This document shows positions 1 to 64,000 of a stretch of 64,000 bases of DNA, in pieces. The stretch is taken from the NCBI GenBank assembly GCA_009773355.1, contig WRPG01000007.1:1-64000 (forward strand), read 5' to 3'. The stretch's first letter is position 1; every line of letters starts with the position of its first letter. The notes below the pieces were generated by a model, which was given only the letters and a program-made list of their open reading frames with translations, had not been told where the DNA came from and did not search any database. Both the position numbers and the translations under genes were made by a program. This stretch comes from Limisphaerales bacterium. Lineage in GTDB: Bacteria > Verrucomicrobiota > Verrucomicrobiia > Limisphaerales > SXTU01.

Positions 1-72
1 GGGGCCAAGGGCAAACAACTCAACGCTGCCCTCAAGCCCGACTACCTCCTCCGCCTGCTCAAAGCGACCTGA
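1..72 (+). CDS. C-terminal end of an unrecognised protein (partial)
   Basis: Frame 1 is open from the first base and ends at a TGA at 70-72, giving a 23-residue tail that finishes LLRLLKAT. The start lies outside the window. Too little is present to name a family. The following 450 bp carry no convincing gene, so this is probably the last gene of its transcription unit. It could also be a chance open frame, hence the moderate confidence. Confidence 0.5.
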   Translation, partial: GAKGKQLNAALKPDYLLRLLKAT

Positions 73-520
73 ACTATTTTGATGCGTCAGCCCTGGCGCG
101 TCCCCACGCCCGCGCACTGGCACTGCTCCCCGGCCCCGCTCCCCACAAGCGGGGAGAGAAACCAACGGCCCGCCAACCGCCGCGATTTCGGCCCTTCAAC
201 CTGCCCAGCGGATGGAGCGCGGACGCCCATGAACCACTGCATCTTTCCCGCCTCCGCAGTGTTTGCCCAAGGATTTGCACCGCAGAGACGGGAAGGTCGC
301 CGAGATCGAGGTTCAAGGCCTGAAATCACGGGCCTTGGCTCGCGGATTCTCTCCCCGGCCCCGCCCCCTCCGGGGAGGAGAAGGAGAAAACGGGCAATGC
401 CCCAAGCTGTGCCTCGTCCCCACGGAGGGCGATTTTACGCTTCCATTTTCCACGAATCGGGATATGAAATCACCCACACTTCGCCCGGAAAGTCCCGGCG
501 GACCCAACGCATACCTAGCC
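73..520. other. Non-coding gap with degraded repeat copies
   Basis: No reading frame here has family character; those that cross it are read-through in GC-rich DNA. It contains two GC-rich palindromes (125-158 with stem CTCCCC/GGGGAG, and 349-383) of the same CCCCGGCCC type found at 11.2 kb and inside the DUF1549/1553 gene. It also holds one half-arm (214-228, GGAGCGCGGACGCCC) of the perfect inverted repeat at 44840-44913. The FecR promoter should lie near the right end, but I cannot point to a clear -35/-10 pair. Confidence 0.55.
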
Positions 521-1249
521 ATGAAACACACCCGCCAGCTCCTGCTCATCGCGGTGGCCCTCCTGTGGACCGCCGCCCTCGCCTCCGCCATCCCCGGCCG
601 GGCCGAGGTCAAGAAGGTCGTCGGCAAAGCCACGAAGACGGATGCCAAGGGTTCTCCCTCCACGTTGAGCGAGGGGATGATTTTGGGAACCGGCGACACC
701 GTCACGACGGGGGCAGGCTCCACCGTGGACCTCTATCTGGGCCTGAACGGCGATTTCCTCCGCGTTGATCCCGACACCACCCTGAAGATTGACAACCTCG
801 ACATCCCCAACGTCGCCGCGCGCACCGTGACCACGCAACTCAGCCTCGGCAAGGGCGCGATCACGGGGAACGTCATCAACAAGCCGTCGCTTGCGTCGAA
901 GTATGAGATCAAGTCCGCCAGCGGCGTCGCCGGCATTCGCGGCACCATTTACTCAGTGCGGACGGACGCCACCGGACGCATCCAGCGCATCGTCGTGACC
1001 CAAGGCACGGTGACCTTCAATGACCGGGGCCAGACCATCACCATCTCGGCGACGGACGGCACCGCAAGGGCCTACACCCCCAGCCAGCCCGGGCAGCCGG
1101 TGAATCAGAACGTGGAGCCAGCCACTCCGACGGAGGCCACCACCACGAACGCGACCGCGACCGCCTCAGCCGGCAGCGTCTCCACAACCACCGAGGCGGG
1201 GACGACCACCACGGTCAATAATCCCAGCGACACCTCGGTTTCACAGTAG
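521..1249 (+). CDS. FecR-domain exported protein
   Basis: A 242-residue protein. The start at 521 is chosen because MKHTRQLLLIAVALLW opens a normal signal peptide (cleavage near ALASA-IPG); the longer upstream frame only reads through repeats. Residues about 30-170 match the FecR domain pattern: a GxVTKV-like opening, then a GDTVTTGAGSTVDL segment, then SGVAGIRGTIYSV. The last 60 residues are a Thr/Ala/Ser-rich low-complexity tail. In this phylum such stand-alone FecR proteins are exported and not tied to an ECF sigma factor, and no sigma or anti-sigma gene lies next to it. A strong hairpin follows the stop codon, so it is probably transcribed alone. Ligand and role are unknown. Confidence 0.8.
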   Translation: MKHTRQLLLIAVALLWTAALASAIPGRAEVKKVVGKATKTDAKGSPSTLSEGMILGTGDTVTTGAGSTVDLYLGLNGDFLRVDPDTTLKIDNLDIPNVAARTVTTQLSLGKGAITGNVINKPSLASKYEIKSASGVAGIRGTIYSVRTDATGRIQRIVVTQGTVTFNDRGQTITISATDGTARAYTPSQPGQPVNQNVEPATPTEATTTNATATASAGSVSTTTEAGTTTTVNNPSDTSVSQ

Positions 1250-1278
1250 CCGCTGCCCACGCGCAGATCAGCTTTGAC

Positions 1279-1312
1279 GGCCCCTGTCCTGTTGTCAGGC
1301 AGGGGCCTTCTC
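1279..1312 (+). terminator. Terminator-like hairpin after the FecR gene
   Basis: GGCCCCTG (1279-1286) and CCTG (1288-1291) pair with CAGG (1296-1299) and CAGGGGCC (1300-1307), giving a 12-bp stem with one bulged T and a TTGT loop, followed by TTCTC. It sits 30 bp after the FecR stop. It also argues against the upstream ATG at 1274 for the next gene, which would place the hairpin inside the coding region. The T-run is weak. Confidence 0.65.
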
Positions 1313-1399
1313 GTGGCCTGCCGGCCGCCCCAACGTGGAGGGCGACAATCTCGCCGGGAAGTCGTTGCCCGCGTTCCCCCGCCGCCCCAAGCTCGCCGT

Positions 1400-2392
1400 G
1401 TGACCGCCGTCGCATTGATCGTCAGCGACATCCACCACGCCGGCCCGGCCGAGCGGGAGCGCGTGGGCTACGAGCTGGCTTGCGCGCCCAACTGGCCCGT
1501 GCGCCAGCTCGTGCGCGCCTACCGCGGGCTGGTCTGGCTCCGCGAGCCCTTGGGCAACGGGTTGTTCCTGGAGGAGTTCCTGCGCCGCAGCGGCTCGCCG
1601 GACCTCGTCATCGCCAACGGGGATTACAGCGCCGATTCGCGTTTCATCGGCGTGAGCGACCACGCGGCCTTCGCCAGCGCGGACGAGTGTCTCGGCAAGC
1701 TGCGGGCACGGTTCGGAGAGAAGCTCCACGCCACCATCGGCGACCACGAGCTGGGCAAGACGAGCCTGGTCGGCGGGCACGGCGGACTGCGGCTGGCGAG
1801 CTGGCCGCGCACGACGGAAGGACTTGGCTTGCGGCCATTCTGGCGGCACGAGTGGGGCAGCTATGTGTTTGTGGGCGTGACCTCCACGCTGCTCGCCCTG
1901 CCCATTTACGAGCGCGAGATGCTGTCTGCCGAGCGCGAGCAGTGGGAGACGTTGCGCGCGGCGCATGTGGAGGAAGTCCGCGCCGCCTTCGCCCGCCTCA
2001 GCCCGCACCAGCGCGTGCTGCTGTTCTGCCACGACCCCACCGCCCTGCCGTTCCTGGCGCGGTTGCGCGAGGTCACTGACCGCCTCGCGCAAATCGAAGC
2101 CACGGTCATCGGCCACCTGCACTCGCCCCTCATCCTGCGCACCGGGCGCGTGCTGTCCGGGATGCCGGCGATTCCGTTCCTCGGCGTCAGTGTCCGGCGC
2201 ATGAGCACGGCGCTCAACGAAGCCAAACTTTGGCGTCCGTTCAACGTGCGGCTCTGTCCCTCGCTCACGGGCATCCAACTGCTCAAGGACGGCGGCTGGC
2301 TGACCGTCGAACTCGACTCCGACGCGCGGCACCCGGCGAAGTTCCGCTTCCATCCGCTGCCGTGGCACGAGGTGAAGCGCCGTGCTGCCTGA
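1400..2392 (+). CDS. Metallophosphoesterase-family protein
   Basis: A 330-residue protein using GTG at 1400, directly before the first metal-binding motif. The calcineurin-like phosphoesterase signature is complete: SDIHH with D10 and H12, NGD at 73-75, GDHE at 114-117 (the usual GNHE with Asp for Asn), a histidine in CHDP near 210, and GHLH at 238-241. No signal peptide or membrane segment is visible, so it is probably cytosolic. It should be a two-metal phosphohydrolase, but the substrate cannot be read from the sequence. The D for N in the GNHE motif removes the Asn that usually ligates metal, so activity may be altered. The next gene begins 57 bp downstream on the same strand. Confidence 0.75.
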   Translation: MTAVALIVSDIHHAGPAERERVGYELACAPNWPVRQLVRAYRGLVWLREPLGNGLFLEEFLRRSGSPDLVIANGDYSADSRFIGVSDHAAFASADECLGKLRARFGEKLHATIGDHELGKTSLVGGHGGLRLASWPRTTEGLGLRPFWRHEWGSYVFVGVTSTLLALPIYEREMLSAEREQWETLRAAHVEEVRAAFARLSPHQRVLLFCHDPTALPFLARLREVTDRLAQIEATVIGHLHSPLILRTGRVLSGMPAIPFLGVSVRRMSTALNEAKLWRPFNVRLCPSLTGIQLLKDGGWLTVELDSDARHPAKFRFHPLPWHEVKRRAA

Positions 2393-2449
2393 GTAATCTT
2401 TGCGCGCAGCTTTCCCCGCTGCTGCGTTGCAATCGCCCCACCGGCTCCT

Positions 2450-5098
2450 ATGCTGGCGACGAAAGGCAACCGAGTGTCGCCCGCCGGCCAAATCCTGAAG
2501 CGCCGAGCCACGTCCGCCGTCAATGGACGCGTGCCCGTTCTCCTCCTCGTCGTCTTCTGCGGCTGGCTCGCGCTTCCGGCCCTCGCTGACGACCTCGACG
2601 ACGCCCGCAAGCTCCTTCTGACCGGAAAATATTCCGAGGCCATCCGCGCCGCCGAGAAGGGCGTGAAGGAGGAGGAAGGCAGCGAGGACTGGCGGCTCCT
2701 GCTCGTGCAGTCGCACATGGCGGTCGGACAATACGCGCAGGCGCACACCGCGCTTACCAACGCGCTTTCCCGCTACCCGCACTCGTCGAGCATCCGGCTC
2801 CGCTTCGTGGGTCGTGATGTGAAGCTCTTCAACGGCTTGCCGGACGAGGCGAAGGACTTGCTCGACGAAATCAACCGCCTCGCTGGCTCGCGCACCTGGG
2901 CTTACCGCGATCCGGCCAACATCACCGCGCTCGGCCGTGCCGCGTTGCTGCTCGGGGCTGACCCGAAGATGGTGCTCGACCGGCTGTTCGAGCCGGTGAA
3001 GAAGGCCGCGCCGGACTTGCGCGACATCCACCTTGCGATGGGCCAGCTCGCGTTGGACAAGGGCGACTTCGCTCTGGCGGCCAAGATCTTCCAGGATGCC
3101 ATCAAGCGGTTCAAAGGCGACGCAGACCTCCAGTTCGGCCTGGCGCGTTCGCTGATGAGCGGCTCCCGTCCACAGGCCTTGAAGGCGCTGGAGACGGCGA
3201 TGGAGTTCAACGAGAAGCATATCTCCGCGCGCCTGCTGCTCGTGGACCACCTCGTGGACGCGGAGGAATACGAGGAGGCGGAGAAGCTCCTGAAGGAAGT
3301 GCTCGAAGTGAACGTGAACCAGCCCGAGGCGTGGGCTTACCGCGCGGTGATGGCGCACCTGCGGAATGAAAAGGCGAAGGAGAAACAGTTCCGCGCCGAC
3401 GCGCTCCGCCACTACACCAACAACCCGGCTGTGGACCAGCTCATCGGGCGCAAGCTCTCGCAGAAGTATCGCTTCGCCGAGGGCGCGGCGTATCAGCGGC
3501 TCGCGCTCAAGTCAGACCGGAACTTCCTCCCGGCCAAGTTCCAGCTCGCGCAAGACCTGCTCCGGCTCGGCGAGGAGGACGAGGGCTGGCGGCTCGTTGG
3601 GGATGTTCACGAGACCGACGGCTACGACGTGAACGCCTACAATCTCGTCACGCTCAAAGACACAACCGACAAGTTCGTCGCGCTGACGAACGAGCATTTC
3701 ACCATCCGCATGGACGCGCGCGAGGCGAAAATTTACGGCCCGCGCGTCATGGCCTTGCTCCAGCGCGCGCACGACACGTTGACCAAGAAATACGGCCTCA
3801 AGCTGGAGAAGCGGACCATCGTGGAGATTTACCCGGAGCAGAAGGATTTTGGCGTTCGCACGTTCGGGATGCCGGACAACCCGGGCTTCCTCGGCGTCTG
3901 TTTTGGTTGCCTCATCACGGCGAACAGCCCCGCCAGCGCTCGCGGCAGCGCGTCGAACTGGGAGGCGACGCTCTGGCACGAGTTCTGTCACGTCATCACG
4001 CTCACGCTCACGAAGAACAAGATGCCGCGCTGGTTGAGCGAAGGCATCTCGGTCTATGAGGAGCGGCAGGCCAGCCCGGCGTGGGGCCAGGTGATGAACC
4101 CGCGCTATCGGGAGATGATTCTCGGCGACGAGCTGACCCCGGTCGGCGACTTAAGCAGCGCGTTCCTCACCGCCAAGAGCGACCTGCACCTGCAATTCGC
4201 CTACTACGAGTCTTCGCTGGTGGTGCAGTTCCTCGTCGAGAAGTTCGGTGTCGAGAAGCTGCGAAAGATTCTTGCGGACCTCGCAACGGGCAAGCCCATC
4301 AACCAAGCCATCGTCGCGCACACTGCGCCGTTGGAGAAGGTGGAAAAAGACTTCGAGGCTTACGCGAAGGACCTGGCGACCAAGCTCGCGCCGGGGATGG
4401 ACTTCGAGAAGCCGAGGGGGATGGCTGGCCCGTTGGGGATGCGGCCATCGAACGGCACGGTGATTATCCCACCCGCCGCCCCTGACGGCCAACCGCTGCT
4501 CGACCCGGTGAAGTTGCACCCGAAGAACTTCTACGTGCTTTCGCAGCAGGCAAAGAAGTTGATGGCAGAGAAGAAATTCGCCCAGGCCAAGGAGCCGTTG
4601 CAGAAGCTCATCGAGAACTACCCGACGCACACCGGCGGCGACTCCGCGCTGTGGCTGCTGGCACAGGTGCATCGCGAGCTGAAGGAGACTTCGCAGGAGC
4701 GCATGGTGCTCACGAAGCTCGCCGCGCTCGACGCCGACGCGGTGGATGCTTACCTGCGCTTGATGGAACTCGCCGCCGCCGCGAAGGACTGGCCGGTCGT
4801 CGCGGAGAACGCCCGCCGCTATCTCGCGGTGAACCCGCTCGTGGCGCAGCCGCATCGCTGGCTGGCGCGGGCGAGCGAGGAGTTGAAGCAGCCGCAAGAG
4901 GCCATCGCCGCTTACCAAACCGTCCTGCTCCTCGACCCGACCGACCCCGCCGATGTCCACTTCCGCCTCGCGAAGCTGTTCAACCCCACCGACGCCAAGT
5001 CCGCGAAACAGCACGTCCTGATGGCGCTGGAGGAGGCCCCACGCTTCCGCGAGGCTCATGAGCTGTTGCTGAAACTCACGCCGGAGGCAAAGCCGTGA
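2450..5098 (+). CDS. Exported TPR protein with gluzincin (peptidase MA-like) domain
   Basis: An 882-residue protein. A hydrophobic stretch at about 30-46 ending ALA suggests export, after an unusually long n-region; a GTG at codon 28 is an alternative start. Residues about 50-400 are tetratricopeptide-like helical repeats. A zinc-peptidase segment follows, with HEFCH at 510-514 and, about 15 residues later, PRWLSEGISVYEE, which supplies the third (Glu) ligand as in peptidase-MA-like gluzincins. More TPRs fill residues about 680-880. Sandwiching a gluzincin domain between TPR arrays is typical of large periplasmic proteins of PVC bacteria. The target is unknown. It lies 91 bp ahead of the DUF4159/MoxR operon and may belong to it. 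Confidence 0.8.
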   Translation: MLATKGNRVSPAGQILKRRATSAVNGRVPVLLLVVFCGWLALPALADDLDDARKLLLTGKYSEAIRAAEKGVKEEEGSEDWRLLLVQSHMAVGQYAQAHTALTNALSRYPHSSSIRLRFVGRDVKLFNGLPDEAKDLLDEINRLAGSRTWAYRDPANITALGRAALLLGADPKMVLDRLFEPVKKAAPDLRDIHLAMGQLALDKGDFALAAKIFQDAIKRFKGDADLQFGLARSLMSGSRPQALKALETAMEFNEKHISARLLLVDHLVDAEEYEEAEKLLKEVLEVNVNQPEAWAYRAVMAHLRNEKAKEKQFRADALRHYTNNPAVDQLIGRKLSQKYRFAEGAAYQRLALKSDRNFLPAKFQLAQDLLRLGEEDEGWRLVGDVHETDGYDVNAYNLVTLKDTTDKFVALTNEHFTIRMDAREAKIYGPRVMALLQRAHDTLTKKYGLKLEKRTIVEIYPEQKDFGVRTFGMPDNPGFLGVCFGCLITANSPASARGSASNWEATLWHEFCHVITLTLTKNKMPRWLSEGISVYEERQASPAWGQVMNPRYREMILGDELTPVGDLSSAFLTAKSDLHLQFAYYESSLVVQFLVEKFGVEKLRKILADLATGKPINQAIVAHTAPLEKVEKDFEAYAKDLATKLAPGMDFEKPRGMAGPLGMRPSNGTVIIPPAAPDGQPLLDPVKLHPKNFYVLSQQAKKLMAEKKFAQAKEPLQKLIENYPTHTGGDSALWLLAQVHRELKETSQERMVLTKLAALDADAVDAYLRLMELAAAAKDWPVVAENARRYLAVNPLVAQPHRWLARASEELKQPQEAIAAYQTVLLLDPTDPADVHFRLAKLFNPTDAKSAKQHVLMALEEAPRFREAHELLLKLTPEAKP

Positions 5099-5114
5099 AC
5101 GCTGATAGGAACTG

Positions 5115-5178
5115 CTGGCAGAAAGAAGGGGGCAGAAAGAATTTCCTCTGCTTTTTTCTGCCGCCTTTTTTCTGTCAG
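5115..5178. repeat. Inverted repeat with 14-nt periodicity
   Basis: The left arm (5115-5141) contains GGCAGAAAGAAGGG and then GGCAGAAAGAA. The right arm (5152-5178) carries the complement, with CTTTTTTCTGCCGC followed by CTTTTTTCTGTCAG. Arms match except for a few positions. It occupies most of the 91-bp gap between the TPR/gluzincin gene and the first DUF4159 gene and ends 11 bp before that start codon. The right-hand T-runs could let it act as a terminator. Confidence 0.75.
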
Positions 5179-5189
5179 CCCATCTCCCC

Positions 5190-6071
5190 ATGACCGCCCG
5201 CGCCAAACTCCTTGCCCTCCTCGCGCTCGCGCTGGTGAGCATCGCGGTCTTCGCGCAGTTCCGCGGCGGCAGCCGCTTCCGGGGCGAAGGCAATTTCTCC
5301 GGCAGCAGTTACCCCAAGACCGCGCGCGAGGCCGAGCAGCACAGCAACGAGACGCCGATGTGGACCAACGCGCCGGCCTTCAAGAAGGACGTGTTCACCT
5401 TCTGCCGCATCCGCTACAGTAGTTGGTATGGCGGACGCAGTCGCGGCGGCTGGAGCACGGATTTCCCCGACGCGGACCTGAACCTGTCCTACCGCCTTCA
5501 GCAGATGACTTCGTTGAAGGTGGACCCGCTGGGGCGGCTCCTGGAAATCGAAGACCCGGACCTGTTCAACTACCCGTGGACCTACATGGTCGAGGTCGGC
5601 GCGCTGCGCTTCAAGGACGAGGAAGTTGCCATCATGCGCAAGTATCTCCTCAACGGTGGCTTCCTCATGGTGGACGACTTCTGGGGCGAGTTGGAGCTGG
5701 AAAACTTCCTCCGCGAGATGAAGCGTGTCTTCCCCGAGCGCGAGGCCATCGAACTGGAGATGGACCATCCCATCTTCCACAGCGTGTTCGACATCAAGCT
5801 CAAGAAGAACGAGCTGCAATGTCCGAACGTCGGCACCGGCACCTGGAGCCAGCAGACGGGCATCACTTGGGAGCGCGAGGATGCGCGGGACGTTCATTTC
5901 AAGGGCATCTTCGACGACAAGGGCCGCATGATGTGCTTCATCGCCCACAACACCGACAACGGCGACGGCTGGGAACGTGAGGGCGAGAACGAGTATTACT
6001 TCCGCGAGTTCTCCGAGAAGCGCGCCTATCCGCTCGGGATCAACGTGATTTTCTACGTGATGACCCACTGA
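5190..6071 (+). CDS. DUF4159 domain protein, copy 1
   Basis: A 293-residue protein with an N-terminal signal peptide (MTARAKLLALLALALV, cleavage near FAQ). The rest is one DUF4159 domain: DLNLSYRLQQMTSLKVDP, a GGFLMVDDFWG segment, an LEMDHPIFH segment and a closing NVIFYVMTH. The family is related to glutamine-amidotransferase-like folds but lacks a recognisable Cys-His-Glu triad here. In PVC and Bacteroidota genomes DUF4159 genes accompany MoxR/DUF58/vWA operons, as here. The molecular role is not established. It is followed after one base by a close paralogue. Confidence 0.85.
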   Translation: MTARAKLLALLALALVSIAVFAQFRGGSRFRGEGNFSGSSYPKTAREAEQHSNETPMWTNAPAFKKDVFTFCRIRYSSWYGGRSRGGWSTDFPDADLNLSYRLQQMTSLKVDPLGRLLEIEDPDLFNYPWTYMVEVGALRFKDEEVAIMRKYLLNGGFLMVDDFWGELELENFLREMKRVFPEREAIELEMDHPIFHSVFDIKLKKNELQCPNVGTGTWSQQTGITWEREDARDVHFKGIFDDKGRMMCFIAHNTDNGDGWEREGENEYYFREFSEKRAYPLGINVIFYVMTH

Positions 6072-6072
6072 C

Positions 6073-6954
6073 ATGAACCCGCGCGCCCTCCGCATCGCCG
6101 TCCTGCTTGGCTGCTTCGTTGTGGCTGTGGCGGGCTTCGCGCAGTTCCGCAGCGGGCGCGGTCGTGGCGAAGGCGGCTCCGGCGGGAGCACCACGCGCAC
6201 GGCGCGCGAGGCCGACCAGCACAGCAACGAGACGCCAATGTGGACGAACGCGGCCGCCTTCAAGAAGGACGTGTTCACCTTCTGCCGCATCCGCTACAGC
6301 AGTTGGGGCGGGCGCGGCTACGGCGGCGGACGCTGGGCCACCGATTTTCCGGATGCGGACCTGAACCTCTCCTACCGCCTCCAGCAGATGACCTCGCTCA
6401 AGGTGGACCCCGATGGCCGTGTGCTGGAGATTGGCGACCCGGAGCTGTTCAACTTCCCGTGGATTTACATGGTGGAGCCGGGCGCACTGCGCTTCACCGA
6501 CGAGGAGTTGCCCATCCTGCGAAAATACCTGCTCAACGGCGGCTTCATGATGGTGGACGACTTCTGGGGCGAGGACGAATGGGAGAATTTCTACCGCGAA
6601 ATCAAACGCGTCTTCCCCGAGCGCGAGCCGGTCGAACTGGAGATGGACCATCCCATCTTCCACGCCGTCTTCGACATCAAGCTCAAGAAGAACGAGCTGC
6701 AATGCCCCAGCATCGGCCATGTGGAGCGGGCGATGCGCGGCGGCGGCACCTGGGAACGCGAGGACGCGCGGGACGTTCACTTCAAGGCCATCTTTGACGA
6801 CAAGGGCCGCATGATGTGCTTCATCGCCCACAACACCGACAACGGCGACGGCTGGGAGCGCGAAGGGGAACACGAATACTACTTCAAGGAGTTCTCCGAG
6901 AAGCGCGCCTACCCGCTCGGCATCAACGTGATCTTTTACGCAATGACTCACTGA
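6073..6954 (+). CDS. DUF4159 domain protein, copy 2 (tandem duplicate)
   Basis: The same length (293 residues) and architecture as the preceding gene. Long identical stretches include the regions around FKKDVFTFCRIRYSS, ADLNLSYRLQQMTSLKVDP and HNTDNGDGWEREGE, so the pair is a tandem duplication. It has its own signal peptide (cleavage near FAQ). The copies differ mainly in the glycine-rich region after the signal peptide and in a short loop near residue 215, where copy 2 has HVERAMRGGG. Spacing to the neighbours is 1 and 12 bp, so it is operonic with moxR. Confidence 0.85.
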   Translation: MNPRALRIAVLLGCFVVAVAGFAQFRSGRGRGEGGSGGSTTRTAREADQHSNETPMWTNAAAFKKDVFTFCRIRYSSWGGRGYGGGRWATDFPDADLNLSYRLQQMTSLKVDPDGRVLEIGDPELFNFPWIYMVEPGALRFTDEELPILRKYLLNGGFMMVDDFWGEDEWENFYREIKRVFPEREPVELEMDHPIFHAVFDIKLKKNELQCPSIGHVERAMRGGGTWEREDARDVHFKAIFDDKGRMMCFIAHNTDNGDGWEREGEHEYYFKEFSEKRAYPLGINVIFYAMTH

Positions 6955-6966
6955 CAAGGGACAACA

Positions 6967-8039
<1,073 letters not shown>

Positions 8040-8043
<4 letters not shown>

Positions 8044-8981
8044 TTTCCCCCGCCGACCAGGTTGGCCACGCGAGCGGCAATTTGATTGACCCGCAGGCCC
8101 TCATGGCCATCCGCAGTCTGGAGATGCGGGCGCGCGTCGTGGTCGAGGGGTTTTGGAGCGGCATTCATCGCAGCCCGTATCATGGCTTCTCCGTCGAGTT
8201 CACCGAGTATCGCCAATACACGCCCGGCGACGACCCGCGCTATCTCGACTGGAAAATCTTCGCCCGCAGCGACCGCTACTTCATCAAGAAGTTCGAGGAC
8301 GAGACCAACCTCCGCTGTTATGTGCTCGCCGACAACAGCCGCTCGATGACCTTCGGCTCGCGCGGCATCACGAAGGCCGCCTACGCGAACACCCTCGCCG
8401 CCACGCTCGCCTTCTTCCTCCACCAGCAGGGCGACGCCATCGGCGTGCTGACCTTCGACGAGCAAATCCGCGAATACCTCCCCGCGCGCCATCGCCCCGG
8501 CCACCTGCGCCACCTCATGCTCGCGCTGGAGAAGCCGCCCGGCGGCGCGGCCACCGACCTCGCCGCCCCGCTCAAGCGCATCGTGGAAATCGTCCGCAAA
8601 CGCGGCCTCATGGTGCTGCTCACCGACCTACTCGCGCCCATCGAGACGCTGGAGAAAAACCTCGCCACCCTCACCGCCAGCGGCCACGAAGTCGTCGTGT
8701 TCCAAGTGCTCGACCCGGCGGAACTCAGCTTCGACTTCACCAAGGCCGCGCTCTTCCGCGACCTCGAATCCGGTCGTCAGCTCTACATTGACCCCGACGC
8801 CGTCCGCGCCGAATACAAGCGCGGCTTCGAAGCCCACTGCCAGGCCGTCGCCGCCACCTGCGCCAAGCTCGGCATCGTCCTCCGCCGCCTCACCACCGAC
8901 CAGCCGCTCGAACTCGCGCTCTTCGACTTCCTCCGCGAACGCATGAACCGCGGCAAGCTCGTGAAACGCAACACCGCATGA
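8040..8981 (+). CDS. DUF58 protein (operon 1)
   Basis: A 313-residue protein with the DUF58 hallmark early on (HGFSVEFTEYRQYTPGDDPR, then YLDWKIFARSDRYFIKKFE) followed by a vWA-like fold beginning at VLADNSRSMTFGS. The MIDAS-like motif is D-x-S-R-S. No membrane segment is seen. DUF58 proteins are the second member of MoxR operons and are presumed substrates of the ATPase. It overlaps both neighbours by 4 bp. Its closest paralogue in the window is at 50433-51338. Confidence 0.9.
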
Positions 8982-11083
8982 GCTTCCTCACGCCCCTCTT
9001 CCTCATCGGCGCGCTCGCGGTCGCGCTTCCCGTCATCTTCCACCTCATCCGGCAGACCTCGAAGGAGCAGACCGAGTTCAGCTCGCTGATGTTCCTGCTG
9101 CCCGTGCCGCCGCGCGTCACCAAGCGCAGCCGGCTGGAGCACATTCTCCTGCTCCTGCTCCGCAGCCTGGTCGTCTGCCTGCTGGCCTTCGCCTTCGCGC
9201 GGCCCTTTTTCCCGAAGGCGGACACCACCGACCGGCCCACCGGCCCCGGCAAGCGCATCGTCGTGCTCGTGGACACCAGCGCGAGCATGAGGCGCGATGG
9301 TCTTTGGTCTGACGCCCGCGCGAAGGCCGACGCCGTGCTCCGCGCCGCTGCGCCGGAGGACACGGTTGCCCTGTTCACCTTCGACCGCGAGGTGCGCCGG
9401 CTCGTGACCTTCGAACAATGGACTTCCGCCGCAGCCGGCCAGCGCGCCCCGCTCGCCTCGGATGCGCTCAAGAAAACTTCTCCCGGCTGGAGCGGCACGC
9501 AGTTGGGACAGGCGCTCGTCGCCGCCGCATCCTCCCTCGAAGACGCGCGCACGGACAACGCCCAGCAGCCCGCGCGCGGCCCGCGTCAGGTCGTGCTCAT
9601 CAGCGACCTTGCGGAAGGCAGCCGGCTCGATGCCTTGCAGGCTTACGAGTGGCCCAAGGGCACCGAGCTCATCGTCGAGCCGCTCAAGGCGAAAAAGCCC
9701 ACCAACGCCGGCCTCCAGCTCATTGCCGACAACGACGAGAACGAGAAGAAGCCCGGCGAAGCCCGCGCCCGCGTGCGCGTGAGCAACTCGTCCGACGCCA
9801 AGCGCGAGCAGTTTCAAGTCGGCTGGTCGGACGGCAAGGAGTTCGTCGGCAAGCCGCAGGACATTTACGTGCCGCCGGGCCAGAGCCGCGTCGTCCCGCT
9901 CACCGCGCCGCCCATGGGTGCTGTCGCCGAGCGGGTGATTTTGCGTGGCGACGAAGAAGCCTTCGACAACTCGCTTGCGCTCATCCCGCCGGAGGCCGCG
10001 CGCGTCAACGTGCTGTATCTCGGCGGCGAGTCCGCGGCCGACACGGCCGAGCCGCTCTACTTCCTCCAGCGCGCCTTTCCAGCCACACGCCGGCAAATCG
10101 TGCAGGTGCTCCCGCGCACGCCGTCCGCCCAAATCCTTCCCGCCGATGCCGAGGCACCGCTTGTCATCGTCACCGATGCCTTGCCTGACGAGCGCACCGC
10201 CACCGTCCGACGTCTGCTGACTGACGGAAAAACCGTTCTCCTCTCGCTCAAGAACCGGAACGTCGCGCGCACGCTGGCTGGCCTGCTCGGCAAGGAATCC
10301 ATCTCCGCCGACGAGGCGAAGGTGCCGTCCTACGCGATGCTCGCGGAGATTGATTTCCAGCACCCGCTCTTCGCGCCGTTCGCCGACCCGCGCTTCAGCG
10401 ACTTCACCAAGATTCACTTCTGGAAGTATCGCCGGCTCGACGCGGCGCAGCTCCCCGGCGCGCGGGTCGTCGCGAAGTTTGACACCGGCGACCCCGCGCT
10501 GCTGCAAGTGCCCGTCGGCAAGGGCACACTCTACGTCCTCGCGTCCGGCTGGCAGCCCGCCGACAGCCAGTTCGCGCTCTCATCGAAGTTCCTGCCGCTG
10601 CTCTTCTCGCTGCTGGAGCAGGCCGGCGGCATCCGCCCTCAAATCACCCAGCACACTGTCGGCGACACCGTCCCGCTCGCCGCCACGAACGCCGCCGTGC
10701 GCATCACCAAGCCCGACGGCACCAGCCTCACGCTCGGCGCGGGCACCGCCGCCGTCATCCAGACCGACCAGCCCGGCATCTACACCGCCGTCAGCGGCAC
10801 GGTCACGCAGCGCTTCGCCGTGAATCTCGACCCGCTGGAGAGCAAGACCGCTCCGCTTCCCGTCGAAGAACTGGAACACCTTGGCCTGCCTGTGACGCGT
10901 GCCGATGGCAAGACGCCCGTGCAAGCCGCCGAAGCTAAACGCCAACTCGCGAACGCCGAGTTGGAAGGCCGGCAGAAACTCTGGCGCTGGCTGATTGCCG
11001 GCGCGCTGCTGTTCGTGACGATGGAAACCCTGCTGGCCGGTTGGCTGGCGAAGCGGCCGGTGGCGAGGGAGCAAACGGCATGA
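8978..11083 (+). CDS. BatA-like membrane protein with vWA domain (operon 1)
   Basis: A 701-residue protein. It opens with the BatA N-terminal membrane segment (MSFLTPLFLIGALAVALPVI), has a second membrane helix around 57-77, and then a vWA domain with MIDAS motif DTSAS starting at D99. The middle (about 340-560) resembles the amidotransferase-like region seen in related vWA proteins (RVNVLYLGGE, then a search for loss-of-control values). A C-terminal membrane helix lies at about 672-692. The topology places the vWA domain outside the membrane. The protein is probably a partner of MoxR and DUF58. It ends at a 720-bp repeat-filled gap, unlike the tight spacing before it. Confidence 0.87.
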   Translation: MSFLTPLFLIGALAVALPVIFHLIRQTSKEQTEFSSLMFLLPVPPRVTKRSRLEHILLLLLRSLVVCLLAFAFARPFFPKADTTDRPTGPGKRIVVLVDTSASMRRDGLWSDARAKADAVLRAAAPEDTVALFTFDREVRRLVTFEQWTSAAAGQRAPLASDALKKTSPGWSGTQLGQALVAAASSLEDARTDNAQQPARGPRQVVLISDLAEGSRLDALQAYEWPKGTELIVEPLKAKKPTNAGLQLIADNDENEKKPGEARARVRVSNSSDAKREQFQVGWSDGKEFVGKPQDIYVPPGQSRVVPLTAPPMGAVAERVILRGDEEAFDNSLALIPPEAARVNVLYLGGESAADTAEPLYFLQRAFPATRRQIVQVLPRTPSAQILPADAEAPLVIVTDALPDERTATVRRLLTDGKTVLLSLKNRNVARTLAGLLGKESISADEAKVPSYAMLAEIDFQHPLFAPFADPRFSDFTKIHFWKYRRLDAAQLPGARVVAKFDTGDPALLQVPVGKGTLYVLASGWQPADSQFALSSKFLPLLFSLLEQAGGIRPQITQHTVGDTVPLAATNAAVRITKPDGTSLTLGAGTAAVIQTDQPGIYTAVSGTVTQRFAVNLDPLESKTAPLPVEELEHLGLPVTRADGKTPVQAAEAKRQLANAELEGRQKLWRWLIAGALLFVTMETLLAGWLAKRPVAREQTA

Positions 11084-11156
11084 GCACGCGGGAGGAAAAG
11101 AACGGTTGGCTGAACGCTTCGATGCACAGCGGAGCGGGATTTGGCAGTTCGCGCCG

Positions 11157-11294
11157 TCCCCCCTCACCCCGGCCCACTCCCGCTTGGAGAGGGGGAAAGT
11201 CAGCCAACGCTCGAAGTGCTATGGCGTTCCTGTCGGCTGAAAGCGGAATGCGTTTCTCCCTCTCCCGGCGGGAGAGGGCCGGGGTGAGGGGGAA
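11157..11294. repeat. Inverted pair of CCGGCCC-type palindromes
   Basis: Unit 1 at 11157-11199 (core CCCTCACCCCGGCCC, then GGAGAGGGGGAA) and unit 2 at 11256-11294 (core GAGAGGGCCGGGGTGAGGG) are roughly reverse complements. Each also has an internal CTCCC/GGGAG hairpin. When translated, the same repeat type gives the GGEGRGEG-like peptides seen inside the DUF1549/1553 gene at 58.9 and 59.7 kb. Confidence 0.75.
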
Positions 11295-11340
11295 GGCGAC
11301 ATTCGCGCTGAACGCGTGCCTTTCCTCGGCCACGACTCCC

Positions 11341-11492
11341 CTCTCATTAGCACCCGGCTTCAGCCCGGTGTCGCAACGGCAGCGCGGGCAGAGCCATTCC
11401 AACGATTTTGACCTCTGCATCCGCAAAGCCGTTGAAACGGCTTTCGCTCGCCATCGCCTCGACACCGGGCAGAAGCCCGGTGCTAATGAGAG
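11341..11492. repeat. Inverted repeat, 33-bp arms
   Basis: Left arm 11341-11373 (begins CTCTCATTAGCACCCGG) and right arm 11460-11492 (ends GGTGCTAATGAGAG) are reverse complements with only a few mismatches. The 86-bp interior holds a second hairpin, AGCCGTT-GAAACGGCT. Nothing in it looks coding. Confidence 0.8.
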
Positions 11493-11527
11493 GACTGAAA
11501 GCCGATGCGCTCCAGCGACGGAGTCGC

Positions 11528-11695
11528 GTCAGAGAGTAGCCCGCGGCGTGAGCCGTGGGATAGGCGCACCACAAGGGCGAGCCGCAGCGCGGCGGCAGAG
11601 TCTTGTTTGCGGTGAGGCACCCTTCTGTCGCCCCTGGGGACGTGCACCTCTTCGCCGATTGCCCCAAGGCTCACGCCTTGGGCTACTTTCTGTCA
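11528..11695. repeat. Inverted repeat built on CCCAAGGC...GCCTTGGG hairpins
   Basis: Left arm 11528-11560 (AGTAGCCCGCGGCGTGAGCC region) pairs with right arm 11663-11695 (GGCTCACGCCTTGGGCTACT region) with several mismatches. Each arm is itself a hairpin, so the element is a palindrome of palindromes. The interior of about 100 bp has no coding character. Confidence 0.75.
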
Positions 11696-11803
11696 CTGCT
11701 CCGCAGCTAGCCGACCGAAACTCACGCGTGTTCGTCATGCCGTCCTATTTCTCCCCCAATCCTAACGAAACATCCGCCCCTGCGCGGCGTCTGTCTTGAT
11801 GCG

Positions 11804-13717
11804 ATGATTGCGCCCCTCCTCAACGAGCATCTGGAGCCGGTCGCGCGTCGCTACCGCCGGCTGCAACTCTGGCGCGGGCTGGCCATCTGCTGGGCGCTCG
11901 CGGGGTTGCTTGCCATCGCGCTCGGAGCGTTCGGTCTGGATTGCCGCATCGCCGTTCCGCTGGTTGGCTTCCTCGGCTTCGCAGGTGCGCTCTGGCTGGG
12001 CTTCGCCTGCCTGGCCGCGAAGTCCGATGCGCACTGGCTTGCGCTTCAAATCGAGCAGCAGCATCCCGAGTTGAAGACCGTCCTGCTCGCGGCGCTGGAG
12101 CAGAAGCCCGATGCCAACGGCGAACTCAGCTTCCTCCAGCAACGGGTCATCGCCGAGGCCGTCGTGCATGGCCGGAACCTCGGTTGGACCGACGCCTTCC
12201 CCGCGCGCAAGCTCGCGCTCGCGCACGTCGCGCACCTCGGAGCCTTCGCGTTCTTTGTCGCGGCGCTGATGGGCTTGCGGACGAACAGCATCGCCGTCGC
12301 CCAGGAAGCCGCCGCCATCAAGGCCGCCTTGGACAGCGTCTCCGTCACGCCCGGCGACACGCAGGTCGAGCGCGGCAACAGCCTTGTGGTGCTGGCGAAG
12401 TTCGAGGGCCGGCTCCCGGCCGGCGCGACGCTTGTCCTCGGCTCGGGCACGAACGTCACGCGCTCCATCGCGCTCACCAAAGCGCTCGACGACCCGGTTT
12501 TCGGCGGCACCGTGCCGGAGGTGAACGAGGATTTTAGCTACCGCGTCGAGTTCGCCGGCCAGCGCACGAAGGAGTTTTCCGTGAAGGTCTTTGAGCATCC
12601 GAAGCTGGAGCGCGCGGATGCGAAGCTACAGTTCCCGGCCTACACGCAGTTGCCGGAGAAGACCATCGAGGACACGCGCCGCATCAGCGCGGTGGAAGGC
12701 TCGACGCTCCACTACATGCTCCAACTCAACAAGCCGGTGAAGTCCGCGCGCCTCGTGCCGCGCCGCAACGGGGAGATTGTCCCGCTCACGACCGATGACA
12801 CGAAGCCGTTCGCCACGCTCGCGAACTTCCCGCTCGTCGCCAGCGCGACTTACGCACTCGAACTCGTGGACGCCGACGGGCGCACGAACAAGGTGTCGGC
12901 GCAGTTCGTCCTCGATGCGCTGAAGAACAGCGTGCCGGAGCTGAAGCTGCTCTCGCCGCGCGGCGACCAACGAGTGTCGGCGTTGCAGGAGATCCACTTT
13001 GAGGCGGAGACGTGGGATGACTTCGGCCTGCGCGGGTATGGCATCGCGTATTCGCTCGGCGGCGCGGAGCCGACGCTGCTCCAACTCGGCGAGGGCGTGC
13101 CCGCGAAGGAGAAGCGCCAGTTCAGCCACCTGCTGCGGCTGGAGGAACTCGGCGCGGCCCCCGACCAGCTTGTCGCGTGGTTCGTGTGGGCGGACGATGT
13201 CGGCCCCGACGGCGAGCTGCGGCGGAACGCGAGCGACATGTATTTCGCCGAGGTCCGGCCCTTCGAGGAAATTTTCCGTCAGGGCGAAAGCGGCGGCGAA
13301 GAGGAAGGCGGCCAGCCGCCGCCCGGCCAGCAAAGCGGCGCGCAGCAGATGGGCAAGCTCGCCGAGTTGCAGAAGCAAATCATCAACGCGACGTGGAAGC
13401 TGCGGAGGCAGCAGGGCACGGCGCTGACGGTGGCGAAAGGCGGGGCGAGTTCCGTCCCACAGGCAGTTTTGCCTCCTCGTGTTCCCAATACGGCCTTCAA
13501 CACCAGTGCTGGCAAAGCACCAACCTCAGGTGGTCGATTGCCCCCGATGGCACCCGGAATGATGACGCCGGGGATGCTTCCGCCCAGCATTCTCACCAAC
13601 AACCGGGTGGCTGTTCCAAGTAATGGGACAATTATTCTAGTGCCCATAAAGCCTGCTGCGCGCCCTGCTGACGGACCACTTTTTGTGCCGACCAACAAGC
13701 CTGTGCAGTTCCAATAG
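11804..13717 (+). CDS. DUF4175-like membrane protein, N-terminal part of a split gene
   Basis: A 637-residue protein. Two hydrophobic helices occupy about 22-72 and a third about 140-160. An extracytoplasmic beta-rich region follows (SVTPGDTQVERG, then KLQFPAYTQLPEKTIEDTRR). It ends in the segment before the coiled coil (KLAELQKQIINATWKLRRQQ at about 520-545). From there the sequence changes abruptly to a low-complexity Pro/Asn/Thr-rich tail of about 90 residues. In longer relatives, as I know the family, the chain continues from this point into a Gln/Glu-rich coiled coil that here is the next gene. A shorter paralogue is at 56158-57852. Start ATG 11804 precedes a normal membrane N-terminus. 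Confidence 0.75.
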   Translation: MIAPLLNEHLEPVARRYRRLQLWRGLAICWALAGLLAIALGAFGLDCRIAVPLVGFLGFAGALWLGFACLAAKSDAHWLALQIEQQHPELKTVLLAALEQKPDANGELSFLQQRVIAEAVVHGRNLGWTDAFPARKLALAHVAHLGAFAFFVAALMGLRTNSIAVAQEAAAIKAALDSVSVTPGDTQVERGNSLVVLAKFEGRLPAGATLVLGSGTNVTRSIALTKALDDPVFGGTVPEVNEDFSYRVEFAGQRTKEFSVKVFEHPKLERADAKLQFPAYTQLPEKTIEDTRRISAVEGSTLHYMLQLNKPVKSARLVPRRNGEIVPLTTDDTKPFATLANFPLVASATYALELVDADGRTNKVSAQFVLDALKNSVPELKLLSPRGDQRVSALQEIHFEAETWDDFGLRGYGIAYSLGGAEPTLLQLGEGVPAKEKRQFSHLLRLEELGAAPDQLVAWFVWADDVGPDGELRRNASDMYFAEVRPFEEIFRQGESGGEEEGGQPPPGQQSGAQQMGKLAELQKQIINATWKLRRQQGTALTVAKGGASSVPQAVLPPRVPNTAFNTSAGKAPTSGGRLPPMAPGMMTPGMLPPSILTNNRVAVPSNGTIILVPIKPAARPADGPLFVPTNKPVQFQ

Positions 13718-13733
13718 CCGAACCGAACACGCC

Positions 13734-16289
13734 ATGAAAACTCCCAGCTCCAAACCAAGCACGCCAGCGCTGTCCGCCTTTGGTTGCCTCTGCCTCGTGA
13801 GCGCGCTGCTTTTGGCACCGCCCTTCATCCTCGCCCAGCAGCGCCCGGCCTCCGCCAAGGCCGCGCCCAAGCTCTCCGGCAACTTCGAGTCCGATGCCGG
13901 CGTGCTCATCGAGTCGCAGGAGAAGGCGTTGGAGATGGCGAAGGGGCTGGCGGAGAAGGCGGACAGCCCGCGCGCGCAGGCGGCGCTCACCGAGGTCGTA
14001 AAGCAGATGGAGCGCGCACTCAAGATGCTGGAGGAGGCCAAGGCCGAGCCGAAGAAGCTGGAGGCCGCCGTTGCCGCGCAGCAGGCGTCGTATCAGGCGT
14101 TGCTCAAGCTCGCCGAACGCGAAATCCGCGTGACTGAGAAGAAGGGCGGCAAAAGCGGCAAGGGCGGCGAGCAGGGCCGGCAGGGGCAGCTCGACCAGCT
14201 TGAGCTGAAGATGAACCAGAACCGTTACGAGCAGCAGAAGCAGGCCAAGGCCGAGCCGCAGCAGTCGCCGGAGCAGAAGGAGAATTTGCAGTTCATGAGC
14301 CGGCTCCGCGAGCTGGCGCAGCGGCAGAACGACTTGAACGAGCGTTTGAAGGAATTGCAGACCGCGCTGCAGGAGGCCAAGAACGAGCAGGAGAAGGAGG
14401 AGATTCGCCGCCGCCTGAAGCGCTTGCAGGAGGAGCAGAAGCAGATGCTCGCGGACCTCGACGAGTTGAAGCAGCGCACCGAGAAGCCGGAGAACCAGCA
14501 GCGCATGGCCGAGACGAAGGACAAGCTCGACCAGACGCGCGACGCCGCGCAGAAGGCCGCCGAGCAGATGGAGAAGGGCAACGTCTCGCAGGCGCTGGCC
14601 AGCGGCACACGTGCGCAGCGGGACCTGCAGGAAATGCGCGAGGACTTGCGGAAGAAGAACGCGAACCAGTTCGCCGAGGACATGAAGCAGCTCCGGCAGG
14701 AGGCGCGGGACATCGCGCAGAAGCAGGAGGAGCTGGGCAAGCAGTTGACCGCCACGCCGCAGCAGAACAAGAAGAAGTCGCTCACGGAGCCGAGCGCGAA
14801 GTCGGAGTTGCCGCAGGAGCTGGCCGAGCAGAACAAGCGCCTTGCCAGCCTCGTGGACCGCGCGACGCAAATCGCCGAGCAGTCCGAGAACGCGGAGCCG
14901 CTGCTGCACCGCCAGCTTTACGACACCATCCGCAAGCAGGCGCAGAACGAGGCGCAGAATCTCAAGGAGACCAAGAACGAGCTGACCCGGCGCGGCATGA
15001 TGACGCGCGGGCTTTACGAGATGCTGGAGAAGGCCTCCGAGCAGGGCACCACCAAATCGCTCGAAGTCGCGTCAGAGCTGGCGAAGAACGGAATGACCGC
15101 TCCGGCCTCTGGCGTCGAACAGCGCGCGCGGGCGGGCATTGAAGAACTGCGCAAGGGCGTCGAGCGCGCCGCCGAGAGCGTGCTGGGTGACGAGACCGAG
15201 GCGATGAAACAGGCGGCCAAGACGCTCGACAACCTGGTGCGCCAGCTTGAGCGCGAACTGGCACGCGGCGAAGCAAAGGACGGAGAAAAAGGCGGCGAGC
15301 CCCAAGCCGGCCAGCAGCCCGGCGACCAGAAAGGCAAGCAGGGTCAGCAGGCGCAGGCCGATGGCAAACAACCCGGTAAGCAGGCGGGCAAACAGGGAGA
15401 AGGCAAGGCCGGGCAGGATTCCAAGGACGGCAAGCAGGGCGAGGCTCAAGCCGGTGCTGAACCGGGCGAAGGCAAGCAACCCGGCGAGAAAGGTGGCAAG
15501 CAAGGTTCCAAGTCAGGACAGGAAGGCAAAGAGGGTGAAGGCAAGGAAGGCTCGAAGGCCGGTCAAGGCGGCAAGCAGGGGGAAGGCAAACAAGGCGAGG
15601 GCAAGGAAGGCGGGAAGTCCGGTCAGGGCGGACAACAGCCCGGCGGCAAAGATGGCAAGGACGGCAAAGGCGGAAAGCAAGGCGAGCAACCCGGCGAGGG
15701 CCAGGGCAAGGGCGGCGGCTCCGGTCAGCAACCCGGCGGCGAGCAGCAGGCTCGACCGGCCAGCGAATTCAATTCTTCACCGGGCAAGCAGGATGGCAAG
15801 CAGGCCAATGGCGGCCAGCGTGGCGGCAACAATCAGCGCGGCGGAGACCGTGGTGGCTGGGAGGGTATTCTCCCCGCCGGCATTGTCGCCGAGCGCGGCG
15901 GCGAGCAGGCCGGGCCAATCACCAGCGAGCGGGGCTTCGCCGATTTCAGCGACCGCCTGCGCGACGTCGAGGAAATGGTGGACTCGTCTGCGCTGCGGAA
16001 CCAGTTGCAGTCCGTGCGCGAGCGCGTGCGGGCCGAGCGTGTGGAGTTCAAGCGCCACAGCCTCGAACCGAAGTGGGACCTGGTGCGGATGCAGGTGATG
16101 AAGCCGCTGGTCGAGGTGCGGCAGCGCATCGAGGAGGAGCTGGCCAAGCGCGACAACCGCGAGGCGATGGTGCCGATTGACCGCGACCCGGTGCCCGGCC
16201 GCTTCTCCGAGCTGGTGCGGAAGTATTACGAGAACCTCGGCAAGAGCGAGGCGGAGGCGGGCGTTGCGCCGAAGGGGGCGCAGAAGTAA
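13734..16289 (+). CDS. Exported coiled-coil protein with Gly/Lys/Gln-rich region (C-terminal part of a split DUF4175-like gene?)
   Basis: A 851-residue protein. Start 13734 gives a signal peptide (about 15-35, ending ILAQQ); 17 further codons upstream are read-through of the previous gene. Residues about 50-480 are an almost continuous charged coiled coil (LRELAQRQNDLNERLKELQT and similar). Residues about 515-680 are a Gly/Lys/Gln/Glu-rich stretch of GKQGEG-like units without strict collagen spacing. A final 130-residue helical domain begins around WEGILPAGIVAERGG. No enzyme motif is seen. The coiled coil reads like the continuation of the previous gene, with a newly acquired signal peptide. 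It lies in the same operon, 10 bp before the antitoxin gene. Confidence 0.7.
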   Translation: MKTPSSKPSTPALSAFGCLCLVSALLLAPPFILAQQRPASAKAAPKLSGNFESDAGVLIESQEKALEMAKGLAEKADSPRAQAALTEVVKQMERALKMLEEAKAEPKKLEAAVAAQQASYQALLKLAEREIRVTEKKGGKSGKGGEQGRQGQLDQLELKMNQNRYEQQKQAKAEPQQSPEQKENLQFMSRLRELAQRQNDLNERLKELQTALQEAKNEQEKEEIRRRLKRLQEEQKQMLADLDELKQRTEKPENQQRMAETKDKLDQTRDAAQKAAEQMEKGNVSQALASGTRAQRDLQEMREDLRKKNANQFAEDMKQLRQEARDIAQKQEELGKQLTATPQQNKKKSLTEPSAKSELPQELAEQNKRLASLVDRATQIAEQSENAEPLLHRQLYDTIRKQAQNEAQNLKETKNELTRRGMMTRGLYEMLEKASEQGTTKSLEVASELAKNGMTAPASGVEQRARAGIEELRKGVERAAESVLGDETEAMKQAAKTLDNLVRQLERELARGEAKDGEKGGEPQAGQQPGDQKGKQGQQAQADGKQPGKQAGKQGEGKAGQDSKDGKQGEAQAGAEPGEGKQPGEKGGKQGSKSGQEGKEGEGKEGSKAGQGGKQGEGKQGEGKEGGKSGQGGQQPGGKDGKDGKGGKQGEQPGEGQGKGGGSGQQPGGEQQARPASEFNSSPGKQDGKQANGGQRGGNNQRGGDRGGWEGILPAGIVAERGGEQAGPITSERGFADFSDRLRDVEEMVDSSALRNQLQSVRERVRAERVEFKRHSLEPKWDLVRMQVMKPLVEVRQRIEEELAKRDNREAMVPIDRDPVPGRFSELVRKYYENLGKSEAEAGVAPKGAQK

Positions 16290-16298
16290 TTTCGAGCC

Positions 16299-16556
16299 AT
16301 GAGCACGATTGAGGAAATCAAGAGCGCCGTCAGCAAAGTGTCGCTTCGGGAACGCCGGGAGTTGCAACGGTGGCTGACCGACATCAATGAAAGCGAACCG
16401 TGGACCAAGGAGACGCTTAAGAAGGCAATCCAAGTCGGCATTGATGACTTGGAGCAAGGTCGGTTCAAGGAATACGACGAGGCTGGATTGGACAAAATAT
16501 TCGCTGGCATCAAACGGCGCGGCATGAAGCGGTTGGCAGCTCGCAAGGCCGCGTGA
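16299..16556 (+). CDS. ParD-like antitoxin
   Basis: An 85-residue protein with an N-terminal helical part and a C-terminal segment (KEYDEAGLDKIFAGIKRRGM) typical of ParD-type antitoxin tails. Its stop overlaps the GTG start of a ParE/RelE-type toxin, the normal antitoxin-first order. The pair sits inside the operon-1 gene string, 10 bp after the coiled-coil gene. It would neutralise the toxin and probably repress their shared promoter, but no operator is evident. The family is assigned from the tail and the neighbour, so the subtype is uncertain. Confidence 0.75.
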   Translation: MSTIEEIKSAVSKVSLRERRELQRWLTDINESEPWTKETLKKAIQVGIDDLEQGRFKEYDEAGLDKIFAGIKRRGMKRLAARKAA

Positions 16557-16849
16557 AGACCCCACGCTACCGCATCGCCGACAGTGCCGAGGCGGACATG
16601 GAGGACATCTGGGTTTACATCGCTCAACACAATGCCGACGCGGCTGATGCTCTCATCGGGAAATTTCGAGTGCGCTTTGCGTTGCTCGCGCGGACTCCCG
16701 GCATCGGTCGCCGACGCACCGACCTCCGTTCCGACCTGCGAAGCTTCGCGGTGGGCAACTACGTCATCTTTTGCCGCGAGCTGGAGCCAACCATTGAAAT
16801 TGTGCGGGTGCTCCACGGCGCGATGAACTTGCCCGCCCAATTCCGCTGA
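16553..16849 (+). CDS. ParE/RelE-type toxin
   Basis: A 98-residue protein starting with GTG at 16553, inside the antitoxin stop. The pattern YRIADSAEADMEDIWVYIAQ at the N-terminus and FAVGNYVIFCRE then IEIVRVLHGAM at the C-terminus is the ParE/RelE fold. ParE toxins inhibit gyrase and RelE toxins cut mRNA on the ribosome; the sequence alone does not decide which. Its stop codon shares a base with the ATG of the next gene (TGATG), so the toxin pair is translationally coupled on both sides within a longer operon, which is unusual. Confidence 0.85.
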   Translation: MKTPRYRIADSAEADMEDIWVYIAQHNADAADALIGKFRVRFALLARTPGIGRRRTDLRSDLRSFAVGNYVIFCRELEPTIEIVRVLHGAMNLPAQFR

Positions 16850-18063
16850 TGCATCTCGCCTCCCTCATCTTCTCCGGACGCGACTGGCTGGTGCCGGTGC
16901 TGGCGCTGGCGGGCATTGGCCTTGCGGCGCTCGTGTGGGGTTACACGCGGGCGGGGGCGGACAAAGGGCTGCGCGCTGTGTGCGTGATGCTGAAGGTGCT
17001 CGGTTTCGCCGCGCTTGCGCTCTGCCTGCTGGAGCCGCTCTGGACCGGCCAGCGCGCGAAGCCCGGCGCGAACCTGCTCGCGGTCGTCGCCGACAACAGC
17101 CAGGGGATGCAAATCCACGACCGGGGCAACGCGCAGAGCCGGGGCGAGTTCCTGCGCGATGCGCTCGCGGGCAAGGGCGCGGACTGGCTCACCAAGCTGC
17201 GCGAGAACTTCGAGGTGCGCGGCTACGTTTTCGACTCGCGGCTCCAGCCCAGCACGGACTTCGCGGAACTTAACTTTGAGGGGCGCGCCTCCGCCATCGG
17301 CAGCGCGCTGACCACCTTGAAGGAGCGGCTGGGCAACCGCCCCATCGCGGGCGTCGTCCTGCTCACCGACGGCAACGCCACCGACATCGCGGGCGAACTG
17401 CCGGACTTGAAGGGCCTGCCGCCCATTTATCCCGTCGTCATCGGTCGCGAGGACGCTGACCGCGACATCGCCCTTCAGAACGTCACGGTCACACAGACTT
17501 CCTTCGAGGACGCGCCGGTCACGATCCAGGCCGACGCAATCGCCAGCGGCTACGTGGACGCGGACGTGAAGGCCGAGCTGCTCGACCGCGCCGGCAAGGT
17601 CGTCGAGCAGCAGACGGTCCGCGTGAAGCGCGATGGCGAGACGCTGGCCTTTCGCTTTCAGCTCAAGCCGGAGAAGAAGGGCATTTCCTTCTATCGTGTC
17701 CGTGTCGGCGCGCAGGGCGAGGGCGGGCAGTTTGCGGACGCGAAGACTTCCGCCGAGGCGACGCTCGCGAACAACACGCGCGTCCTCGCCGTGGACCGGG
17801 GGCGCGGGCCGTTCCGCATCCTCTACGTCAGCGGGCCTCATCCGCATCGCCAAGCGCGAGCCGAAGTTCGACTTCCGCGGGCGCGCGGGCGAGACGAGCA
17901 ACCCGCTCTTCCGCGGCTTCGGCAACCAGTCGAAGGAGGAAATCGCGCGCTACGACCAGCCGGTGCTCATCCGCCTGAACACGAAGGACGCAGACGAGTT
18001 GAGCAAGGGCTTTCCCGCCACGCCGGAGGAGTTGTTCGCCTACCACGCCATCATCGTGGATGA
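16849..18063 (+). pseudogene. vWA/amidotransferase-like membrane protein, 5' part of frameshifted gene
   Basis: The frame codes the N-terminal part of a membrane vWA protein: helices at about 13-29 and 45-65, then a vWA fold starting AVVADNSQGMQIHD with D82. The MIDAS motif is degenerate (DNSQG for DxSxS). Homology runs to FRILYVSG at about residue 328. Beyond position 17833 the frame yields an Arg-rich tail with no family character. The true continuation is in the frame +1, where the protein resumes with GLIRIAKREPKFDF. The paralogue at 53690-56161 has about 20 residues (a P-x-W-D-F-R-Y-L segment) at this place. So a short deletion not divisible by three is the simplest explanation; an assembly error is the alternative. 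Confidence 0.7.
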
Positions 18064-19150
18064 CCTCGAGGCGGAGTTTTTCACGGCGGACCAGAAGTCG
18101 CTCCTGCAACGCTTCGTGAGCGAACGCGGCGGCGGCTTCCTCATGCTTGGTGGCATGGAATCCTTTCACGAGGGCGGCTACCTGCGCACGCCCATCGGCG
18201 ACATGCTGCCGGTCTATCTCGACCGTTCGCCGGACGAGACGCCGCGCGAGGAACTCCGGCTTGGTCTCACGCGCGAAGGCTGGTTGCAGTCGTGGGCACG
18301 CTTGCGCCCGACGGAGAACGAGGAAAAATCCCGCCTTGCCGCCATGCCGGGCTTCGGTTTGCTGAACGAGGTGCGCGGCCTCAAGCCTGGTGCGAGCAGC
18401 ATCGCCACCGTGACCGATGCCGGCGGTCACGCGCATCCGGCGGTGGCGGTGCAGCGCTTCGGCCACGGACGCACGGCGGTCGTGACCGTGGGCGACGTGT
18501 GGCGCTGGGGCTTGCGCGACCCGGAGATGCACCTGGACATGGACAAGGCCTGGCGGCAACTCGCGCGCTGGCTGGTCGCCGACGTGCCCAACAAGGTGGA
18601 ACTCGCCGCGCAGCCGAAGAAGGGTGACCCGAATCAGGCCGTTGAACTCCAGGTGCGCGTGCGCGACCCGAAGTTCCTCCCGCTCGACAACGCGACGGTG
18701 ATGCTGAGCGTGCAGCCCATCATCGGCGGCGTGAGCAACGCGCCCGCCATCCGCCTGCCCGCCGAGCCGTCCACCACGGAGCCGGGCCTCTACACTGCGA
18801 CCTTCGTGCCGCGTGACACTGGCGGCTACCACGTCGAGGCGATGGCGACCAACAATGTCGGGGCCGAAGCCGGCCGTGCCGTTGCTGGCTGGACGACCGA
18901 CTTGGCTGCCGAAGAATTCCGTTCGCTCAAACCGAACCGCGCTCTGCTCGAAACCATCGCAAAACAGACCGGCGGCGAGGTCGTGGACATGGGCGCGCTC
19001 GGAGCCTTCGCCGGCCGCTTGCCCAGCCTGAAAGCTCCGGTCACTGAGGCATGGACCTATCCGCTGTGGCATCAGCCGCTGGTGTTCGCCTTCGCGCTGC
19101 TGTGCTTCATCGCCGAGTGGGGCCTGCGGAGAATGAGAGGGTTGCCGTGA
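17834..19150 (+). pseudogene. vWA/amidotransferase-like membrane protein, 3' part of frameshifted gene
   Basis: Continuation of the preceding gene in the other frame. It begins at GLIRIAKREP and carries the amidotransferase-like domain (IIVDDLEAEFFTADQKSLLQ, then GGGFLMLGGMESFHEGGY), a beta-sandwich region and a C-terminal membrane helix near the end (PLVFAFALLCFIAEWGL). No good start codon lies at its head, so it is probably not made as a separate protein unless ribosomes reinitiate. Its stop overlaps the GTG of the caspase-like gene (GTGA), so the operon structure is otherwise preserved. Confidence 0.7.
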
Positions 19151-20097
19151 AGTATTGGCTGTCCATTTTGCTGGCTAGTGTCTGCCTCGCTCGCGCGGAG
19201 TTGGCCGACAAACCGACTGTCTTCGTCGTGGTTGGCGCGGTGGGCGAGGAGGAGTTTGGCAAGCAGTTCACCGACGCGGCGGCCAAGTGGGAGAAGGTCG
19301 TGGCGCAGGCGCAGGCGAAGCTGGTGCCCATCGGCTGGAAGAGCGCGGAGACGAATGACCTCGCGCGCTTCAAGGCCGCGCTCGACGCGGAGCCAAAGGA
19401 AGGCGCGGGCGAGGTGTGGCTTGTGCTCATCGGGCACGGGACGTTCGACGCCAAGGAATCCAAGTTCAACCTGCGCGGGCCGGACTTCAGCGGGAGCGAA
19501 CTGGCGGAGTGGCTCAAGCCGTTCAAGCGCCCAGTCGCCGTGGTCAATTGCGCGTCCGCCAGCGGGCCGTTCCTCAACAAGCTCTCGGCGGCGGGCCGCG
19601 TCGTCGTGACGGCGACGCGCAGCGGGCAGGAGGTCAATTACACGCGCTTCGGCGGGCACTTCGCCGACGCCATCAGCAGCGCGGAGGCGGACCTCGACAA
19701 AGACGGACAGACCTCCTTGCTGGAGGCGTATCTGGTGGCGTCCAGCCGCGTCATTGAGTTTTACCACACCGAGGGCCGCCTCGCGACGGAGCATGCGCTG
19801 CTGGATGACAACGGCGACGGCCTCGGCACGCCGCCCGACTGGTTCCGGGGCGTGCGCGCGGTGAAGAAGGCCAAGGAGGGCGCGAGCGCGGACGGCTTAC
19901 GCGCGCACCAGTTCGTGCTCGTGCGCAGTGAACAGGAAAAGAAACTGCCGGCCGCCGTGCGCGCCAAACGAGACGAACTCGAACTCGCCATCGGCAAGCT
20001 GCGCGACCGGAAGACGGAGATGCCGGAGCCGGAGTATTACAAGCTGCTGGAGCCGATGCTGCTCGACCTCGCGCGCGTGTATCAGTCGGCGAAGTGA
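19147..20097 (+). CDS. Caspase-fold (clan CD) cysteine protease-like exported protein
   Basis: A 316-residue protein from GTG 19147, which overlaps the previous stop and opens a signal peptide (VKYWLSILLASVCLARA). The clan-CD pattern is visible: a hydrophobic strand ending in the histidine (VWLVLIGHGTF, H97) and a second strand ending in the cysteine (VAVVNCASASGPF, C135). A segment such as VVTATRSGQEVNYTRFGGHF follows, as in C13/C14-like proteases. The C-terminal 70 residues are a charged helical region. It is the last gene of operon 1, so protease activity may be the output or a maturation step of the vWA assembly. Substrate is unknown, and the assignment rests on motifs only. Confidence 0.7.
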   Translation: MKYWLSILLASVCLARAELADKPTVFVVVGAVGEEEFGKQFTDAAAKWEKVVAQAQAKLVPIGWKSAETNDLARFKAALDAEPKEGAGEVWLVLIGHGTFDAKESKFNLRGPDFSGSELAEWLKPFKRPVAVVNCASASGPFLNKLSAAGRVVVTATRSGQEVNYTRFGGHFADAISSAEADLDKDGQTSLLEAYLVASSRVIEFYHTEGRLATEHALLDDNGDGLGTPPDWFRGVRAVKKAKEGASADGLRAHQFVLVRSEQEKKLPAAVRAKRDELELAIGKLRDRKTEMPEPEYYKLLEPMLLDLARVYQSAK

Positions 20098-20104
20098 ACC
20101 GAGG

Positions 20105-21118
20105 TCACGGTTTGGCGGCGCGCACCACGGCGAGGCCCTTCAACAAGTCGAGCGCGCGGGCCAGTGCCGGGTCGCGCACCTGCGGCGTGCTGACAGACGG
20201 AGCGGTGACGACCGCAGGCGCGTCAAGGGTTTGGCCCTCCTTCATCCGCCGGACGAGTTCGGCCTCGTTGAGGCGACCGAAGGGAGTCTCGCCCGACTTG
20301 TCCGAACCAGCTCCCGTGCGACCCAGCCCACGATAGGGTTCGGCGAAGAACGCCCGCTCCTCCTCCCCACCCACCGTAACGGCGATGTCCGGGCGCAAGC
20401 CGGCGGAGGGCATTGCCTGTCCGTCGCCGAGCTTGGTTTCACCGGTCGCAATGCGCAGCCGCTGGCCGGTGCTGAGGGTGAATTCCCGGAACTGACGCGC
20501 CCCACCGGGAGTGCCACTGCCGATGAGCAGGCCGACCTGGTTCTGCCGCAGCAGGGCGGCCAGCACTTCCGCCGCGCCGCTGGTGTGGCGGTTGACGAGG
20601 ATGGCCGTCGGCAACTGGATGGCGTTGGTCTTCGTGGTCGAACGCTGCGTCTCGCCGTCCACCGTCAGGAGCACCCGTTCGACGGCGAGAAAGCGGTCGG
20701 CCGTGCGCGCGGCAGCCTTCTGGTCCGCGCCGCCGGCGTAGCGCAAATCGAGCATCAGCCCCTTGAGTTTTCCCGCGCCACCCAGCTTCGCAATCTCCGC
20801 CACCACCGCATCGTCCAGTTTTGAGCTGACGTGGCTGATGCGCACATAACCGTAGGCACCGTCAAACACGGCGCTCTTGCTCACTGGCGGGCCGGTGGGA
20901 ACGGCAGGAACAGGCTTGGCATTCTCCTCCAGCAGCACGTTGCCGTCGAGTTGCCGGAGGAACGCGTCCAATGCCGTGCGCTCGACCTGAGCGGGCGTGA
21001 GTCCGCCTAAGTTGGTGCGGACCAGCTCGAACACTTCTTGAAATTTGGGCGGGGCGCTGGCCGCGACCGCGCCGGTAAGTGACGCGGTCAGATAGCCAGC
21101 CAGCAACAGTTTCTTCAT
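20105..21118 (-). CDS. S41-family peptidase-like exported protein, possibly inactive
   Basis: A 337-residue protein. ATG at 21118 opens a signal peptide (MKKLLLAGYLTASLTGAVAA); a TTG two codons upstream is less likely. The tail-specific (C-terminal processing) protease core is present: GYVRISHV, LKGLMLDLRYAGG, and the nucleophile segment VNRHTSGAAEVLAALL. Where the family normally has the catalytic lysine in TxGKGxxQ, this protein reads TPGGARQ, so the lysine seems to be lost. No clear PDZ domain precedes the core. It converges with the caspase-like gene, 7 bp between stops, and lies upstream-unlinked from the kinase genes. Confidence 0.75.
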   Translation of the reverse strand: MKKLLLAGYLTASLTGAVAASAPPKFQEVFELVRTNLGGLTPAQVERTALDAFLRQLDGNVLLEENAKPVPAVPTGPPVSKSAVFDGAYGYVRISHVSSKLDDAVVAEIAKLGGAGKLKGLMLDLRYAGGADQKAAARTADRFLAVERVLLTVDGETQRSTTKTNAIQLPTAILVNRHTSGAAEVLAALLRQNQVGLLIGSGTPGGARQFREFTLSTGQRLRIATGETKLGDGQAMPSAGLRPDIAVTVGGEEERAFFAEPYRGLGRTGAGSDKSGETPFGRLNEAELVRRMKEGQTLDAPAVVTAPSVSTPQVRDPALARALDLLKGLAVVRAAKP

Positions 21119-21202
21119 GGTCAATGGCCCGTGCGGACGGGCTGGGCGAAGCTATTCCCCCGCTGGGCAGGCCGCAAATGCTTTCCGGCACCTGGCCTTG
21201 GT

Positions 21203-23905
21203 TCAGGCCGCTGGCGCCGTGGCGGCGGCAGCGGCTGGACGGGTGGCGCTGAGAGCCTTGGCCACGGTGCGCAGGAGGACCTCGGCGGTGAAGGGCTTGG
21301 CGAGGAAGGCGCTGTAACCCTCGGTGGCAGCGTGGGCGGTCTTCTCGTTGTGGGCGAGGCCGCTGACGGCGATGAACGGGAGGTCGGGCTTGAGGTTGTT
21401 GATGGCGCGCATGAGCGCCGCGCCCTCCAGCTTGGGCATCATCATGTCCGTGATGACGAGGCGGAGCACGCCGTGGTGCTGGATGGCCAGGGACAGGCCC
21501 ACCGTGCCGTCGTTGGCGGTGAGCACGCGGTAGTTGAAGGCTTCGAGCGTCCGCCGGACGAGTTCCAAGATGGGCCGCTCGTCGTCCACGACGAGGATGC
21601 ACTCGCCATTGCCCCGGGGGATTTCCGTGGCCTTGGCGGGGACCGCCGCCGGGGCCGGCTCGGTGGCGGCCGGGAAATAGATGCGGAAGCGGGTGCCGTT
21701 GCCGACTTCGCTGTAGACATTGAGGAAGCCGCCGTGCCCCTTGACGATGCCGGCCACCGTGGCCAGCCCGAGGCCGGTGCCTTTGCCGTGCTCCTTGGTC
21801 GTGAAGAACGGCTCGAAGATGCGCTCCTGGATTTCGGGCGGGATGCCCGTGCCGCTGTCCGACACGGTGATGACGACGTAAGGCCCGGCCTTTGCGCCGG
21901 GATGCGCCGCGAGGTCCTCGGGCTTGAAGGCGATGTTCTCGGCCAGGATTTCGAGCCGCCCGCCCTCGGGCATGGCGTCGCGCGCGTTCACGCACAGGTT
22001 CATCAGCACCTGGTCAATCTGCGTGGCGTCGCCGAGGACGGCCCAAAGGTCGGGCCCGTGGTTGACCCGCACCTCGATGTTGCTGGGCAGCATCTCGCGG
22101 ATCATGCGATGCATCTCCTTGATGAGGTGGCGGAGCTGCACCTCGCACTTCTCGCCCTCCGTCCCCCCGCGCGCGAAGGTGAGCACCTGCTTCACCAGCT
22201 TGGCCCCGCGTTGCGCGCTGGATTCGAGCGAGTCAATCAGGTCGTTGCAGTCGGCCTTGCCGAGCTGCATCCGCAGGATCTGGGAGGCCATGAGCATCGG
22301 GGCGAGGATGTTGTTCAAGTCGTGGGCCACGCCGCCCGCGAGGGTGCCGATGCTCTCCATGCGCTGGGCGCGGAGATACTGCGCCTCAATCCGCTTCTTC
22401 TCCGTGATGTCGGTGTTGATGCACAGGGTCGAGGCCGGCTCGCCCTCCCGCCCGCGCACGAGGGTCCAGTGGCTCTGGACGGTGACTTCCCGCCCGGCCT
22501 TGGTCTGGTGGCGCTGCTCGCCCGCCCAGTCGCCGGACTGGTGCAGCGTGTGCAGGAGGGCTTGCAGGTCGGTCGGGCTGATCCGCAACAGCTCGTGCGC
22601 TGCGCGGCCCTGCGCCTCATCGCGCGACCAGCCGTAAAGCCGCTCCGCGCCCCGGTTCCAGTAGGTGATGCGGTTGTCCGCGTCGCGCACGAGGATGGCG
22701 TCCGTGGCGGCATCGAGCAGCTCGGCCTGCTGGCGGATTTGCTGCTCGGACTGGCGGCGGGCGGTGATGTCGTGGGCCACGACCACCGCGCCCTGCCGGG
22801 TGCCATCGCCGTCGGTGATGGGCTGGCCGTTGACGAGCAGGGCGCGGGTTGTGCCGGAAGCGCTGGACACCAGCAGCTCGAAGTTGTGCAACGGCTCGCC
22901 CTGCAAGGCGCGGAACAGGGGGAAGTCGGCGGGCGGCAGCGGGGAGTGGCCGTCCGCCGCCAGCAATTTCAGCCCGGCGCACCAGGCGGCCAGCGGAACG
23001 CCATGCGGCGGCCGGCCCATGAACTCCTGCATGACGCGGTTGAAGAGCGTGATGCGCCCCTCCGCGTCGCACGCGGCGATGCCGGCCTGGGCGTTGTCCA
23101 GCACGGCCTGAAGCAGCTCCCGCTCGGTGGCCAGCGCCTGTTCCGCGAGAATGCGGTCGGTGATCTCGACGGCCACGCCGCCCAGCAGCCGGCTGCCGAG
23201 GGCGTCCTTCATGGGGAAACGCGAGACGAGCCAGTGATGCCGGTTGCCGGCGGGCGTGGTGAATTCCTCGACCGCCGTGGCCGCCTGGCCGCTGACCAGC
23301 ACGCGGGCGTCCGCCTCGCGGAGGGCGCGGGCGGTTTCCTCGGGCAGCAGGTCCAGGTCCGTCTTCAAGTGCGCGTCCGCCTTCAGGCCGAGCAGTTCCT
23401 CGAAGCGCTTGTTCCGGTAAAGGTAGCGGCCCAGCTCGTCCTTGATGAAGGCGCCGGCGGGCGTGTGGCCCATGAAGGCGAGGAAGCGCGACTCGCTCTC
23501 CAGCAGCCGCTCCGCCGCCCAGCGCCGCTCCAGCGCGTGGCGGATGGTGCGCTCCAGCATGACGGGCGTGAGCGTGTCCTTGGTGAGGTAGTCCGCCGCG
23601 CCGTTGCGCATCGCCTCCTCGTCCACCCCGTCGTCGCCCTGGCCGGTGAGCAGGATGACCGGCAGGTTTTTGCCGAGGCTGCAGACCTCCCGGAGAATTT
23701 CCATGCCGGTGTGCGCGCCCAGGCGGTAGTCCACCACGCACACGTCATAGTTGCCCTTGGCGATGGAGCGCAGCGCGGCGTCATACGTCGGCGCCCAGTC
23801 CACGACGTGCTGACGGCGCGTGACCTCGCGCAGCAGGTCGGCGAACAGCACGTAATCGTCCTGGTCGTCCTCGACCAGGAGCACGCGGATGATGGTCGGC
23901 ATCAT
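21203..23905 (-). CDS. Hybrid sensor histidine kinase with N- and C-terminal receiver domains
   Basis: A 900-residue soluble protein. An N-terminal receiver (residues about 6-125; VEDDQDD, phosphoacceptor in CVVDYRLG, K in LTKD) is followed by three PAS domains (about 145-260, 270-390, 395-520). A HisKA helix carries the phosphoacceptor His in [11 protein letters not shown], and the HATPase has N-box [16 protein letters not shown] and [11 protein letters not shown]-terminal receiver ends the protein ([20 protein letters not shown]) before an Ala-rich tail. No membrane segment is seen, so input is probably cytosolic and arrives via the first receiver. The start codon overlaps the stop of the response regulator upstream (ATGA). 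It forms a phosphorelay unit with the next two genes. Confidence 0.93.
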
Positions 23906-24363
23906 TTTCGATTCTCTCCGTGTTCCGGCGGCAGTTGCACCAACTGCACCCAGTAGTTGCCCAGCCCGCGCATCACCTCGACCAGCCCCTGAAACGTCAC
24001 CGGCTTCGTGACGTAGGAGTTCACGCCCAGATCGTAGCTGCGGAAGATGTCCTCCTCCGCCTTGGACGTGGTCAGCACCACGACGGGGATTTGTCGCAGC
24101 GCCGGGTCGCCCTTGATTTCCGCCAGCGCCTCGCGCCCATCTTTGCGCGGCATGTTCAGGTCGAGCAAAATCAGATCGGGCCGTTGCGTGCCCTTGGCAT
24201 ACCGGCCCCGCTGGTGCAGGTAATCCATCAACTGCTCGCCGTCCTCGACGAAGCCGATGTCGTTGAGCACGCGGCTCTCCTCCAGCGCCTCCCGGGTCAT
24301 CTGGCGGTCGTCCGCGTCGTCGTCCGCCATCAGCAGATGGATGCTTTTAGGTGATTTGCTCAT
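23902..24363 (-). CDS. Single-domain response regulator (Rcp1-like)
   Basis: A 153-residue receiver domain. ATG 24363 is chosen because MSKSPKSIHLLMADDDADDR starts the fold; the longer frame reads into the kinase gene. Acidic pocket ADDDADD, phosphoacceptor in LILLDLNMP, Thr in VVLTTSK and Lys in YVTKPV are all present. It has no output domain, so it should shuttle phosphate between the membrane kinase and the hybrid kinase. It overlaps the upstream kinase gene by 17 bp and the downstream one by 4 bp, so the three are almost certainly one transcript. Confidence 0.92.
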   Translation of the reverse strand: MSKSPKSIHLLMADDDADDRQMTREALEESRVLNDIGFVEDGEQLMDYLHQRGRYAKGTQRPDLILLDLNMPRKDGREALAEIKGDPALRQIPVVVLTTSKAEEDIFRSYDLGVNSYVTKPVTFQGLVEVMRGLGNYWVQLVQLPPEHGENRK

Positions 24364-26545
24364 GATCGGAACCAGGTTGAGTCTGTCGCAACGGCAGCGT
24401 GATGGTGAAGGTCGAGCCAACTCCGGGCGTGCTCCGGGCGGTGATGCTCCCGCCGTGCCGCTCGGCAATTTTCCGGCACACGGCCAGACCGATGCCGCTG
24501 CCCTCGTATTCGGCCCGGCCATGCAGCCGCTGAAAGACCTGGAAGATGCGGCCGGCATACTTCTCGTCGAAGCCGATGCCGTTGTCGGCGATGTTCAGGT
24601 GAACATGGCCGTTGGACTGCTCGCTCCAGACCGCCACGAGCGGCGGCACCTCCGGGCGGCGGAACTTCAGCGCGTTGCCGATGAGGTTTTGCAGGAGCTG
24701 GCGCATCTGCGTCGGGTCCGCGTCGAGCGCGGGCAGCGGGCCGACCTCCACGCGGCCGGCGGTCTGCTCCAGCCGGACCTCCAGGTCCGACACGACTTCC
24801 GTGGCCACGGTGGCCAGGTTGACCGGCTCGAACGGCCGCGCCTTCGAGGCCACACGCGAGAACATCAGCAGGTCGTCAATCAGCCGGCGCATCCGCGCGG
24901 CGGCGTTGAGCATCCGCGCCAGGTAATCGCGCCCGGTGTCGTCCAGGGCCGGGCCGCACTTCGTCACCAGCCGGTCGCTGAACGCCTGGATCTTGCGCAG
25001 CGGCTCCTGCAGGTCATGCGAGGCGACGAAGGCGAAGTCCTGCAGCTCGCGGTTGCTGCGCGCCAGCCGGGTGGCGGCGGTCTTGAGCTTCTCGTTGACG
25101 CGGGACAGCTCGGCGGTGCGCTCGGCCACGCGCTGTTCCAGCTCGTGGTTGAACTGCCGCAACTGCTCCTCCATCTCCTTGCGCTCGGTCACGTCCCGCG
25201 CGATGGCATACATCAGGCCGCCGGGCTGCGGCACCGAGCGCCAGGAGAGCACGCGCCACGAGCCGTCCCGGTGCTGGTAGCGGTTCTCGAAGTGCAGCAC
25301 CTTTTCGCCCATCACGGTCTGCCGCTCCACCTCGCGCAGCGTGGCAACCCGGTCGTCCGGATGGACGAACTCGATGAAGGGGCGGGCCAGGAACTCCTCG
25401 GCGCTCCAGCCCAGCAGGTCCGTGACGCCGGGGCTGACGCGCTTGAAGCGCCCGTCGGCGGCGCTGGCGATGCCCAGCAGGTCCAGCGAGATGTTGAAGA
25501 ACCGGTCGCGTTCGGCCTCCGCCTGCTTGCGCGCGGAGATGTCCAGGGTGGTCGAACGGCTGCGCACGAAATGGCCCGCCTCGTCTTTGATGGCCGTCGC
25601 ACTGAGCAAACCGGTGAATGTGCTGCCATTCTTCCGCACAAACTCGAACTCCACGTCCGCGATGCGCCCGGTGCTCACGAACTCGGGGAATTTCCGCCGG
25701 AACGTCTCCCCGCTGGCGGGCGTGAGCAGCTCGGTGATGAGCCTCTTCCCCACGACCTCCTCGCGCGCGTAGCCGAGCATGGCCAGCTCCGTGTTGTTCA
25801 TCGCGCGAACCCGGCCATCCTTGTCCACCGAGCAGTAACCGCAGGGCGCGTTGTTGTAGAGATCCTCGATCTCGGCGGCGGCCCGGCGCACCTCGGCCTC
25901 GGCCTGCTGCCGCGCCTGAATCTCGGCGTAGCTCTTGTAGCTGGACAGCCCGACCAAGCCGAAGCCCACGGCGCTGCCCAGCAGGATGATCACCAGGGTT
26001 TGCTCTGCCCGGGTTCGCGAGGCGGCGACGCGCTCCGTTCGCAGCGCCTCCTGCTCTCGCTTCAACTCCCGGACTTGCACGCGAATCTTGTCCATCGTCT
26101 CCTTCCCGCGCTGCACCAGAGGTGAGAGCACCGCGTTGTCGAACCCTCGTTCCCGTCGCATCTGCACCAACTGGCCGGCAATCTCCAACCGGGCGCGGCA
26201 AAGCCCGTCCAACTCCGCCAACCGCTGCGCCTGGGCCGGGTTGTCCGCCACCAGCCGACGGAGCAACGCAACCTGTCCCGGCAACGCCGCCTGGGAGGAC
26301 AGGAACGGCTTCAGGAACGCCTCGTCGCCGGTGATGACAAACCCGCGCGCCCCGGTCTGCGTGTCCAAGGTCTCCACCAGCAACTTTTCCACCTCGGTGA
26401 TGACCGACTCGGTGCGCGCCACCAATTCCTGCGCCGCGATGAGCGCTTGCAGGCTCCGCCAGGACGCGAACGCAGTCCCCGCGAGAATAACCAGCGCGAG
26501 GCCGAAGCCGCCGAAGAGTTTTGTCTTGATGGACAACGGTTTCAA
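24347..26545 (-). CDS. Membrane sensor histidine kinase with CHASE3 and PAS domains
   Basis: A 732-residue protein. A first membrane helix at about 9-30, a CHASE3 sensor (about 35-175, with TQTGARGFVITGDEAFL), and a second helix at about 183-203 place the sensor outside. Three PAS segments follow (about 225-490), then a coiled coil and a phytochrome-type HisKA/HATPase: His in FVASHDLQEPLRKI, N-box NLIGNALKFR, ADNGIGFD, and EGSGIGLAVCRKIAERHGG. It is the first gene of the minus-strand phosphorelay operon, and its promoter should lie in the 265-bp gap shared with the divergent sulfite-oxidase-like gene. The ligand is unknown. Confidence 0.92.
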   Translation of the reverse strand: MKPLSIKTKLFGGFGLALVILAGTAFASWRSLQALIAAQELVARTESVITEVEKLLVETLDTQTGARGFVITGDEAFLKPFLSSQAALPGQVALLRRLVADNPAQAQRLAELDGLCRARLEIAGQLVQMRRERGFDNAVLSPLVQRGKETMDKIRVQVRELKREQEALRTERVAASRTRAEQTLVIILLGSAVGFGLVGLSSYKSYAEIQARQQAEAEVRRAAAEIEDLYNNAPCGYCSVDKDGRVRAMNNTELAMLGYAREEVVGKRLITELLTPASGETFRRKFPEFVSTGRIADVEFEFVRKNGSTFTGLLSATAIKDEAGHFVRSRSTTLDISARKQAEAERDRFFNISLDLLGIASAADGRFKRVSPGVTDLLGWSAEEFLARPFIEFVHPDDRVATLREVERQTVMGEKVLHFENRYQHRDGSWRVLSWRSVPQPGGLMYAIARDVTERKEMEEQLRQFNHELEQRVAERTAELSRVNEKLKTAATRLARSNRELQDFAFVASHDLQEPLRKIQAFSDRLVTKCGPALDDTGRDYLARMLNAAARMRRLIDDLLMFSRVASKARPFEPVNLATVATEVVSDLEVRLEQTAGRVEVGPLPALDADPTQMRQLLQNLIGNALKFRRPEVPPLVAVWSEQSNGHVHLNIADNGIGFDEKYAGRIFQVFQRLHGRAEYEGSGIGLAVCRKIAERHGGSITARSTPGVGSTFTITLPLRQTQPGSDHEQIT

Positions 26546-26714
26546 AACGCGATTCCGGGCTTCAAGCGCATAACTTCAACATCATCGGGATGCCGGGAAT
26601 CTTGTTCCGTCCGGCGGCAAACCGCAACCTGCGGGCCGATGTCAGCCGGCTTGCTCGAATCACACCGAATGATTTCCGCTCCAGTTTGACCCGCGGCGGC
26701 TCCCTGACAACACG

Positions 26715-26755
26715 TCATATGACCGACAAGGCTTGTCGGTCATATGACCGACAAG
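26715..26755. repeat. Overlapping perfect palindromes in a divergent gap
   Basis: A 16-bp arm (26715-26730, TCATATGACCGACAAG) is followed after one base by its exact reverse complement (26732-26747). The same 16-mer reappears at 26740-26755, so a second perfect 24-bp palindrome (26732-26755) overlaps the first. It lies between a divergent kinase gene and the sulfite-oxidase-like gene, 56 bp before the latter's start. It could be an operator for a dimeric regulator or one more of the palindromic repeats in this window. Confidence 0.8.
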
Positions 26756-26810
26756 CCCTCCGCGCCAAAACTTGCCAAACCCACCGCTCCACCACACCGT
26801 TCGCGCGCGA

Positions 26811-27443
26811 ATGAACGACGACTACATCGCACGCAAGGAGCGCTGGGCGCGCAAAATGGCGGGCCAGGAAAAACCCGCCGTCCGCTCCACCGACCGCCTC
26901 CCGCCCGGTCAGCGGCAGGTCCACAACTTCCCCGTGCTGGACCTCGGCAACCATCCCGACGTGCCGCTGGACAAATGGGACCTGAAGATTCACGGCCACG
27001 TCGAAAACCCGGTCACGTTGAGCTGGCAGCAGTTCCTCGCGCTGCCGCAGTTCACCGACACCAGCGATTTCCACTGCGTCACGACGTGGAGCCAGTTCGA
27101 CATGCAGTTCAGCGGCGTCGCCTTCTTCACCCTCGCCGACCTCGTGAAGCCCAAGGCCAGCGCCACGCACGTCTTCTTCAAGAGCCACGACGGCTACTCG
27201 ACCAACAACCCGCTCGACGTTTGCCTCGACGACGATGTGCTCATCGCGCACTCGTGGAACGGCCAGCCGCTGTCCGTCGAGCACGGCGGCCCCGCGCGCG
27301 TCATCGTGCCCAAGCGCTACGCGTGGAAGGGCGCGAAGTGGGTGCGGGAAATCACCTTCCTTGACCGCGACATCCTGGGCTTCTGGGAAGTGCGCGGCTA
27401 CTCGAACACCGCCGACCCGTGGACGGAGGACCGCTTTTCCTGA
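26811..27443 (+). CDS. Sulfite-oxidase-like molybdopterin-dependent oxidoreductase
   Basis: A 210-residue protein from ATG 26811. It contains only the oxidoreductase molybdopterin-binding domain (SUOX/YedY-like). The molybdenum-ligating cysteine is C89 in SDFHCVTTWS, followed by GVAFFTLADL, GYSTNNPLDVCL, and the HGGPARVIVPKRYAWKGAKW signature. No Tat or Sec signal is seen, so unlike MsrP (YedY) it is probably cytosolic. No haem subunit is adjacent. A 70-residue gene follows after 9 bp, probably co-transcribed. The substrate is not known. Confidence 0.85.
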   Translation: MNDDYIARKERWARKMAGQEKPAVRSTDRLPPGQRQVHNFPVLDLGNHPDVPLDKWDLKIHGHVENPVTLSWQQFLALPQFTDTSDFHCVTTWSQFDMQFSGVAFFTLADLVKPKASATHVFFKSHDGYSTNNPLDVCLDDDVLIAHSWNGQPLSVEHGGPARVIVPKRYAWKGAKWVREITFLDRDILGFWEVRGYSNTADPWTEDRFS

Positions 27444-27452
27444 ACCGCCTTT

Positions 27453-27665
27453 ATGACCCCCACCGAAGCCGCCGACTCGATCAAGCTGACCTGTGACGAA
27501 ATCTCCAAGGCCACGCTGAAACTCCAGCCCGCCATCCGCGCGCTGAACAATCCCGCCGCGCAGGACGAACTGCTCAAGGCGACTTACGAGCTGACCAAGA
27601 ACCTGGAGACGGTGAAGAAGATTGTCCGCAAGTCACTGACCGGCACGACTACGCCGCTGACGTGA
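27453..27665 (+). CDS. Small hypothetical helical protein
   Basis: A 70-residue protein of unknown family. It is predicted by eye to be two or three amphipathic helices (TLKLQPAIRALNNPA, then LLKATYELTKNLETVKKIV). It has no cysteines beyond one, no signal peptide and no membrane segment. It begins 9 bp after the sulfite-oxidase-like gene and ends just before an inverted repeat, which suggests it is the last gene of a two-gene unit. Codon use matches the neighbours. Confidence 0.6.
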   Translation: MTPTEAADSIKLTCDEISKATLKLQPAIRALNNPAAQDELLKATYELTKNLETVKKIVRKSLTGTTTPLT

Positions 27666-27674
27666 TTCTTGACC

Positions 27675-27740
27675 GGAGCGCAGGTGTCCAACCTGCGCGT
27701 AGTAACTCAGCTTAACACGCAGGTTGGACACCTGCGCTCC
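27675..27740. repeat. Perfect inverted repeat, 23-bp arms (GGAGCGC type)
   Basis: Left arm 27675-27697 (begins GGAGCGCAGGTGTCC) and right arm 27718-27740 (ends GGACACCTGCGCTCC) are exact reverse complements around a 20-nt loop. It fills nearly all of the 82-bp gap between two convergent genes, so it could serve as a two-way terminator, although it lacks T-runs. The outer GGAGCGC is shared with the element at 44840. Confidence 0.88.
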
Positions 27741-27747
27741 ATCCGAT

Positions 27748-28578
27748 TCACTCCACCGCGCGGATTTGCACGCTCACGTCCAGCGTCCGGTCCGTGCTGC
27801 CGACGTAGTGGCCGCTGATGGGCGCGACATCCGCGTAGTCGCGGCCAACGGCGATTTTCACATAGGTTTCGCCGGGCTGGCTGTTGTGTGTCGGGTCCAG
27901 CGCGCGCCAGCCGACGCCGGGAATGAGCACTTCCATCCACGCGTGCGTCGCGCTGGCCGACTCGGTGGCGAGATAGCCGCTCACGTAGCACGCGGGGATT
28001 TTCACCGCCCGACACAAGCCCAGCAGGACGTGCGCGAAGTCCTGGCACACGCCGCGCCGTTGCGAGAGCACGTCCTGCATGTGCGTGTGAACGTGCGTGG
28101 AGGCGGTCTCGTATTTCAGGTGCGTGTGGACAAAGTGCATCAGCGCCAGCGCCGCCTGCCAGGTGTCCTGCCGGTCGCCGACCACGTCCAGCGCGAGCCG
28201 CCACGTCTCCGGCAGCGTGTCCACGAAACGGCTTGGTTGCAGAAAGTCGTAGCTCCGCTCCCAGCGCAGCGCCTCGTCAATGCGCGCCAGCGGGAAGGGC
28301 GTCGCGTTCCACGCCAGGGTCGGACCGGGCCGCGTGGTCACGCGCGACTGGCTTTCCACCGTCAACGACGTGTGCGGCTCGGGGATTTCAAAGTGGTGGA
28401 TGATGTTGTTGTAGAAGTCCGAGTAGTGCCGCAGCCGCGCGGCGGGCAGCACCTTCAGCAGGAAGGAGTCAAGGGACTGCTGGTCATTCGCCTGCGGCTG
28501 AAGCCGGACTTCATTGAAGCTGTCGCGGACGGGCGACGAGTAGTTGAAGCGTGTGCGATGGAGGATTTCCCACTTCAT
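27748..28578 (-). CDS. Transglutaminase-like domain protein 1
   Basis: A 276-residue protein with an N-terminal bacterial transglutaminase-associated beta domain (about 1-80; FNEVRLQPQANDQQ) and a transglutaminase-like catalytic core. The triad is visible: Cys in RRGVCQDFAH, His in THAWMEVLIPG and Asp in RALDPTHN. No signal peptide. It is the third gene of a minus-strand operon with a paralogue and a circularly permuted ATP-grasp/alpha-E protein. This grouping was described in surveys of ATP-grasp peptide ligases, and the set is thought to make and cut or crosslink a peptide-like product that remains unidentified. Confidence 0.88.
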   Translation of the reverse strand: MKWEILHRTRFNYSSPVRDSFNEVRLQPQANDQQSLDSFLLKVLPAARLRHYSDFYNNIIHHFEIPEPHTSLTVESQSRVTTRPGPTLAWNATPFPLARIDEALRWERSYDFLQPSRFVDTLPETWRLALDVVGDRQDTWQAALALMHFVHTHLKYETASTHVHTHMQDVLSQRRGVCQDFAHVLLGLCRAVKIPACYVSGYLATESASATHAWMEVLIPGVGWRALDPTHNSQPGETYVKIAVGRDYADVAPISGHYVGSTDRTLDVSVQIRAVE

Positions 28579-28597
28579 GAGGATGACGGACGCGCGC

Positions 28598-29470
28598 TCA
28601 CGCCGGAGCCACGTCCACGGACACTTTCACGATGTGCTCGCCGCCGCCGGTCAGAATGCCGCTGATGGGGCTGACATCGCCGTAGTCGCGGCCATACGCG
28701 ACGGTGATGTGCTCGTCCGCCGGCAGGAGGTTGTTTGTCGGATCGAAGTCCACCCAGCCGAGGTCCGGGCAGAAGGCGGAGAACCACGCGTGCGAGGCGT
28801 CCGCGCCGACGAGTCGCGCCTGCCCCTCCGGCGGGCGCGTGCGCAGGTAGCCGCTCACGTAGCGCGCCGGCAAACCCATTGAGCGCAGCGACGCAATCGC
28901 CAGGTGCGCGAAGTCCTGGCAGACGCCGCGCCGTTGCGCGATGACTTCCTCCAGCGGCGTCGCGATCGTCGTGGCGACCGGGTCGTAGGTGAAGTCCGCG
29001 TGGATGCGGCGGTTCAGGTCGGCGACCGCGTGCAGGAGCGGCGTGCCGGGCGAAAAGCTTTTCTGCGCGTAGTCCGCCAGCTCCCGCATGGCGTGCGCGC
29101 CCGGCGAATCGAAACAAAACTGGTATGGCTCCGCGACCGTGGGCGAGACCGGGTCGGAGAACAGCGTCACCACCTGCTCCCACGGTGGGGAGAGCGCGGC
29201 GGCGGGCGGAGTCGTCTCGGTCACGCTGACGAGGCTTTCGGCGGTGATGTCGAGCCGCTGGTGCAGCTCCTGGATGCTGAAGAAGCAGACATTGTTGCCG
29301 AAATAGTCCGTCCGCACCTTGCGCACCGGTGGCTCGGGCGTGATGCGCAACGCGAAGTCGAGCCGCTGCTGGTTGTCGAGCATCCGGGGCTTAACCCGCG
29401 CGGCGTGGTGCGAGACCGTGACCGGCTCGCTGTAGTCGTAAGTCGTGCGATGGACGATGCGGTAGTTCAC
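28598..29470 (-). CDS. Transglutaminase-like domain protein 2
   Basis: A 290-residue paralogue of the gene downstream. It has the same beta domain followed by a catalytic core with Cys in RRGVCQDFAHL, His in ASHAWFSAF and Asp in VDFDPTNN. The start overlaps the stop of the ATP-grasp/alpha-E gene (ATGA), and it ends 19 bp before the first transglutaminase gene. The two copies have diverged widely outside the active site, so they probably act on different substrates or partners. Confidence 0.88.
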   Translation of the reverse strand: MNYRIVHRTTYDYSEPVTVSHHAARVKPRMLDNQQRLDFALRITPEPPVRKVRTDYFGNNVCFFSIQELHQRLDITAESLVSVTETTPPAAALSPPWEQVVTLFSDPVSPTVAEPYQFCFDSPGAHAMRELADYAQKSFSPGTPLLHAVADLNRRIHADFTYDPVATTIATPLEEVIAQRRGVCQDFAHLAIASLRSMGLPARYVSGYLRTRPPEGQARLVGADASHAWFSAFCPDLGWVDFDPTNNLLPADEHITVAYGRDYGDVSPISGILTGGGEHIVKVSVDVAPA

Positions 29471-32019
29471 GGCGGCCCTCCCTGGTCGGCGCGGGAAATC
29501 GCGGAGTGCGCGAAGTAGCTCACCGCAATCGCGTCGCTCAGGCGCGGCAGGTCACGCAGCGTCGCGCTCACCACGGTGCCGGTCTCGGAGTCGTGCCAGC
29601 CGCCGGCGAGCGTGTTCAGCTCGCGCGGGTCGAGCAGGCGCAGGCGGGCGAGGCTTTCAATCAGCACACGCTGGCCGGGACTGGGCAGCGCGCTCTCGCG
29701 CTCCTGCGGCAGGCGGTCACAGTGCTTCACGAGCTGACTGAGCTGGAACAGCAGCGAGCGCGGATTCGTGTCGTCAAGCAGGACAAGGTCATACACGGCG
29801 GCAATGTTCGGCAGCAGGTTGTAGCGCGCGCGATAGGTGATGGCGCAGTCGCACACGTCCAGCACGGTTTCGAGCACGCTCGGATTATTCGCTTCCGGCG
29901 AGCGCAGGGCATTCTCCAGGAAGGTGCAGAGATAAACGCCGCGCTCGATGCGCCGGCCCATGTCGAGGAAGCGCCAGCCGTGGGCACGCGTCATGTTCTC
30001 ACGCGCCAGACCACTGAAGGCGGCGAGCGTGACCATCGCCTGGTGGAGGATGCCGACGGCGTCGCCCGTGAGCATCAGACTGGACGCGGGCCGCGCGAGC
30101 ATGTCGTCGAGCGAACTGAGCACGCGCCAGACTTCGTTCGAGGTGCGGTCGCGCGCAAGCATCGCGAGGCGCTGAAGATTCTCGGCGATGCGCCGCAGGC
30201 TGCCGGGGCGTTTCGGGTCGAAAATCGCCGCGAGCAGGTCCGCCTCAAGCGACTCATGGTGCGCGCGGACTTCGCGGCCTGCCTCGCCCGGCGTGAGTTG
30301 TCCCTGCGTCTCCAAGGTTTGCAGCAGCGGCTCCAGAAACGGCAGCGCGCCACCCGGGGCCTCCGGGCCGAAGCGGAGCAACGCCGCGCGCAGCATTCGC
30401 GCGGTGAAGTCCGCGCGCTCGGCGTAGCGGCCCAGCCAGTAGAAATTGTCCGCCATGCGGCTCGGCAGGTTGTTGCCGACGCGGCGCAGTTCAATCGGCT
30501 TGCCGCCCGTGGTCAGCAGCGACATCGGCTCGACTGGCTCGTCGCTTTGCACCCAGGTGTCCATGCTCGCGCCGCCGCGCTGCATCGAGACGAAGCGGCC
30601 GCTGGTCTCGCTGGCCACGCGCGTCAGGCCGCCGGGCATGAGCTGGTAGCCGTTCTCCGTGGCGACGAGATACACGCGCAGCGCGACGGGCCGCGCGGTC
30701 AGGCCGCGATCGCCCCACGCGGGCGCGACCGACAGCACCACGCGCTCCTGCGCGACGTATTGGTGCGGCTGGAAGCGGATGGCGCCCGCCAGCGCCTCCC
30801 GCTCGGCCTTGGTGAATTCGCGCTCGGGGTTCGAGCCTTTGCGCCGGCTGCGGAAGGCGGGCTTCACGAACACCTCGTCGAGGTGCTCCAGCACATATTT
30901 GCGCGCGGCCTGCTGGCCGCACCACCACGTCGCGACCGAAGGCAGCTTCAAGTCCTCGCCCAGCAAGTGCCGGCACAGGCCCGGCAGGAAGCCGAGGAAG
31001 GCCGGCTGTTGCAACAAGCCGCTGCCAAGCGAGTTCGTGATGGCGACGTTCCCCGCGCGCAACGCCTCGACCAGGCCGGGCACGCCGAGCATCGAGTCAT
31101 TGCGCAGTTCGAGCGGGTCGCAGAAGTCGTCGTCCACGCGGCGCAGAATCACATCCACCGGTTCGAGGCCGGAGAGCGTTTTGAGATACACCCGGTCGTC
31201 GCGGACGGTCAGGTCCTGGCCCTCGACGAGCATGTAGCCGAGGTAGCGCGCAAGGTAGGCCTGCTCGAAGTAAGTCTCGTTGTAAGGCCCCGGCGTGAGG
31301 AGGACGACGCGCGGGTTGTCCGTGTGGCGCGAGGCGAGCTGCGCGAGGGAATTGCGCACTTCGCGGAAGAAGCCCGCGAGCCGCCGCACATGGCCGTCGC
31401 GGAACGGGTCGGGCAGCAGGCGCGACGTGATGAGGCGGTTCGCGAGTGCGTAGCCCGCGCCCGTGGGGATGTTCGTGCGGTCGGAAACGACCCACCATTG
31501 GCCGTCCGGCGAGCGCGCGAGGTCGGCGGCGTAGAAGTGAAGGTAGTTCTCGCGCGGCGGCTTGATGCCGTGGCAGGGGCGGAGGAAATCCGGCTGCGCG
31601 AAGACCAGCGCGGGCGGCAGGCGACCGGAGCGGATGAGTTCCTGCGGCCCGTAGCAATCGGCGAGCACACGGTTGAGCAGCGTCGCCCGCTGGATGAGCG
31701 CGGTTTCGAGCGAGTGCCATTCGGGCGCGGCAATGACGAACGGCACCGGGTCAAGCTGCCACGGGCGCTCCATGCCCCGCGCGTCGCCATAGACGTTGTA
31801 GGTGATGCCGCCCTCGTGGAGCAGGCGGCGGCAGGTCTCCGCGCGGCGGCGCAGCTCCTCCGGGCCGAGCGAATCGAGGTGTCCGAGGAGCGGCAGGTAA
31901 TGCTCGCGCGGCTCGCCAGCGGCCGACAGCAGCTCGTCAAACGCCCCCTTCGCCGGCGAGTAATTCGCCAGAAAATCGAAGTGGCGCTCGGCATGCGCTG
32001 GCGCGGCGGTGTCGCTCAT
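29467..32019 (-). CDS. Circularly permuted ATP-grasp fused to alpha-E domain
   Basis: An 850-residue fusion. Residues about 1-490 are the circularly permuted ATP-grasp (type 1/2) domain (GITYNVYGDARGMERPW, the LLTPGPYNETYFEQAYLA segment and VKPAFRSRRKGSNPEREF). Residues about 515-840 are the alpha-helical alpha-E domain, opening NLPSRMADNFYWLGRYAERA. In many genomes these are two adjacent genes; here they are one chain. The ATP-grasp part would ligate an amine or amino acid using ATP. Two transglutaminase-like genes follow in the same operon. The protein is likely cytosolic: no signal or membrane segment is seen. Confidence 0.9.
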   Translation of the reverse strand: MSDTAAPAHAERHFDFLANYSPAKGAFDELLSAAGEPREHYLPLLGHLDSLGPEELRRRAETCRRLLHEGGITYNVYGDARGMERPWQLDPVPFVIAAPEWHSLETALIQRATLLNRVLADCYGPQELIRSGRLPPALVFAQPDFLRPCHGIKPPRENYLHFYAADLARSPDGQWWVVSDRTNIPTGAGYALANRLITSRLLPDPFRDGHVRRLAGFFREVRNSLAQLASRHTDNPRVVLLTPGPYNETYFEQAYLARYLGYMLVEGQDLTVRDDRVYLKTLSGLEPVDVILRRVDDDFCDPLELRNDSMLGVPGLVEALRAGNVAITNSLGSGLLQQPAFLGFLPGLCRHLLGEDLKLPSVATWWCGQQAARKYVLEHLDEVFVKPAFRSRRKGSNPEREFTKAEREALAGAIRFQPHQYVAQERVVLSVAPAWGDRGLTARPVALRVYLVATENGYQLMPGGLTRVASETSGRFVSMQRGGASMDTWVQSDEPVEPMSLLTTGGKPIELRRVGNNLPSRMADNFYWLGRYAERADFTARMLRAALLRFGPEAPGGALPFLEPLLQTLETQGQLTPGEAGREVRAHHESLEADLLAAIFDPKRPGSLRRIAENLQRLAMLARDRTSNEVWRVLSSLDDMLARPASSLMLTGDAVGILHQAMVTLAAFSGLARENMTRAHGWRFLDMGRRIERGVYLCTFLENALRSPEANNPSVLETVLDVCDCAITYRARYNLLPNIAAVYDLVLLDDTNPRSLLFQLSQLVKHCDRLPQERESALPSPGQRVLIESLARLRLLDPRELNTLAGGWHDSETGTVVSATLRDLPRLSDAIAVSYFAHSAISRADQGGPP

Positions 32020-32149
32020 TGCGTTGGCGTTTTAACCAAGTCGTGACGCGGAGGCGAGCCTCGATCTGGGAAAGCGCCGGCCGGCGAGCCAGGACATTTC
32101 CTGCGTCATCGCGGCACTTCCGTTACGGGAGGCTCCGGCGAAGCCTGCC

Positions 32150-32185
32150 CCAGCCCAGCCCGCCGGAGAATTTGGGCTGGTTTTT
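32150..32185 (+). terminator. Terminator-like hairpin in a divergent gap
   Basis: CCAGCCCA (32150-32157) pairs with TGGGCTGG (32173-32180), directly followed by TTTTT. The 15-nt loop is long. It lies between two divergent genes, 27 bp before the DUF3500 start, so it cannot end either neighbour. It may act as an attenuator in the DUF3500 leader or be chance. Confidence 0.4.
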
Positions 32186-32211
32186 CCGTCAAGCTGCGCA
32201 ACAATAAACGC

Positions 32212-33192
32212 ATGAAACTCACCCTCCCTGCCAGCGAGTCCAAGCTCATCACCCGCCGCGAGGTGTTCCGCGCCTTCGGCACCGCCGCCGCGCTCGCCGC
32301 GTTGCCCTCGTTGCGCGCGGCCACGGCGGGCAAGGATTCCCTGCCGATGCAGTTTTACAAGAGCCTCACCGAGGAGCAGCGCGCCAAGATCTGTCTGCCG
32401 GTGGATCACGCGAAGCGCCAATACGTCAGCAACTGGTGGTATATCTGCCCCGAGCAGCGCCTCCACACCTTCTACACCAAGGACCAGCAGGATCTCGTGC
32501 GGCAGATTTTCGGCTCACTGCATCACCCGGAGCACCGCGAAAAGATGCACTGGCAGGTGCAGAAGGACCTCATGGGCCAGATCAAGAACACGCCCTCGGT
32601 CGGCTTCTTTGGCACGCCGAAGGACAAGGACTTCGAGTTCATCTACACCGGGCACCATGTCACGCGGCGCTGCAATGCCCACTCGGACCAGGGGCTGGGC
32701 TTCGGGGGCGCGCCGATCTTCTACGGAAACTTCGCCAAGGCGTTCAACGAGTCGAAGGATCACGAGGGCAATCCCTTCTGGTATCAGGGGCTGGTCTTCA
32801 ACGAGTTCGTCAAGGCGCTCGACGGCAAACAGCAGGCGAAGATCCTCGTGGGACGCGAGCCGCGCGGCGAAAACCCCGCGAAGGTCATCGAGAAGCGCAT
32901 GACGGACCTGCCCGGCCTCAGTTGCGCCGACCTGAGCAGGGACCAGCAGGCCAAGCTGCTCGAAACCATGCGCCGCATGCTGGTGTGTTTCCGCCCCGAC
33001 GACGTCGCCGCCACCATGAAGACCATTGAGGACAAGCGGGTGGTCGAGCGGCTCTTTGTCTCCTGCTACGGCGGGCCTTACGACATCGGCAACGACCGGG
33101 TCTGGGACACCTGGCAGATCGAAGGGCCGGACATGGTCTGGTATTTCCGGGGCGTGCCACACATCCACGGCTATTTCCACTTGGCGGCATGA
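32212..33192 (+). CDS. DUF3500 protein with Tat-like leader
   Basis: A 326-residue protein. The leader reads LITRREVFRAFGTAAALAAL, a twin-arginine-like signal followed by a hydrophobic segment, with cleavage near LRAA. The rest fits DUF3500: the SNWWYICPEQR region, GHHVTRRCNAHSDQ, and the ending DMVWYFRGVPHIHGYFHLA. The family function is not established; conserved His and Asp residues suggest metal binding. The stop overlaps the pentapeptide-repeat gene start (ATGA). The family name is recalled from the C-terminal pattern and could be checked easily. Confidence 0.75.
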   Translation: MKLTLPASESKLITRREVFRAFGTAAALAALPSLRAATAGKDSLPMQFYKSLTEEQRAKICLPVDHAKRQYVSNWWYICPEQRLHTFYTKDQQDLVRQIFGSLHHPEHREKMHWQVQKDLMGQIKNTPSVGFFGTPKDKDFEFIYTGHHVTRRCNAHSDQGLGFGGAPIFYGNFAKAFNESKDHEGNPFWYQGLVFNEFVKALDGKQQAKILVGREPRGENPAKVIEKRMTDLPGLSCADLSRDQQAKLLETMRRMLVCFRPDDVAATMKTIEDKRVVERLFVSCYGGPYDIGNDRVWDTWQIEGPDMVWYFRGVPHIHGYFHLAA

Positions 33193-34214
33193 AAAACATC
33201 CTTCAGCCCACTCGCATCCTCCTCGTCCTTGCGCTGCTGCTCGTGCCCGCCTTCGCCCAGGAGGTCGGCAAAGGCGAGGATTTCAGCGGGAAGGATCTTC
33301 AGAACCGCGATCTTCGCCGTGAGCATCTGCTCGGCGCGAACCTCGCCGGGGCCAATCTGACCGCCGCCGATCTGACCGACGCGGTGATGCGGAAGGCGAA
33401 CTTGAAGGACGCGAACCTGAGCCGCGCCAGAATGGGCGGCGCGGATTTGACCGGCGCGGACTTGCGGCAGGCCAACCTCGAACTCGCCGGCATTCAGGGG
33501 GCCAACCTGTCGCAGGCGAATCTTGAAGGCTTGGACTTGAAGGGCTTGAGCCTGCAAGGCTGCGTGTTGCGGGGCGCGAACCTGCGGGGGGTGTCCGGCT
33601 TCCGCGACCTCACGCGCGCGGACTTCCGCGACGCGGACCTGCGCGGGGCCTACCTGCTCGGCGCGGTGGACTACAACGGGAACAGCGCCAAGTTCGCGGG
33701 TGCGAAATACGACGCGCGCACCCGCTGGCCCAAGGGCTTCGACGTGGAAGGCTCTGGGGCGAAGCTCGTCGAAACTGCTGCCGAGCCAGCGAAAGTGCCG
33801 CCGCCGACACCATCCGCCAAGCCCGCTGCCGAGAAGCCGGCGAAGAAGAAGAAAAGGGGCGAAGCACCAGCGGCTCCAGCACCGGCCGCCAAAGTTGCGG
33901 AGTCGCCTCGGCCCGCCGACGCACCGTCCGACGCGGACGTGAAGAAGCTGCTGGAGAAGTTCTGGGCGCGTGAGCGGGTGAAGAATACGTTCAACTACCA
34001 GGCCATGAAGTTCGCGCCCGCGCGCAAGGGCGAGTTCCGCACCGACGGCGTCCCCGCGAACTCGGACACGAAGGTCTTCCCGGTCATGGTGACATGCGAG
34101 CACGTCGTGGAATACAACGACGGCACGACCAAGTCCGAGCCAAAGGCGCAGTCGTTCGTCTTCTTCAAGACCGAGTTCGGCGAGTGGACGTTCCGGTTCA
34201 AGGGGAACAACTAG
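33189..34214 (+). CDS. Exported pentapeptide-repeat protein
   Basis: A 341-residue protein with a signal peptide (ILLVLALLLVPAFAQ), then about 27 consecutive A(D/N)LXX pentapeptide repeats between about residues 33 and 165 (GANLA, GANLT, AADLT and so on). These fold as a right-handed quadrilateral beta helix. A Pro/Lys/Ala-rich linker (about 190-240) joins a small C-terminal domain (about 243-341; KKLLEKFWARERVKNTFNYQ) that I do not recognise. It is coupled to the DUF3500 gene by a 4-bp overlap, so the two may work together outside the membrane. Confidence 0.88.
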   Translation: MKNILQPTRILLVLALLLVPAFAQEVGKGEDFSGKDLQNRDLRREHLLGANLAGANLTAADLTDAVMRKANLKDANLSRARMGGADLTGADLRQANLELAGIQGANLSQANLEGLDLKGLSLQGCVLRGANLRGVSGFRDLTRADFRDADLRGAYLLGAVDYNGNSAKFAGAKYDARTRWPKGFDVEGSGAKLVETAAEPAKVPPPTPSAKPAAEKPAKKKKRGEAPAAPAPAAKVAESPRPADAPSDADVKKLLEKFWARERVKNTFNYQAMKFAPARKGEFRTDGVPANSDTKVFPVMVTCEHVVEYNDGTTKSEPKAQSFVFFKTEFGEWTFRFKGNN

Positions 34215-34242
34215 GCTGGCGGCCGGGGTTCTACTGCCCCGT

Positions 34243-34367
34243 CTTGGACTGCGGCGGCAAGCGAAGCGCGACGCCGCTTTCGTCCGCACGAAAGGTGTTG
34301 GAACGCACTCACGCCTCCGTCCTCCCAAAAGCGCCGTCGCCGCTGCGCTCTGCCGGCGCAGTCCAAA
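34243..34367. repeat. Imperfect inverted repeat upstream of mnmA
   Basis: Left arm 34243-34280 (CTTGGACTGCGGCGGCAAGC region, ending GCCGCTTT) pairs with right arm 34328-34367 (AAAGCGCCGTCG, ending GCCGGCGCAGTCCAAA), with several mismatches and single-base gaps. It occupies most of the 210-bp gap between the pentapeptide-repeat gene and mnmA. No coding potential. Confidence 0.7.
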
Positions 34368-34424
34368 TGGCGCGACGCCCTCGCTCGCTTTACTCCCCTG
34401 CCCTTGCGACCTACCTTCCGCCGC

Positions 34425-35510
34425 GTGTCGGAAGCGAAGAAAACGCGGGTGATGATTGGGATGAGCGGCGGGGTGGATTCCTCGGCGGCGGCGGCCTTGT
34501 TGCAGGAACAGGGCTTCGACCTTGTGGGCGTCACGCTCAAGCTCTGGCCGCAGGACTGCGTCAACCGCGCGGAGGACAAGTGCTGCGGCCCCGAGGCGGT
34601 GAAGGACGCGCGCGCGGTGGCGCACCAGCTCGGCATCCCCTACTACCTCGTGGACGAGTCGGCGGAGTTTCAGAAGCAGGTCATCGCCTACTTCGCGGAG
34701 GAATACAAAGCCGGCCGCACGCCGAACCCGTGCGTGATGTGCAATGAGCGGCTCAAGTTCGGCACGCTGCTGCACCGCGCGGACCAGCTCGGCGCACAGC
34801 TCATCGCCACCGGACATTTCGCACGGACGGAAAAATGCGCGACGACTGGACGCACCCTGCTCAAGCGGGGTTGCGATCCGCGCAAGGACCAGAGCTACTT
34901 CCTCTTCTCGCTCAAGCAATGGCAGCTTGAGCGCACCCTCTTCCCGCTCGGCGACAAGACGAAGGCGGACACGCGCGACCTCGCGCGCGAGTGCAAGCTC
35001 AAGACCGCCGAGAAGGAGGAGAGCATGGAAATCTGCTTCGTGCCGGACAAGGACTACGGGAAGTTCCTCGAACAGGCGAAGCTCGCGACGCGGCATCGCG
35101 GCGACATCGTAGATGTCCACGGGCGCAAGCTCGGCGAGCACGATGGCATCGAGTTCTACACCATCGGCCAGCGCAAGGGCCTTGGCCTCTCAGCGCCCAA
35201 GCCACTCTACGTCGTCGAGCTGGATGCGGCGAACAACCGGGTGATCGTGGGCGACGAGACGATGCTGGACCGCGCCGAGTTCCGGGTGGAGCGCTGCAAC
35301 TGGATTCCCTTCGAGACGCCGACGGCGAGCATCGAGGTCACGGCGAAGATTCGCTACAACCACCCCGGCACACCTGCGACAGTGACGCCGACGGCGGACG
35401 GCGGTGCCAAAGTGAAGCTGCACGAAGCCCAGCGCGCCATCACGCCGGGGCAGGCGTGCGTGTTTTATCAGGACGACCTCGTGGTCGGCGGCGGGTGGAT
35501 TGCGCGCTGA
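34425..35510 (+). CDS. mnmA: tRNA-specific 2-thiouridylase MnmA
   Basis: A 361-residue protein. It transfers sulfur to U34 of tRNA-Lys, -Glu and -Gln. The PP-loop ATPase motif is GMSGGVDSS, the two catalytic cysteines lie in TPNPCVMCNERLKF and SMEICFVPDKDY, and the central (KDQSYFLFSL) and C-terminal beta-barrel domains (HDGIEFYTIGQRKGLG, ITPGQACVFY) are complete. Length is normal for the family. GTG at 34425 is preferred; TTG 34404 and ATG 34452 are alternatives. No strong ribosome-binding site is visible before any of them. Confidence 0.93.
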   Translation: MSEAKKTRVMIGMSGGVDSSAAAALLQEQGFDLVGVTLKLWPQDCVNRAEDKCCGPEAVKDARAVAHQLGIPYYLVDESAEFQKQVIAYFAEEYKAGRTPNPCVMCNERLKFGTLLHRADQLGAQLIATGHFARTEKCATTGRTLLKRGCDPRKDQSYFLFSLKQWQLERTLFPLGDKTKADTRDLARECKLKTAEKEESMEICFVPDKDYGKFLEQAKLATRHRGDIVDVHGRKLGEHDGIEFYTIGQRKGLGLSAPKPLYVVELDAANNRVIVGDETMLDRAEFRVERCNWIPFETPTASIEVTAKIRYNHPGTPATVTPTADGGAKVKLHEAQRAITPGQACVFYQDDLVVGGGWIAR

Positions 35511-35521
35511 ACCGGGGCGCT

Positions 35522-36304
35522 TCAGCGGCCGGTCAGATCGGTGGGCGGGAGCGGCGGCAGTTGGCCCGCGTCCACCTGCTTCTTGGTGGCGGCCCGCTGC
35601 ACCTCCATCGCCACCGTCTGCACGACGGGATCAACCGGTTGCGGCGTTGGCGGCGAAGTCGTGTTCTGCTGCTGGATCGGAACGGTGACGCTGCCGGTGC
35701 GAATCTGCCGCGTCGGGGTGATCTGCAACTGGCCCGGGGCCGGGATGGCGGGCGTGGCAGCGGGCACCGCCTGCGGGGTCGCTGGCGACGGGCGGTTGAA
35801 CTGCGGGGCCATGCTGCCGCCGGGCGTGGGCTGGACCGGATTGAAGCCGGGCATCGGCACGGGAACCCCGGGAGCCGTCATGATCGGCGCGCCGGCGGCG
35901 GCCTTCAGCCCGTCCTTGGCGAAGGACATCGTGCGCTCCTCGCCCGAAACTTTTACCCGCACCGAGCCGTCCTTGAGATTGATGCCGCCGGGGAGAATTT
36001 CGAGGCTCCCCTGCCGCTGGCCCTCGGAGAGGCTGAGATACTCGGGCGTCGGCTTGCCGGGCACCTGGTTCACGAACATCGCACGCGGCGGGTTGAAGAG
36101 CGCGGTGATGCCGCTGAGTTTGTAGTTCGTGGGCGTCTCCGGCGCGGGGTTGGTGGGCGGCGGGGGCGGGGGCGGGGGCGGTTTGAGGCCGAACGGGTTG
36201 CGTTCAAGGATCACCTTGTAATCCCCCAGCGCGTCCGCCCGGACGGCGACGGAGGCGCAGCCGAGCGCGGCAAGGAGGAACCCAGTTTGAATCGCGCGTT
36301 TCAT
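35522..36304 (-). CDS. Exported proline-rich protein, possibly GspC/PulC- or PilP-like
   Basis: A 260-residue protein with a signal peptide (MKRAIQTGFLLAALGCASVAVRA). Directly after cleavage comes DYKVILERNPFGLKPPPP followed by nine prolines in a row. ERNPFGL is reminiscent of the opening of periplasmic secretion-pilus proteins of the GspC/PilP kind. A beta-like segment (KLSGITALFNPPRAMF, then GSVRVKVSGEERTMSF) is followed by a long Pro/Thr/Gln-rich tail. A link to a pilus or type II secretion system is inferred only. It is convergent with mnmA and divergent from the OmpA-like gene. Confidence 0.6.
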   Translation of the reverse strand: MKRAIQTGFLLAALGCASVAVRADALGDYKVILERNPFGLKPPPPPPPPPTNPAPETPTNYKLSGITALFNPPRAMFVNQVPGKPTPEYLSLSEGQRQGSLEILPGGINLKDGSVRVKVSGEERTMSFAKDGLKAAAGAPIMTAPGVPVPMPGFNPVQPTPGGSMAPQFNRPSPATPQAVPAATPAIPAPGQLQITPTRQIRTGSVTVPIQQQNTTSPPTPQPVDPVVQTVAMEVQRAATKKQVDAGQLPPLPPTDLTGR

Positions 36305-36421
36305 GTTCAACCGATGTCTGCCGGCTTCAACACCGGACAGGCTAGCTGGTTGCGCGCGACTGTGCAATACGGCGAAACACTTCCCGCTTGCCGCATCGGA
36401 CGCGTCCAGTAGCTTGCGCCC

Positions 36422-37186
36422 ATGCCGAAGAGCACTTGGATTGTCCCTTCGATCCTCTCCGCGCTGCTGATCCTCGGCGCGCTGGGCTGGCAGGTGCGGC
36501 AGCGCGGATTGGAACTCGCCGCCGCCCAGGCCGCGCTGGAAGAGGCGCGCAAGGCCGCTGAACAGAACGCCGCGCAAGCCGCCGCAACGAAGGCAGACCT
36601 AGAGACAGCGAAGGCAGATCTGACCGAGCTGACCGAGAAGCTCGCCGAGGCCGAGAAGGAGATGGCGACCGCCGCCAAGACCAAGAACACTCTGGAGGAG
36701 GAGATGCGGGCCGCGCTCCAGTCCAAGGACATCACCATCTCGCAGCTTCAGGGCAAACTGACGGTCAACATCCTCGACCATGTGCTCTTCGACTCCGGCG
36801 AGGCGGCGGTCAAGGCGGAGGGGCAGGAAATCCTGCGCCGGCTGGCCGCCGTGCTGGCCGCGCACACGAACCGCGCCATCCACGTCGTCGGCCACACGGA
36901 CAACGTGCCCATCCGCGCCACGGCCCGCAGCCGCTTCCCGAGCAACTGGGAACTCTCCACCGCGCGGGCCACGGCGGCGGTGCGCTTCCTCCACGAGCAG
37001 GCCGGGGTGAATCCCAAGCAGCTCGGCGCGCTGGGCTACGGGGAGTTTCATCCCGTCGCGGACAACGCCACGCCCGAGGGCCGCGCGAAGAACCGGCGCA
37101 TCGCCGTGGTGATTCTGCCGGAGGAACTCGCGGCCACAAAGGCGAAGCCGGCGGAGCAACCCGCGCCGCCGGACGAGGCGAGATAG
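36422..37186 (+). CDS. OmpA/MotB-type peptidoglycan-binding protein
   Basis: A 254-residue protein. It has an N-terminal membrane anchor (about 5-22), a coiled coil rich in Ala/Glu/Lys (about 28-105), and a C-terminal OmpA domain (about 118-235). The domain carries LFDSGEAAVKAEG, HVVGHTDNVPI, SNWELSTARA and GYGEFHPVADNATPEGRAKNRR, which includes the Asp and Arg that bind diaminopimelate. It should tether the membrane to peptidoglycan. No MotA-like partner is nearby, so a flagellar role is unlikely. Confidence 0.88.
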   Translation: MPKSTWIVPSILSALLILGALGWQVRQRGLELAAAQAALEEARKAAEQNAAQAAATKADLETAKADLTELTEKLAEAEKEMATAAKTKNTLEEEMRAALQSKDITISQLQGKLTVNILDHVLFDSGEAAVKAEGQEILRRLAAVLAAHTNRAIHVVGHTDNVPIRATARSRFPSNWELSTARATAAVRFLHEQAGVNPKQLGALGYGEFHPVADNATPEGRAKNRRIAVVILPEELAATKAKPAEQPAPPDEAR

Positions 37187-37207
37187 AAAGGTCATGCGTC
37201 GGATATC

Positions 37208-37606
37208 GTGAACCGCGCTCGAACATTTGTTGGCCTTTGCTGCACGATTCTCTTGGTCGTCGCGCTCGCTGGATGCACTTCGCCCGAGGACTATGCGGCC
37301 GAGCGACGCCAGCGGCTTTTGACTATTTACCCACCTGGCAAAACCACGCGAGCTGATGTTGGGAATCGGTGGGGTGTCCGCCCCGAGTTCTCTGAAGCGC
37401 GACCAACTTCAGGCTGGGGAGCATTCGCACAGCCGTTCATCCGAGATCGAGCGATAAGGAGCGAGCTGCGCATCGGACAGCGCGTGTTCCGCTGCGAGCG
37501 ATACCTCGGTCCGGACGGAATCTCCGGTGGTTTGTGCTCCGTATGGTTCTACTTCGATGATCGTGACTATGTCGTGGACGTCGAGTGGCAGTGGCACACG
37601 GATTAA
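37208..37606 (+). CDS. Lipoprotein of unknown function
   Basis: A 132-residue protein from GTG 37208. The lipobox is VVALAGC at about 17-23. The mature part (TIYPPGKTTRADVGNRWG) resembles SmpA/OmlA-like small lipoproteins, which often begin with a Gly-Lys-Thr-rich turn of this kind, but the rest is not clear enough to name. It has four cysteines and an aromatic-rich end (FYFDDRDYVVDVEWQW). Codon use is less GC-biased than its neighbours, which could mean recent acquisition. It converges with the glutamate dehydrogenase gene, with one base between the stops. Confidence 0.7.
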   Translation: MNRARTFVGLCCTILLVVALAGCTSPEDYAAERRQRLLTIYPPGKTTRADVGNRWGVRPEFSEARPTSGWGAFAQPFIRDRAIRSELRIGQRVFRCERYLGPDGISGGLCSVWFYFDDRDYVVDVEWQWHTD

Positions 37607-37607
37607 A

Positions 37608-38864
37608 TCACGGAAACAACCCGCGCAGCTTCTTTGCCTCCCGGACGCGGGCGACGCCCAGCGACAGCGCGGCCATGCGCATGGAGATGCTTTGCTTCCG
37701 GCTCAGGTGCAGCGTCTGCGTGAAGGCGCTTTCCAGCAGGCGGAAGAGCTTGTCGGTGATCTCGGTCTCGCTCCAGAAGAAGCTCTGCAAGTCCTGCACC
37801 CACTCGAAGTAGCTCACCACCACGCCGCCCGCGTTGCAGAGCACATCCGGGATGACGAAAATGTCCGGGCGCTGGTCGAGCACGAGGTCCGCCTCCGGCG
37901 TGGTCGGGCCGTTGGCACCCTCGGCGATGATCCGGCACTTGATCTGGTTCACGTTGGCGGCGGTGATCTGGCGCTCCATCGCGGCGGGCACGAGGATGTC
38001 GCAGGGCGTGATGAGGAGCTGTTCGTTCGTGAGGTTGTCGCCTTCCGGGAAGTGCGCGACGGACTTGGTGCGCGCGACGTGCTCCTGCAATTTGCCGAGG
38101 TCCAGCCCGCGCGGGTTGAACGTCCCGCCGAACGCGTCGCTGACCGCGATGATCTTCACGCCGTAGCGGGCGAGCGAGAACGCAGCGACGGACCCGACGT
38201 TGCCGAAGCCCTGCACGACGGCGGTGGCCTGGTTCGCGTTCAGGCCGATGGTGTCCATCGCGCGGTTGGCGAGGTAGCTGACGCCGCGACCGGTGGCTTC
38301 GCGGCGACCCAGCGAGCCGCCGATGGCCACGGGCTTGCCGGTGACGACAGCGGGCGTGGCGTGGCCGGCGTGGACGGAATAGGTGTCCATCATCCACGCC
38401 ATGACCTGCTCGTTGGTGCCGAGGTCAGGCGCGGGAATGTCAATCTGCGGCCCGATGAACGAGACGAGTTCCTGCGTGAAGCGCCGCGTGAGCCGCTCCA
38501 ACTCCCCGACGGACATCTGGGACGGATCGCAAGCCACGCCGCCCTTCGCGCCGCCGTAGGGCAGGTTCATCAGCGCGCACTTCCAGCTCATCCACATCGC
38601 CAGCGCGGCGACTTCGCCGACGGTCACGTCCGGGTGATAGCGCATCCCGCCCTTCGTCGGGCCAAGCGCGAGGTGATGCTGCACGCGGTAGCCGGCGAAG
38701 ACCTCGACCTTGCCGTCGTCGCGCCGCACGGGCACGGCGACGGTGAGCGCGCGCTTGGGATACTTCAGCCGGTCACGATCGTTGGCGGGGATGTCCAGCC
38801 GGTCTGCCACGAGATCGAACTGCTGGCAGGCCATGTGGAAGGTGGGGTGGTCATAGACGTGCAT
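37608..38864 (-). CDS. gdhA: Glu/Leu/Phe/Val dehydrogenase (probably glutamate dehydrogenase)
   Basis: A 418-residue protein from ATG 38864; TTG 38900 would add 12 residues of no character. The dimerisation-domain active site reads KGGMRYHPDVTVGEVAALA then LPYGGAKGGVACDP with the catalytic lysine, and the Rossmann domain has VVQGFGNVGSVAA. It catalyses reversible oxidative deamination of glutamate to 2-oxoglutarate, linking nitrogen and carbon metabolism. Substrate is inferred from the overall length and K/T pattern; leucine dehydrogenases are shorter. It is downstream of the PVC dehydrogenase gene, separated by a 7-nt-periodic inverted repeat. Confidence 0.88.
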   Translation of the reverse strand: MHVYDHPTFHMACQQFDLVADRLDIPANDRDRLKYPKRALTVAVPVRRDDGKVEVFAGYRVQHHLALGPTKGGMRYHPDVTVGEVAALAMWMSWKCALMNLPYGGAKGGVACDPSQMSVGELERLTRRFTQELVSFIGPQIDIPAPDLGTNEQVMAWMMDTYSVHAGHATPAVVTGKPVAIGGSLGRREATGRGVSYLANRAMDTIGLNANQATAVVQGFGNVGSVAAFSLARYGVKIIAVSDAFGGTFNPRGLDLGKLQEHVARTKSVAHFPEGDNLTNEQLLITPCDILVPAAMERQITAANVNQIKCRIIAEGANGPTTPEADLVLDQRPDIFVIPDVLCNAGGVVVSYFEWVQDLQSFFWSETEITDKLFRLLESAFTQTLHLSRKQSISMRMAALSLGVARVREAKKLRGLFP

Positions 38865-38905
38865 GGCGGGAGGTTGAGCGCGGCCCGATGGAAGTGGCAA
38901 GCGGA

Positions 38906-38986
38906 GTAATCAGTATTCAGTGTCCAGCAATCAGTGCGGGCGGAACCGGCCCACACTGAAAACTGAATACTAATTGCTGAACACTC
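38906..38986. repeat. Inverted repeat of degenerate 7-nt units (GTATTCA)
   Basis: The left arm (38906-38936) reads as GTAATCA, GTATTCA, GTGTCCA, GCAATCA and GTG. The right arm (38953-38986), when reverse complemented, reads GTGTTCA, GCAATTA, GTATTCA, GTTTTCA and GTG. So both arms are tandem heptamers of one consensus in opposite orientation. It lies 42 bp upstream of the gdhA start in the gap behind the PVC dehydrogenase gene. Confidence 0.82.
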
Positions 38987-38996
38987 TCGGCGGTCC

Positions 38997-41900
38997 TCAC
39001 TTCGGCGCGGGCGCGGTCAGGACGAACTCCAGCAAGTCAGCCATCCCCTGCGCGGTCAGGCCGGCGGTGAGGTTCTCGGGCATGAGCGACTGGCCGGAAC
39101 TTTTCATGCCCTTCACCTTGGCGCGCGGGACCGTGAGGTTCTGGCCGCTGGCCATGCGGAGCGTCACGTCGCTGGGGGTCTCGTTGCCGATCAGGGCGGT
39201 GTAGCTCTCGCCGTCCTTGGTGTCCACCTGGAAGGCGATGAACTGCGGCGCGATCTCGGCGTTTGGCTCGATGATGCTGCTCAGGAGCTTCTCCTTGCCC
39301 GCCGTCTTCACGGTGACGAAGTCCGGCCCGAGCGCGAAGCCATCCGTGCCCGCGCGATGGCACGAGGCGCAGCGCTCCAGGAACACGGCCTTGCCGCGCG
39401 CCGCGTCGCCACGCAAATCGAGCGCGGGCTGGAACGACTTCAGCACGTCCGCCGGCTTGGGCGCGGGCGGGAAAACCTTGGCGGCGAGCGCGGCGACGGA
39501 CTTGTCCTTGCTCGCCTGCAAGGCCTTCACGGATGCCGCCGGCAGCTCCGCCGGCTTCACGCTGCCGGACTCGACAGCTTTCAAGAGGACGAGCGCGCGG
39601 TCTGGCCGCGTGATGAGCGCCGCGAGCGCGTCGCCACGGGCGCGGGGCGAGAAGCCGGCCCAGCGCTTGACGAACTCCGAGCCGACCTCCGGGGCGGGGA
39701 AGCGGGCCAGCGACGCGATGGCCGCGAGTTTGAGCGGCTCCGCCGACGCGTCGAGCAACGGCACGAGCTTCGCCCCCGACTCGGCGTAGCTGGTGAGCGC
39801 GAGCAACTGCGCGGCCTGCACGCGGGCGGTTTCGGCGGCCTTCTCGTCGCCGATGGTTTGGGCGGCGTTCGCGAAGACGCCCTTGAGATGGCTCAACTTG
39901 TCGAGCGCCGCGAGCGTCGTGCCGGCGCGGGCGGCCCCGTCGCCCAGCGCGCGGACGATGGTGGCGACCGGCGCGCGGGAGTCGGGCTTGGCGGCGAACT
40001 CCAGCACGGCGCGGGCCTCGGCATAGCTGTTCCGCGCGCCGATCAGCTCGACGAGCTTGCGGAGGAATTCCTCGTTGCCGGGCGTCGAGCGGAACCGCAA
40101 GTCATGGGCGAGCGCAGTGAACACCTCCCCCGCGCCGTCCGTGAGGGAACTCAGCACGGCGGCCTGCACCCATTGGCTCTCCACGTCGCGGCGGATGATG
40201 TCGGCCAGCGCCTTCGGGCGCGCGGCACTGCGCACGTCGCCGAGCGTGAAGGCGAGCTGGTAGCGCACACGCGGCGAGAGGTCGCCGGTCATGCTGAGGA
40301 GCTTTTCAGCGACGCCCCCGCTGCCGCGCCCGCCAGAAACGACCGTCTCGCTCAACTTGATCGCGTGCTCGCGCACCCGCTCGTCGCTGTCGGCGAGGCC
40401 GGCGAGCAGGTGCTTCGGGTCGAGTGCCAGCAGGCCCTGCAACGCGTAGAGCGAATGCATCCGGCCGTGCGCGGAGCGGGATCTGCCGAGAAGCGTCTCC
40501 AACTCGGGCACCGCCCGGCGGTCCTGCCGCTCGTAGAGCAGGCGCGCGGCGGTGTCGCGCGTCCAGCCGTTCGGGCTGTCGAGGTTGGCGACGAGCTGCG
40601 CGGTGGTGGCGGTGCCCAGCTTGGGGAGCCGGGGCTGCTGGAAGTTCTCCGGCACGACGCGCCAGATGCGGCCCCGGTTGTTGCCGCTGTTCAGGTCAAT
40701 GTGCTTCTTGATGGCCTCCGGGATGGACCAGGGATGCTCGATGACCTCGCGATACATGTCCGCGATGTAGAGGCAGCCGTCCGGCGCGTTTTGGAAATGC
40801 ACCGGGCGGAACCAGGTGTCGCGCGAGGCGAGGAACTCGATGCCCTGCTCGTCCGCCGGACGCCTGCCGGTGAGCGCGACGCCGTTGGGCGAAAGCACTT
40901 TCCGGTGGACCAAATTGCCACCCGCGTCGCCGATGAAGGCGTTGTCCACGAACTCCGGCCCGTAGGCGTGGCCGCGATAGATCGTCGCGCCGGTCGCGCC
41001 GGTGAAGTAGCCGGAGACGCGTCCGCCGCCCTCGACCGCGCCGGGCACCACGCCGCTGATGCGCCAGCGGGTGCGGACGATGCGCCACGGCTCGTCCGGG
41101 CTGAGGCGGAAGACCTCCGCCGCCGGGCCGTCCGCCGCGATGCTGATGCGCGGGCTGGGCATGGGGAACGCCGGGTTCCGCGCGGCGTAGCGCAGGTCGA
41201 AGAGCAGCATCTGCAAGTGGTCGCTGTTGCTGCACACAAACTTGCGCCCGAAGCTGTCGAACGAAAGCCCGTATTGCCCGCCGCCGGCCTCCGTCTGCAT
41301 CCGCAGGCTGCGCGGGTCGAAGTTGAAGTCGCGACCGCGCAGGTCGAGCGCAGGGCCGCCATTGGTGGCGGTGGGCTTCACGTCATTGCCACCAATCGGG
41401 CCGGTCGCGCCGTGGATGCGGTTGTCGAGGCCCCAGTTGAACGAGTTGATGAGCGCCTGCACGTTGAGCCGCGAGGCCCCGCTGCCGAAGCCGGTGAAGA
41501 CGACCTTGCGCTCGTCCGCCTTGCCGTCGCCGGTGGTGTCCTTGAGCCAGAGGATGTCGGGCGTCGCGCCCACGAAGATGCCGCCACCGTAGCAGATGAC
41601 CGCTGTGGGCCACGGCAGGTTGTCGGCGAAGACGGTGGACTTGTCGAACTTGCCGTCGCCATCGGTGTCCTCCAGCAGGCGGATGCGCCCGGCGTGCGGG
41701 GTCTCGTCGCGGCGCTCGGAGTAATCAATCATCTCGACGACGTAGAGGCGGCTGTTCTCGTCGAAGGCCATCGTGACCGGGCTGTTGACGAGCGGCTCGG
41801 CGGCGACGAGTTCGAGGCGGAAGCCCTTTTTGACCTGGAACGTCTCGACGGCCTTCGCCGGCTCGGCCGCCGGGAAGCGCGGCATGTCCTTCGCCGTCAC

Positions 41901-42044
41901 CTCCGGCGGCGTGCCGGTCTTGCCGTAGGCCTCGGAGTAGGTGACGCGCGTCTTGGGCGCGGGCTGGGCGGGGGCCGGGAGGCTGGCAAAAGCCAGGAGC
42001 GCCGCACCGGTGAGCAGCAGGCGAGATGGATGAAACCGAGACAT
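38997..42044 (-). CDS. PVC-type haem-binding dehydrogenase
   Basis: A 1015-residue exported protein with a signal peptide ([20 protein letters not shown]). Residues about 60-480 form a membrane-bound-dehydrogenase beta-propeller ([52 protein letters not shown]). HEAT-like helical repeats follow (about 490-860). The C-terminal cytochrome c domain carries the haem motif CASCH (C892 to H896) and a distant Met ligand candidate. This architecture is largely confined to PVC bacteria, where the proteins are thought to oxidise sugars or alcohols in the periplasm; substrate unknown. Length is normal. Confidence 0.9.
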
Positions 42045-42179
42045 GGGACGAAAGTGCGTAATTTCTGGACGGCAGGGAAGTGGGAAAATGCCGACCGCGC
42101 AGGGAAGCCGGCCTCGACACGAGCCGGGAGGTGTGATTCATTCGATGCCAGTCACCAATTGCAATTGGGCAGCAAACAC

Positions 42180-42968
<789 letters not shown>

Positions 42969-42980
42969 CCACTGCTGACG

Positions 42981-43268
42981 ATGCGTCTCTTGCCCTTGGC
43001 ACTCCTCTGCGCCGCCGCATTGGTCGCTTGCAAAAAGAAAGCGGCCCCGCCCGCAATTCAGACTCCTTCCGAGACAACGGTCAGCGCGAAGGAGCCGACC
43101 CTCACGGAACTGAACGACGCGCTACAGGCCTGGTTCACCTCCCGAGGACAGGCTCCCGCCAGCTTCGAGGAACTGGCGAAGGCAAAGTTCATCTCCAAGG
43201 TGCCGACTCCGCCGCCCGGCCGGCAGTATGTCATCGACAAAGAAAACCTGCGGGTGCTGCTGAAGTAA
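42981..43268 (+). CDS. Small lipoprotein following the pseudopilin
   Basis: A 95-residue protein with a lipobox LVAC at about 14-17, then KKKAAPP. The mature part (LTELNDALQAWFTSRGQAPASFEEL, PTPPPGRQYVIDKENLRVLL) resembles the small companions of pseudopilin genes that read TLNDLVxAGYLxxxPxxPxGKxYxID. Their role is not known. The 12-bp spacing suggests co-transcription with the pseudopilin gene. Confidence 0.75.
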   Translation: MRLLPLALLCAAALVACKKKAAPPAIQTPSETTVSAKEPTLTELNDALQAWFTSRGQAPASFEELAKAKFISKVPTPPPGRQYVIDKENLRVLLK

Positions 43269-43290
43269 GTCCCCGCCGTCGAGCCAGCCT

Positions 43291-43881
43291 TCAATTCCGC
43301 ATGGAGCGGACGAAAGTGTCCAGGTCGTCGTTCTCCCGGCCGCGGAGTTTCGCCTTCCCGCGCATGGAACCGACGATCCGGCTCCACTCCTCGCCGGCGT
43401 AGGTGGCGGGGTCGTATTGGCGGTGGCAGTCCGTGCAGACTCCGCCGATGATGGCACGGCCGTTCTTGACTTGCGCGGCGGTCAGGCCGTTCTGGAACTT
43501 GCCGACGACAGGCACGACAGTCTTGGGCGGGTCGAGTTCCACTTTCGCGCCCAGCCTGGCGGGCGTTGAACCGGCGCTGCCGGCGGCGCTCGGCAAGGAC
43601 GCGGCTGGCCTGCCATCCCTGGTCCCGCCTTTCTTCTTCACCCACATCCCGGCCGCCGCCAACACCACGACCGCGACCACACACGCGATGACCGTCCCGA
43701 TGACCAGCCTCGCCTTGCCGCCGCCGACCACGACCACGTCCGCGTCGTCACCGTCGCCGTCGAGCTTGAGCGGCGTCTCGCGCTGGCAGTGCGGGCAGGG
43801 AGCGTTCGCACCGACGGCCTCGGCGGGATACTCGATGCGGCCACCGCAGTGCTCGCAGTTGCATTTCAGGAAGCCGGGCAT
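43291..43881 (-). CDS. Membrane protein with zinc ribbon and cytochrome c-like CxxCH
   Basis: A 196-residue protein. An N-terminal zinc ribbon (CEHCGGRIEYPAEA, then CPHCQRETPL) is followed by one membrane helix (about 58-80). The C-terminal half holds CTDCH near residue 149 and a following helix (YAGEEWSRIVGSM), matching small cytochrome c-like domains with covalent haem. The zinc ribbon should be cytosolic and the haem domain periplasmic. The combination is uncommon: a zinc ribbon of the zinc-ribbon/MJ0042 kind is normally followed by unrelated domains. Haem attachment is inferred from CxxCH only. The gene stands between two repeat-bearing gaps. Confidence 0.75.
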   Translation of the reverse strand: MPGFLKCNCEHCGGRIEYPAEAVGANAPCPHCQRETPLKLDGDGDDADVVVVGGGKARLVIGTVIACVVAVVVLAAAGMWVKKKGGTRDGRPAASLPSAAGSAGSTPARLGAKVELDPPKTVVPVVGKFQNGLTAAQVKNGRAIIGGVCTDCHRQYDPATYAGEEWSRIVGSMRGKAKLRGRENDDLDTFVRSMRN

Positions 43882-43890
43882 TTGGTTGAG

Positions 43891-43989
43891 GGATTAGGAG
43901 CAGGATCAGGATTAGGAGCAAGAGGAGAAAATCCACACCGTCAGGAGCCGTCCGCTCCTGCTCGTGATCCGGATCTTAATCCTGCTCCT
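43891..43989. repeat. Inverted repeat of 6-nt units (GGATTA/GGAGCA)
   Basis: The left arm (43891-43930) runs GGATTA, GGAGCA, GGATCA, GGATTA, GGAGCA, AGAGGA. The right arm (43953-43989) is the approximate complement (GCTCCTGCTC and TTAATCCTGCTCCTC). It fills the 117-bp gap between the zinc-ribbon gene and the SUMF1-like gene, both on the minus strand. Confidence 0.75.
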
Positions 43990-43998
43990 CATGCGCGT

Positions 43999-44790
43999 TC
44001 ACTTCTCCCCGTCCGGCTCCAGCACGCAGCGAAAGCCGTAGAGCGTGCTGCGGCCGGTGGGCAACGCCATGTGCCGGCAGCCGTTTTGCAGGCTGGTCGA
44101 GTCCCAGAAGACCCACGACGCGCCGCGCAGCACCTTGAACTTCCTGCCGCCGCCGTCGTTGTTCAGCTCCTTGTTCTCCTGGCGGATTTTGTTGTCGTTC
44201 ATCGTCTTCACATACCAGTCGTTGACCCATTCGAAGACGTTGCCGCCGAGGTCGTGCAAACCCAGTTCATTCGCGGGCCGGGTGCCGACGGGACCGGTGT
44301 TGTCGCCTTCCGCCGGCTTGTAGCCGGGCAACTTGGGCCAGTCCGCCATCTTCGGCCAGCTCTCGCCCCAGACGTATTTGCCCTTGCCCACGGCCAGGCT
44401 CCACTCGGCGTCGGTGGGCAGGCGGTAGCGGTCCTTCCTGCCCAGCGCGCCGCTCTTGCGCTCCTTCTCCGTGAGCCAGCGGCAATACGCGGCGGCCTCC
44501 TCCCAGGTCACGCCGCCGATGGGGTAATTGGTCTTGCCGGCATAGCCCAGCGCGGCCCAGTCGTTCTTCGCGAAAGAATCCGCGAACGGCACGTAGTCCG
44601 CCACGCGCGTCTCGAAGACGCTCATGAGGACGGGCGTGCCCGGAAGGGGAACGAACTTCATCCCGAGGCTGTTGGCGTAGGGCTGCTGCTTCGTGGCGCT
44701 GAATTTCCCCTGGGCGAACGCGCCGGGCACGACGAGCAATGCCGCGAGCACGGCACAACGCAGGCGCAGGGAAGTTCGGCGCAAGTTCAC
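43999..44790 (-). CDS. SUMF1/FGE-like exported protein
   Basis: A 263-residue protein from GTG 44790, chosen because [20 protein letters not shown] opens a signal peptide (cleavage near AFAQ). The formylglycine-generating-enzyme-type fold is clear: [71 protein letters not shown], then VLRGASW and YGFRCV at the end. Proteins of this type in PVC bacteria are usually not sulfatase activators but exported C-type-lectin-like proteins of unknown ligand, and no sulfatase is adjacent. Start choice is moderately certain. Confidence 0.85.
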
Positions 44791-44839
44791 GGGCCGATTA
44801 GTTCGCCGGAAACGATGCTGATGGCGAGCCAAAATCCGT

Positions 44840-44913
44840 GGAGCGCGGACGCCCACGTCCGCAATCCGCACCCGGCCATAGAATCTTACTGCGGACGTGG
44901 GCGTCCGCGCTCC
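44840..44913. repeat. Perfect inverted repeat, 24-bp arms (GGAGCGC type)
   Basis: Left arm 44840-44863 (begins GGAGCGCGGACGCCCACG) and right arm 44890-44913 (ends CGTGGGCGTCCGCGCTCC) are exact reverse complements around a 26-nt loop. It lies between the Nif3-like and SUMF1-like genes. It shares the GGAGCGC terminus with 27675-27740, and a half copy is at 214-228. Confidence 0.9.
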
Positions 44914-44926
44914 AGCACCGTCAGTT

Positions 44927-45688
44927 TCACAAACCGGTCGGGTGGTCGAGGAACGTCCACGGCACACGGAACTTGGTGGAGAGGTGAGTCGCCAGCGCCT
45001 TCACCCCGAAGGTCTCGGTCGCGTAGTGGCCGCCGTGGAGGACGTTCAGGCCCAGTTCCTCGGCGAGCGCAAAGGTCCAGTGCGGCCCCTCGCCGGTGAT
45101 GAACGTGTCCACGCCTTCCGCCGCCGCTTTCTTCAACTCCGCCCCCGCCCCGCCCGTCACGATGCCGATGCGGTGGCACTCCCCTGCCCCGCCGGGCAGC
45201 AGTTTCGGCGCGACGCCGGCGGCGAGCGCCAGCCGTTTCGCCAGTTCGTCGCGAGAAATCTTCGTCGCGGTCTGAAGGCCAATGTGCGCCCCTTTCTCGA
45301 AGAAGAACGGTTTGAGTTTCTTGAAGCCCAGCGCGGCGGCGAGTTGCGCGTTGTTGCCCAGCTTCGGATGCAGGTCCAGCGGCAGGTGCGAGCTGTAGAT
45401 GGCGAGATTGTTCTCGATGAGCAGGCGCTGAAGCTCGCGGCGCTTGCCCGTCCACGGCACGGTGTCGCTCCAGAACAGGCCGTGATGGACAACGAGCAAG
45501 TCCGCCTTCGCCGCGATGGCGAGCTTCACCGTGGCGAGGCTCGCGTCCACCGCCGCCGCGATGCGCGTGACGCGGCCGTCGTTCTCGACTTGCAGGCCGT
45601 TGTGCGCGCGGTCCCAGTCGTTGACCTCGGCGGTGCGGAGGAGCTTGTCGCAGTGGCGGACGACGTCGGCGAGTGAGGCGGTTGCCAT
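44927..45688 (-). CDS. Nif3-like dinuclear metal centre protein (DUF34)
   Basis: A 253-residue protein from ATG 45688. Family motifs are present: [22 protein letters not shown] with the paired metal-binding histidines, [16 protein letters not shown], and [27 protein letters not shown] near the C-terminus. The Nif3/YbgI family is universal and binds two metals; roles proposed include GTP cyclohydrolase-like or NAD-repair activity, none settled. No insert domain is present, so this is the short form. It is divergent from a small receiver-like gene, with a heptamer repeat between. Confidence 0.87.
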
Positions 45689-45717
45689 GTGGGGAGGGGA
45701 GCACAAATTGGCTGCCC

Positions 45718-45794
45718 ACGTAAAACGTAATGCGTAATGCGTAAGCAGGTGTCCGAACGCCTGTCTCGTTACGTTTTACGCATTACGCATTACG
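45718..45794. repeat. Inverted repeat of 7-nt units (GCGTAAT)
   Basis: The left arm (45718-45744) reads ACGTAAA, ACGTAAT, GCGTAAT, GCGTAA. The right arm (45769-45794) reads TTACG, TTTTACG, CATTACG, CATTACG, the same heptamers in opposite order and strand. It lies in the divergent gap between the Nif3-like gene and the receiver-like gene. Confidence 0.88.
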
Positions 45795-45845
45795 CCCCGC
45801 TCAATTGGCTTTTCAAATCCGCGTCCGCTCCCCACTCTCGCCGCC

Positions 45846-46220
45846 GTGACAAGTCCGCTCGCCCTGCTCCTCTATGAACGCCTGCTCCCCGGCAGCGCGC
45901 TGGGCAACAAGCTGCGCGACCAGGGCTATCGCATCCAGCACCTCACGGACGCCACGACGCTCGCCTCCACCGCCGAGCAGGAGAAGCCGCTGGTTGTCTT
46001 CGTGGATTTGGAGCTGAAAAACTCGGACGCCTTCGCTGCCATCAAATCGCTCAAGGACACCGCCTGGACCGCGCACCTGCCCATCCTCGCCTTCAGCAGT
46101 CCGCGTCACGAAAAACTCCAAGCCGACGCGCTCGCCGCCGGAGCCACGCTCATCGCCAGCGACGAATCCATCCTCACCCAGCTCTCCGCGATGCTCGACC
46201 AGGCGATGGCGGTGGAGTGA
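45846..46220 (+). CDS. Receiver-like (pseudo-receiver) protein
   Basis: A 124-residue protein from GTG 45846. It follows the CheY fold pattern: a phosphoacceptor-like Asp in LVVFVDLELKNSD, strand 4 with LPILAFSSPR and an alpha-4 ALAAGATLIASDES segment. But the paired acidic residues after strand 1 are missing (it reads ALLLYERLLPG) and the conserved Lys of strand 5 is absent. It therefore probably does not get phosphorylated by the usual chemistry. No output domain. The next gene, chdC, follows after 106 bp that are almost entirely an inverted repeat. Confidence 0.7.
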   Translation: MTSPLALLLYERLLPGSALGNKLRDQGYRIQHLTDATTLASTAEQEKPLVVFVDLELKNSDAFAAIKSLKDTAWTAHLPILAFSSPRHEKLQADALAAGATLIASDESILTQLSAMLDQAMAVE

Positions 46221-46222
46221 CT

Positions 46223-46322
46223 GGGAAAGTAATTAGTGATTAGTTGCGAGTTGATTGCCCCTCCCGATTTCCGCCACGCTTTCCCCGCGAACGACCAAGC
46301 ACTCATTACTAATTACTTTCCC
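46223..46322. repeat. Inverted repeat of 7-nt units filling the gap before chdC
   Basis: The left arm begins GGGAAAGTAATTAGTGATTA (46223 on) and the right arm ends ACTAATTACTTTCCC (up to 46322). Internal units read GTAATTA, GTGATTA, GTTGCGA on the left and the complement on the right. It spans from 3 bp after one stop codon to 5 bp before the chdC ATG, and so contributes the chdC ribosome-binding region. Confidence 0.85.
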
Positions 46323-46326
46323 CATC

Positions 46327-47145
46327 ATGGCCATTCCCTCCATCAAACTCACCCAAGGCATCCACGTCCTGCACCTCTTCTTCCGCGTGGACCGCGTCCG
46401 CTGGGCCGCCCTGCCCGCCGGCGAGTCCGCCGCCACGCGCGACCGGCTCGACGCCCTCGCGAAGAAGTATCCCGGTCCTGCCACGCCTCGCGTCTGCACG
46501 TATGCGGGCGTCGGCGGCAAGGCGGACCTTGGCTTCATGATTTACGCCGCCGAGTTGCAGGACTTGAGCGCAATGCAGCGCGAGGTGGAACTGGCGTTCC
46601 CTGCCGGCACGTTGCAACTGGTCTACTCCTACCTGAGCGTCACCGAGCTGCCGGAATACGTCACGACCGATGACGACTTGAAGCGGATGATTCAGCACGG
46701 CGAGCGCAAGCTCCAGCCCGGCACGCCGGAGTTCGACGAGGCCTTCACCGCCGCCAAGAAGCGGAACGACGAATACAAGTTCTACCGCCTGAACCCCGAA
46801 TTGGAGGACTGGGAAATCATGTGCTTCTACGGCATGACCAAGAAGCGCGACCTCGCCGACAACTGGTATATGCTCGACTTCGACACGCGCAAGAAGCTCA
46901 TGGGGAGCCACGCCAAGACGGGCCGCAAATTCGCCGGCCGCATCTCGCAGCTCATCACCGGCTCCACCGGCATGGACGAGTATGAATGGGGCGTGACGCT
47001 CATCGCGCACAGCCTCGATGCCGTGAAGGAAATCATCTACGAGATGCGCTTCGACGAGGTGAGCGCCCGCTACGGCGAGTTTGGCCCGTTCTACATCAAC
47101 CTGCGGCTCCAGCCGGGGGACTTGTGGGAGCATTTGAAGCTGTGA
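46327..47145 (+). CDS. chdC: Chlorite dismutase-family protein (ChdC/HemQ, coproheme decarboxylase)
   Basis: A 272-residue protein from ATG 46327. The family layout is a tandem ferredoxin-like fold. Matching segments are the TDDDLKRMIQHGERK region, FYGMTKKRDLADNWYMLDFDTRKKLMGSHAKTGRKFAGRISQLITGSTG (shortened here to its key residues M, H and TG), and EWGVTLIAHSLDAVKEIIYEMRFDEVSARYGEFGPFY near the end. ChdC oxidatively removes two propionates from coproheme to make haem b in the coproporphyrin-dependent pathway. Assignment to ChdC over chlorite dismutase is based on the MRFDEVSARYGEFG end. A haem-biosynthesis-related gene, hemW, is 0.8 kb downstream. Confidence 0.85.
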   Translation: MAIPSIKLTQGIHVLHLFFRVDRVRWAALPAGESAATRDRLDALAKKYPGPATPRVCTYAGVGGKADLGFMIYAAELQDLSAMQREVELAFPAGTLQLVYSYLSVTELPEYVTTDDDLKRMIQHGERKLQPGTPEFDEAFTAAKKRNDEYKFYRLNPELEDWEIMCFYGMTKKRDLADNWYMLDFDTRKKLMGSHAKTGRKFAGRISQLITGSTGMDEYEWGVTLIAHSLDAVKEIIYEMRFDEVSARYGEFGPFYINLRLQPGDLWEHLKL

Positions 47146-47297
47146 CCCGCAGCCGCCGAAGTCAGGGGGCGGAACATGACAAAACCATCTTCCGTGACAC
47201 GATAACTGTCGGGCTGGTGTTTTGGCTTCCGCTGTTGGTCGTTTTCGGCTGGTTCTTCTGGTGGCTGTTCTTCAGCGCTGACTACGAGCGGTTTTGA
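47142..47297 (+). CDS. Small single-helix membrane peptide
   Basis: A 51-residue frame whose GTG start overlaps the chdC stop (GTGA). The N-terminal part is charged (VTRSRRSQGAEHD) and the C-terminal part is one strongly hydrophobic, Trp/Phe-rich helix (LVFWLPLLVVFGWFFWWLFF). The overlap and topology fit a small co-translated membrane protein, but nothing identifies its role. It could be a chance frame. Confidence 0.45.
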   Translation: MTRSRRSQGAEHDKTIFRDTITVGLVFWLPLLVVFGWFFWWLFFSADYERF

Positions 47298-47354
47298 ATC
47301 CTGCATCGGGAAACAAGCCGTTGCAGAACCAATCCCGAAGTTTATGCTCCTGCC

Positions 47355-47591
47355 ATGAAGTCTTGCACACTCAACGAAGCCAGCACCCAGCTCGACCGCC
47401 TGTTCGAGGCCGCGCTTGCCGGTGAGGTGGTGCTGCTGACCAAGGGAACCCGGCAAGTGGTGCTTCGCCAAGCCGAAGGAGAGCCGGTGCCAGTTCGTCC
47501 GCCGGGATATTTTTCCGACTGCTACTCCGACGAGGACGCGGCTGAATCCAACCGCCTTGCCAGCGCGTCACCCACAGCACTCGTTGATTAA
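47355..47591 (+). CDS. Phd/YefM-like antitoxin
   Basis: A 78-residue protein. The N-terminal part (KSCTLNEASTQLDRLFEAAL, then GEVVLLTKGTRQVVLRQAEG) follows the prevent-host-death pattern, in which a short N-terminal strand-helix dimerises on DNA. The C-terminal part (GYFSDCYSDEDAAESNR) is the toxin-wrapping tail. It is followed after 9 bp by a PemK/MazF-type toxin gene. Confidence 0.75.
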   Translation: MKSCTLNEASTQLDRLFEAALAGEVVLLTKGTRQVVLRQAEGEPVPVRPPGYFSDCYSDEDAAESNRLASASPTALVD

Positions 47592-47600
47592 CGCCCGCCC

Positions 47601-47930
47601 GTGCAACAGTGGGACATCTGCCTGTTTCCGTTTGCCGAGGCCGGGCTGCATCCGGCAGTCGTCCTGTCCTCCGACGAGCGCTGCGCCAATCCGGCCCTTT
47701 CCCACGTCAACGCGCTGATTTGCACTTCCGTCCGAGTCACCCGGCCACTCAAGAAGCATGAAGCGATGCTGGATGCGGCCGATGGTCTGGATTGGGAAAC
47801 AGCGGTGCGGTGCGATGTCATCCACCTCCTACCCAAGGCTGCCTTCGCCGTTCCGCGCGGACGAGTCAGCCTCGCAAGGCAGGTAGTCATCGCGCGAAAG
47901 CTTGCCGAGTGTCAGCGCCTGCGCTGGTAA
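47601..47930 (+). CDS. PemK/MazF-type toxin
   Basis: A 109-residue protein from GTG 47601. It follows the PemK/MazF SH3-like barrel: WDICLFPF near the start, HPAVVLSSDERC, NALICTSVRVT, and a C-terminal helix. Such toxins are usually sequence-specific mRNA endonucleases; the target sequence cannot be inferred. The stop lies two bases before the hemW start, so hemW may share the transcript. This is the second toxin-antitoxin pair in the window. Confidence 0.78.
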   Translation: MQQWDICLFPFAEAGLHPAVVLSSDERCANPALSHVNALICTSVRVTRPLKKHEAMLDAADGLDWETAVRCDVIHLLPKAAFAVPRGRVSLARQVVIARKLAECQRLRW

Positions 47931-47932
47931 AG

Positions 47933-49114
47933 ATGTCTGCCCCCGTCACCAGCCTCTACCTCCACGTCCCGTTCTGCGCGCACAAGTGCGAGTATTGCGC
48001 GTTCTACTCCGCCGTGCCGAAGGAGGACTTGGTCAGCCGTTACGTCAACGCGCTGGTGCAGGAGCTGGAGTTGGTCGCGCACGAGCTGAAGCCGAAGACG
48101 GTGTTCTTCGGCGGGGGAACGCCATCGCTGCTGAACCTCAAGCAGTGGGAGCAAATCCTCAAAGCCTTCGAGCGGCTCGGACTGCTCGGCGCCGAGGAAT
48201 GGACCGTCGAGTGCAATCCCGCCACCGTCTCCGCTGACAAAGCGAAGCTCCTTCGCGACTTCGGTGTGAACCGCATCTCGATGGGCGTGCAGTCGCTCGA
48301 TGAGCGATTGCTGGAGCGGCTCGGACGCATCCACAGCCGCGAGCAGGTCTTCAAGTCCTTCGACACGCTGCGCGCCGCCGGCTTCGCGAACATCAACGTG
48401 GACCTCATGTTCGCCATCCCCACGCAGACGATGGAGCACTGGCAGGCCACGCTCCGCGAGGCCATTGCGCTCGGCAGCGAACACCTGTCCTGCTACGAGG
48501 TTATTTACGAGGACGACACACCGCTGTTCCACCAGCTTCAGGCCGGCGAGTTCGACGTGGACGAAGAACTCACCGAGGCGATGTATGAGGAACTGGTCGC
48601 GACGGCAGGCAAAAGCGGCTTCCAGCAGTATGAAGTCGCCAACTTCGCGAAATCTGCATTCCCCATTCCCCATTCCCCATTCCCCATTCCCTCGCAGGCG
48701 TGCCGCCACAACGTGAACTACTGGCGCGGCGGCCAATGCCACGCGCTCGGCCCCAGCGCCGCCGGCTACGTGCGCGGCGTGCGGACGAAGAACTGGTCGA
48801 ACACGCAGCTCTACTGCGAGCAGTTGGAGAAGGGCGTCCGCGCCATTGAATCTCGTGAGGAACTTCCACCGCTTGCCCGCGCGGGCGAGATTGCGGCGTT
48901 CGGCCTGCGCATGAACGTGGGCTGGGGTTTCGAGGAGTTCCGCAGCATCACCGGCTTTGACCTCCGTGAGCATTGGATTGCAGACATGGACACGCTCGTC
49001 GCCGAAGGTTTCGCCATCCGCACTGACGAGCGCTTCCGGCTGACTCCGCGCGGCTTGCGCTTCGCCGACCATGCGGCGGAGAAGTTTCTTCGGCCAGAGG
49101 CGATTCCAGCGTAA
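47933..49114 (+). CDS. hemW: HemW, radical SAM haem chaperone
   Basis: A 393-residue protein from ATG 47933. The radical SAM cluster motif is CAHKCEYC with C15, C19 and C22 (CX3CX2C), the HemN/HemW family spacing. Conserved segments are FFGGGTPSLL, RISMGVQSLDE, NVDLMFAIPTQTMEHW and QQYEVANFAK. It lacks the longer coproporphyrinogen dehydrogenase N-terminus, fitting HemW, which binds haem and delivers it to respiratory enzymes. At residues about 242-253 there is a Pro/Ser/Phe-rich insertion coded by five tandem copies of CATTCCC, immediately after the YEVANFAK motif; the family normally continues directly into CRHNxxYW. Confidence 0.88.
   Translation: MSAPVTSLYLHVPFCAHKCEYCAFYSAVPKEDLVSRYVNALVQELELVAHELKPKTVFFGGGTPSLLNLKQWEQILKAFERLGLLGAEEWTVECNPATVSADKAKLLRDFGVNRISMGVQSLDERLLERLGRIHSREQVFKSFDTLRAAGFANINVDLMFAIPTQTMEHWQATLREAIALGSEHLSCYEVIYEDDTPLFHQLQAGEFDVDEELTEAMYEELVATAGKSGFQQYEVANFAKSAFPIPHSPFPIPSQACRHNVNYWRGGQCHALGPSAAGYVRGVRTKNWSNTQLYCEQLEKGVRAIESREELPPLARAGEIAAFGLRMNVGWGFEEFRSITGFDLREHWIADMDTLVAEGFAIRTDERFRLTPRGLRFADHAAEKFLRPEAIPA
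48657..48691 (+). repeat. Tandem heptamer (CATTCCC x5) inside hemW
   Basis: Five perfect copies of CATTCCC occupy 48657-48691 and are translated as part of FPIPHSPFPIP. The repeat keeps the frame open. It falls at a surface-loop position of HemW. The 7-nt unit size is the same as in the intergenic inverted repeats. Confidence 0.9.
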
Positions 49115-49286
49115 CCACGAGCCTTCGCCCCGACTCTCTCCTGTTTCCGGCGGGTTTCTGAATAGCCCCCCGAACCATCGCGTCGGCAGACCCGGCACGC
49201 GGATTTAACATTCGCCAAAGCAGTGCGGGTGACGTGGAATGACCACGTTCCCGGTGACGGCAACGGTAATTTGAAAGGCTCAAACG

Positions 49287-50321
49287 ATGACGACTACTGA
49301 AACGTCCGCGACGCTCGCGGGAGACAAGGATTTGCAGGCGCTCGAAAAGCTGAAGACCGCCAGCGCCGCCATCCGGCGCGAACTCGGCAAGGTCATCGTC
49401 GGCCAGGAGGATGTCGTCGAGGAGGCGCTCATCGCCATCTTCACGCGCAGCCACGCGCTGCTCGTCGGCGTGCCCGGCCTGGCGAAGACGCTGCTCGTCT
49501 CGACGCTTGCGCAGACGCTGCACCTCGGCTTCAAGCGCATCCAGTTCACGCCCGACCTGATGCCCAGCGACATCACCGGCACCGAGGTCATCCAGCAGGA
49601 CCAGACCAGCGGCGAGCGCGTGTTCCGCTTCCTCAAAGGCCCCATCTTCTCAAACATCATCCTCGCCGACGAAATCAACCGCACGCCGCCCAAAACGCAG
49701 GCCGCGATGCTCGAGGCGATGCAGGAGCGCAAAGTCACTGTCGCCGGTGTGGACCACGCGCTGCCGAACCCGTTCTTCGTGCTCGCCACGCAAAACCCGA
49801 TTGAGCAGGAAGGCACTTACCCGCTGCCCGAGGCGCAGCTCGACCGCTTCATGTTCATGATCAACGTGGACTACCCGACCACGGCGGAGGAACTCCAAAT
49901 CATGAAGATGGCCACCGGCGCGCCCATCGAGAAGCCGCAGGCCGTCCTCACTGAGGAAGACATCCTCGAACTCCAGGCCACCGTCCTCCGGATGCCCGTG
50001 GCCGAGCACGTCTATCAATACGCCGAGCGCATCGTCCGGGTGACGCGCATCAAGACCCCGGAGGCGAACGACTACTGCAAGAAGTTCCTCTCCTGGGGTG
50101 CCGGCCCGCGCGCGAGCCTGAACCTAATCCTCGCCGCGAAAGCCCGCGCGATGCTGCGCGGCCAGTTCCATGTGAGCTGCGACGACGTGGCCGCTGTCGC
50201 GCCGCCCATCCTGCGCCACCGCATCATCCCGAACTTCGCCGCCCAGAGCGAAGGCATCACCGCCGACGACGTGGTGAAGAAGATTTTGGAGGCGATTCCG
50301 AAGGACCAGAAGGTGGCGTGA
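49287..50321 (+). CDS. MoxR-family AAA+ ATPase (operon 2)
   Basis: A 344-residue protein. GAAAGG about 10 bp upstream is a good ribosome-binding site for ATG 49287. Walker A is GVPGLAKT at 61-68, Walker B includes ILADEINRTPPKTQAAMLEA, and the sensor is ATQNPIEQEGTYPLPEAQ. It is the first gene of operon 2. Its sequence is closely parallel to the operon-1 MoxR but without the Pro/Thr leader. A weak hairpin (ACGTGG/CCACGT, 49232-49248) lies in the 172-bp leader. The DUF58 gene follows after 111 bp that hold an inverted repeat. Confidence 0.93.
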   Translation: MTTTETSATLAGDKDLQALEKLKTASAAIRRELGKVIVGQEDVVEEALIAIFTRSHALLVGVPGLAKTLLVSTLAQTLHLGFKRIQFTPDLMPSDITGTEVIQQDQTSGERVFRFLKGPIFSNIILADEINRTPPKTQAAMLEAMQERKVTVAGVDHALPNPFFVLATQNPIEQEGTYPLPEAQLDRFMFMINVDYPTTAEELQIMKMATGAPIEKPQAVLTEEDILELQATVLRMPVAEHVYQYAERIVRVTRIKTPEANDYCKKFLSWGAGPRASLNLILAAKARAMLRGQFHVSCDDVAAVAPPILRHRIIPNFAAQSEGITADDVVKKILEAIPKDQKVA

Positions 50322-50428
50322 AATGTCGAAGCTCGAATGTCGAATGACGAATTGCCCCACGCGCGGCGCGCTTGAACCAGGCCGCGTGCGTTTCGTTCGC
50401 AATTCGCAATTCGCAATTAGCAATTCCC
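50320..50428. repeat. Inverted repeat of 7-nt units (AATTGCG) between moxR and DUF58
   Basis: The left arm (50320-50355) reads AATGTCG, AAGCTCG, AATGTCG, AATGACG, AATTGCC. The right arm (50395-50428), reverse complemented, reads AATTGCT then three copies of AATTGCG. The element fills 50322-50432 between the moxR stop and the DUF58 ATG. In operon 1 these same genes overlap by 4 bp. Confidence 0.88.
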
Positions 50429-50432
50429 TCTG

Positions 50433-51338
50433 ATGGACGCCGCCACGCTCGCCACACTCCTCGACCCCGTCGCGATTTCTCGCGCCGAGACGCTCGGGAT
50501 GCACGCGCGTTACCTCGTCGAGGGCTACATGGCGGGCGAGCACAAGTCGCCTTACCACGGCTTCGCCATCGAGTTCGCCCAGCATCGCGAATACGCCCCC
50601 GGTGACGACCTTCGTTACCTCGACTGGAAAGTCCTCGGCCGCACCGACCGCTATTACATCAAGCAGTTCGAGCAGGAGACCAACTACGTCGCGCACATCC
50701 TCCTCGACGGCTCGGAGTCCATGAAATACGGCTCCGGCGGCTACACCAAGCTCGCCTACGGCAAGATGCTCGCCGCCTGCCTCAGCTACCTCATCCTCCA
50801 CCAGCGCGATGCCGTGGCGCTGGACATCTTCGACACCGAGACCCGCGAATACCTCCCGCGCAGCAACAGCCACGCGATGATTCACAAGGTGCTCGCCACG
50901 CTCGCCGCGTTCGAGCCGGCGCGCCAGACGAACATCGCCGCCATCCTGCACGAGATGGCCCGACAAGTCCGCCGGCGCGGCATCGTCGTCATCATCAGCG
51001 ACCTCTTCGACGACGAGGAGAAGATCATGGAGGGCATCCAGCACCTGCGCTTCGGCGGCAGCGAGGTCGTTGTCTTCCACCTGATGGACCCGGCGGAGCT
51101 GGAGTTCAAGTTCAACGGCCTCGTCGAGTTCGTCGGCCTCGAAGCCATCCCGAACATCCTCACACGCCCGCAGGAAATCCGGGCCAGCTACCAGTCCGAG
51201 GTCGAGCGCTTCCGGTCAACGCTGCGCTCCGGCTGCGAGAAGAATCACGTTCATTTCGTCCCGGTGAACACAGCCCAACCCTTGCATGAGGTTTTGTCGG
51301 GCTATCTGGCCTTCCGGTTGAAGACCTCAATCAAATGA
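50433..51338 (+). CDS. DUF58 protein (operon 2)
   Basis: A 301-residue protein with the DUF58 signature (HGFAIEFAQHREYAPGDDLR, YLDWKVLGRTDRYYIKQFE) and a vWA-like fold from HILLDGSESMKYGS, with MIDAS D-x-S-E-S. The stop overlaps the next start by 4 bp. It is the probable partner of the MoxR ATPase upstream. It is more than half alike, by eye, to the DUF58 protein of operon 1. Confidence 0.9.
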   Translation: MDAATLATLLDPVAISRAETLGMHARYLVEGYMAGEHKSPYHGFAIEFAQHREYAPGDDLRYLDWKVLGRTDRYYIKQFEQETNYVAHILLDGSESMKYGSGGYTKLAYGKMLAACLSYLILHQRDAVALDIFDTETREYLPRSNSHAMIHKVLATLAAFEPARQTNIAAILHEMARQVRRRGIVVIISDLFDDEEKIMEGIQHLRFGGSEVVVFHLMDPAELEFKFNGLVEFVGLEAIPNILTRPQEIRASYQSEVERFRSTLRSGCEKNHVHFVPVNTAQPLHEVLSGYLAFRLKTSIK

Positions 51339-53578
51339 GCTTCCTCAACCCCTTCATGCTTTTCGGTGCCGGCGCCATCGCCGTGCCCATCATCATCCAC
51401 CTGCTCAACCGCCGCCGCTTCCAGCGCGTGGTCTGGGCGGCGATGCGCTTCGTTAAGGTCTCCACCGAGAAGAACCAGCGCCGGATGCTGGTCGAGGACA
51501 TGATTCTCCTCGCCATCCGCTGCCTGATGCTCGCGCTGCTCGCGCTCGCGGTCGCGCGGCCCGCGATGCGTTCCACCACGCACAATGTCTTCGGCCAGTC
51601 GAAGGTCACCGCCGTCATCGTCCTCGACAACTCCGCGAGCATGGGCGTCTCTGACGGCGTCCAGACACGCTTCGACAAGGCCCGCAAAATCGCCGAGCAG
51701 GCCGTGGATGCGCTGCCTTCCGGCTCCGCTGCCGCCGTGATTCTCGCGTCCGATGTGGCCAAGGAAGTCATCAAGGAGCCGACCCACGACCTCAACCTCG
51801 CCCGCAAAGCCGTCCGCGAAGCACCGCTCTCCGACCGGCCCACGGACCTTTTCCCCTCCATCGAGAAGGCGCTCGAAACGCTCAAGGGCCGCTCCGCCAT
51901 CCGCAAAGAGGTTTACCTCATCACCGACGGCCAGCTCGCCGGCTGGCGGCAGCTTGGCGACATTCAGAAGACGTTGAAGACTGCCAAGGAGCAGACCGGC
52001 GAGCAGCAGGTTTCCTCGCACATCGTCCTCATCAGCGACCACGAGGAGCGGAACCTTGGCGTCAGTGGCCTCGTCCTTAGCAGCGGCCTCGCGCCGCTGA
52101 ACCGCCCGTTGCGCTTCGAGGCGCAGGTCGCCAACTACGGCAAGCTGGAGGCCAAGGACATCAAGGTCGCCCTGCTCGTGGACGGCGCGGCGGCCGACGA
52201 AGTCACCATCCCCAGCATCCCACCTGGCGGCACCCGCAGTGTCCCGCTGAACACCCGTCTCAAGACCGAGGGCTGGCACAGCATCACCGCGCGCATTGGC
52301 GGCGACCGCTTCCCCGGTGACGACACCCGCACGCTGGCCGTCCGCGCCATCCGCGAGATTCGCGTCCTGGTCGTGGACGGCGAACCCGGCACCGAGCCGC
52401 GCGAGTCGGAAACCTTCTTCCTCGACCACGCGCTCGTGCCCGTATCACCCGAGGAAGCCGAGCAATACTACGTCAAGACCTCCACCATCGGCCCCGCGGA
52501 CATGGGTGGCACGCGCTTCGACGACTTCGACACCGTGGTGCTCGCAAACGTCCCCGATTTCTCCACCGACACCGCGACGGCACTGGAGAACTTCGTGAAG
52601 CGCGGCGGCGGCCTGTTTCTTTTCCCGGGCGCGAAAATCAACGCGGCGTTCTACAACCAGCAGCTCGGCACCACGCGCAAGCTGTTGCCCGCGACCTTCG
52701 GCGAGCCGCGCGGCGACGCGGCGCAGGAGGACAAGTTCCTGACCTTCCAAACCAAAGGCTACGACCACCCCATCGTCGCGCTCTGGAACGACGCCACCGC
52801 CGGCACGCTCGCCAGCGCCCGGTTCTTCCGCACGTTTGAACTCAATCTGCTTTCGGTTCCGACCGCCGATGCCGGTGAGAAAGCGGGCAAACGGGAAAGT
52901 GGGAAAGGCGGTTCACCCACCAACTCGCTGGCCAACCTCGCCGCGCCCAAGGCCATCCTCCGATTCAGCGACGGCTCCATCGCGATGGCCGAGCGCGCAC
53001 TGGGCCTCGGTCGCGTCGTGATGTTCGCGAGCACGGCGGACACAGCGTGGAATGACCTCCCTGTGCGTCCCGCGTTCGTTCCCCTGCTCCACCGCACGCT
53101 CGGCACGCTCATCCAGCGCCACGACGAAGGCGCGAACGTCCGCGTCGGCGCACAGTTCGCCCGCCGCCTCACCGCTGACTTGCTGCACAAGGAAGCCGTG
53201 GTGATGGCTCCCGGCGCGGCCTCCAACACCCGCGACTTGCGCCGCGTCGAGCTGGTCAACGACACGCCCGTGCTCACCTACGAAGCCACCGACAAGGCCG
53301 GCATCTACGAAATCTCCATCGCCGAGCCCGCGACCGTGCTGAAGTTCGCCGCTCAGCCCGACCCTTCGGAATCCAGCATGGCCGAGCTGCCCGCCGAGGA
53401 GGTCACCTCCCTCGGCCAGGTCGCCGCCGTGCAGCGCTGGAACCCAACCTTGAACCTGCGCGAGTGGGTGGAGAAAGCCCGCGTCGGCGCAGAGTTCTGG
53501 CTGCCGATACTCTTGGCCGTTCTCGCATTGGCCGCGCTGGAGACGTTCCTCGCGCAGTATTTCAGCCGGGCCAAGTAA
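51335..53578 (+). CDS. BatA-like membrane protein with vWA domain (operon 2)
   Basis: A 747-residue protein. It opens with the BatA membrane segment (MSFLNPFMLFGAGAIAVPII), has a second helix at about 53-75, a vWA domain with MIDAS DNSAS (D98), then beta-rich and amidotransferase-like regions (VLVVDGEPG, then NVPDFSTDTATALENFVKRGGGLFLFPG). A C-terminal membrane helix is at about 720-742. The same order and topology as the operon-1 protein. Stop is followed by an 111-bp gap that holds an inverted repeat. Confidence 0.88.
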   Translation: MSFLNPFMLFGAGAIAVPIIIHLLNRRRFQRVVWAAMRFVKVSTEKNQRRMLVEDMILLAIRCLMLALLALAVARPAMRSTTHNVFGQSKVTAVIVLDNSASMGVSDGVQTRFDKARKIAEQAVDALPSGSAAAVILASDVAKEVIKEPTHDLNLARKAVREAPLSDRPTDLFPSIEKALETLKGRSAIRKEVYLITDGQLAGWRQLGDIQKTLKTAKEQTGEQQVSSHIVLISDHEERNLGVSGLVLSSGLAPLNRPLRFEAQVANYGKLEAKDIKVALLVDGAAADEVTIPSIPPGGTRSVPLNTRLKTEGWHSITARIGGDRFPGDDTRTLAVRAIREIRVLVVDGEPGTEPRESETFFLDHALVPVSPEEAEQYYVKTSTIGPADMGGTRFDDFDTVVLANVPDFSTDTATALENFVKRGGGLFLFPGAKINAAFYNQQLGTTRKLLPATFGEPRGDAAQEDKFLTFQTKGYDHPIVALWNDATAGTLASARFFRTFELNLLSVPTADAGEKAGKRESGKGGSPTNSLANLAAPKAILRFSDGSIAMAERALGLGRVVMFASTADTAWNDLPVRPAFVPLLHRTLGTLIQRHDEGANVRVGAQFARRLTADLLHKEAVVMAPGAASNTRDLRRVELVNDTPVLTYEATDKAGIYEISIAEPATVLKFAAQPDPSESSMAELPAEEVTSLGQVAAVQRWNPTLNLREWVEKARVGAEFWLPILLAVLALAALETFLAQYFSRAK

Positions 53579-53581
53579 TTC

Positions 53582-53682
53582 TTAGCCACTGATGAAACAC
53601 GGATTAAACACGGATGCGCGAAGCGAGTTGGACAGCCGCCGTGTCTTTATCCGTGTTTGTTCCGTGTTCAATCCGTGGCTAA
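53582..53682. repeat. Inverted repeat with CCGTGTT units, 34-bp arms
   Basis: Left arm 53582-53615 (TTAGCCACTGATGAAACACG onward, with AAACACGGAT twice) and right arm 53649-53682 (ATCCGTGTTTGTTCCGTG onward, ending GGCTAA) match as reverse complements with a few differences. It begins 4 bp after one stop and ends 8 bp before the next start. Confidence 0.88.
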
Positions 53683-53689
53683 ACAAACC

Positions 53690-56161
53690 ATGACCGACCT
53701 GCTCCTAAAGTTGCTCGGTGCGCGCGTGGAAGCCGCTGGCGACCTCGCGTCCGTCCGGCTCGCCTTTCAGGGCGGCGTCGGCGCGGGGTGGGTCGTGCTG
53801 CTCGCGCTCGTGCTCGCGGGGTTAGGCGTGTGGACGTATCGCCAGTGGCCGCCCTCCACCACACCCGCGCGCCGCTGGTTGCTCACGGGCTTGCGCGTTG
53901 CGTTCCTCGTGCTGCTCACGTTCCTGCTGCTGCGGCCCGTGCTCGCCTTCACGGTGGAGGGCAGCGTGCGCCGCACCCTGCTCCTGCTTGTGGACGGTTC
54001 AGCCTCGATGCAAATCAAGGATCCGCGCGTGAGCGCCGACGACGTGAAGCGCGCCGCGCTCGTCAAGGGCCTCACCGACCCCACGAAGGGCCTCGCGCAA
54101 CAGCCCCAGGCAGGCCGGCTCCGCGAAGTCGAATCCCTCGCGCGCCTCGACGTGTTGAAGGCAGGCCTCCGCAACGAGAAGCTCGACCTTCTCCCGCGCC
54201 TCGACTTCGAGTTCGACCTCGTGCCCTTCCACTTCGGCACCGAAGTCAACGCGCTGCCCCGCAGCAAAAACGACGTTTCCGAAACCGACGCCGAGGGCAA
54301 GAAGGCCCGCCGCAAGGCCAAGGTCGCCGCGTTCGACTGGGTCGAGAACCTCGACGCCAACTCCGCCACCACGCCCATCGGCGACGCGCTCCGCAAGGCC
54401 GTCGAGCTCAAGCGCGGCCAGCCGCTCGCCGGGGTCGTGCTCATCACCGACGGTGGCCAGAATTCCGGCCCGTCGCCGCGCGAGGTCGCCGCGCAGCTCA
54501 AGCAGGATGGCGTGCCGCTCTACATCTGGGGCGTCGGCATCACCAGCCCGCGCGACATCATCGTGGCGAACCTCTTCGCGCCCGAGGTCAGCTTCGTGAA
54601 GGACGAAGTGCTCGCCAACGTGCGCGTCCGTTCGCAGGGGCTCGCCGGCGAGAAGGCGAAGGTCGTCCTCAAACTCGGCGAAACCAAGGTGGACGAGCGC
54701 GAAATCACCTTCGGCCCCGACGGCGAGCAGGTCGTCGCCATGCGTTTCACGCCCGACAAGACCGGCGACTTCGAGCTTGAAGCCAGCGTCGAGGCCCGCG
54801 CGGACGAGACGGTGAAGGACAACAACTCCCGCGTGCAGCACCTGCGCGTGATTGATGCGAAGATTCGGGTGCTGCTCGTCGAGCAAACGCCACGCTGGGA
54901 CTTCCGCTACTTGCAGGCGATGTTCATGCGCGACCGGCGCGTCGAGCTGAAGTGCGTGCTCTTCGATGGCGCGCCGTCCATTTCGCGCGACGCCAACTCG
55001 CCTTACCTCGAACGCTTTCCGGTCAACAAGGAGGAACTGTTCAACTACGACCTCATCATCTTCGGTGACGTGGACCCGAAGCAGCTCACCGCCGAGCAGC
55101 AGCGCAACGTGAACGAATTCGTGTCGCGCTTCGGCGGCTCGTTCCTGATGGTCGCCGGCAAGCGCTTCAGCCCGAACGCTTGGCGCAACACGCCGATTGA
55201 GCAGATTCTCCCCGTCGAGTTCGACGCCGTGAACACCGCTGCCGTGACTGGCGATGGCATCGCCGACAAGCCCGTCCGCCTCACGCTCACGGCGCAGGGC
55301 CGCAGCTCGACGATGCTGCGCTTCGGCGACAAGGAGGACGAAAGCGCCGCGCTCTGGAAGCTGCTGCCACCGGTCTATTGGGTCGCGAAAGTCTCGCGCG
55401 CCAAGCCCGGCGCCGAGGTGCTCGTGGTGGACCCCGACCCGCTCAAGGCCTCGCGCTTCGGCCCGATGCCCGTGGTCGCCGTGCAGCAATACGGCCTCGG
55501 TCAAGCGCTTTTCGTCGGCACGGACAACACCTGGCGCTGGCGCAAGAACACGGGCGACGAGATTTACACGACCTTCTGGGGCCAGATTGCCCAGCGCCTC
55601 GCGCTGCCGCACATGACCGGCGGCTCGCGTCGCACGCAGCTCACGCTCGACAGGCAGAACTTCGTGAGCGGCGACCGCGTGGCGATTTACGCACGCCTCT
55701 ATCGCGCGGGCTTCGAGCCGGTGAACGACCCGGTGGTGAAGGGCAGTTACACCGTCCGCAGCGGCGACGGTGGCGGCGCGACGGAAGTTTCCCTCCGCCC
55801 CGTGGCCGACCAGCCCGGCGTCTATCGCGGCGAGTTCATCGCGCCGGCTGCGGGCAGCTACAAGTTCGGCGTCGAGAGCGACCCGGACACGCGCGTGGAT
55901 TTCAACGTGACCGCGCCGCGTTTCGAGCTGGGCGACACTGCGATGAACGAGCCGCTCCTCCGCGAGATGGCCGCCATCAGCGGCGGCGAGTTTTTCCGCG
56001 AGGAAACCCTCTTCCAACTGCCCGAGAAAATCTCCGCCAAGACCGAGCGGGTCCGCTCGCCCATGGAAGTCGAGCTCTGGGCCAGCCCGCTCTACTTCCT
56101 CCTGCTGCTCGGGGTGGTCACGACGGAGTGGGTCCTCCGCAAACTGTCGCATTTGAAATGA
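53690..56161 (+). CDS. Membrane vWA protein with amidotransferase-like domain (operon 2)
   Basis: An 823-residue protein from ATG 53690. Two helices at about 30-50 and 66-86 precede a vWA domain with MIDAS DGSAS (D102). A beta-rich middle follows, then the amidotransferase-like domain (IRVLLVEQTPRWDFRYLQAM, IIFGDVDPKQLTAEQQRNVN, GGSFLMVAGKRFSPNAW). A C-terminal membrane helix lies near 800-818. It is the intact counterpart of the frameshifted gene at 16849-19150 and supplies the segment missing there. It overlaps the next gene by 4 bp. Confidence 0.87.
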   Translation: MTDLLLKLLGARVEAAGDLASVRLAFQGGVGAGWVVLLALVLAGLGVWTYRQWPPSTTPARRWLLTGLRVAFLVLLTFLLLRPVLAFTVEGSVRRTLLLLVDGSASMQIKDPRVSADDVKRAALVKGLTDPTKGLAQQPQAGRLREVESLARLDVLKAGLRNEKLDLLPRLDFEFDLVPFHFGTEVNALPRSKNDVSETDAEGKKARRKAKVAAFDWVENLDANSATTPIGDALRKAVELKRGQPLAGVVLITDGGQNSGPSPREVAAQLKQDGVPLYIWGVGITSPRDIIVANLFAPEVSFVKDEVLANVRVRSQGLAGEKAKVVLKLGETKVDEREITFGPDGEQVVAMRFTPDKTGDFELEASVEARADETVKDNNSRVQHLRVIDAKIRVLLVEQTPRWDFRYLQAMFMRDRRVELKCVLFDGAPSISRDANSPYLERFPVNKEELFNYDLIIFGDVDPKQLTAEQQRNVNEFVSRFGGSFLMVAGKRFSPNAWRNTPIEQILPVEFDAVNTAAVTGDGIADKPVRLTLTAQGRSSTMLRFGDKEDESAALWKLLPPVYWVAKVSRAKPGAEVLVVDPDPLKASRFGPMPVVAVQQYGLGQALFVGTDNTWRWRKNTGDEIYTTFWGQIAQRLALPHMTGGSRRTQLTLDRQNFVSGDRVAIYARLYRAGFEPVNDPVVKGSYTVRSGDGGGATEVSLRPVADQPGVYRGEFIAPAAGSYKFGVESDPDTRVDFNVTAPRFELGDTAMNEPLLREMAAISGGEFFREETLFQLPEKISAKTERVRSPMEVELWASPLYFLLLLGVVTTEWVLRKLSHLK

Positions 56162-57852
56162 CCGCCGCCCCGGAACAATGCACCGCCTCTGTCCCGCCGA
56201 GCGCCCAGCTCGCAGGCCAGCTCGCCGCCGTGCGCTCGAAGAAAACCGGCGTGGAGGCCGGCTCCGGCGTGGCCCTGCTTCTCGGCGGCCTCACGCTGGC
56301 GCTCGGAATCGGGATGGTCCTCGACTGGTTCCTCGACTTCCCCTGGGCCATTCGCTTTCTCATCTTCGTCAGCTACCTCGCCGCCGCCGGCCACATCATC
56401 TGGCACTCCATCCTCATCCCCATCCTCCGCCAGCCGGACGACGATGACGTCGCACTGCTCGTCGAGCGCGGCCATCCACAATTCGCCACCCGCCTCATCG
56501 CCGCGCTCCAGCTCACCCGCCCCGGCGCGCTTCAAACTGGCGAGGCTCCTTCACTCGTCCGCGAACTGGTCGCCCAGACCGAGCGCATCGCGCGCCCGCT
56601 CGACTTCACCGATGTCATCAGCACTCACCAATTCCGTCGGCTCGTCGGCTGGGCCGTTGTCATCGTCGGCATCGGCGGCGTGGTGTTTTGGAAAGGCGGG
56701 GAAGTCAGCCGCGACTTGCTGCACCGCGCCTTCCTCTCCCGCGAAATCGAAGTCCCGCGCAAGACCCGCATCGGCCAGACCAGCGGCGACCTCCGCATCG
56801 CGCGCGGTGACAACGTGACTTTGTTCGCCATCGCCAAGGGCGTCGTGCCCGACCGCGCCAAGCTCGTGCTCAAGTTTGCCTCCGGCCGCACGCAGGAGTT
56901 CCTCCTCGAACCCGGCAAGGAGAGCAAAGCGCGCTTCGAGCAGGCGCTGGAGAACGTGCAGGACTCGTTCGACTACACCTTCCACATCGGCGACGGCAAA
57001 TCCCGCTCCGCACGCGTCGAGGCCGTCGAGCGCCCCGGCATCGCGAAGCTCGACGCGTTGCAGGTCTATCCCGAATACACCGGCCTCGGCACCGTGCGCC
57101 GCTCGCTCGGCGACCTCACGCTCCTCGTCGGCAGCAAGCTCAACCTCACGCTCACGCCGACCAAGGAAGTGGCGAAGGGTGCGGTGCTCGTGACCAGCAC
57201 GACGAACGCGCAGCCATTGACGCTGCCGCTCGCCGTCAACCCGAAGAACGCCCGCGAAGTGCAGGTGAGCATCCCCATCACGAGCGAGTCGTTGAGCGGC
57301 TTCTCGATTCACCTTGAGGACAAGTTCGGCTTCCGCTCGAAGGACGACGCGGTCTATCGCCTCGAAGTGTTGCCGGACAAGGCCCCCGTCGTTCGCATCA
57401 CTTACCCCGAGCGCAAGGAGGAACTCATCACACAGAAGGCGACCATCCTCATCGGCTTCGAGGCGGTGGATGACTTCGCCGTGAAGCAGCTTTTCCTCCG
57501 CTACACTGTGGATGGCGGCGAGGAAAAGGGCATCGAGCTGACGCTGGAAGCCGCCCAGCGCGGCCTGCGCCGCCGCTACGATTGGAAGGTCGGCGCGCTG
57601 AACCCGAAGGTGGCCGAGGGCGCGATGCTTGAATACTGGATTGAGGCCCGCGACAACAACAACGTCACCGGCCCTGGCATCGGCGCGAGCGAACACTTCA
57701 GCGCCAAGGTCGTCAGTGACGCCGAGAAGCGCGCCGACCTCCTCAACCGCGTCGGCGACAGCATCGGCGCCATCGGCGAGGCCGCGAACGACCAGGAGAA
57801 GCTCAACCAGCGGCTGGGCGATATCATCCAGGGCCGGCCGGAGCGGCCGTAG
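56158..57852 (+). CDS. DUF4175-like membrane protein, short form (operon 2)
   Basis: A 564-residue protein from ATG 56158. Helices at about 40-60 and 62-85, a third at about 160-180, then an extracytoplasmic beta-sandwich region (RIGQTSGDLRIARGDNVTLF, KLDALQVYPEYTGL, APVVRITYPERKEELIT). It ends soon after the segment AMLEYWIEARDNNNVTGPG and a short charged helix, without the long Gln/Glu coiled coil of operon 1. So this is the short relative of 11804-13717. The stop is the first base triplet at the edge of an inverted repeat. Confidence 0.82.
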   Translation: MTAAPEQCTASVPPSAQLAGQLAAVRSKKTGVEAGSGVALLLGGLTLALGIGMVLDWFLDFPWAIRFLIFVSYLAAAGHIIWHSILIPILRQPDDDDVALLVERGHPQFATRLIAALQLTRPGALQTGEAPSLVRELVAQTERIARPLDFTDVISTHQFRRLVGWAVVIVGIGGVVFWKGGEVSRDLLHRAFLSREIEVPRKTRIGQTSGDLRIARGDNVTLFAIAKGVVPDRAKLVLKFASGRTQEFLLEPGKESKARFEQALENVQDSFDYTFHIGDGKSRSARVEAVERPGIAKLDALQVYPEYTGLGTVRRSLGDLTLLVGSKLNLTLTPTKEVAKGAVLVTSTTNAQPLTLPLAVNPKNAREVQVSIPITSESLSGFSIHLEDKFGFRSKDDAVYRLEVLPDKAPVVRITYPERKEELITQKATILIGFEAVDDFAVKQLFLRYTVDGGEEKGIELTLEAAQRGLRRRYDWKVGALNPKVAEGAMLEYWIEARDNNNVTGPGIGASEHFSAKVVSDAEKRADLLNRVGDSIGAIGEAANDQEKLNQRLGDIIQGRPERP

Positions 57853-57952
57853 CCCGTGCCGGCGACTTGCAGTCGCCGCCCATGGGAGACAGCAGGACGG
57901 ATGCTTGCGAATTCCGCCTGCAATGCGACGACTACAAGTCGCCGGCACGGGC
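57852..57952. repeat. Inverted repeat, 24-bp arms (GCCCGTGCCGG type)
   Basis: Left arm 57852-57875 (GCCCGTGCCGGCGACTTGCA onward) and right arm 57929-57952 (ends AAGTCGCCGGCACGGGC) are reverse complements with one mismatch, separated by 53 bp. It starts within the stop codon of the DUF4175-like gene and ends 37 bp before the DUF1549/1553 start. Together with 27675, 44840 and 61041 it forms a group with nearly perfect arms. Confidence 0.88.
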
Positions 57953-57989
57953 GCTTGAAGTAACTGCCTCCATCCTGTTCACTTCCTAC

Positions 57990-60900
57990 GTGACTCCGCG
58001 TGCTGACCGACACTCACGAACCCTTGCGTTCGTGCTGCTGCTTGGTGTCGCCGGCGTGCTCGGCGCAGCGTCAACCAAACTCCCCCAGCCCAACTGGGCC
58101 TTCCAGCCGGTCACGCGCCCCGCCGTCCCGACGTCGAAGAACGCCGCATGGAGCACGAACGCCATTGACCGCTTCCTGCTCGCGAAGCTGGAAGCGCAAG
58201 ACCTCTCCCCTGCCCCGCCGACCGACCCGCGCGCGCTTGCCCGCCGCCTGCACTTCATCCTCACTGGCCTCCCGCCGACCCCGGACGAAGTCGAAGTGTT
58301 CGTCCGCGAGTCGGCCATTGGCCATCGGCCATCGGCCATCGCCAAGCTTGTTGACCGGCTGCTCGCCAGCCCGCACTTCGGCGAACGCTTTGCCCGCCAC
58401 TGGCAGGACGTGGTCCGCTATGCCGACACCCACGGCACCGAGCACGACGCCTTCCTCCCGCACGCCTGGCGTTATCGCGATTATCTCATCCGCGCCTTCA
58501 ACAGCGACCTGCCATACGACCAATTCGTCCGCGAACACATCGCCGGCGACCTGCTGGAGAAACCGCGCTGGGCCGGCGGCTTGAACGAGTCGCTCCTCGC
58601 GACCGCTTGGTGGCGGCTTGTGGAGTTCAATCAGACACCTGTGGACGTGAAGGGCGAGGAAGTCATCGTCGTGGACAGCCAGATTGACGCGTTGAGCAAG
58701 GCGTTCCTCGGCCTGACCGTCTCCTGCGCGCGCTGCCACGATCACAAGTTCGACCCCATCAGCCAACGCGATTTCCACGGCCTCTACAGCATCCTCGCCA
58801 GCACCCGCACCTCGATGCGCGTGCTCGACGCGCCGGAGAAACTCTACGCCCAAGACGCGGAACTGGCGAAGGTGAAGGGCGAAATCCGCTCCGCTCTCGC
58901 CGCGACGTGGAAGCAGCAAATCGAACAATGGCCTACTGCCCTCTCCTCCCCCTCCCCCACCGGGGGAAAAGGCCGGGGTGAGGGGGCAAACGCCTCGCAC
59001 ACAGTGGAAGCCGCCCGATGGCGCACCGCCTTTGCCGCCGCTGAAACGAACAAGTCCCCGCTCGCGCCGCTGCTGAAGGCGTTGGCAGGTAGGGACGCGC
59101 TGCCGCGCGTCCAAGCCGACCGGCAGGTCGGCCCTACCATGTTCGCCGACTTCACCACCGGCTCGGACAACGGCTGGTTCGCGACCGACAGCTTCACGCA
59201 ACACACACCTGCCGGTGGCTTCTCCCTCGCCACCACTGGTTCGAACATCGTCTCCGCGATTTGCCCTGCCGGACGCTTCTCCCACCTGCTCTCCGACAAG
59301 CACCCCGGCACGCTGCGCTCGCCCAACTTCACCATCACCAACAAGTTCATCGCCGCCCTCGTCACCGGCGACAACAACGCTCGTGTCCGGCTCGTCATCG
59401 AAAACTTTCAGGGTGATTCGCTGCTCTTCACGCAAGTCACGCCCAAGCTCACCGACCGCTCCACACTGCGCTGGGTCACGCTGCCCATCCGCGACACGTG
59501 GCGAGGCCGCCGCGCCTACATCGAGCTGGTTCCGCGCGACGACTTCCCCTACCTCGGCATCGTGAAGGATGCTACGAAGCTCCCGACCGACGGCCGTTCC
59601 GCCGCCGGCATCGCGAAGGTGGTCTTCCACGACGGCGAGAAGCCGCCCGAGCCGCCCGCGTGGCCGAACGAACTCGACATCCCGCTCCGCAGCTTCTCCT
59701 CCCTCGCCCCCATCGGGGGAGAGGGCCGGGGTAAGGGGGCAGCTTCCGTTTCCCAAACACGCCCCACCTTCGCCGCCGCATTCGTCGCCACAGCACGCCG
59801 GGCTGTGGAAGCATGGCAGGCGGGCAAGTGCGAGGACGCTCAAGCCAATTTTCTGAATTCTCTCGTGAGACTCAGCGTGCTCGACAACGCCGTCGAACAA
59901 GTAGGTCAGCGCGTCTCGCCTGACCTTCAAACTAAAGTCCCCGCTCAAGCGGCTGCCCAAAATCAGAAGGACAGGCGGGACGCCCTGTCCTATTTGGTGA
60001 CACGCTTCCGCGAACTCGAAAGCCGTGTCCCAGTCCCCACGCGCGTCGTCGCGGTGTCGGATGAAGCGCCGGCCTTCGAGACGCCCTTCTTCCCGCGTGG
60101 CGACCACACCAAGCCCGGCGCTCCTGTGCCCCGCCAGTTTCTCTCCGCCTTCGGCAACGCGTCGTATCAGTCGCGCACCAGCGGGCGTCGCGAGATGGCC
60201 GAGGACATCCTCCGCAATCCACTCACGGCGCGCGTGATGGTGAACCGGCTCTGGCATCACGTCTTCGGTGCGGGGCTGGTGCGCTCGACGGACAACTTCG
60301 GCAAGCTGGCCGAAGAACCAAGCCATCCCGAACTGCTCGACTGGCTGGCGAGCGAGTTTGTCGCACGCGGCTGGTCGGTGAAGGCGATGCTGCGGCTGAT
60401 GCTGACCAGCCGCGCGTTTGCGATGGGCACGGAGACTTCCCCCGCTGCCACCGAGCGCGACCCCGACAACCGCCTGCTCTCGCACGCAAGTCTGCGCCGC
60501 CTCGACGCTGAATCACTGCGCGATGCCATCCTCGTCGCGAGCGGACGGCTGGACCGCACGCCGTTCGGCCCCGGCGTGCCCGTGCCGATTCCGCCCGGCC
60601 AGCGCGATGATTACTCGCCCGTGGACGGCCCGATTGACGGGCGCGGCCGCCGCAGCCTCTATCTCGAATTGCGACGCAATCATCCGTCGCCATTCCTTTT
60701 CGCCTTCGACCAGCCCAAGCCCGCCGCCCCTGCCGGACGCCGCGAGGCGACGAACGTTCCCGCACAAAGCCTCACGTTGCTGAACGACCCGTTTGTCATC
60801 GAACAAGCCGGCCACTTCGCCGCCCGCGCGCTGGCTCAACCCGGCGACCCGAACGCACGCATCCGCTGGCTTTACGCGACGGCCCTTAACCGCCCGGCAA

Positions 60901-61031
60901 CTGAATTGGAAGTCACGCGTGCCGCCGCCTTCCTCGCGCAGCAAGCAACCGCGCACGGAGACCAGAAGATGGCTTGGCAGGACTTGGCTCACGCGGTGTT
61001 CAACCTGAAGGAGTTTCTCTACCTGAAATGA
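57990..61031 (+). CDS. DUF1549/DUF1553 protein with in-frame repeat insertions
   Basis: A 1013-residue protein. GTG 57990 is chosen because the preceding frame is the inverted repeat; it gives a leader (TLAFVLLLGVAGVLGAA). DUF1549 covers about 40-290, with WSTNAIDRFLLAKLEA, LARRLHFILTGLPPTP, VVRYADTHGTEHDAFLPHAW and a CARCHDHKFDPIS cytochrome-like motif near 245. DUF1553 covers about 720-960 (NPLTARVMVNRLWHHVFGAGLVRSTDNFG, AQSLTLLNDPF). Five repeat units of intergenic type are translated in the middle, raising the length. The DUF1501 gene follows; such pairs are predicted periplasmic, PVC-typical, function unknown. Confidence 0.9.
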   Translation: MTPRADRHSRTLAFVLLLGVAGVLGAASTKLPQPNWAFQPVTRPAVPTSKNAAWSTNAIDRFLLAKLEAQDLSPAPPTDPRALARRLHFILTGLPPTPDEVEVFVRESAIGHRPSAIAKLVDRLLASPHFGERFARHWQDVVRYADTHGTEHDAFLPHAWRYRDYLIRAFNSDLPYDQFVREHIAGDLLEKPRWAGGLNESLLATAWWRLVEFNQTPVDVKGEEVIVVDSQIDALSKAFLGLTVSCARCHDHKFDPISQRDFHGLYSILASTRTSMRVLDAPEKLYAQDAELAKVKGEIRSALAATWKQQIEQWPTALSSPSPTGGKGRGEGANASHTVEAARWRTAFAAAETNKSPLAPLLKALAGRDALPRVQADRQVGPTMFADFTTGSDNGWFATDSFTQHTPAGGFSLATTGSNIVSAICPAGRFSHLLSDKHPGTLRSPNFTITNKFIAALVTGDNNARVRLVIENFQGDSLLFTQVTPKLTDRSTLRWVTLPIRDTWRGRRAYIELVPRDDFPYLGIVKDATKLPTDGRSAAGIAKVVFHDGEKPPEPPAWPNELDIPLRSFSSLAPIGGEGRGKGAASVSQTRPTFAAAFVATARRAVEAWQAGKCEDAQANFLNSLVRLSVLDNAVEQVGQRVSPDLQTKVPAQAAAQNQKDRRDALSYLVTRFRELESRVPVPTRVVAVSDEAPAFETPFFPRGDHTKPGAPVPRQFLSAFGNASYQSRTSGRREMAEDILRNPLTARVMVNRLWHHVFGAGLVRSTDNFGKLAEEPSHPELLDWLASEFVARGWSVKAMLRLMLTSRAFAMGTETSPAATERDPDNRLLSHASLRRLDAESLRDAILVASGRLDRTPFGPGVPVPIPPGQRDDYSPVDGPIDGRGRRSLYLELRRNHPSPFLFAFDQPKPAAPAGRREATNVPAQSLTLLNDPFVIEQAGHFAARALAQPGDPNARIRWLYATALNRPATELEVTRAAAFLAQQATAHGDQKMAWQDLAHAVFNLKEFLYLK
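58312..58343 (+). repeat. Tandem heptamer (GGCCATC) inside DUF1549/1553 gene
   Basis: CGGCCATT followed by GGCCATC three times, read as SAIGHRPSAIAKL. Four 7-nt units in a row, keeping the frame. Lies between the first and second conserved blocks of DUF1549. Confidence 0.85.
58935..58988 (+). repeat. CCGGCCC-type palindrome inside DUF1549/1553 gene, copy 1
   Basis: Core CTCCCCCTCCCCCACC, then GGGGGAAAAGGCCGGGGTG and AGGGGGC, read as SSPSPTGGKGRGEGAN. Same repeat type as 11157-11294 and 59690-59752. Confidence 0.82.
59088..59138 (+). repeat. GGTAGGG...CCCTACC element inside DUF1549/1553 gene
   Basis: Starts GGTAGGGACGCGC and ends GGTCGGCCCTACC; the 7-bp termini are inverted, and inside are two hairpins (GGACGCGC/GCGCGTCC and GACC/GGTC). 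It is read in frame as AGRDALPRVQADRQVGPTM. Confidence 0.75.
59690..59752 (+). repeat. CCGGCCC-type palindrome inside DUF1549/1553 gene, copy 2
   Basis: Core CTCCCTCGCCCCCATC then GGGGGAGAGGGCCGGGGT and AAGGGGGC, read as FSSLAPIGGEGRGKGAAS. Nearly the same peptide as copy 1, though 240 residues later. Confidence 0.85.
59898..59997 (+). repeat. GTAGGTCAG/AGGACAGG inverted repeat inside DUF1549/1553 gene
   Basis: Left arm 59899-59927 (AAGTAGGTCAGCGCGTCTCG onward) pairs with right arm 59967-59995 (GGACAGGCGGGACGCCCTGT onward) with about five mismatches. It is read through as protein without a stop. Confidence 0.75.
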
Positions 61032-61040
61032 ACTCGATCC

Positions 61041-61131
61041 GTAGGAGACGACGTGAGGAGTCTTACTCTGACTCCGTCAACGAGGCGTCCTCAAACTCGA
61101 TTAGTCAGAGACTCCTCACGTCGTCTCCTAC
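61041..61131. repeat. Perfect inverted repeat, 23-bp arms (GTAGGAG type)
   Basis: Left arm 61041-61063 (GTAGGAGACGACGTGAGGAG onward) and right arm 61109-61131 (ends CTCACGTCGTCTCCTAC) are exact complements; a second stem CTCTGACT (61066-61073) pairs with AGTCAGAG (61103-61110). Loop about 29 nt. It occupies the DUF1549/1553-DUF1501 junction and ends 4 bp before ATG 61136. Confidence 0.92.
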
Positions 61132-61135
61132 CGGA

Positions 61136-62536
61136 ATGTTGTCCCGCCGCGCGCTGCTCCAGCGCGTCTCCACCGGCTTCGGCTGGCTGGCCTTCGCGGG
61201 CCTACTCGGGCGGAACGCGACGGCTTCTGACATTCCGCACTCCGCTTTCCGCACTCCGCATTTCTCACCCCGGGCCAAGCGCGTCATCTTCCTCTTCATG
61301 GACGGCGGGCCTTCGCAGGTGGACACGTTCGATCCGAAGCCACGGCTCAAGGCCGAGCACGGCAAGCCGTTCCCGCTGCGCATGGACGCGACGCAGTTCG
61401 ATGCCATCGGCAAGACGCTGGCGAGTCCGTGGGAGTTTTCACCGCGCGGGAAGTCGGGCTTGCCGGTGAGCGAACTCTTTCCGCACCTCGGCGGCTGCGC
61501 GGACGACCTGTGCGTCATCCGCTCGATGACCAGCGCGTCGCCGGAGCACGCGCAGGCCTGCTACTTCCTGCACACGGGCAGCACGATGCAGGGCCGCCCC
61601 AGCATGGGGGCGTGGGCCAGCTACGGCCTCGGCAACGAGGCGGCGAACCTGCCGGGCTTTGTCGTGCTCAACGGCGGCATGATGCCGCTGGGCGGCGTGG
61701 CGAATTGGAGCAGCGGCTTCCTCCCGGCGCGACACGAGGCGACGCAGTTCAACCTCGTGAGCGGGCCGGTGATGGAAAACCTGGCCGCGCCCGGTCCGGC
61801 AGCGGCGCGGGCGAATCAGTTCGCGTTCATCGCGGAGAACGACCGCGCGTTCGCCTCGACGCTTGGCCCGCAGAGCGCGGCGGTCGAGTCGGCGATTCGC
61901 AACTATGAGCTGGCCGCCGCGATGCAAATGGCGGTGCCGGAGGCCGCCGACCTGCGCAGCGAGAGCGAGGCGACGCACAAGCTTTATGGCACGGACTCGT
62001 CCGACCCGCTCAAGGCGCGCTACGCCCGCGAGTGCCTGCTGGCGCGGCGGTTGGTGGAGCGCGGCGTGCGGTTCGTCGAGGTCAGCGCGGTGAGCGGCAT
62101 CCGCTTCGTGTCGCCGTGGGATCAGCACGGGAACATGAAGAAGGACCACGCGCGGAATGCCTTCATCGTGGACCAGCCCATCGCGGCGCTGCTGAAGGAC
62201 TTGAAGGCGCGCGGCTTGCTGGATGACACGCTGGTATTGTGGGGCGGTGAGTTTGGCCGCACGCCGTTCGCACAGGGCAACGACGGGCGCGATCACAATC
62301 CGCAGGGCTTCACGATGTGGCTGGCAGGCGGCGGCGTGCGCGGTGGGATGACTTACGGCGCGACGGACGAGTTTGGCTACCGCGCGGTGGAGAACGTCGT
62401 GGAGATGCACGACCTGCACGCGACAATGCTGCACCTGCTGGGTGTGGACCACGAGCGGCTGACCTTCCTGCACGGCGGGCGCTTTCACCGGCTGACGGAC
62501 GTGTTTGGGCACGTCCTCCGGGAAGTGCTGGTGTGA
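61136..62536 (+). CDS. DUF1501 protein with Tat leader
   Basis: A 466-residue protein. ATG 61136 gives a typical twin-arginine leader (MLSRRALLQRVSTGFGWLAF). Conserved DUF1501 blocks follow: RVIFLFMDGGPSQVDTFDPK, VIRSMTSASPEHAQACYFLHTG, VRFVEVSAVSG, WDQHGNMKKDH, and LVLWGGEFGRTPFAQGNDGRDHNP. The fold is alkaline-phosphatase-like and metal-binding, exported folded. An ATG at 61028 overlaps the previous stop (ATGA) and is in frame; it may be the original coupled start, with the inverted repeat adding 36 residues. A 7-nt tandem repeat (61231-61266) lies between leader and domain. Confidence 0.9.
   Translation: MLSRRALLQRVSTGFGWLAFAGLLGRNATASDIPHSAFRTPHFSPRAKRVIFLFMDGGPSQVDTFDPKPRLKAEHGKPFPLRMDATQFDAIGKTLASPWEFSPRGKSGLPVSELFPHLGGCADDLCVIRSMTSASPEHAQACYFLHTGSTMQGRPSMGAWASYGLGNEAANLPGFVVLNGGMMPLGGVANWSSGFLPARHEATQFNLVSGPVMENLAAPGPAAARANQFAFIAENDRAFASTLGPQSAAVESAIRNYELAAAMQMAVPEAADLRSESEATHKLYGTDSSDPLKARYARECLLARRLVERGVRFVEVSAVSGIRFVSPWDQHGNMKKDHARNAFIVDQPIAALLKDLKARGLLDDTLVLWGGEFGRTPFAQGNDGRDHNPQGFTMWLAGGGVRGGMTYGATDEFGYRAVENVVEMHDLHATMLHLLGVDHERLTFLHGGRFHRLTDVFGHVLREVLV
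61231..61266 (+). repeat. Degenerate heptamers (CATTCCG/CACTCCG) inside DUF1501 gene
   Basis: Five 7-nt units, CATTCCG, CACTCCG, CTTTCCG, CACTCCG, CATTTCT, translated as DIPHSAFRTPHFS between the leader and the first domain block. Same unit length as the intergenic elements and as in hemW. Confidence 0.85.
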
Positions 62537-62564
62537 ATGGAAGCGGGACCAGCCGGGGCCGCAA

Positions 62565-63302
62565 CTACAGCCCGCCGAAGCGCCGGTGGCGGCGGGTGTA
62601 TTCCTCCAGCGCCTCGTAGAGCTGCGGCTTGCGGAAGTCCGGCCAGAGCGTGGGCGTGACCACGAACTCCGCGTAGGAGATCTGCCAGAGGAGGAAGTTG
62701 CTCACGCGCAGCTCGCCGCTGGTGCGGATGAGCAGGTCGGGGTCGGGGTAGGCGTGGGTGTAGAGGTTCTGCGCGATGACCTGCTCGTTGATCTCCGCCG
62801 GGTCGAGCTTCCCGGCCTTCACCTGTTGCGCGATGGCGCGCGTGGCCTCGACAAGTTCCGTGCGCCCGCCGTAGCTGAGGGCGAGGATGAGCGTGAGGCC
62901 GGTGTTCTTCGCCAGCGCGGCCTTGGTCTTCGCGAGCTGCTCCTGCACGAACTCCGGCAGGCGGTAAATCTGCCCGACGGCCTCAAGGCGGACGTTGTTC
63001 TTGTTCAGCTCGCCGATCTCGTTCTTGAGGAAGCGCGCGAGGTATTTCATCAGCGTGTCCACCTCGTCCTTGGGGCGGTTCCAGTTCTCGACGGAGAAGG
63101 CGTAGAGGGTGAGATACTTCACGCCCAGCTCGCCGCAGGTGCGGACGGTGCTGCGCACGGACTCGACGCCGTTGCGGTGGCCCTCGACGCGCGGGAGGCC
63201 GCGGGTCTTGGCCCAGCGCCCGTTGCCATCCATGATGATGGCGATGTGCGTGGGGATGTTGGCCTTGGCCGAAGGGCTGAGTTGCGGCGCGTGACTGCTC
63301 AT
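62565..63302 (-). CDS. uppS: Undecaprenyl diphosphate synthase (UppS/IspU)
   Basis: A 245-residue protein from ATG 63302. It makes the C55 lipid carrier for peptidoglycan and other envelope polymers by cis-prenyl transfer of isopentenyl diphosphate to FPP. Motif HIAIIMDGNGRWA supplies the catalytic Asp. YAFSVENWNRP, SYGGRTELVEA, DLLIRTSGELRVSNFLLWQ and the final YAEFVVTPTLWPDF are all present. Length is typical. It is divergent from the DUF1501 operon end (stops 28 bp apart are convergent), and its own promoter would lie in the 138-bp gap with the next gene. Confidence 0.95.
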   Translation of the reverse strand: MSSHAPQLSPSAKANIPTHIAIIMDGNGRWAKTRGLPRVEGHRNGVESVRSTVRTCGELGVKYLTLYAFSVENWNRPKDEVDTLMKYLARFLKNEIGELNKNNVRLEAVGQIYRLPEFVQEQLAKTKAALAKNTGLTLILALSYGGRTELVEATRAIAQQVKAGKLDPAEINEQVIAQNLYTHAYPDPDLLIRTSGELRVSNFLLWQISYAEFVVTPTLWPDFRKPQLYEALEEYTRRHRRFGGL

Positions 63303-63440
63303 GTCGAGGGCGGGAGAGTATTTCCGCCGCGCGGTTGCGTCCACGCGCAAGTGTGAGGCGGTGGATGCCCGTGATTCGGGCCGATGAAGATTGTTTCCCT
63401 GAACCTCGCCGCCCGTCGCCGCGTCTGCCTCTCTGTTGCC

Positions 63441-64000
63441 ATGAAAACTCAACCTCGCCTCACTCCTCAGTTGCTTGCCGCCTTCTTGTTCCTCTTTGCC
63501 TTCCAAGCCTCCGCCGCCAACTGGCCCGCCTGGCGCGGCGCCAACGCGGACGGCATCTCCACCGAGAAGAATCTCCCCGTGAAATGGAGCAAGGATGAAA
63601 ACGTCCGCTGGCGCGTGCCGCTGCCTGAGGCCGGCAACTCCACGCCCATCGTCTGGGGCGACCGCATCTTCGTCACGCAGCCCCTGGGCGACCGCCGAAC
63701 GCTCATGTGCCTCAACCGCGCCGACGGCAAGCTGCTCTGGCAGCAAGGCGTCACCACAAAGGAGAAGGAGCCGACGCACGGGACGAACCCGTTTTGCTCG
63801 GCGTCGCCGGTGACGGACGGCGAGCGCGTCATTGTGTCCTTCGCGAGCGACGGACTGTATTGCTACGACTTCAGCGGCAAGGAGCTGTGGAAACGCACGG
63901 ACCTCGGCCGGCAGATTCACATCTGGGGCAACGCCGCTTCGCCGGTGATCTACAAGAACCTGTGCTTCCTTGATTTCGGTCCCGGGGAGACGACTTATCT
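63441..64000 (+). CDS. PQQ-type beta-propeller protein (partial)
   Basis: The first 186 residues of a larger protein; the window ends before its stop. Start ATG 63441 gives a signal peptide (LLAAFLFLFAFQASA); an in-frame ATG at 63384 is less likely. The mature sequence opens WPAWRGANADGISTEKNLPVKWS, a well-known N-terminus of exported PQQ-like beta-propeller proteins in PVC bacteria. Blade motifs follow (STPIVWGDRIFVTQPLGD, LNRADGKLLWQQ, SPVTDGERVIVSFASDGLYCYDFSGKELWK). Most such proteins lack PQQ and their roles are unknown. Confidence 0.88.
   Translation, partial: MKTQPRLTPQLLAAFLFLFAFQASAANWPAWRGANADGISTEKNLPVKWSKDENVRWRVPLPEAGNSTPIVWGDRIFVTQPLGDRRTLMCLNRADGKLLWQQGVTTKEKEPTHGTNPFCSASPVTDGERVIVSFASDGLYCYDFSGKELWKRTDLGRQIHIWGNAASPVIYKNLCFLDFGPGETTY

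Follow-up and report, generated by a model that had tools for sequence, protein, structure and literature searches.

Discussions of gene fission mostly concern soluble multi-domain enzymes. A recurrent example is provided by the folB–folK–folP fusion genes of eukaryotes (PMC4224340). Among envelope systems, the closest described relatives of the locus considered here are the DUF4175 (PF13779) proteins, exemplified by AdvA of Acinetobacter baumannii (PMC7481262), and the Bat proteins, for which a membrane-associated complex has been proposed and a batB–batC fusion has been reported in Leptospira biflexa (PMC3557215). A literature search found no paper on the architecture described here.

The locus lies in a 64,000-nucleotide stretch of a Limisphaerales genome (contig WRPG01000007.1), the whole of which is referred to as the window, and consists of two genes that jointly match one protein, encoded by a single gene in most relatives. 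We consider it very probable that fission of a one-chain protein, with gain of a signal by the C-terminal half and its export, explains the arrangement as a whole.

The gene pair and its junction

The pair spans 11804-16289 and is made up as follows.

11804..13717, + strand: gene 1, the N-half gene, 637 aa (open reading frame, hydropathy, AlphaFold2 model, orthologues)
13377..13417, + strand: conserved end of the N half, ...IINATWKLRRQQ, the last helix before the break (alignment; helix 513-538 of the model)
13436..13642, + strand: low-GC in-frame insertion (junction alignment with seven congeners, GC, pLDDT)
13718..13733, + strand: intergenic gap from the gene 1 stop to the gene 2 start, 16 nt
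13734..16289, + strand: gene 2, the C-half gene, ATG start, 851 aa (open reading frame, domain mapping, model of a fused homologue)
13734..13835, + strand: signal-peptide-like segment of gene 2, ...FILA|QQR (hydropathy 2.57; kept in congeners)

The two genes are in different reading frames. Gene 1 has three transmembrane helices by hydropathy (residues ~25-43, 53-71 and 137-163), after which come three Ig-like beta domains, a flexible linker and one helix (513-538). Its conserved part stops at INATWKLRRQQ near 13415, with ~100 more residues to the stop codon; the motifs and coordinates that the initial annotation of the window had given are correct. The N terminus of gene 2 reads MKTPSSKPSTPALSAFGCLCLVSALLLAPPFILA|QQR and then NFESDAGVLIESQEKALEMA, so that the gene does open, as had been claimed, with a new signal-peptide-like segment, and this hydrophobic start is conserved in congeners. 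The ATG at 13734 suffices as start, the mechanical ORF start (TTG 13683) being unneeded. Beyond a helical array, gene 2 encodes a G/Q/K-rich disordered stretch (~15280-15830) and a conserved helical C-terminal domain that ends in YYENLG. Both halves are under purifying selection, with dN/dS of ~0.1-0.3 (G000 against three congeners). Between the two genes, a scan for promoters and terminators gave approximately the shuffled expectation and an Rfam search gave no match, its only matches lying upstream of gene 1.

The junction had also been described as carrying a ~90-residue unrelated tail on gene 1 and 300 bp of foreign-looking, low-GC sequence. The tail exists, but is ~100 residues long, and congeners share roughly the first eight of them; likewise the GC dip is real (0.58-0.60 around 13400-13800 against ~0.67 in the neighbours), but it belongs to the piece 13436-13642 (GC 0.575; GC3 0.54 against 0.88 in the core), the signal-peptide stretch of gene 2 having an ordinary GC of 0.67. 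Alignment with seven congeners, the check proposed for locating the insert, shows this piece of roughly 205 nt to be private to the analysed genome, where it encodes most of the gene 1 tail, which is predicted to be disordered. The congeners have the same split, the same signal and tails of 15-27 residues, with the insertion absent. By this alignment the piece is a later insertion, separate from the split and not its cause. No second copy of it was found in the genome, and a mobile or repeated origin was rejected on that ground.

Operon context and relationship to DUF4175

The gene pair belongs to an operon of the order TPR/peptidase-MA, DUF4159, MoxR, DUF58, BatA, gene pair, VWA/GATase-like gene and a further gene, which is the same in split and fused relatives. 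Its adjacent, same-strand core genes identify it as a MoxR–DUF58–BatA operon.

6967-8043, + strand: MoxR ATPase (Pfam)
8040-8981, + strand: DUF58 (Pfam)
8978-11083, + strand: BatA/VWA (Pfam)

Neither half has a match in Pfam (at E up to 1) or NCBIfam, and neither reaches the curated cut-off of PF13779; a genome-wide search with that family matches 56986-57525 instead. The N-half profile matches the PF13779-positive paralogue at 56206-57657 (E 3.4e-33); gene 1 is a remote homologue of DUF4175 and not a member of it. The earlier term 'DUF4175-like' holds in this sense, through the paralogue, but not as a PF13779 match of either half. The paralogue (~565 aa, gene end 57852) consists of the N module alone and closes a second, paralogous MoxR–DUF58–BatA–VWA operon (49287-57852), without a C-half gene directly after it.

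Several other features of the operon were noted. Two tandem DUF4159 genes, each with a signal-like start, lie upstream of MoxR (5190-6954). The 3' end of batA carries ~700 bp inserted relative to congeners (11060-11765), within which there are two Acido-Lenti-1 RNA elements in opposite orientation (11514-11559, - strand; 11663-11708, + strand); G002 and G005 have related stretches at other places in the operon. Two small ORFs separate gene 2 from the next operon gene (16297-16850); the first is antitoxin-sized and has no match, the second matches the ParE toxin family (E 2.8e-19), and the two are likely to form a parDE-type toxin–antitoxin pair. In the VWA/GATase-like gene (16849-19150), ~68 bp that are present in congeners and in family f30 are missing at 17834-17836 and the frame is shifted, which may be either real decay or an assembly error.

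Fused and split forms among relatives

Each half was used to search 58 relatives, and both domains were then mapped in 111 loci, most of the genomes compared being MAGs. Ninety of the 111 loci are in one frame across the boundary; two of these (G152 and G153) are broken further on, leaving 88 fused loci, 21 with two genes at the gene 1/gene 2 boundary and 2 with two genes ~60 residues downstream. Across most families of the order, a single open frame of roughly 950-1540 codons contains both halves. The two-gene state was found, in the search of 58 relatives, in the genus of the analysed genome and a few other families, and the split is common to 8 species of the genus and families f30 and f48. 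Fused genes also make up 70 of 80 named loci that were fetched separately, among them every locus titled Opitutae, Opitutus, Opitutia or Chthoniobacter. When 160 in-frame loci are considered (some genomes counted twice), 137 extend to the conserved C-terminal end, 19 are cut short by the contig edge, and the rest comprise 2 second-site splits and 2 frameshift-like loci (G088 and L206). Three contigs of this genus (L152, L154 and L155) bear titles such as Akkermansia muciniphila, Proteobacteria and Klebsiella pneumoniae, and have the appearance of mislabelled MAGs.

In other orders of the class, each of the four orthologues found is fused, with linkers of 4-13 aa, and since the outgroups are fused the two-gene state is the derived one. 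Full-length homologues across the junction, whose existence had been proposed as a check, thus occur in many families, and the claim that a single ancestral gene was divided in two, acquiring a stop, a start and an export signal, is upheld by them and by the outgroup polarity. The case qualifies as gene fission on two counts, the outgroups being fused with a two-gene derived clade, and both products being kept under selection (dN well below dS). It had been stipulated that the split would be ancestral if relatives shared both genes and the signal; congeners do share them, but the outgroups are fused, and the split is therefore old, ancestral to the genus, yet still derived.

Linkers in the 90 in-frame loci range from 3 to 180 aa and are mostly 7-12. 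The longest, of 43-180 aa against ~8 at the same junction, are found in fused loci of families f7, f9, f26 and f47 (L047, L050, L052, L054, L130 and L134-L142), and indicate that insertions, like fission, are tolerated at this site.

Number of independent fissions

At the first boundary the split loci fall into group A (this genus, f30 and f48), group B (f15) and group C (f34, f42, f43 and f50). On a concatenated tree of both domains, rooted on the fused Opitutae, the split groups sit inside fused clades and the split label changes 3 times, as forced by the starred branches and with 3-3 changes across bootstraps. Constraining all split rows to one clade costs 156 log-likelihood units and is rejected by the AU test (p-AU ~1e-70). 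In a MoxR+DUF58+BatA tree, A and C come out with full or near-full support, and B, represented by one row, stays apart; an RpoB tree recovers A and B with C scattered, giving 5 changes in all, so that operon transfer may have spread the group C split, or the single marker misleads. A fourth break, ~60 residues further on, is seen in G152, G153 and G448, and congeners G154, G155, G447 and G449 are fused; in genus g87 the species split at this second site are nested with fused ones. The different position of this break argues for its independence. By these trees and positions the gene was split independently at least four times, in three clades at the first boundary and in one at the second. Fission as such is familiar; what is new here is its fourfold convergence.

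Position of the breaks and the new export signals

The structure models are of single chains. In that of a fused homologue (L190, mean pLDDT 78), the order is three membrane helices, Ig-like domains, a flexible stretch, helix 510-531, loop 532-540 and a helix array, the C-half region containing helices over 541-971 and 1075-1177. The first break site maps to loop 532-540 and the second to loop 596-600, between helices 569-595 and 601-628, and hence in both cases the breaks are predicted to fall in loops between helices. The AlphaFold2 model of gene 1 gives the same picture, its tail having a pLDDT of ~33. Foldseek searches with both models returned generic Ig/FN3 matches only, with poor TM-scores. 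The three membrane helices and the basic N terminus would place the remainder of the N half in the periplasm, together with the C half where the two are fused.

Every two-gene locus has a new hydrophobic, signal-peptide-like segment before the C domain, judged from hydropathy and cleavage-like residues. The best 13-residue hydropathy before this domain is 1.95-3.13 in the 21 split loci against <=1.45 in the 90 in-frame loci, with no overlap; the choice of start codon favoured hydrophobic segments and so somewhat helped the split group, but the in-frame linkers have no comparable segment at all. Gene 2 of the analysed genome, at 2.57, lies well above the in-frame range. A strong hydrophobic core is found in 21/21 split gene 2 products, with a cleavage-like A|Q in most, and the gene 2 signal may be cleaved. 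In this genus position -3 is occupied by I or L, and uncleaved signal anchors are therefore possible. No source of the new signal peptide was matched above chance in the genome of G152, from the youngest split group. Stop and start overlap by 4 nt in most species of three of the origins (B, C and D, the last being the second-site split), as they do in two f48 species; in this genus the overlap is absent, the gap being +8 to +35 nt.

Had the gene been cut with no signal peptide gained, the C half would be left in the cytoplasm, and the fourfold gain of a signal fits selection for the same location. That each detached half gained its own export signal suggests that the halves still work together outside the inner membrane. 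The earlier picture of a membrane part plus a free periplasmic part is retained as far as a membrane part and a separately exported part are concerned, with the periplasm as the probable, though deduced, location of the C half.

Alternative explanations and a proposed mechanism

If two genes were the ancestral state, the fused forms would have arisen by repeated fusion through loss of the stop, the start and the signal peptide. Parsimony counts by themselves give no direction, and the ~565 aa paralogue in the window shows that the N module can occur alone, but such a history would demand many separate, precise fusions, the outgroup orders are uniformly fused with short linkers, and split groups lie inside fused clades, down to the g87 species split at the other site; we hold it to be improbable. 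An artefact of assembly or sequencing, or a decaying pseudogene, might be suspected in a MAG whose downstream operon gene has a frameshifting deletion near 17835. This is very improbable given that the same organisation recurs, in differing sequences, in 8 congeneric species and in several further families, each time with a second ORF and a hydrophobic start, and with purifying selection on both halves. The least credible proposal, to which we give almost no weight, is that the low-GC insertion recently split the gene in the analysed genome: it does lie at the junction, but the seven congeners that are split and have the signal peptide without it refute it as the cause and detach the 'foreign' stretch from the split.

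As for function, the C half could work apart from the N half, for example by diffusing to peptidoglycan or the outer membrane, this freedom having been repeatedly selected, and the four convergent events, the export signal and the lack of a membrane anchor once cleaved are compatible with it. On the other side, the genes stay adjacent in the two-gene loci seen, often with the 4-nt overlap, which favours joint function, and the N half retains one helix of the array; separate function seems to us doubtful. A further reading makes the boundary between the membrane-anchored part and the helical array a hotspot of fission and signal gain, with the free periplasmic C half having its own function and the fused form being an unstable tether, and is somewhat less likely still.

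Under fission with signal gain, which we prefer, the ancestor would have been a one-chain inner-membrane protein of the MoxR–DUF58–BatA operon, and its gene would have been cut in the ancestor of this genus and families f30 and f48, at a short loop that separates the helix ending INATWKLQR from the helix with which the periplasmic array opens. Still anchored by its three membrane helices, the N half would have its Ig-like domains in the periplasm, and the C half, having acquired its own signal peptide, would reach the periplasm as before, now as a separate chain. There the helical array, interrupted by the cut, may serve to dock it back onto the N half, and the adjacency or overlap of the genes would keep both chains in step; we lean slightly towards such docking as two chains. 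By analogy, the pair may form a membrane-anchored periplasmic scaffold.

Comparison with known systems

Within one bacterial lineage a membrane protein has been cut on at least four occasions, and each time the free half gained a new export signal. As a natural experiment, this points to a place for the C half outside the inner membrane, to a need for both halves and to tolerance of cuts in two neighbouring loops, and it offers a handle on an uncharacterised MoxR/Bat-type operon conserved across the class.

Like DUF4175 proteins such as AdvA, the product is a long envelope protein with N-terminal membrane helices, and the paralogue in the window passes the PF13779 cut-off; the gene pair differs in having no PF13779 match and in sitting in a MoxR–DUF58–BatA–DUF4159 operon. 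With the Bat (BatABCDE)/MoxR–VWA operons it shares the MoxR, DUF58 and BatA neighbours and the placing of exported and membrane partners side by side, but the reported case there is a fusion, whereas here one chain has apparently been cut repeatedly and the free half has gained a signal peptide. The folB–folK–folP genes are similar as a multi-domain gene cut in several lineages; the present case differs in being a bacterial envelope protein whose detached half also needed an export signal at each fission.
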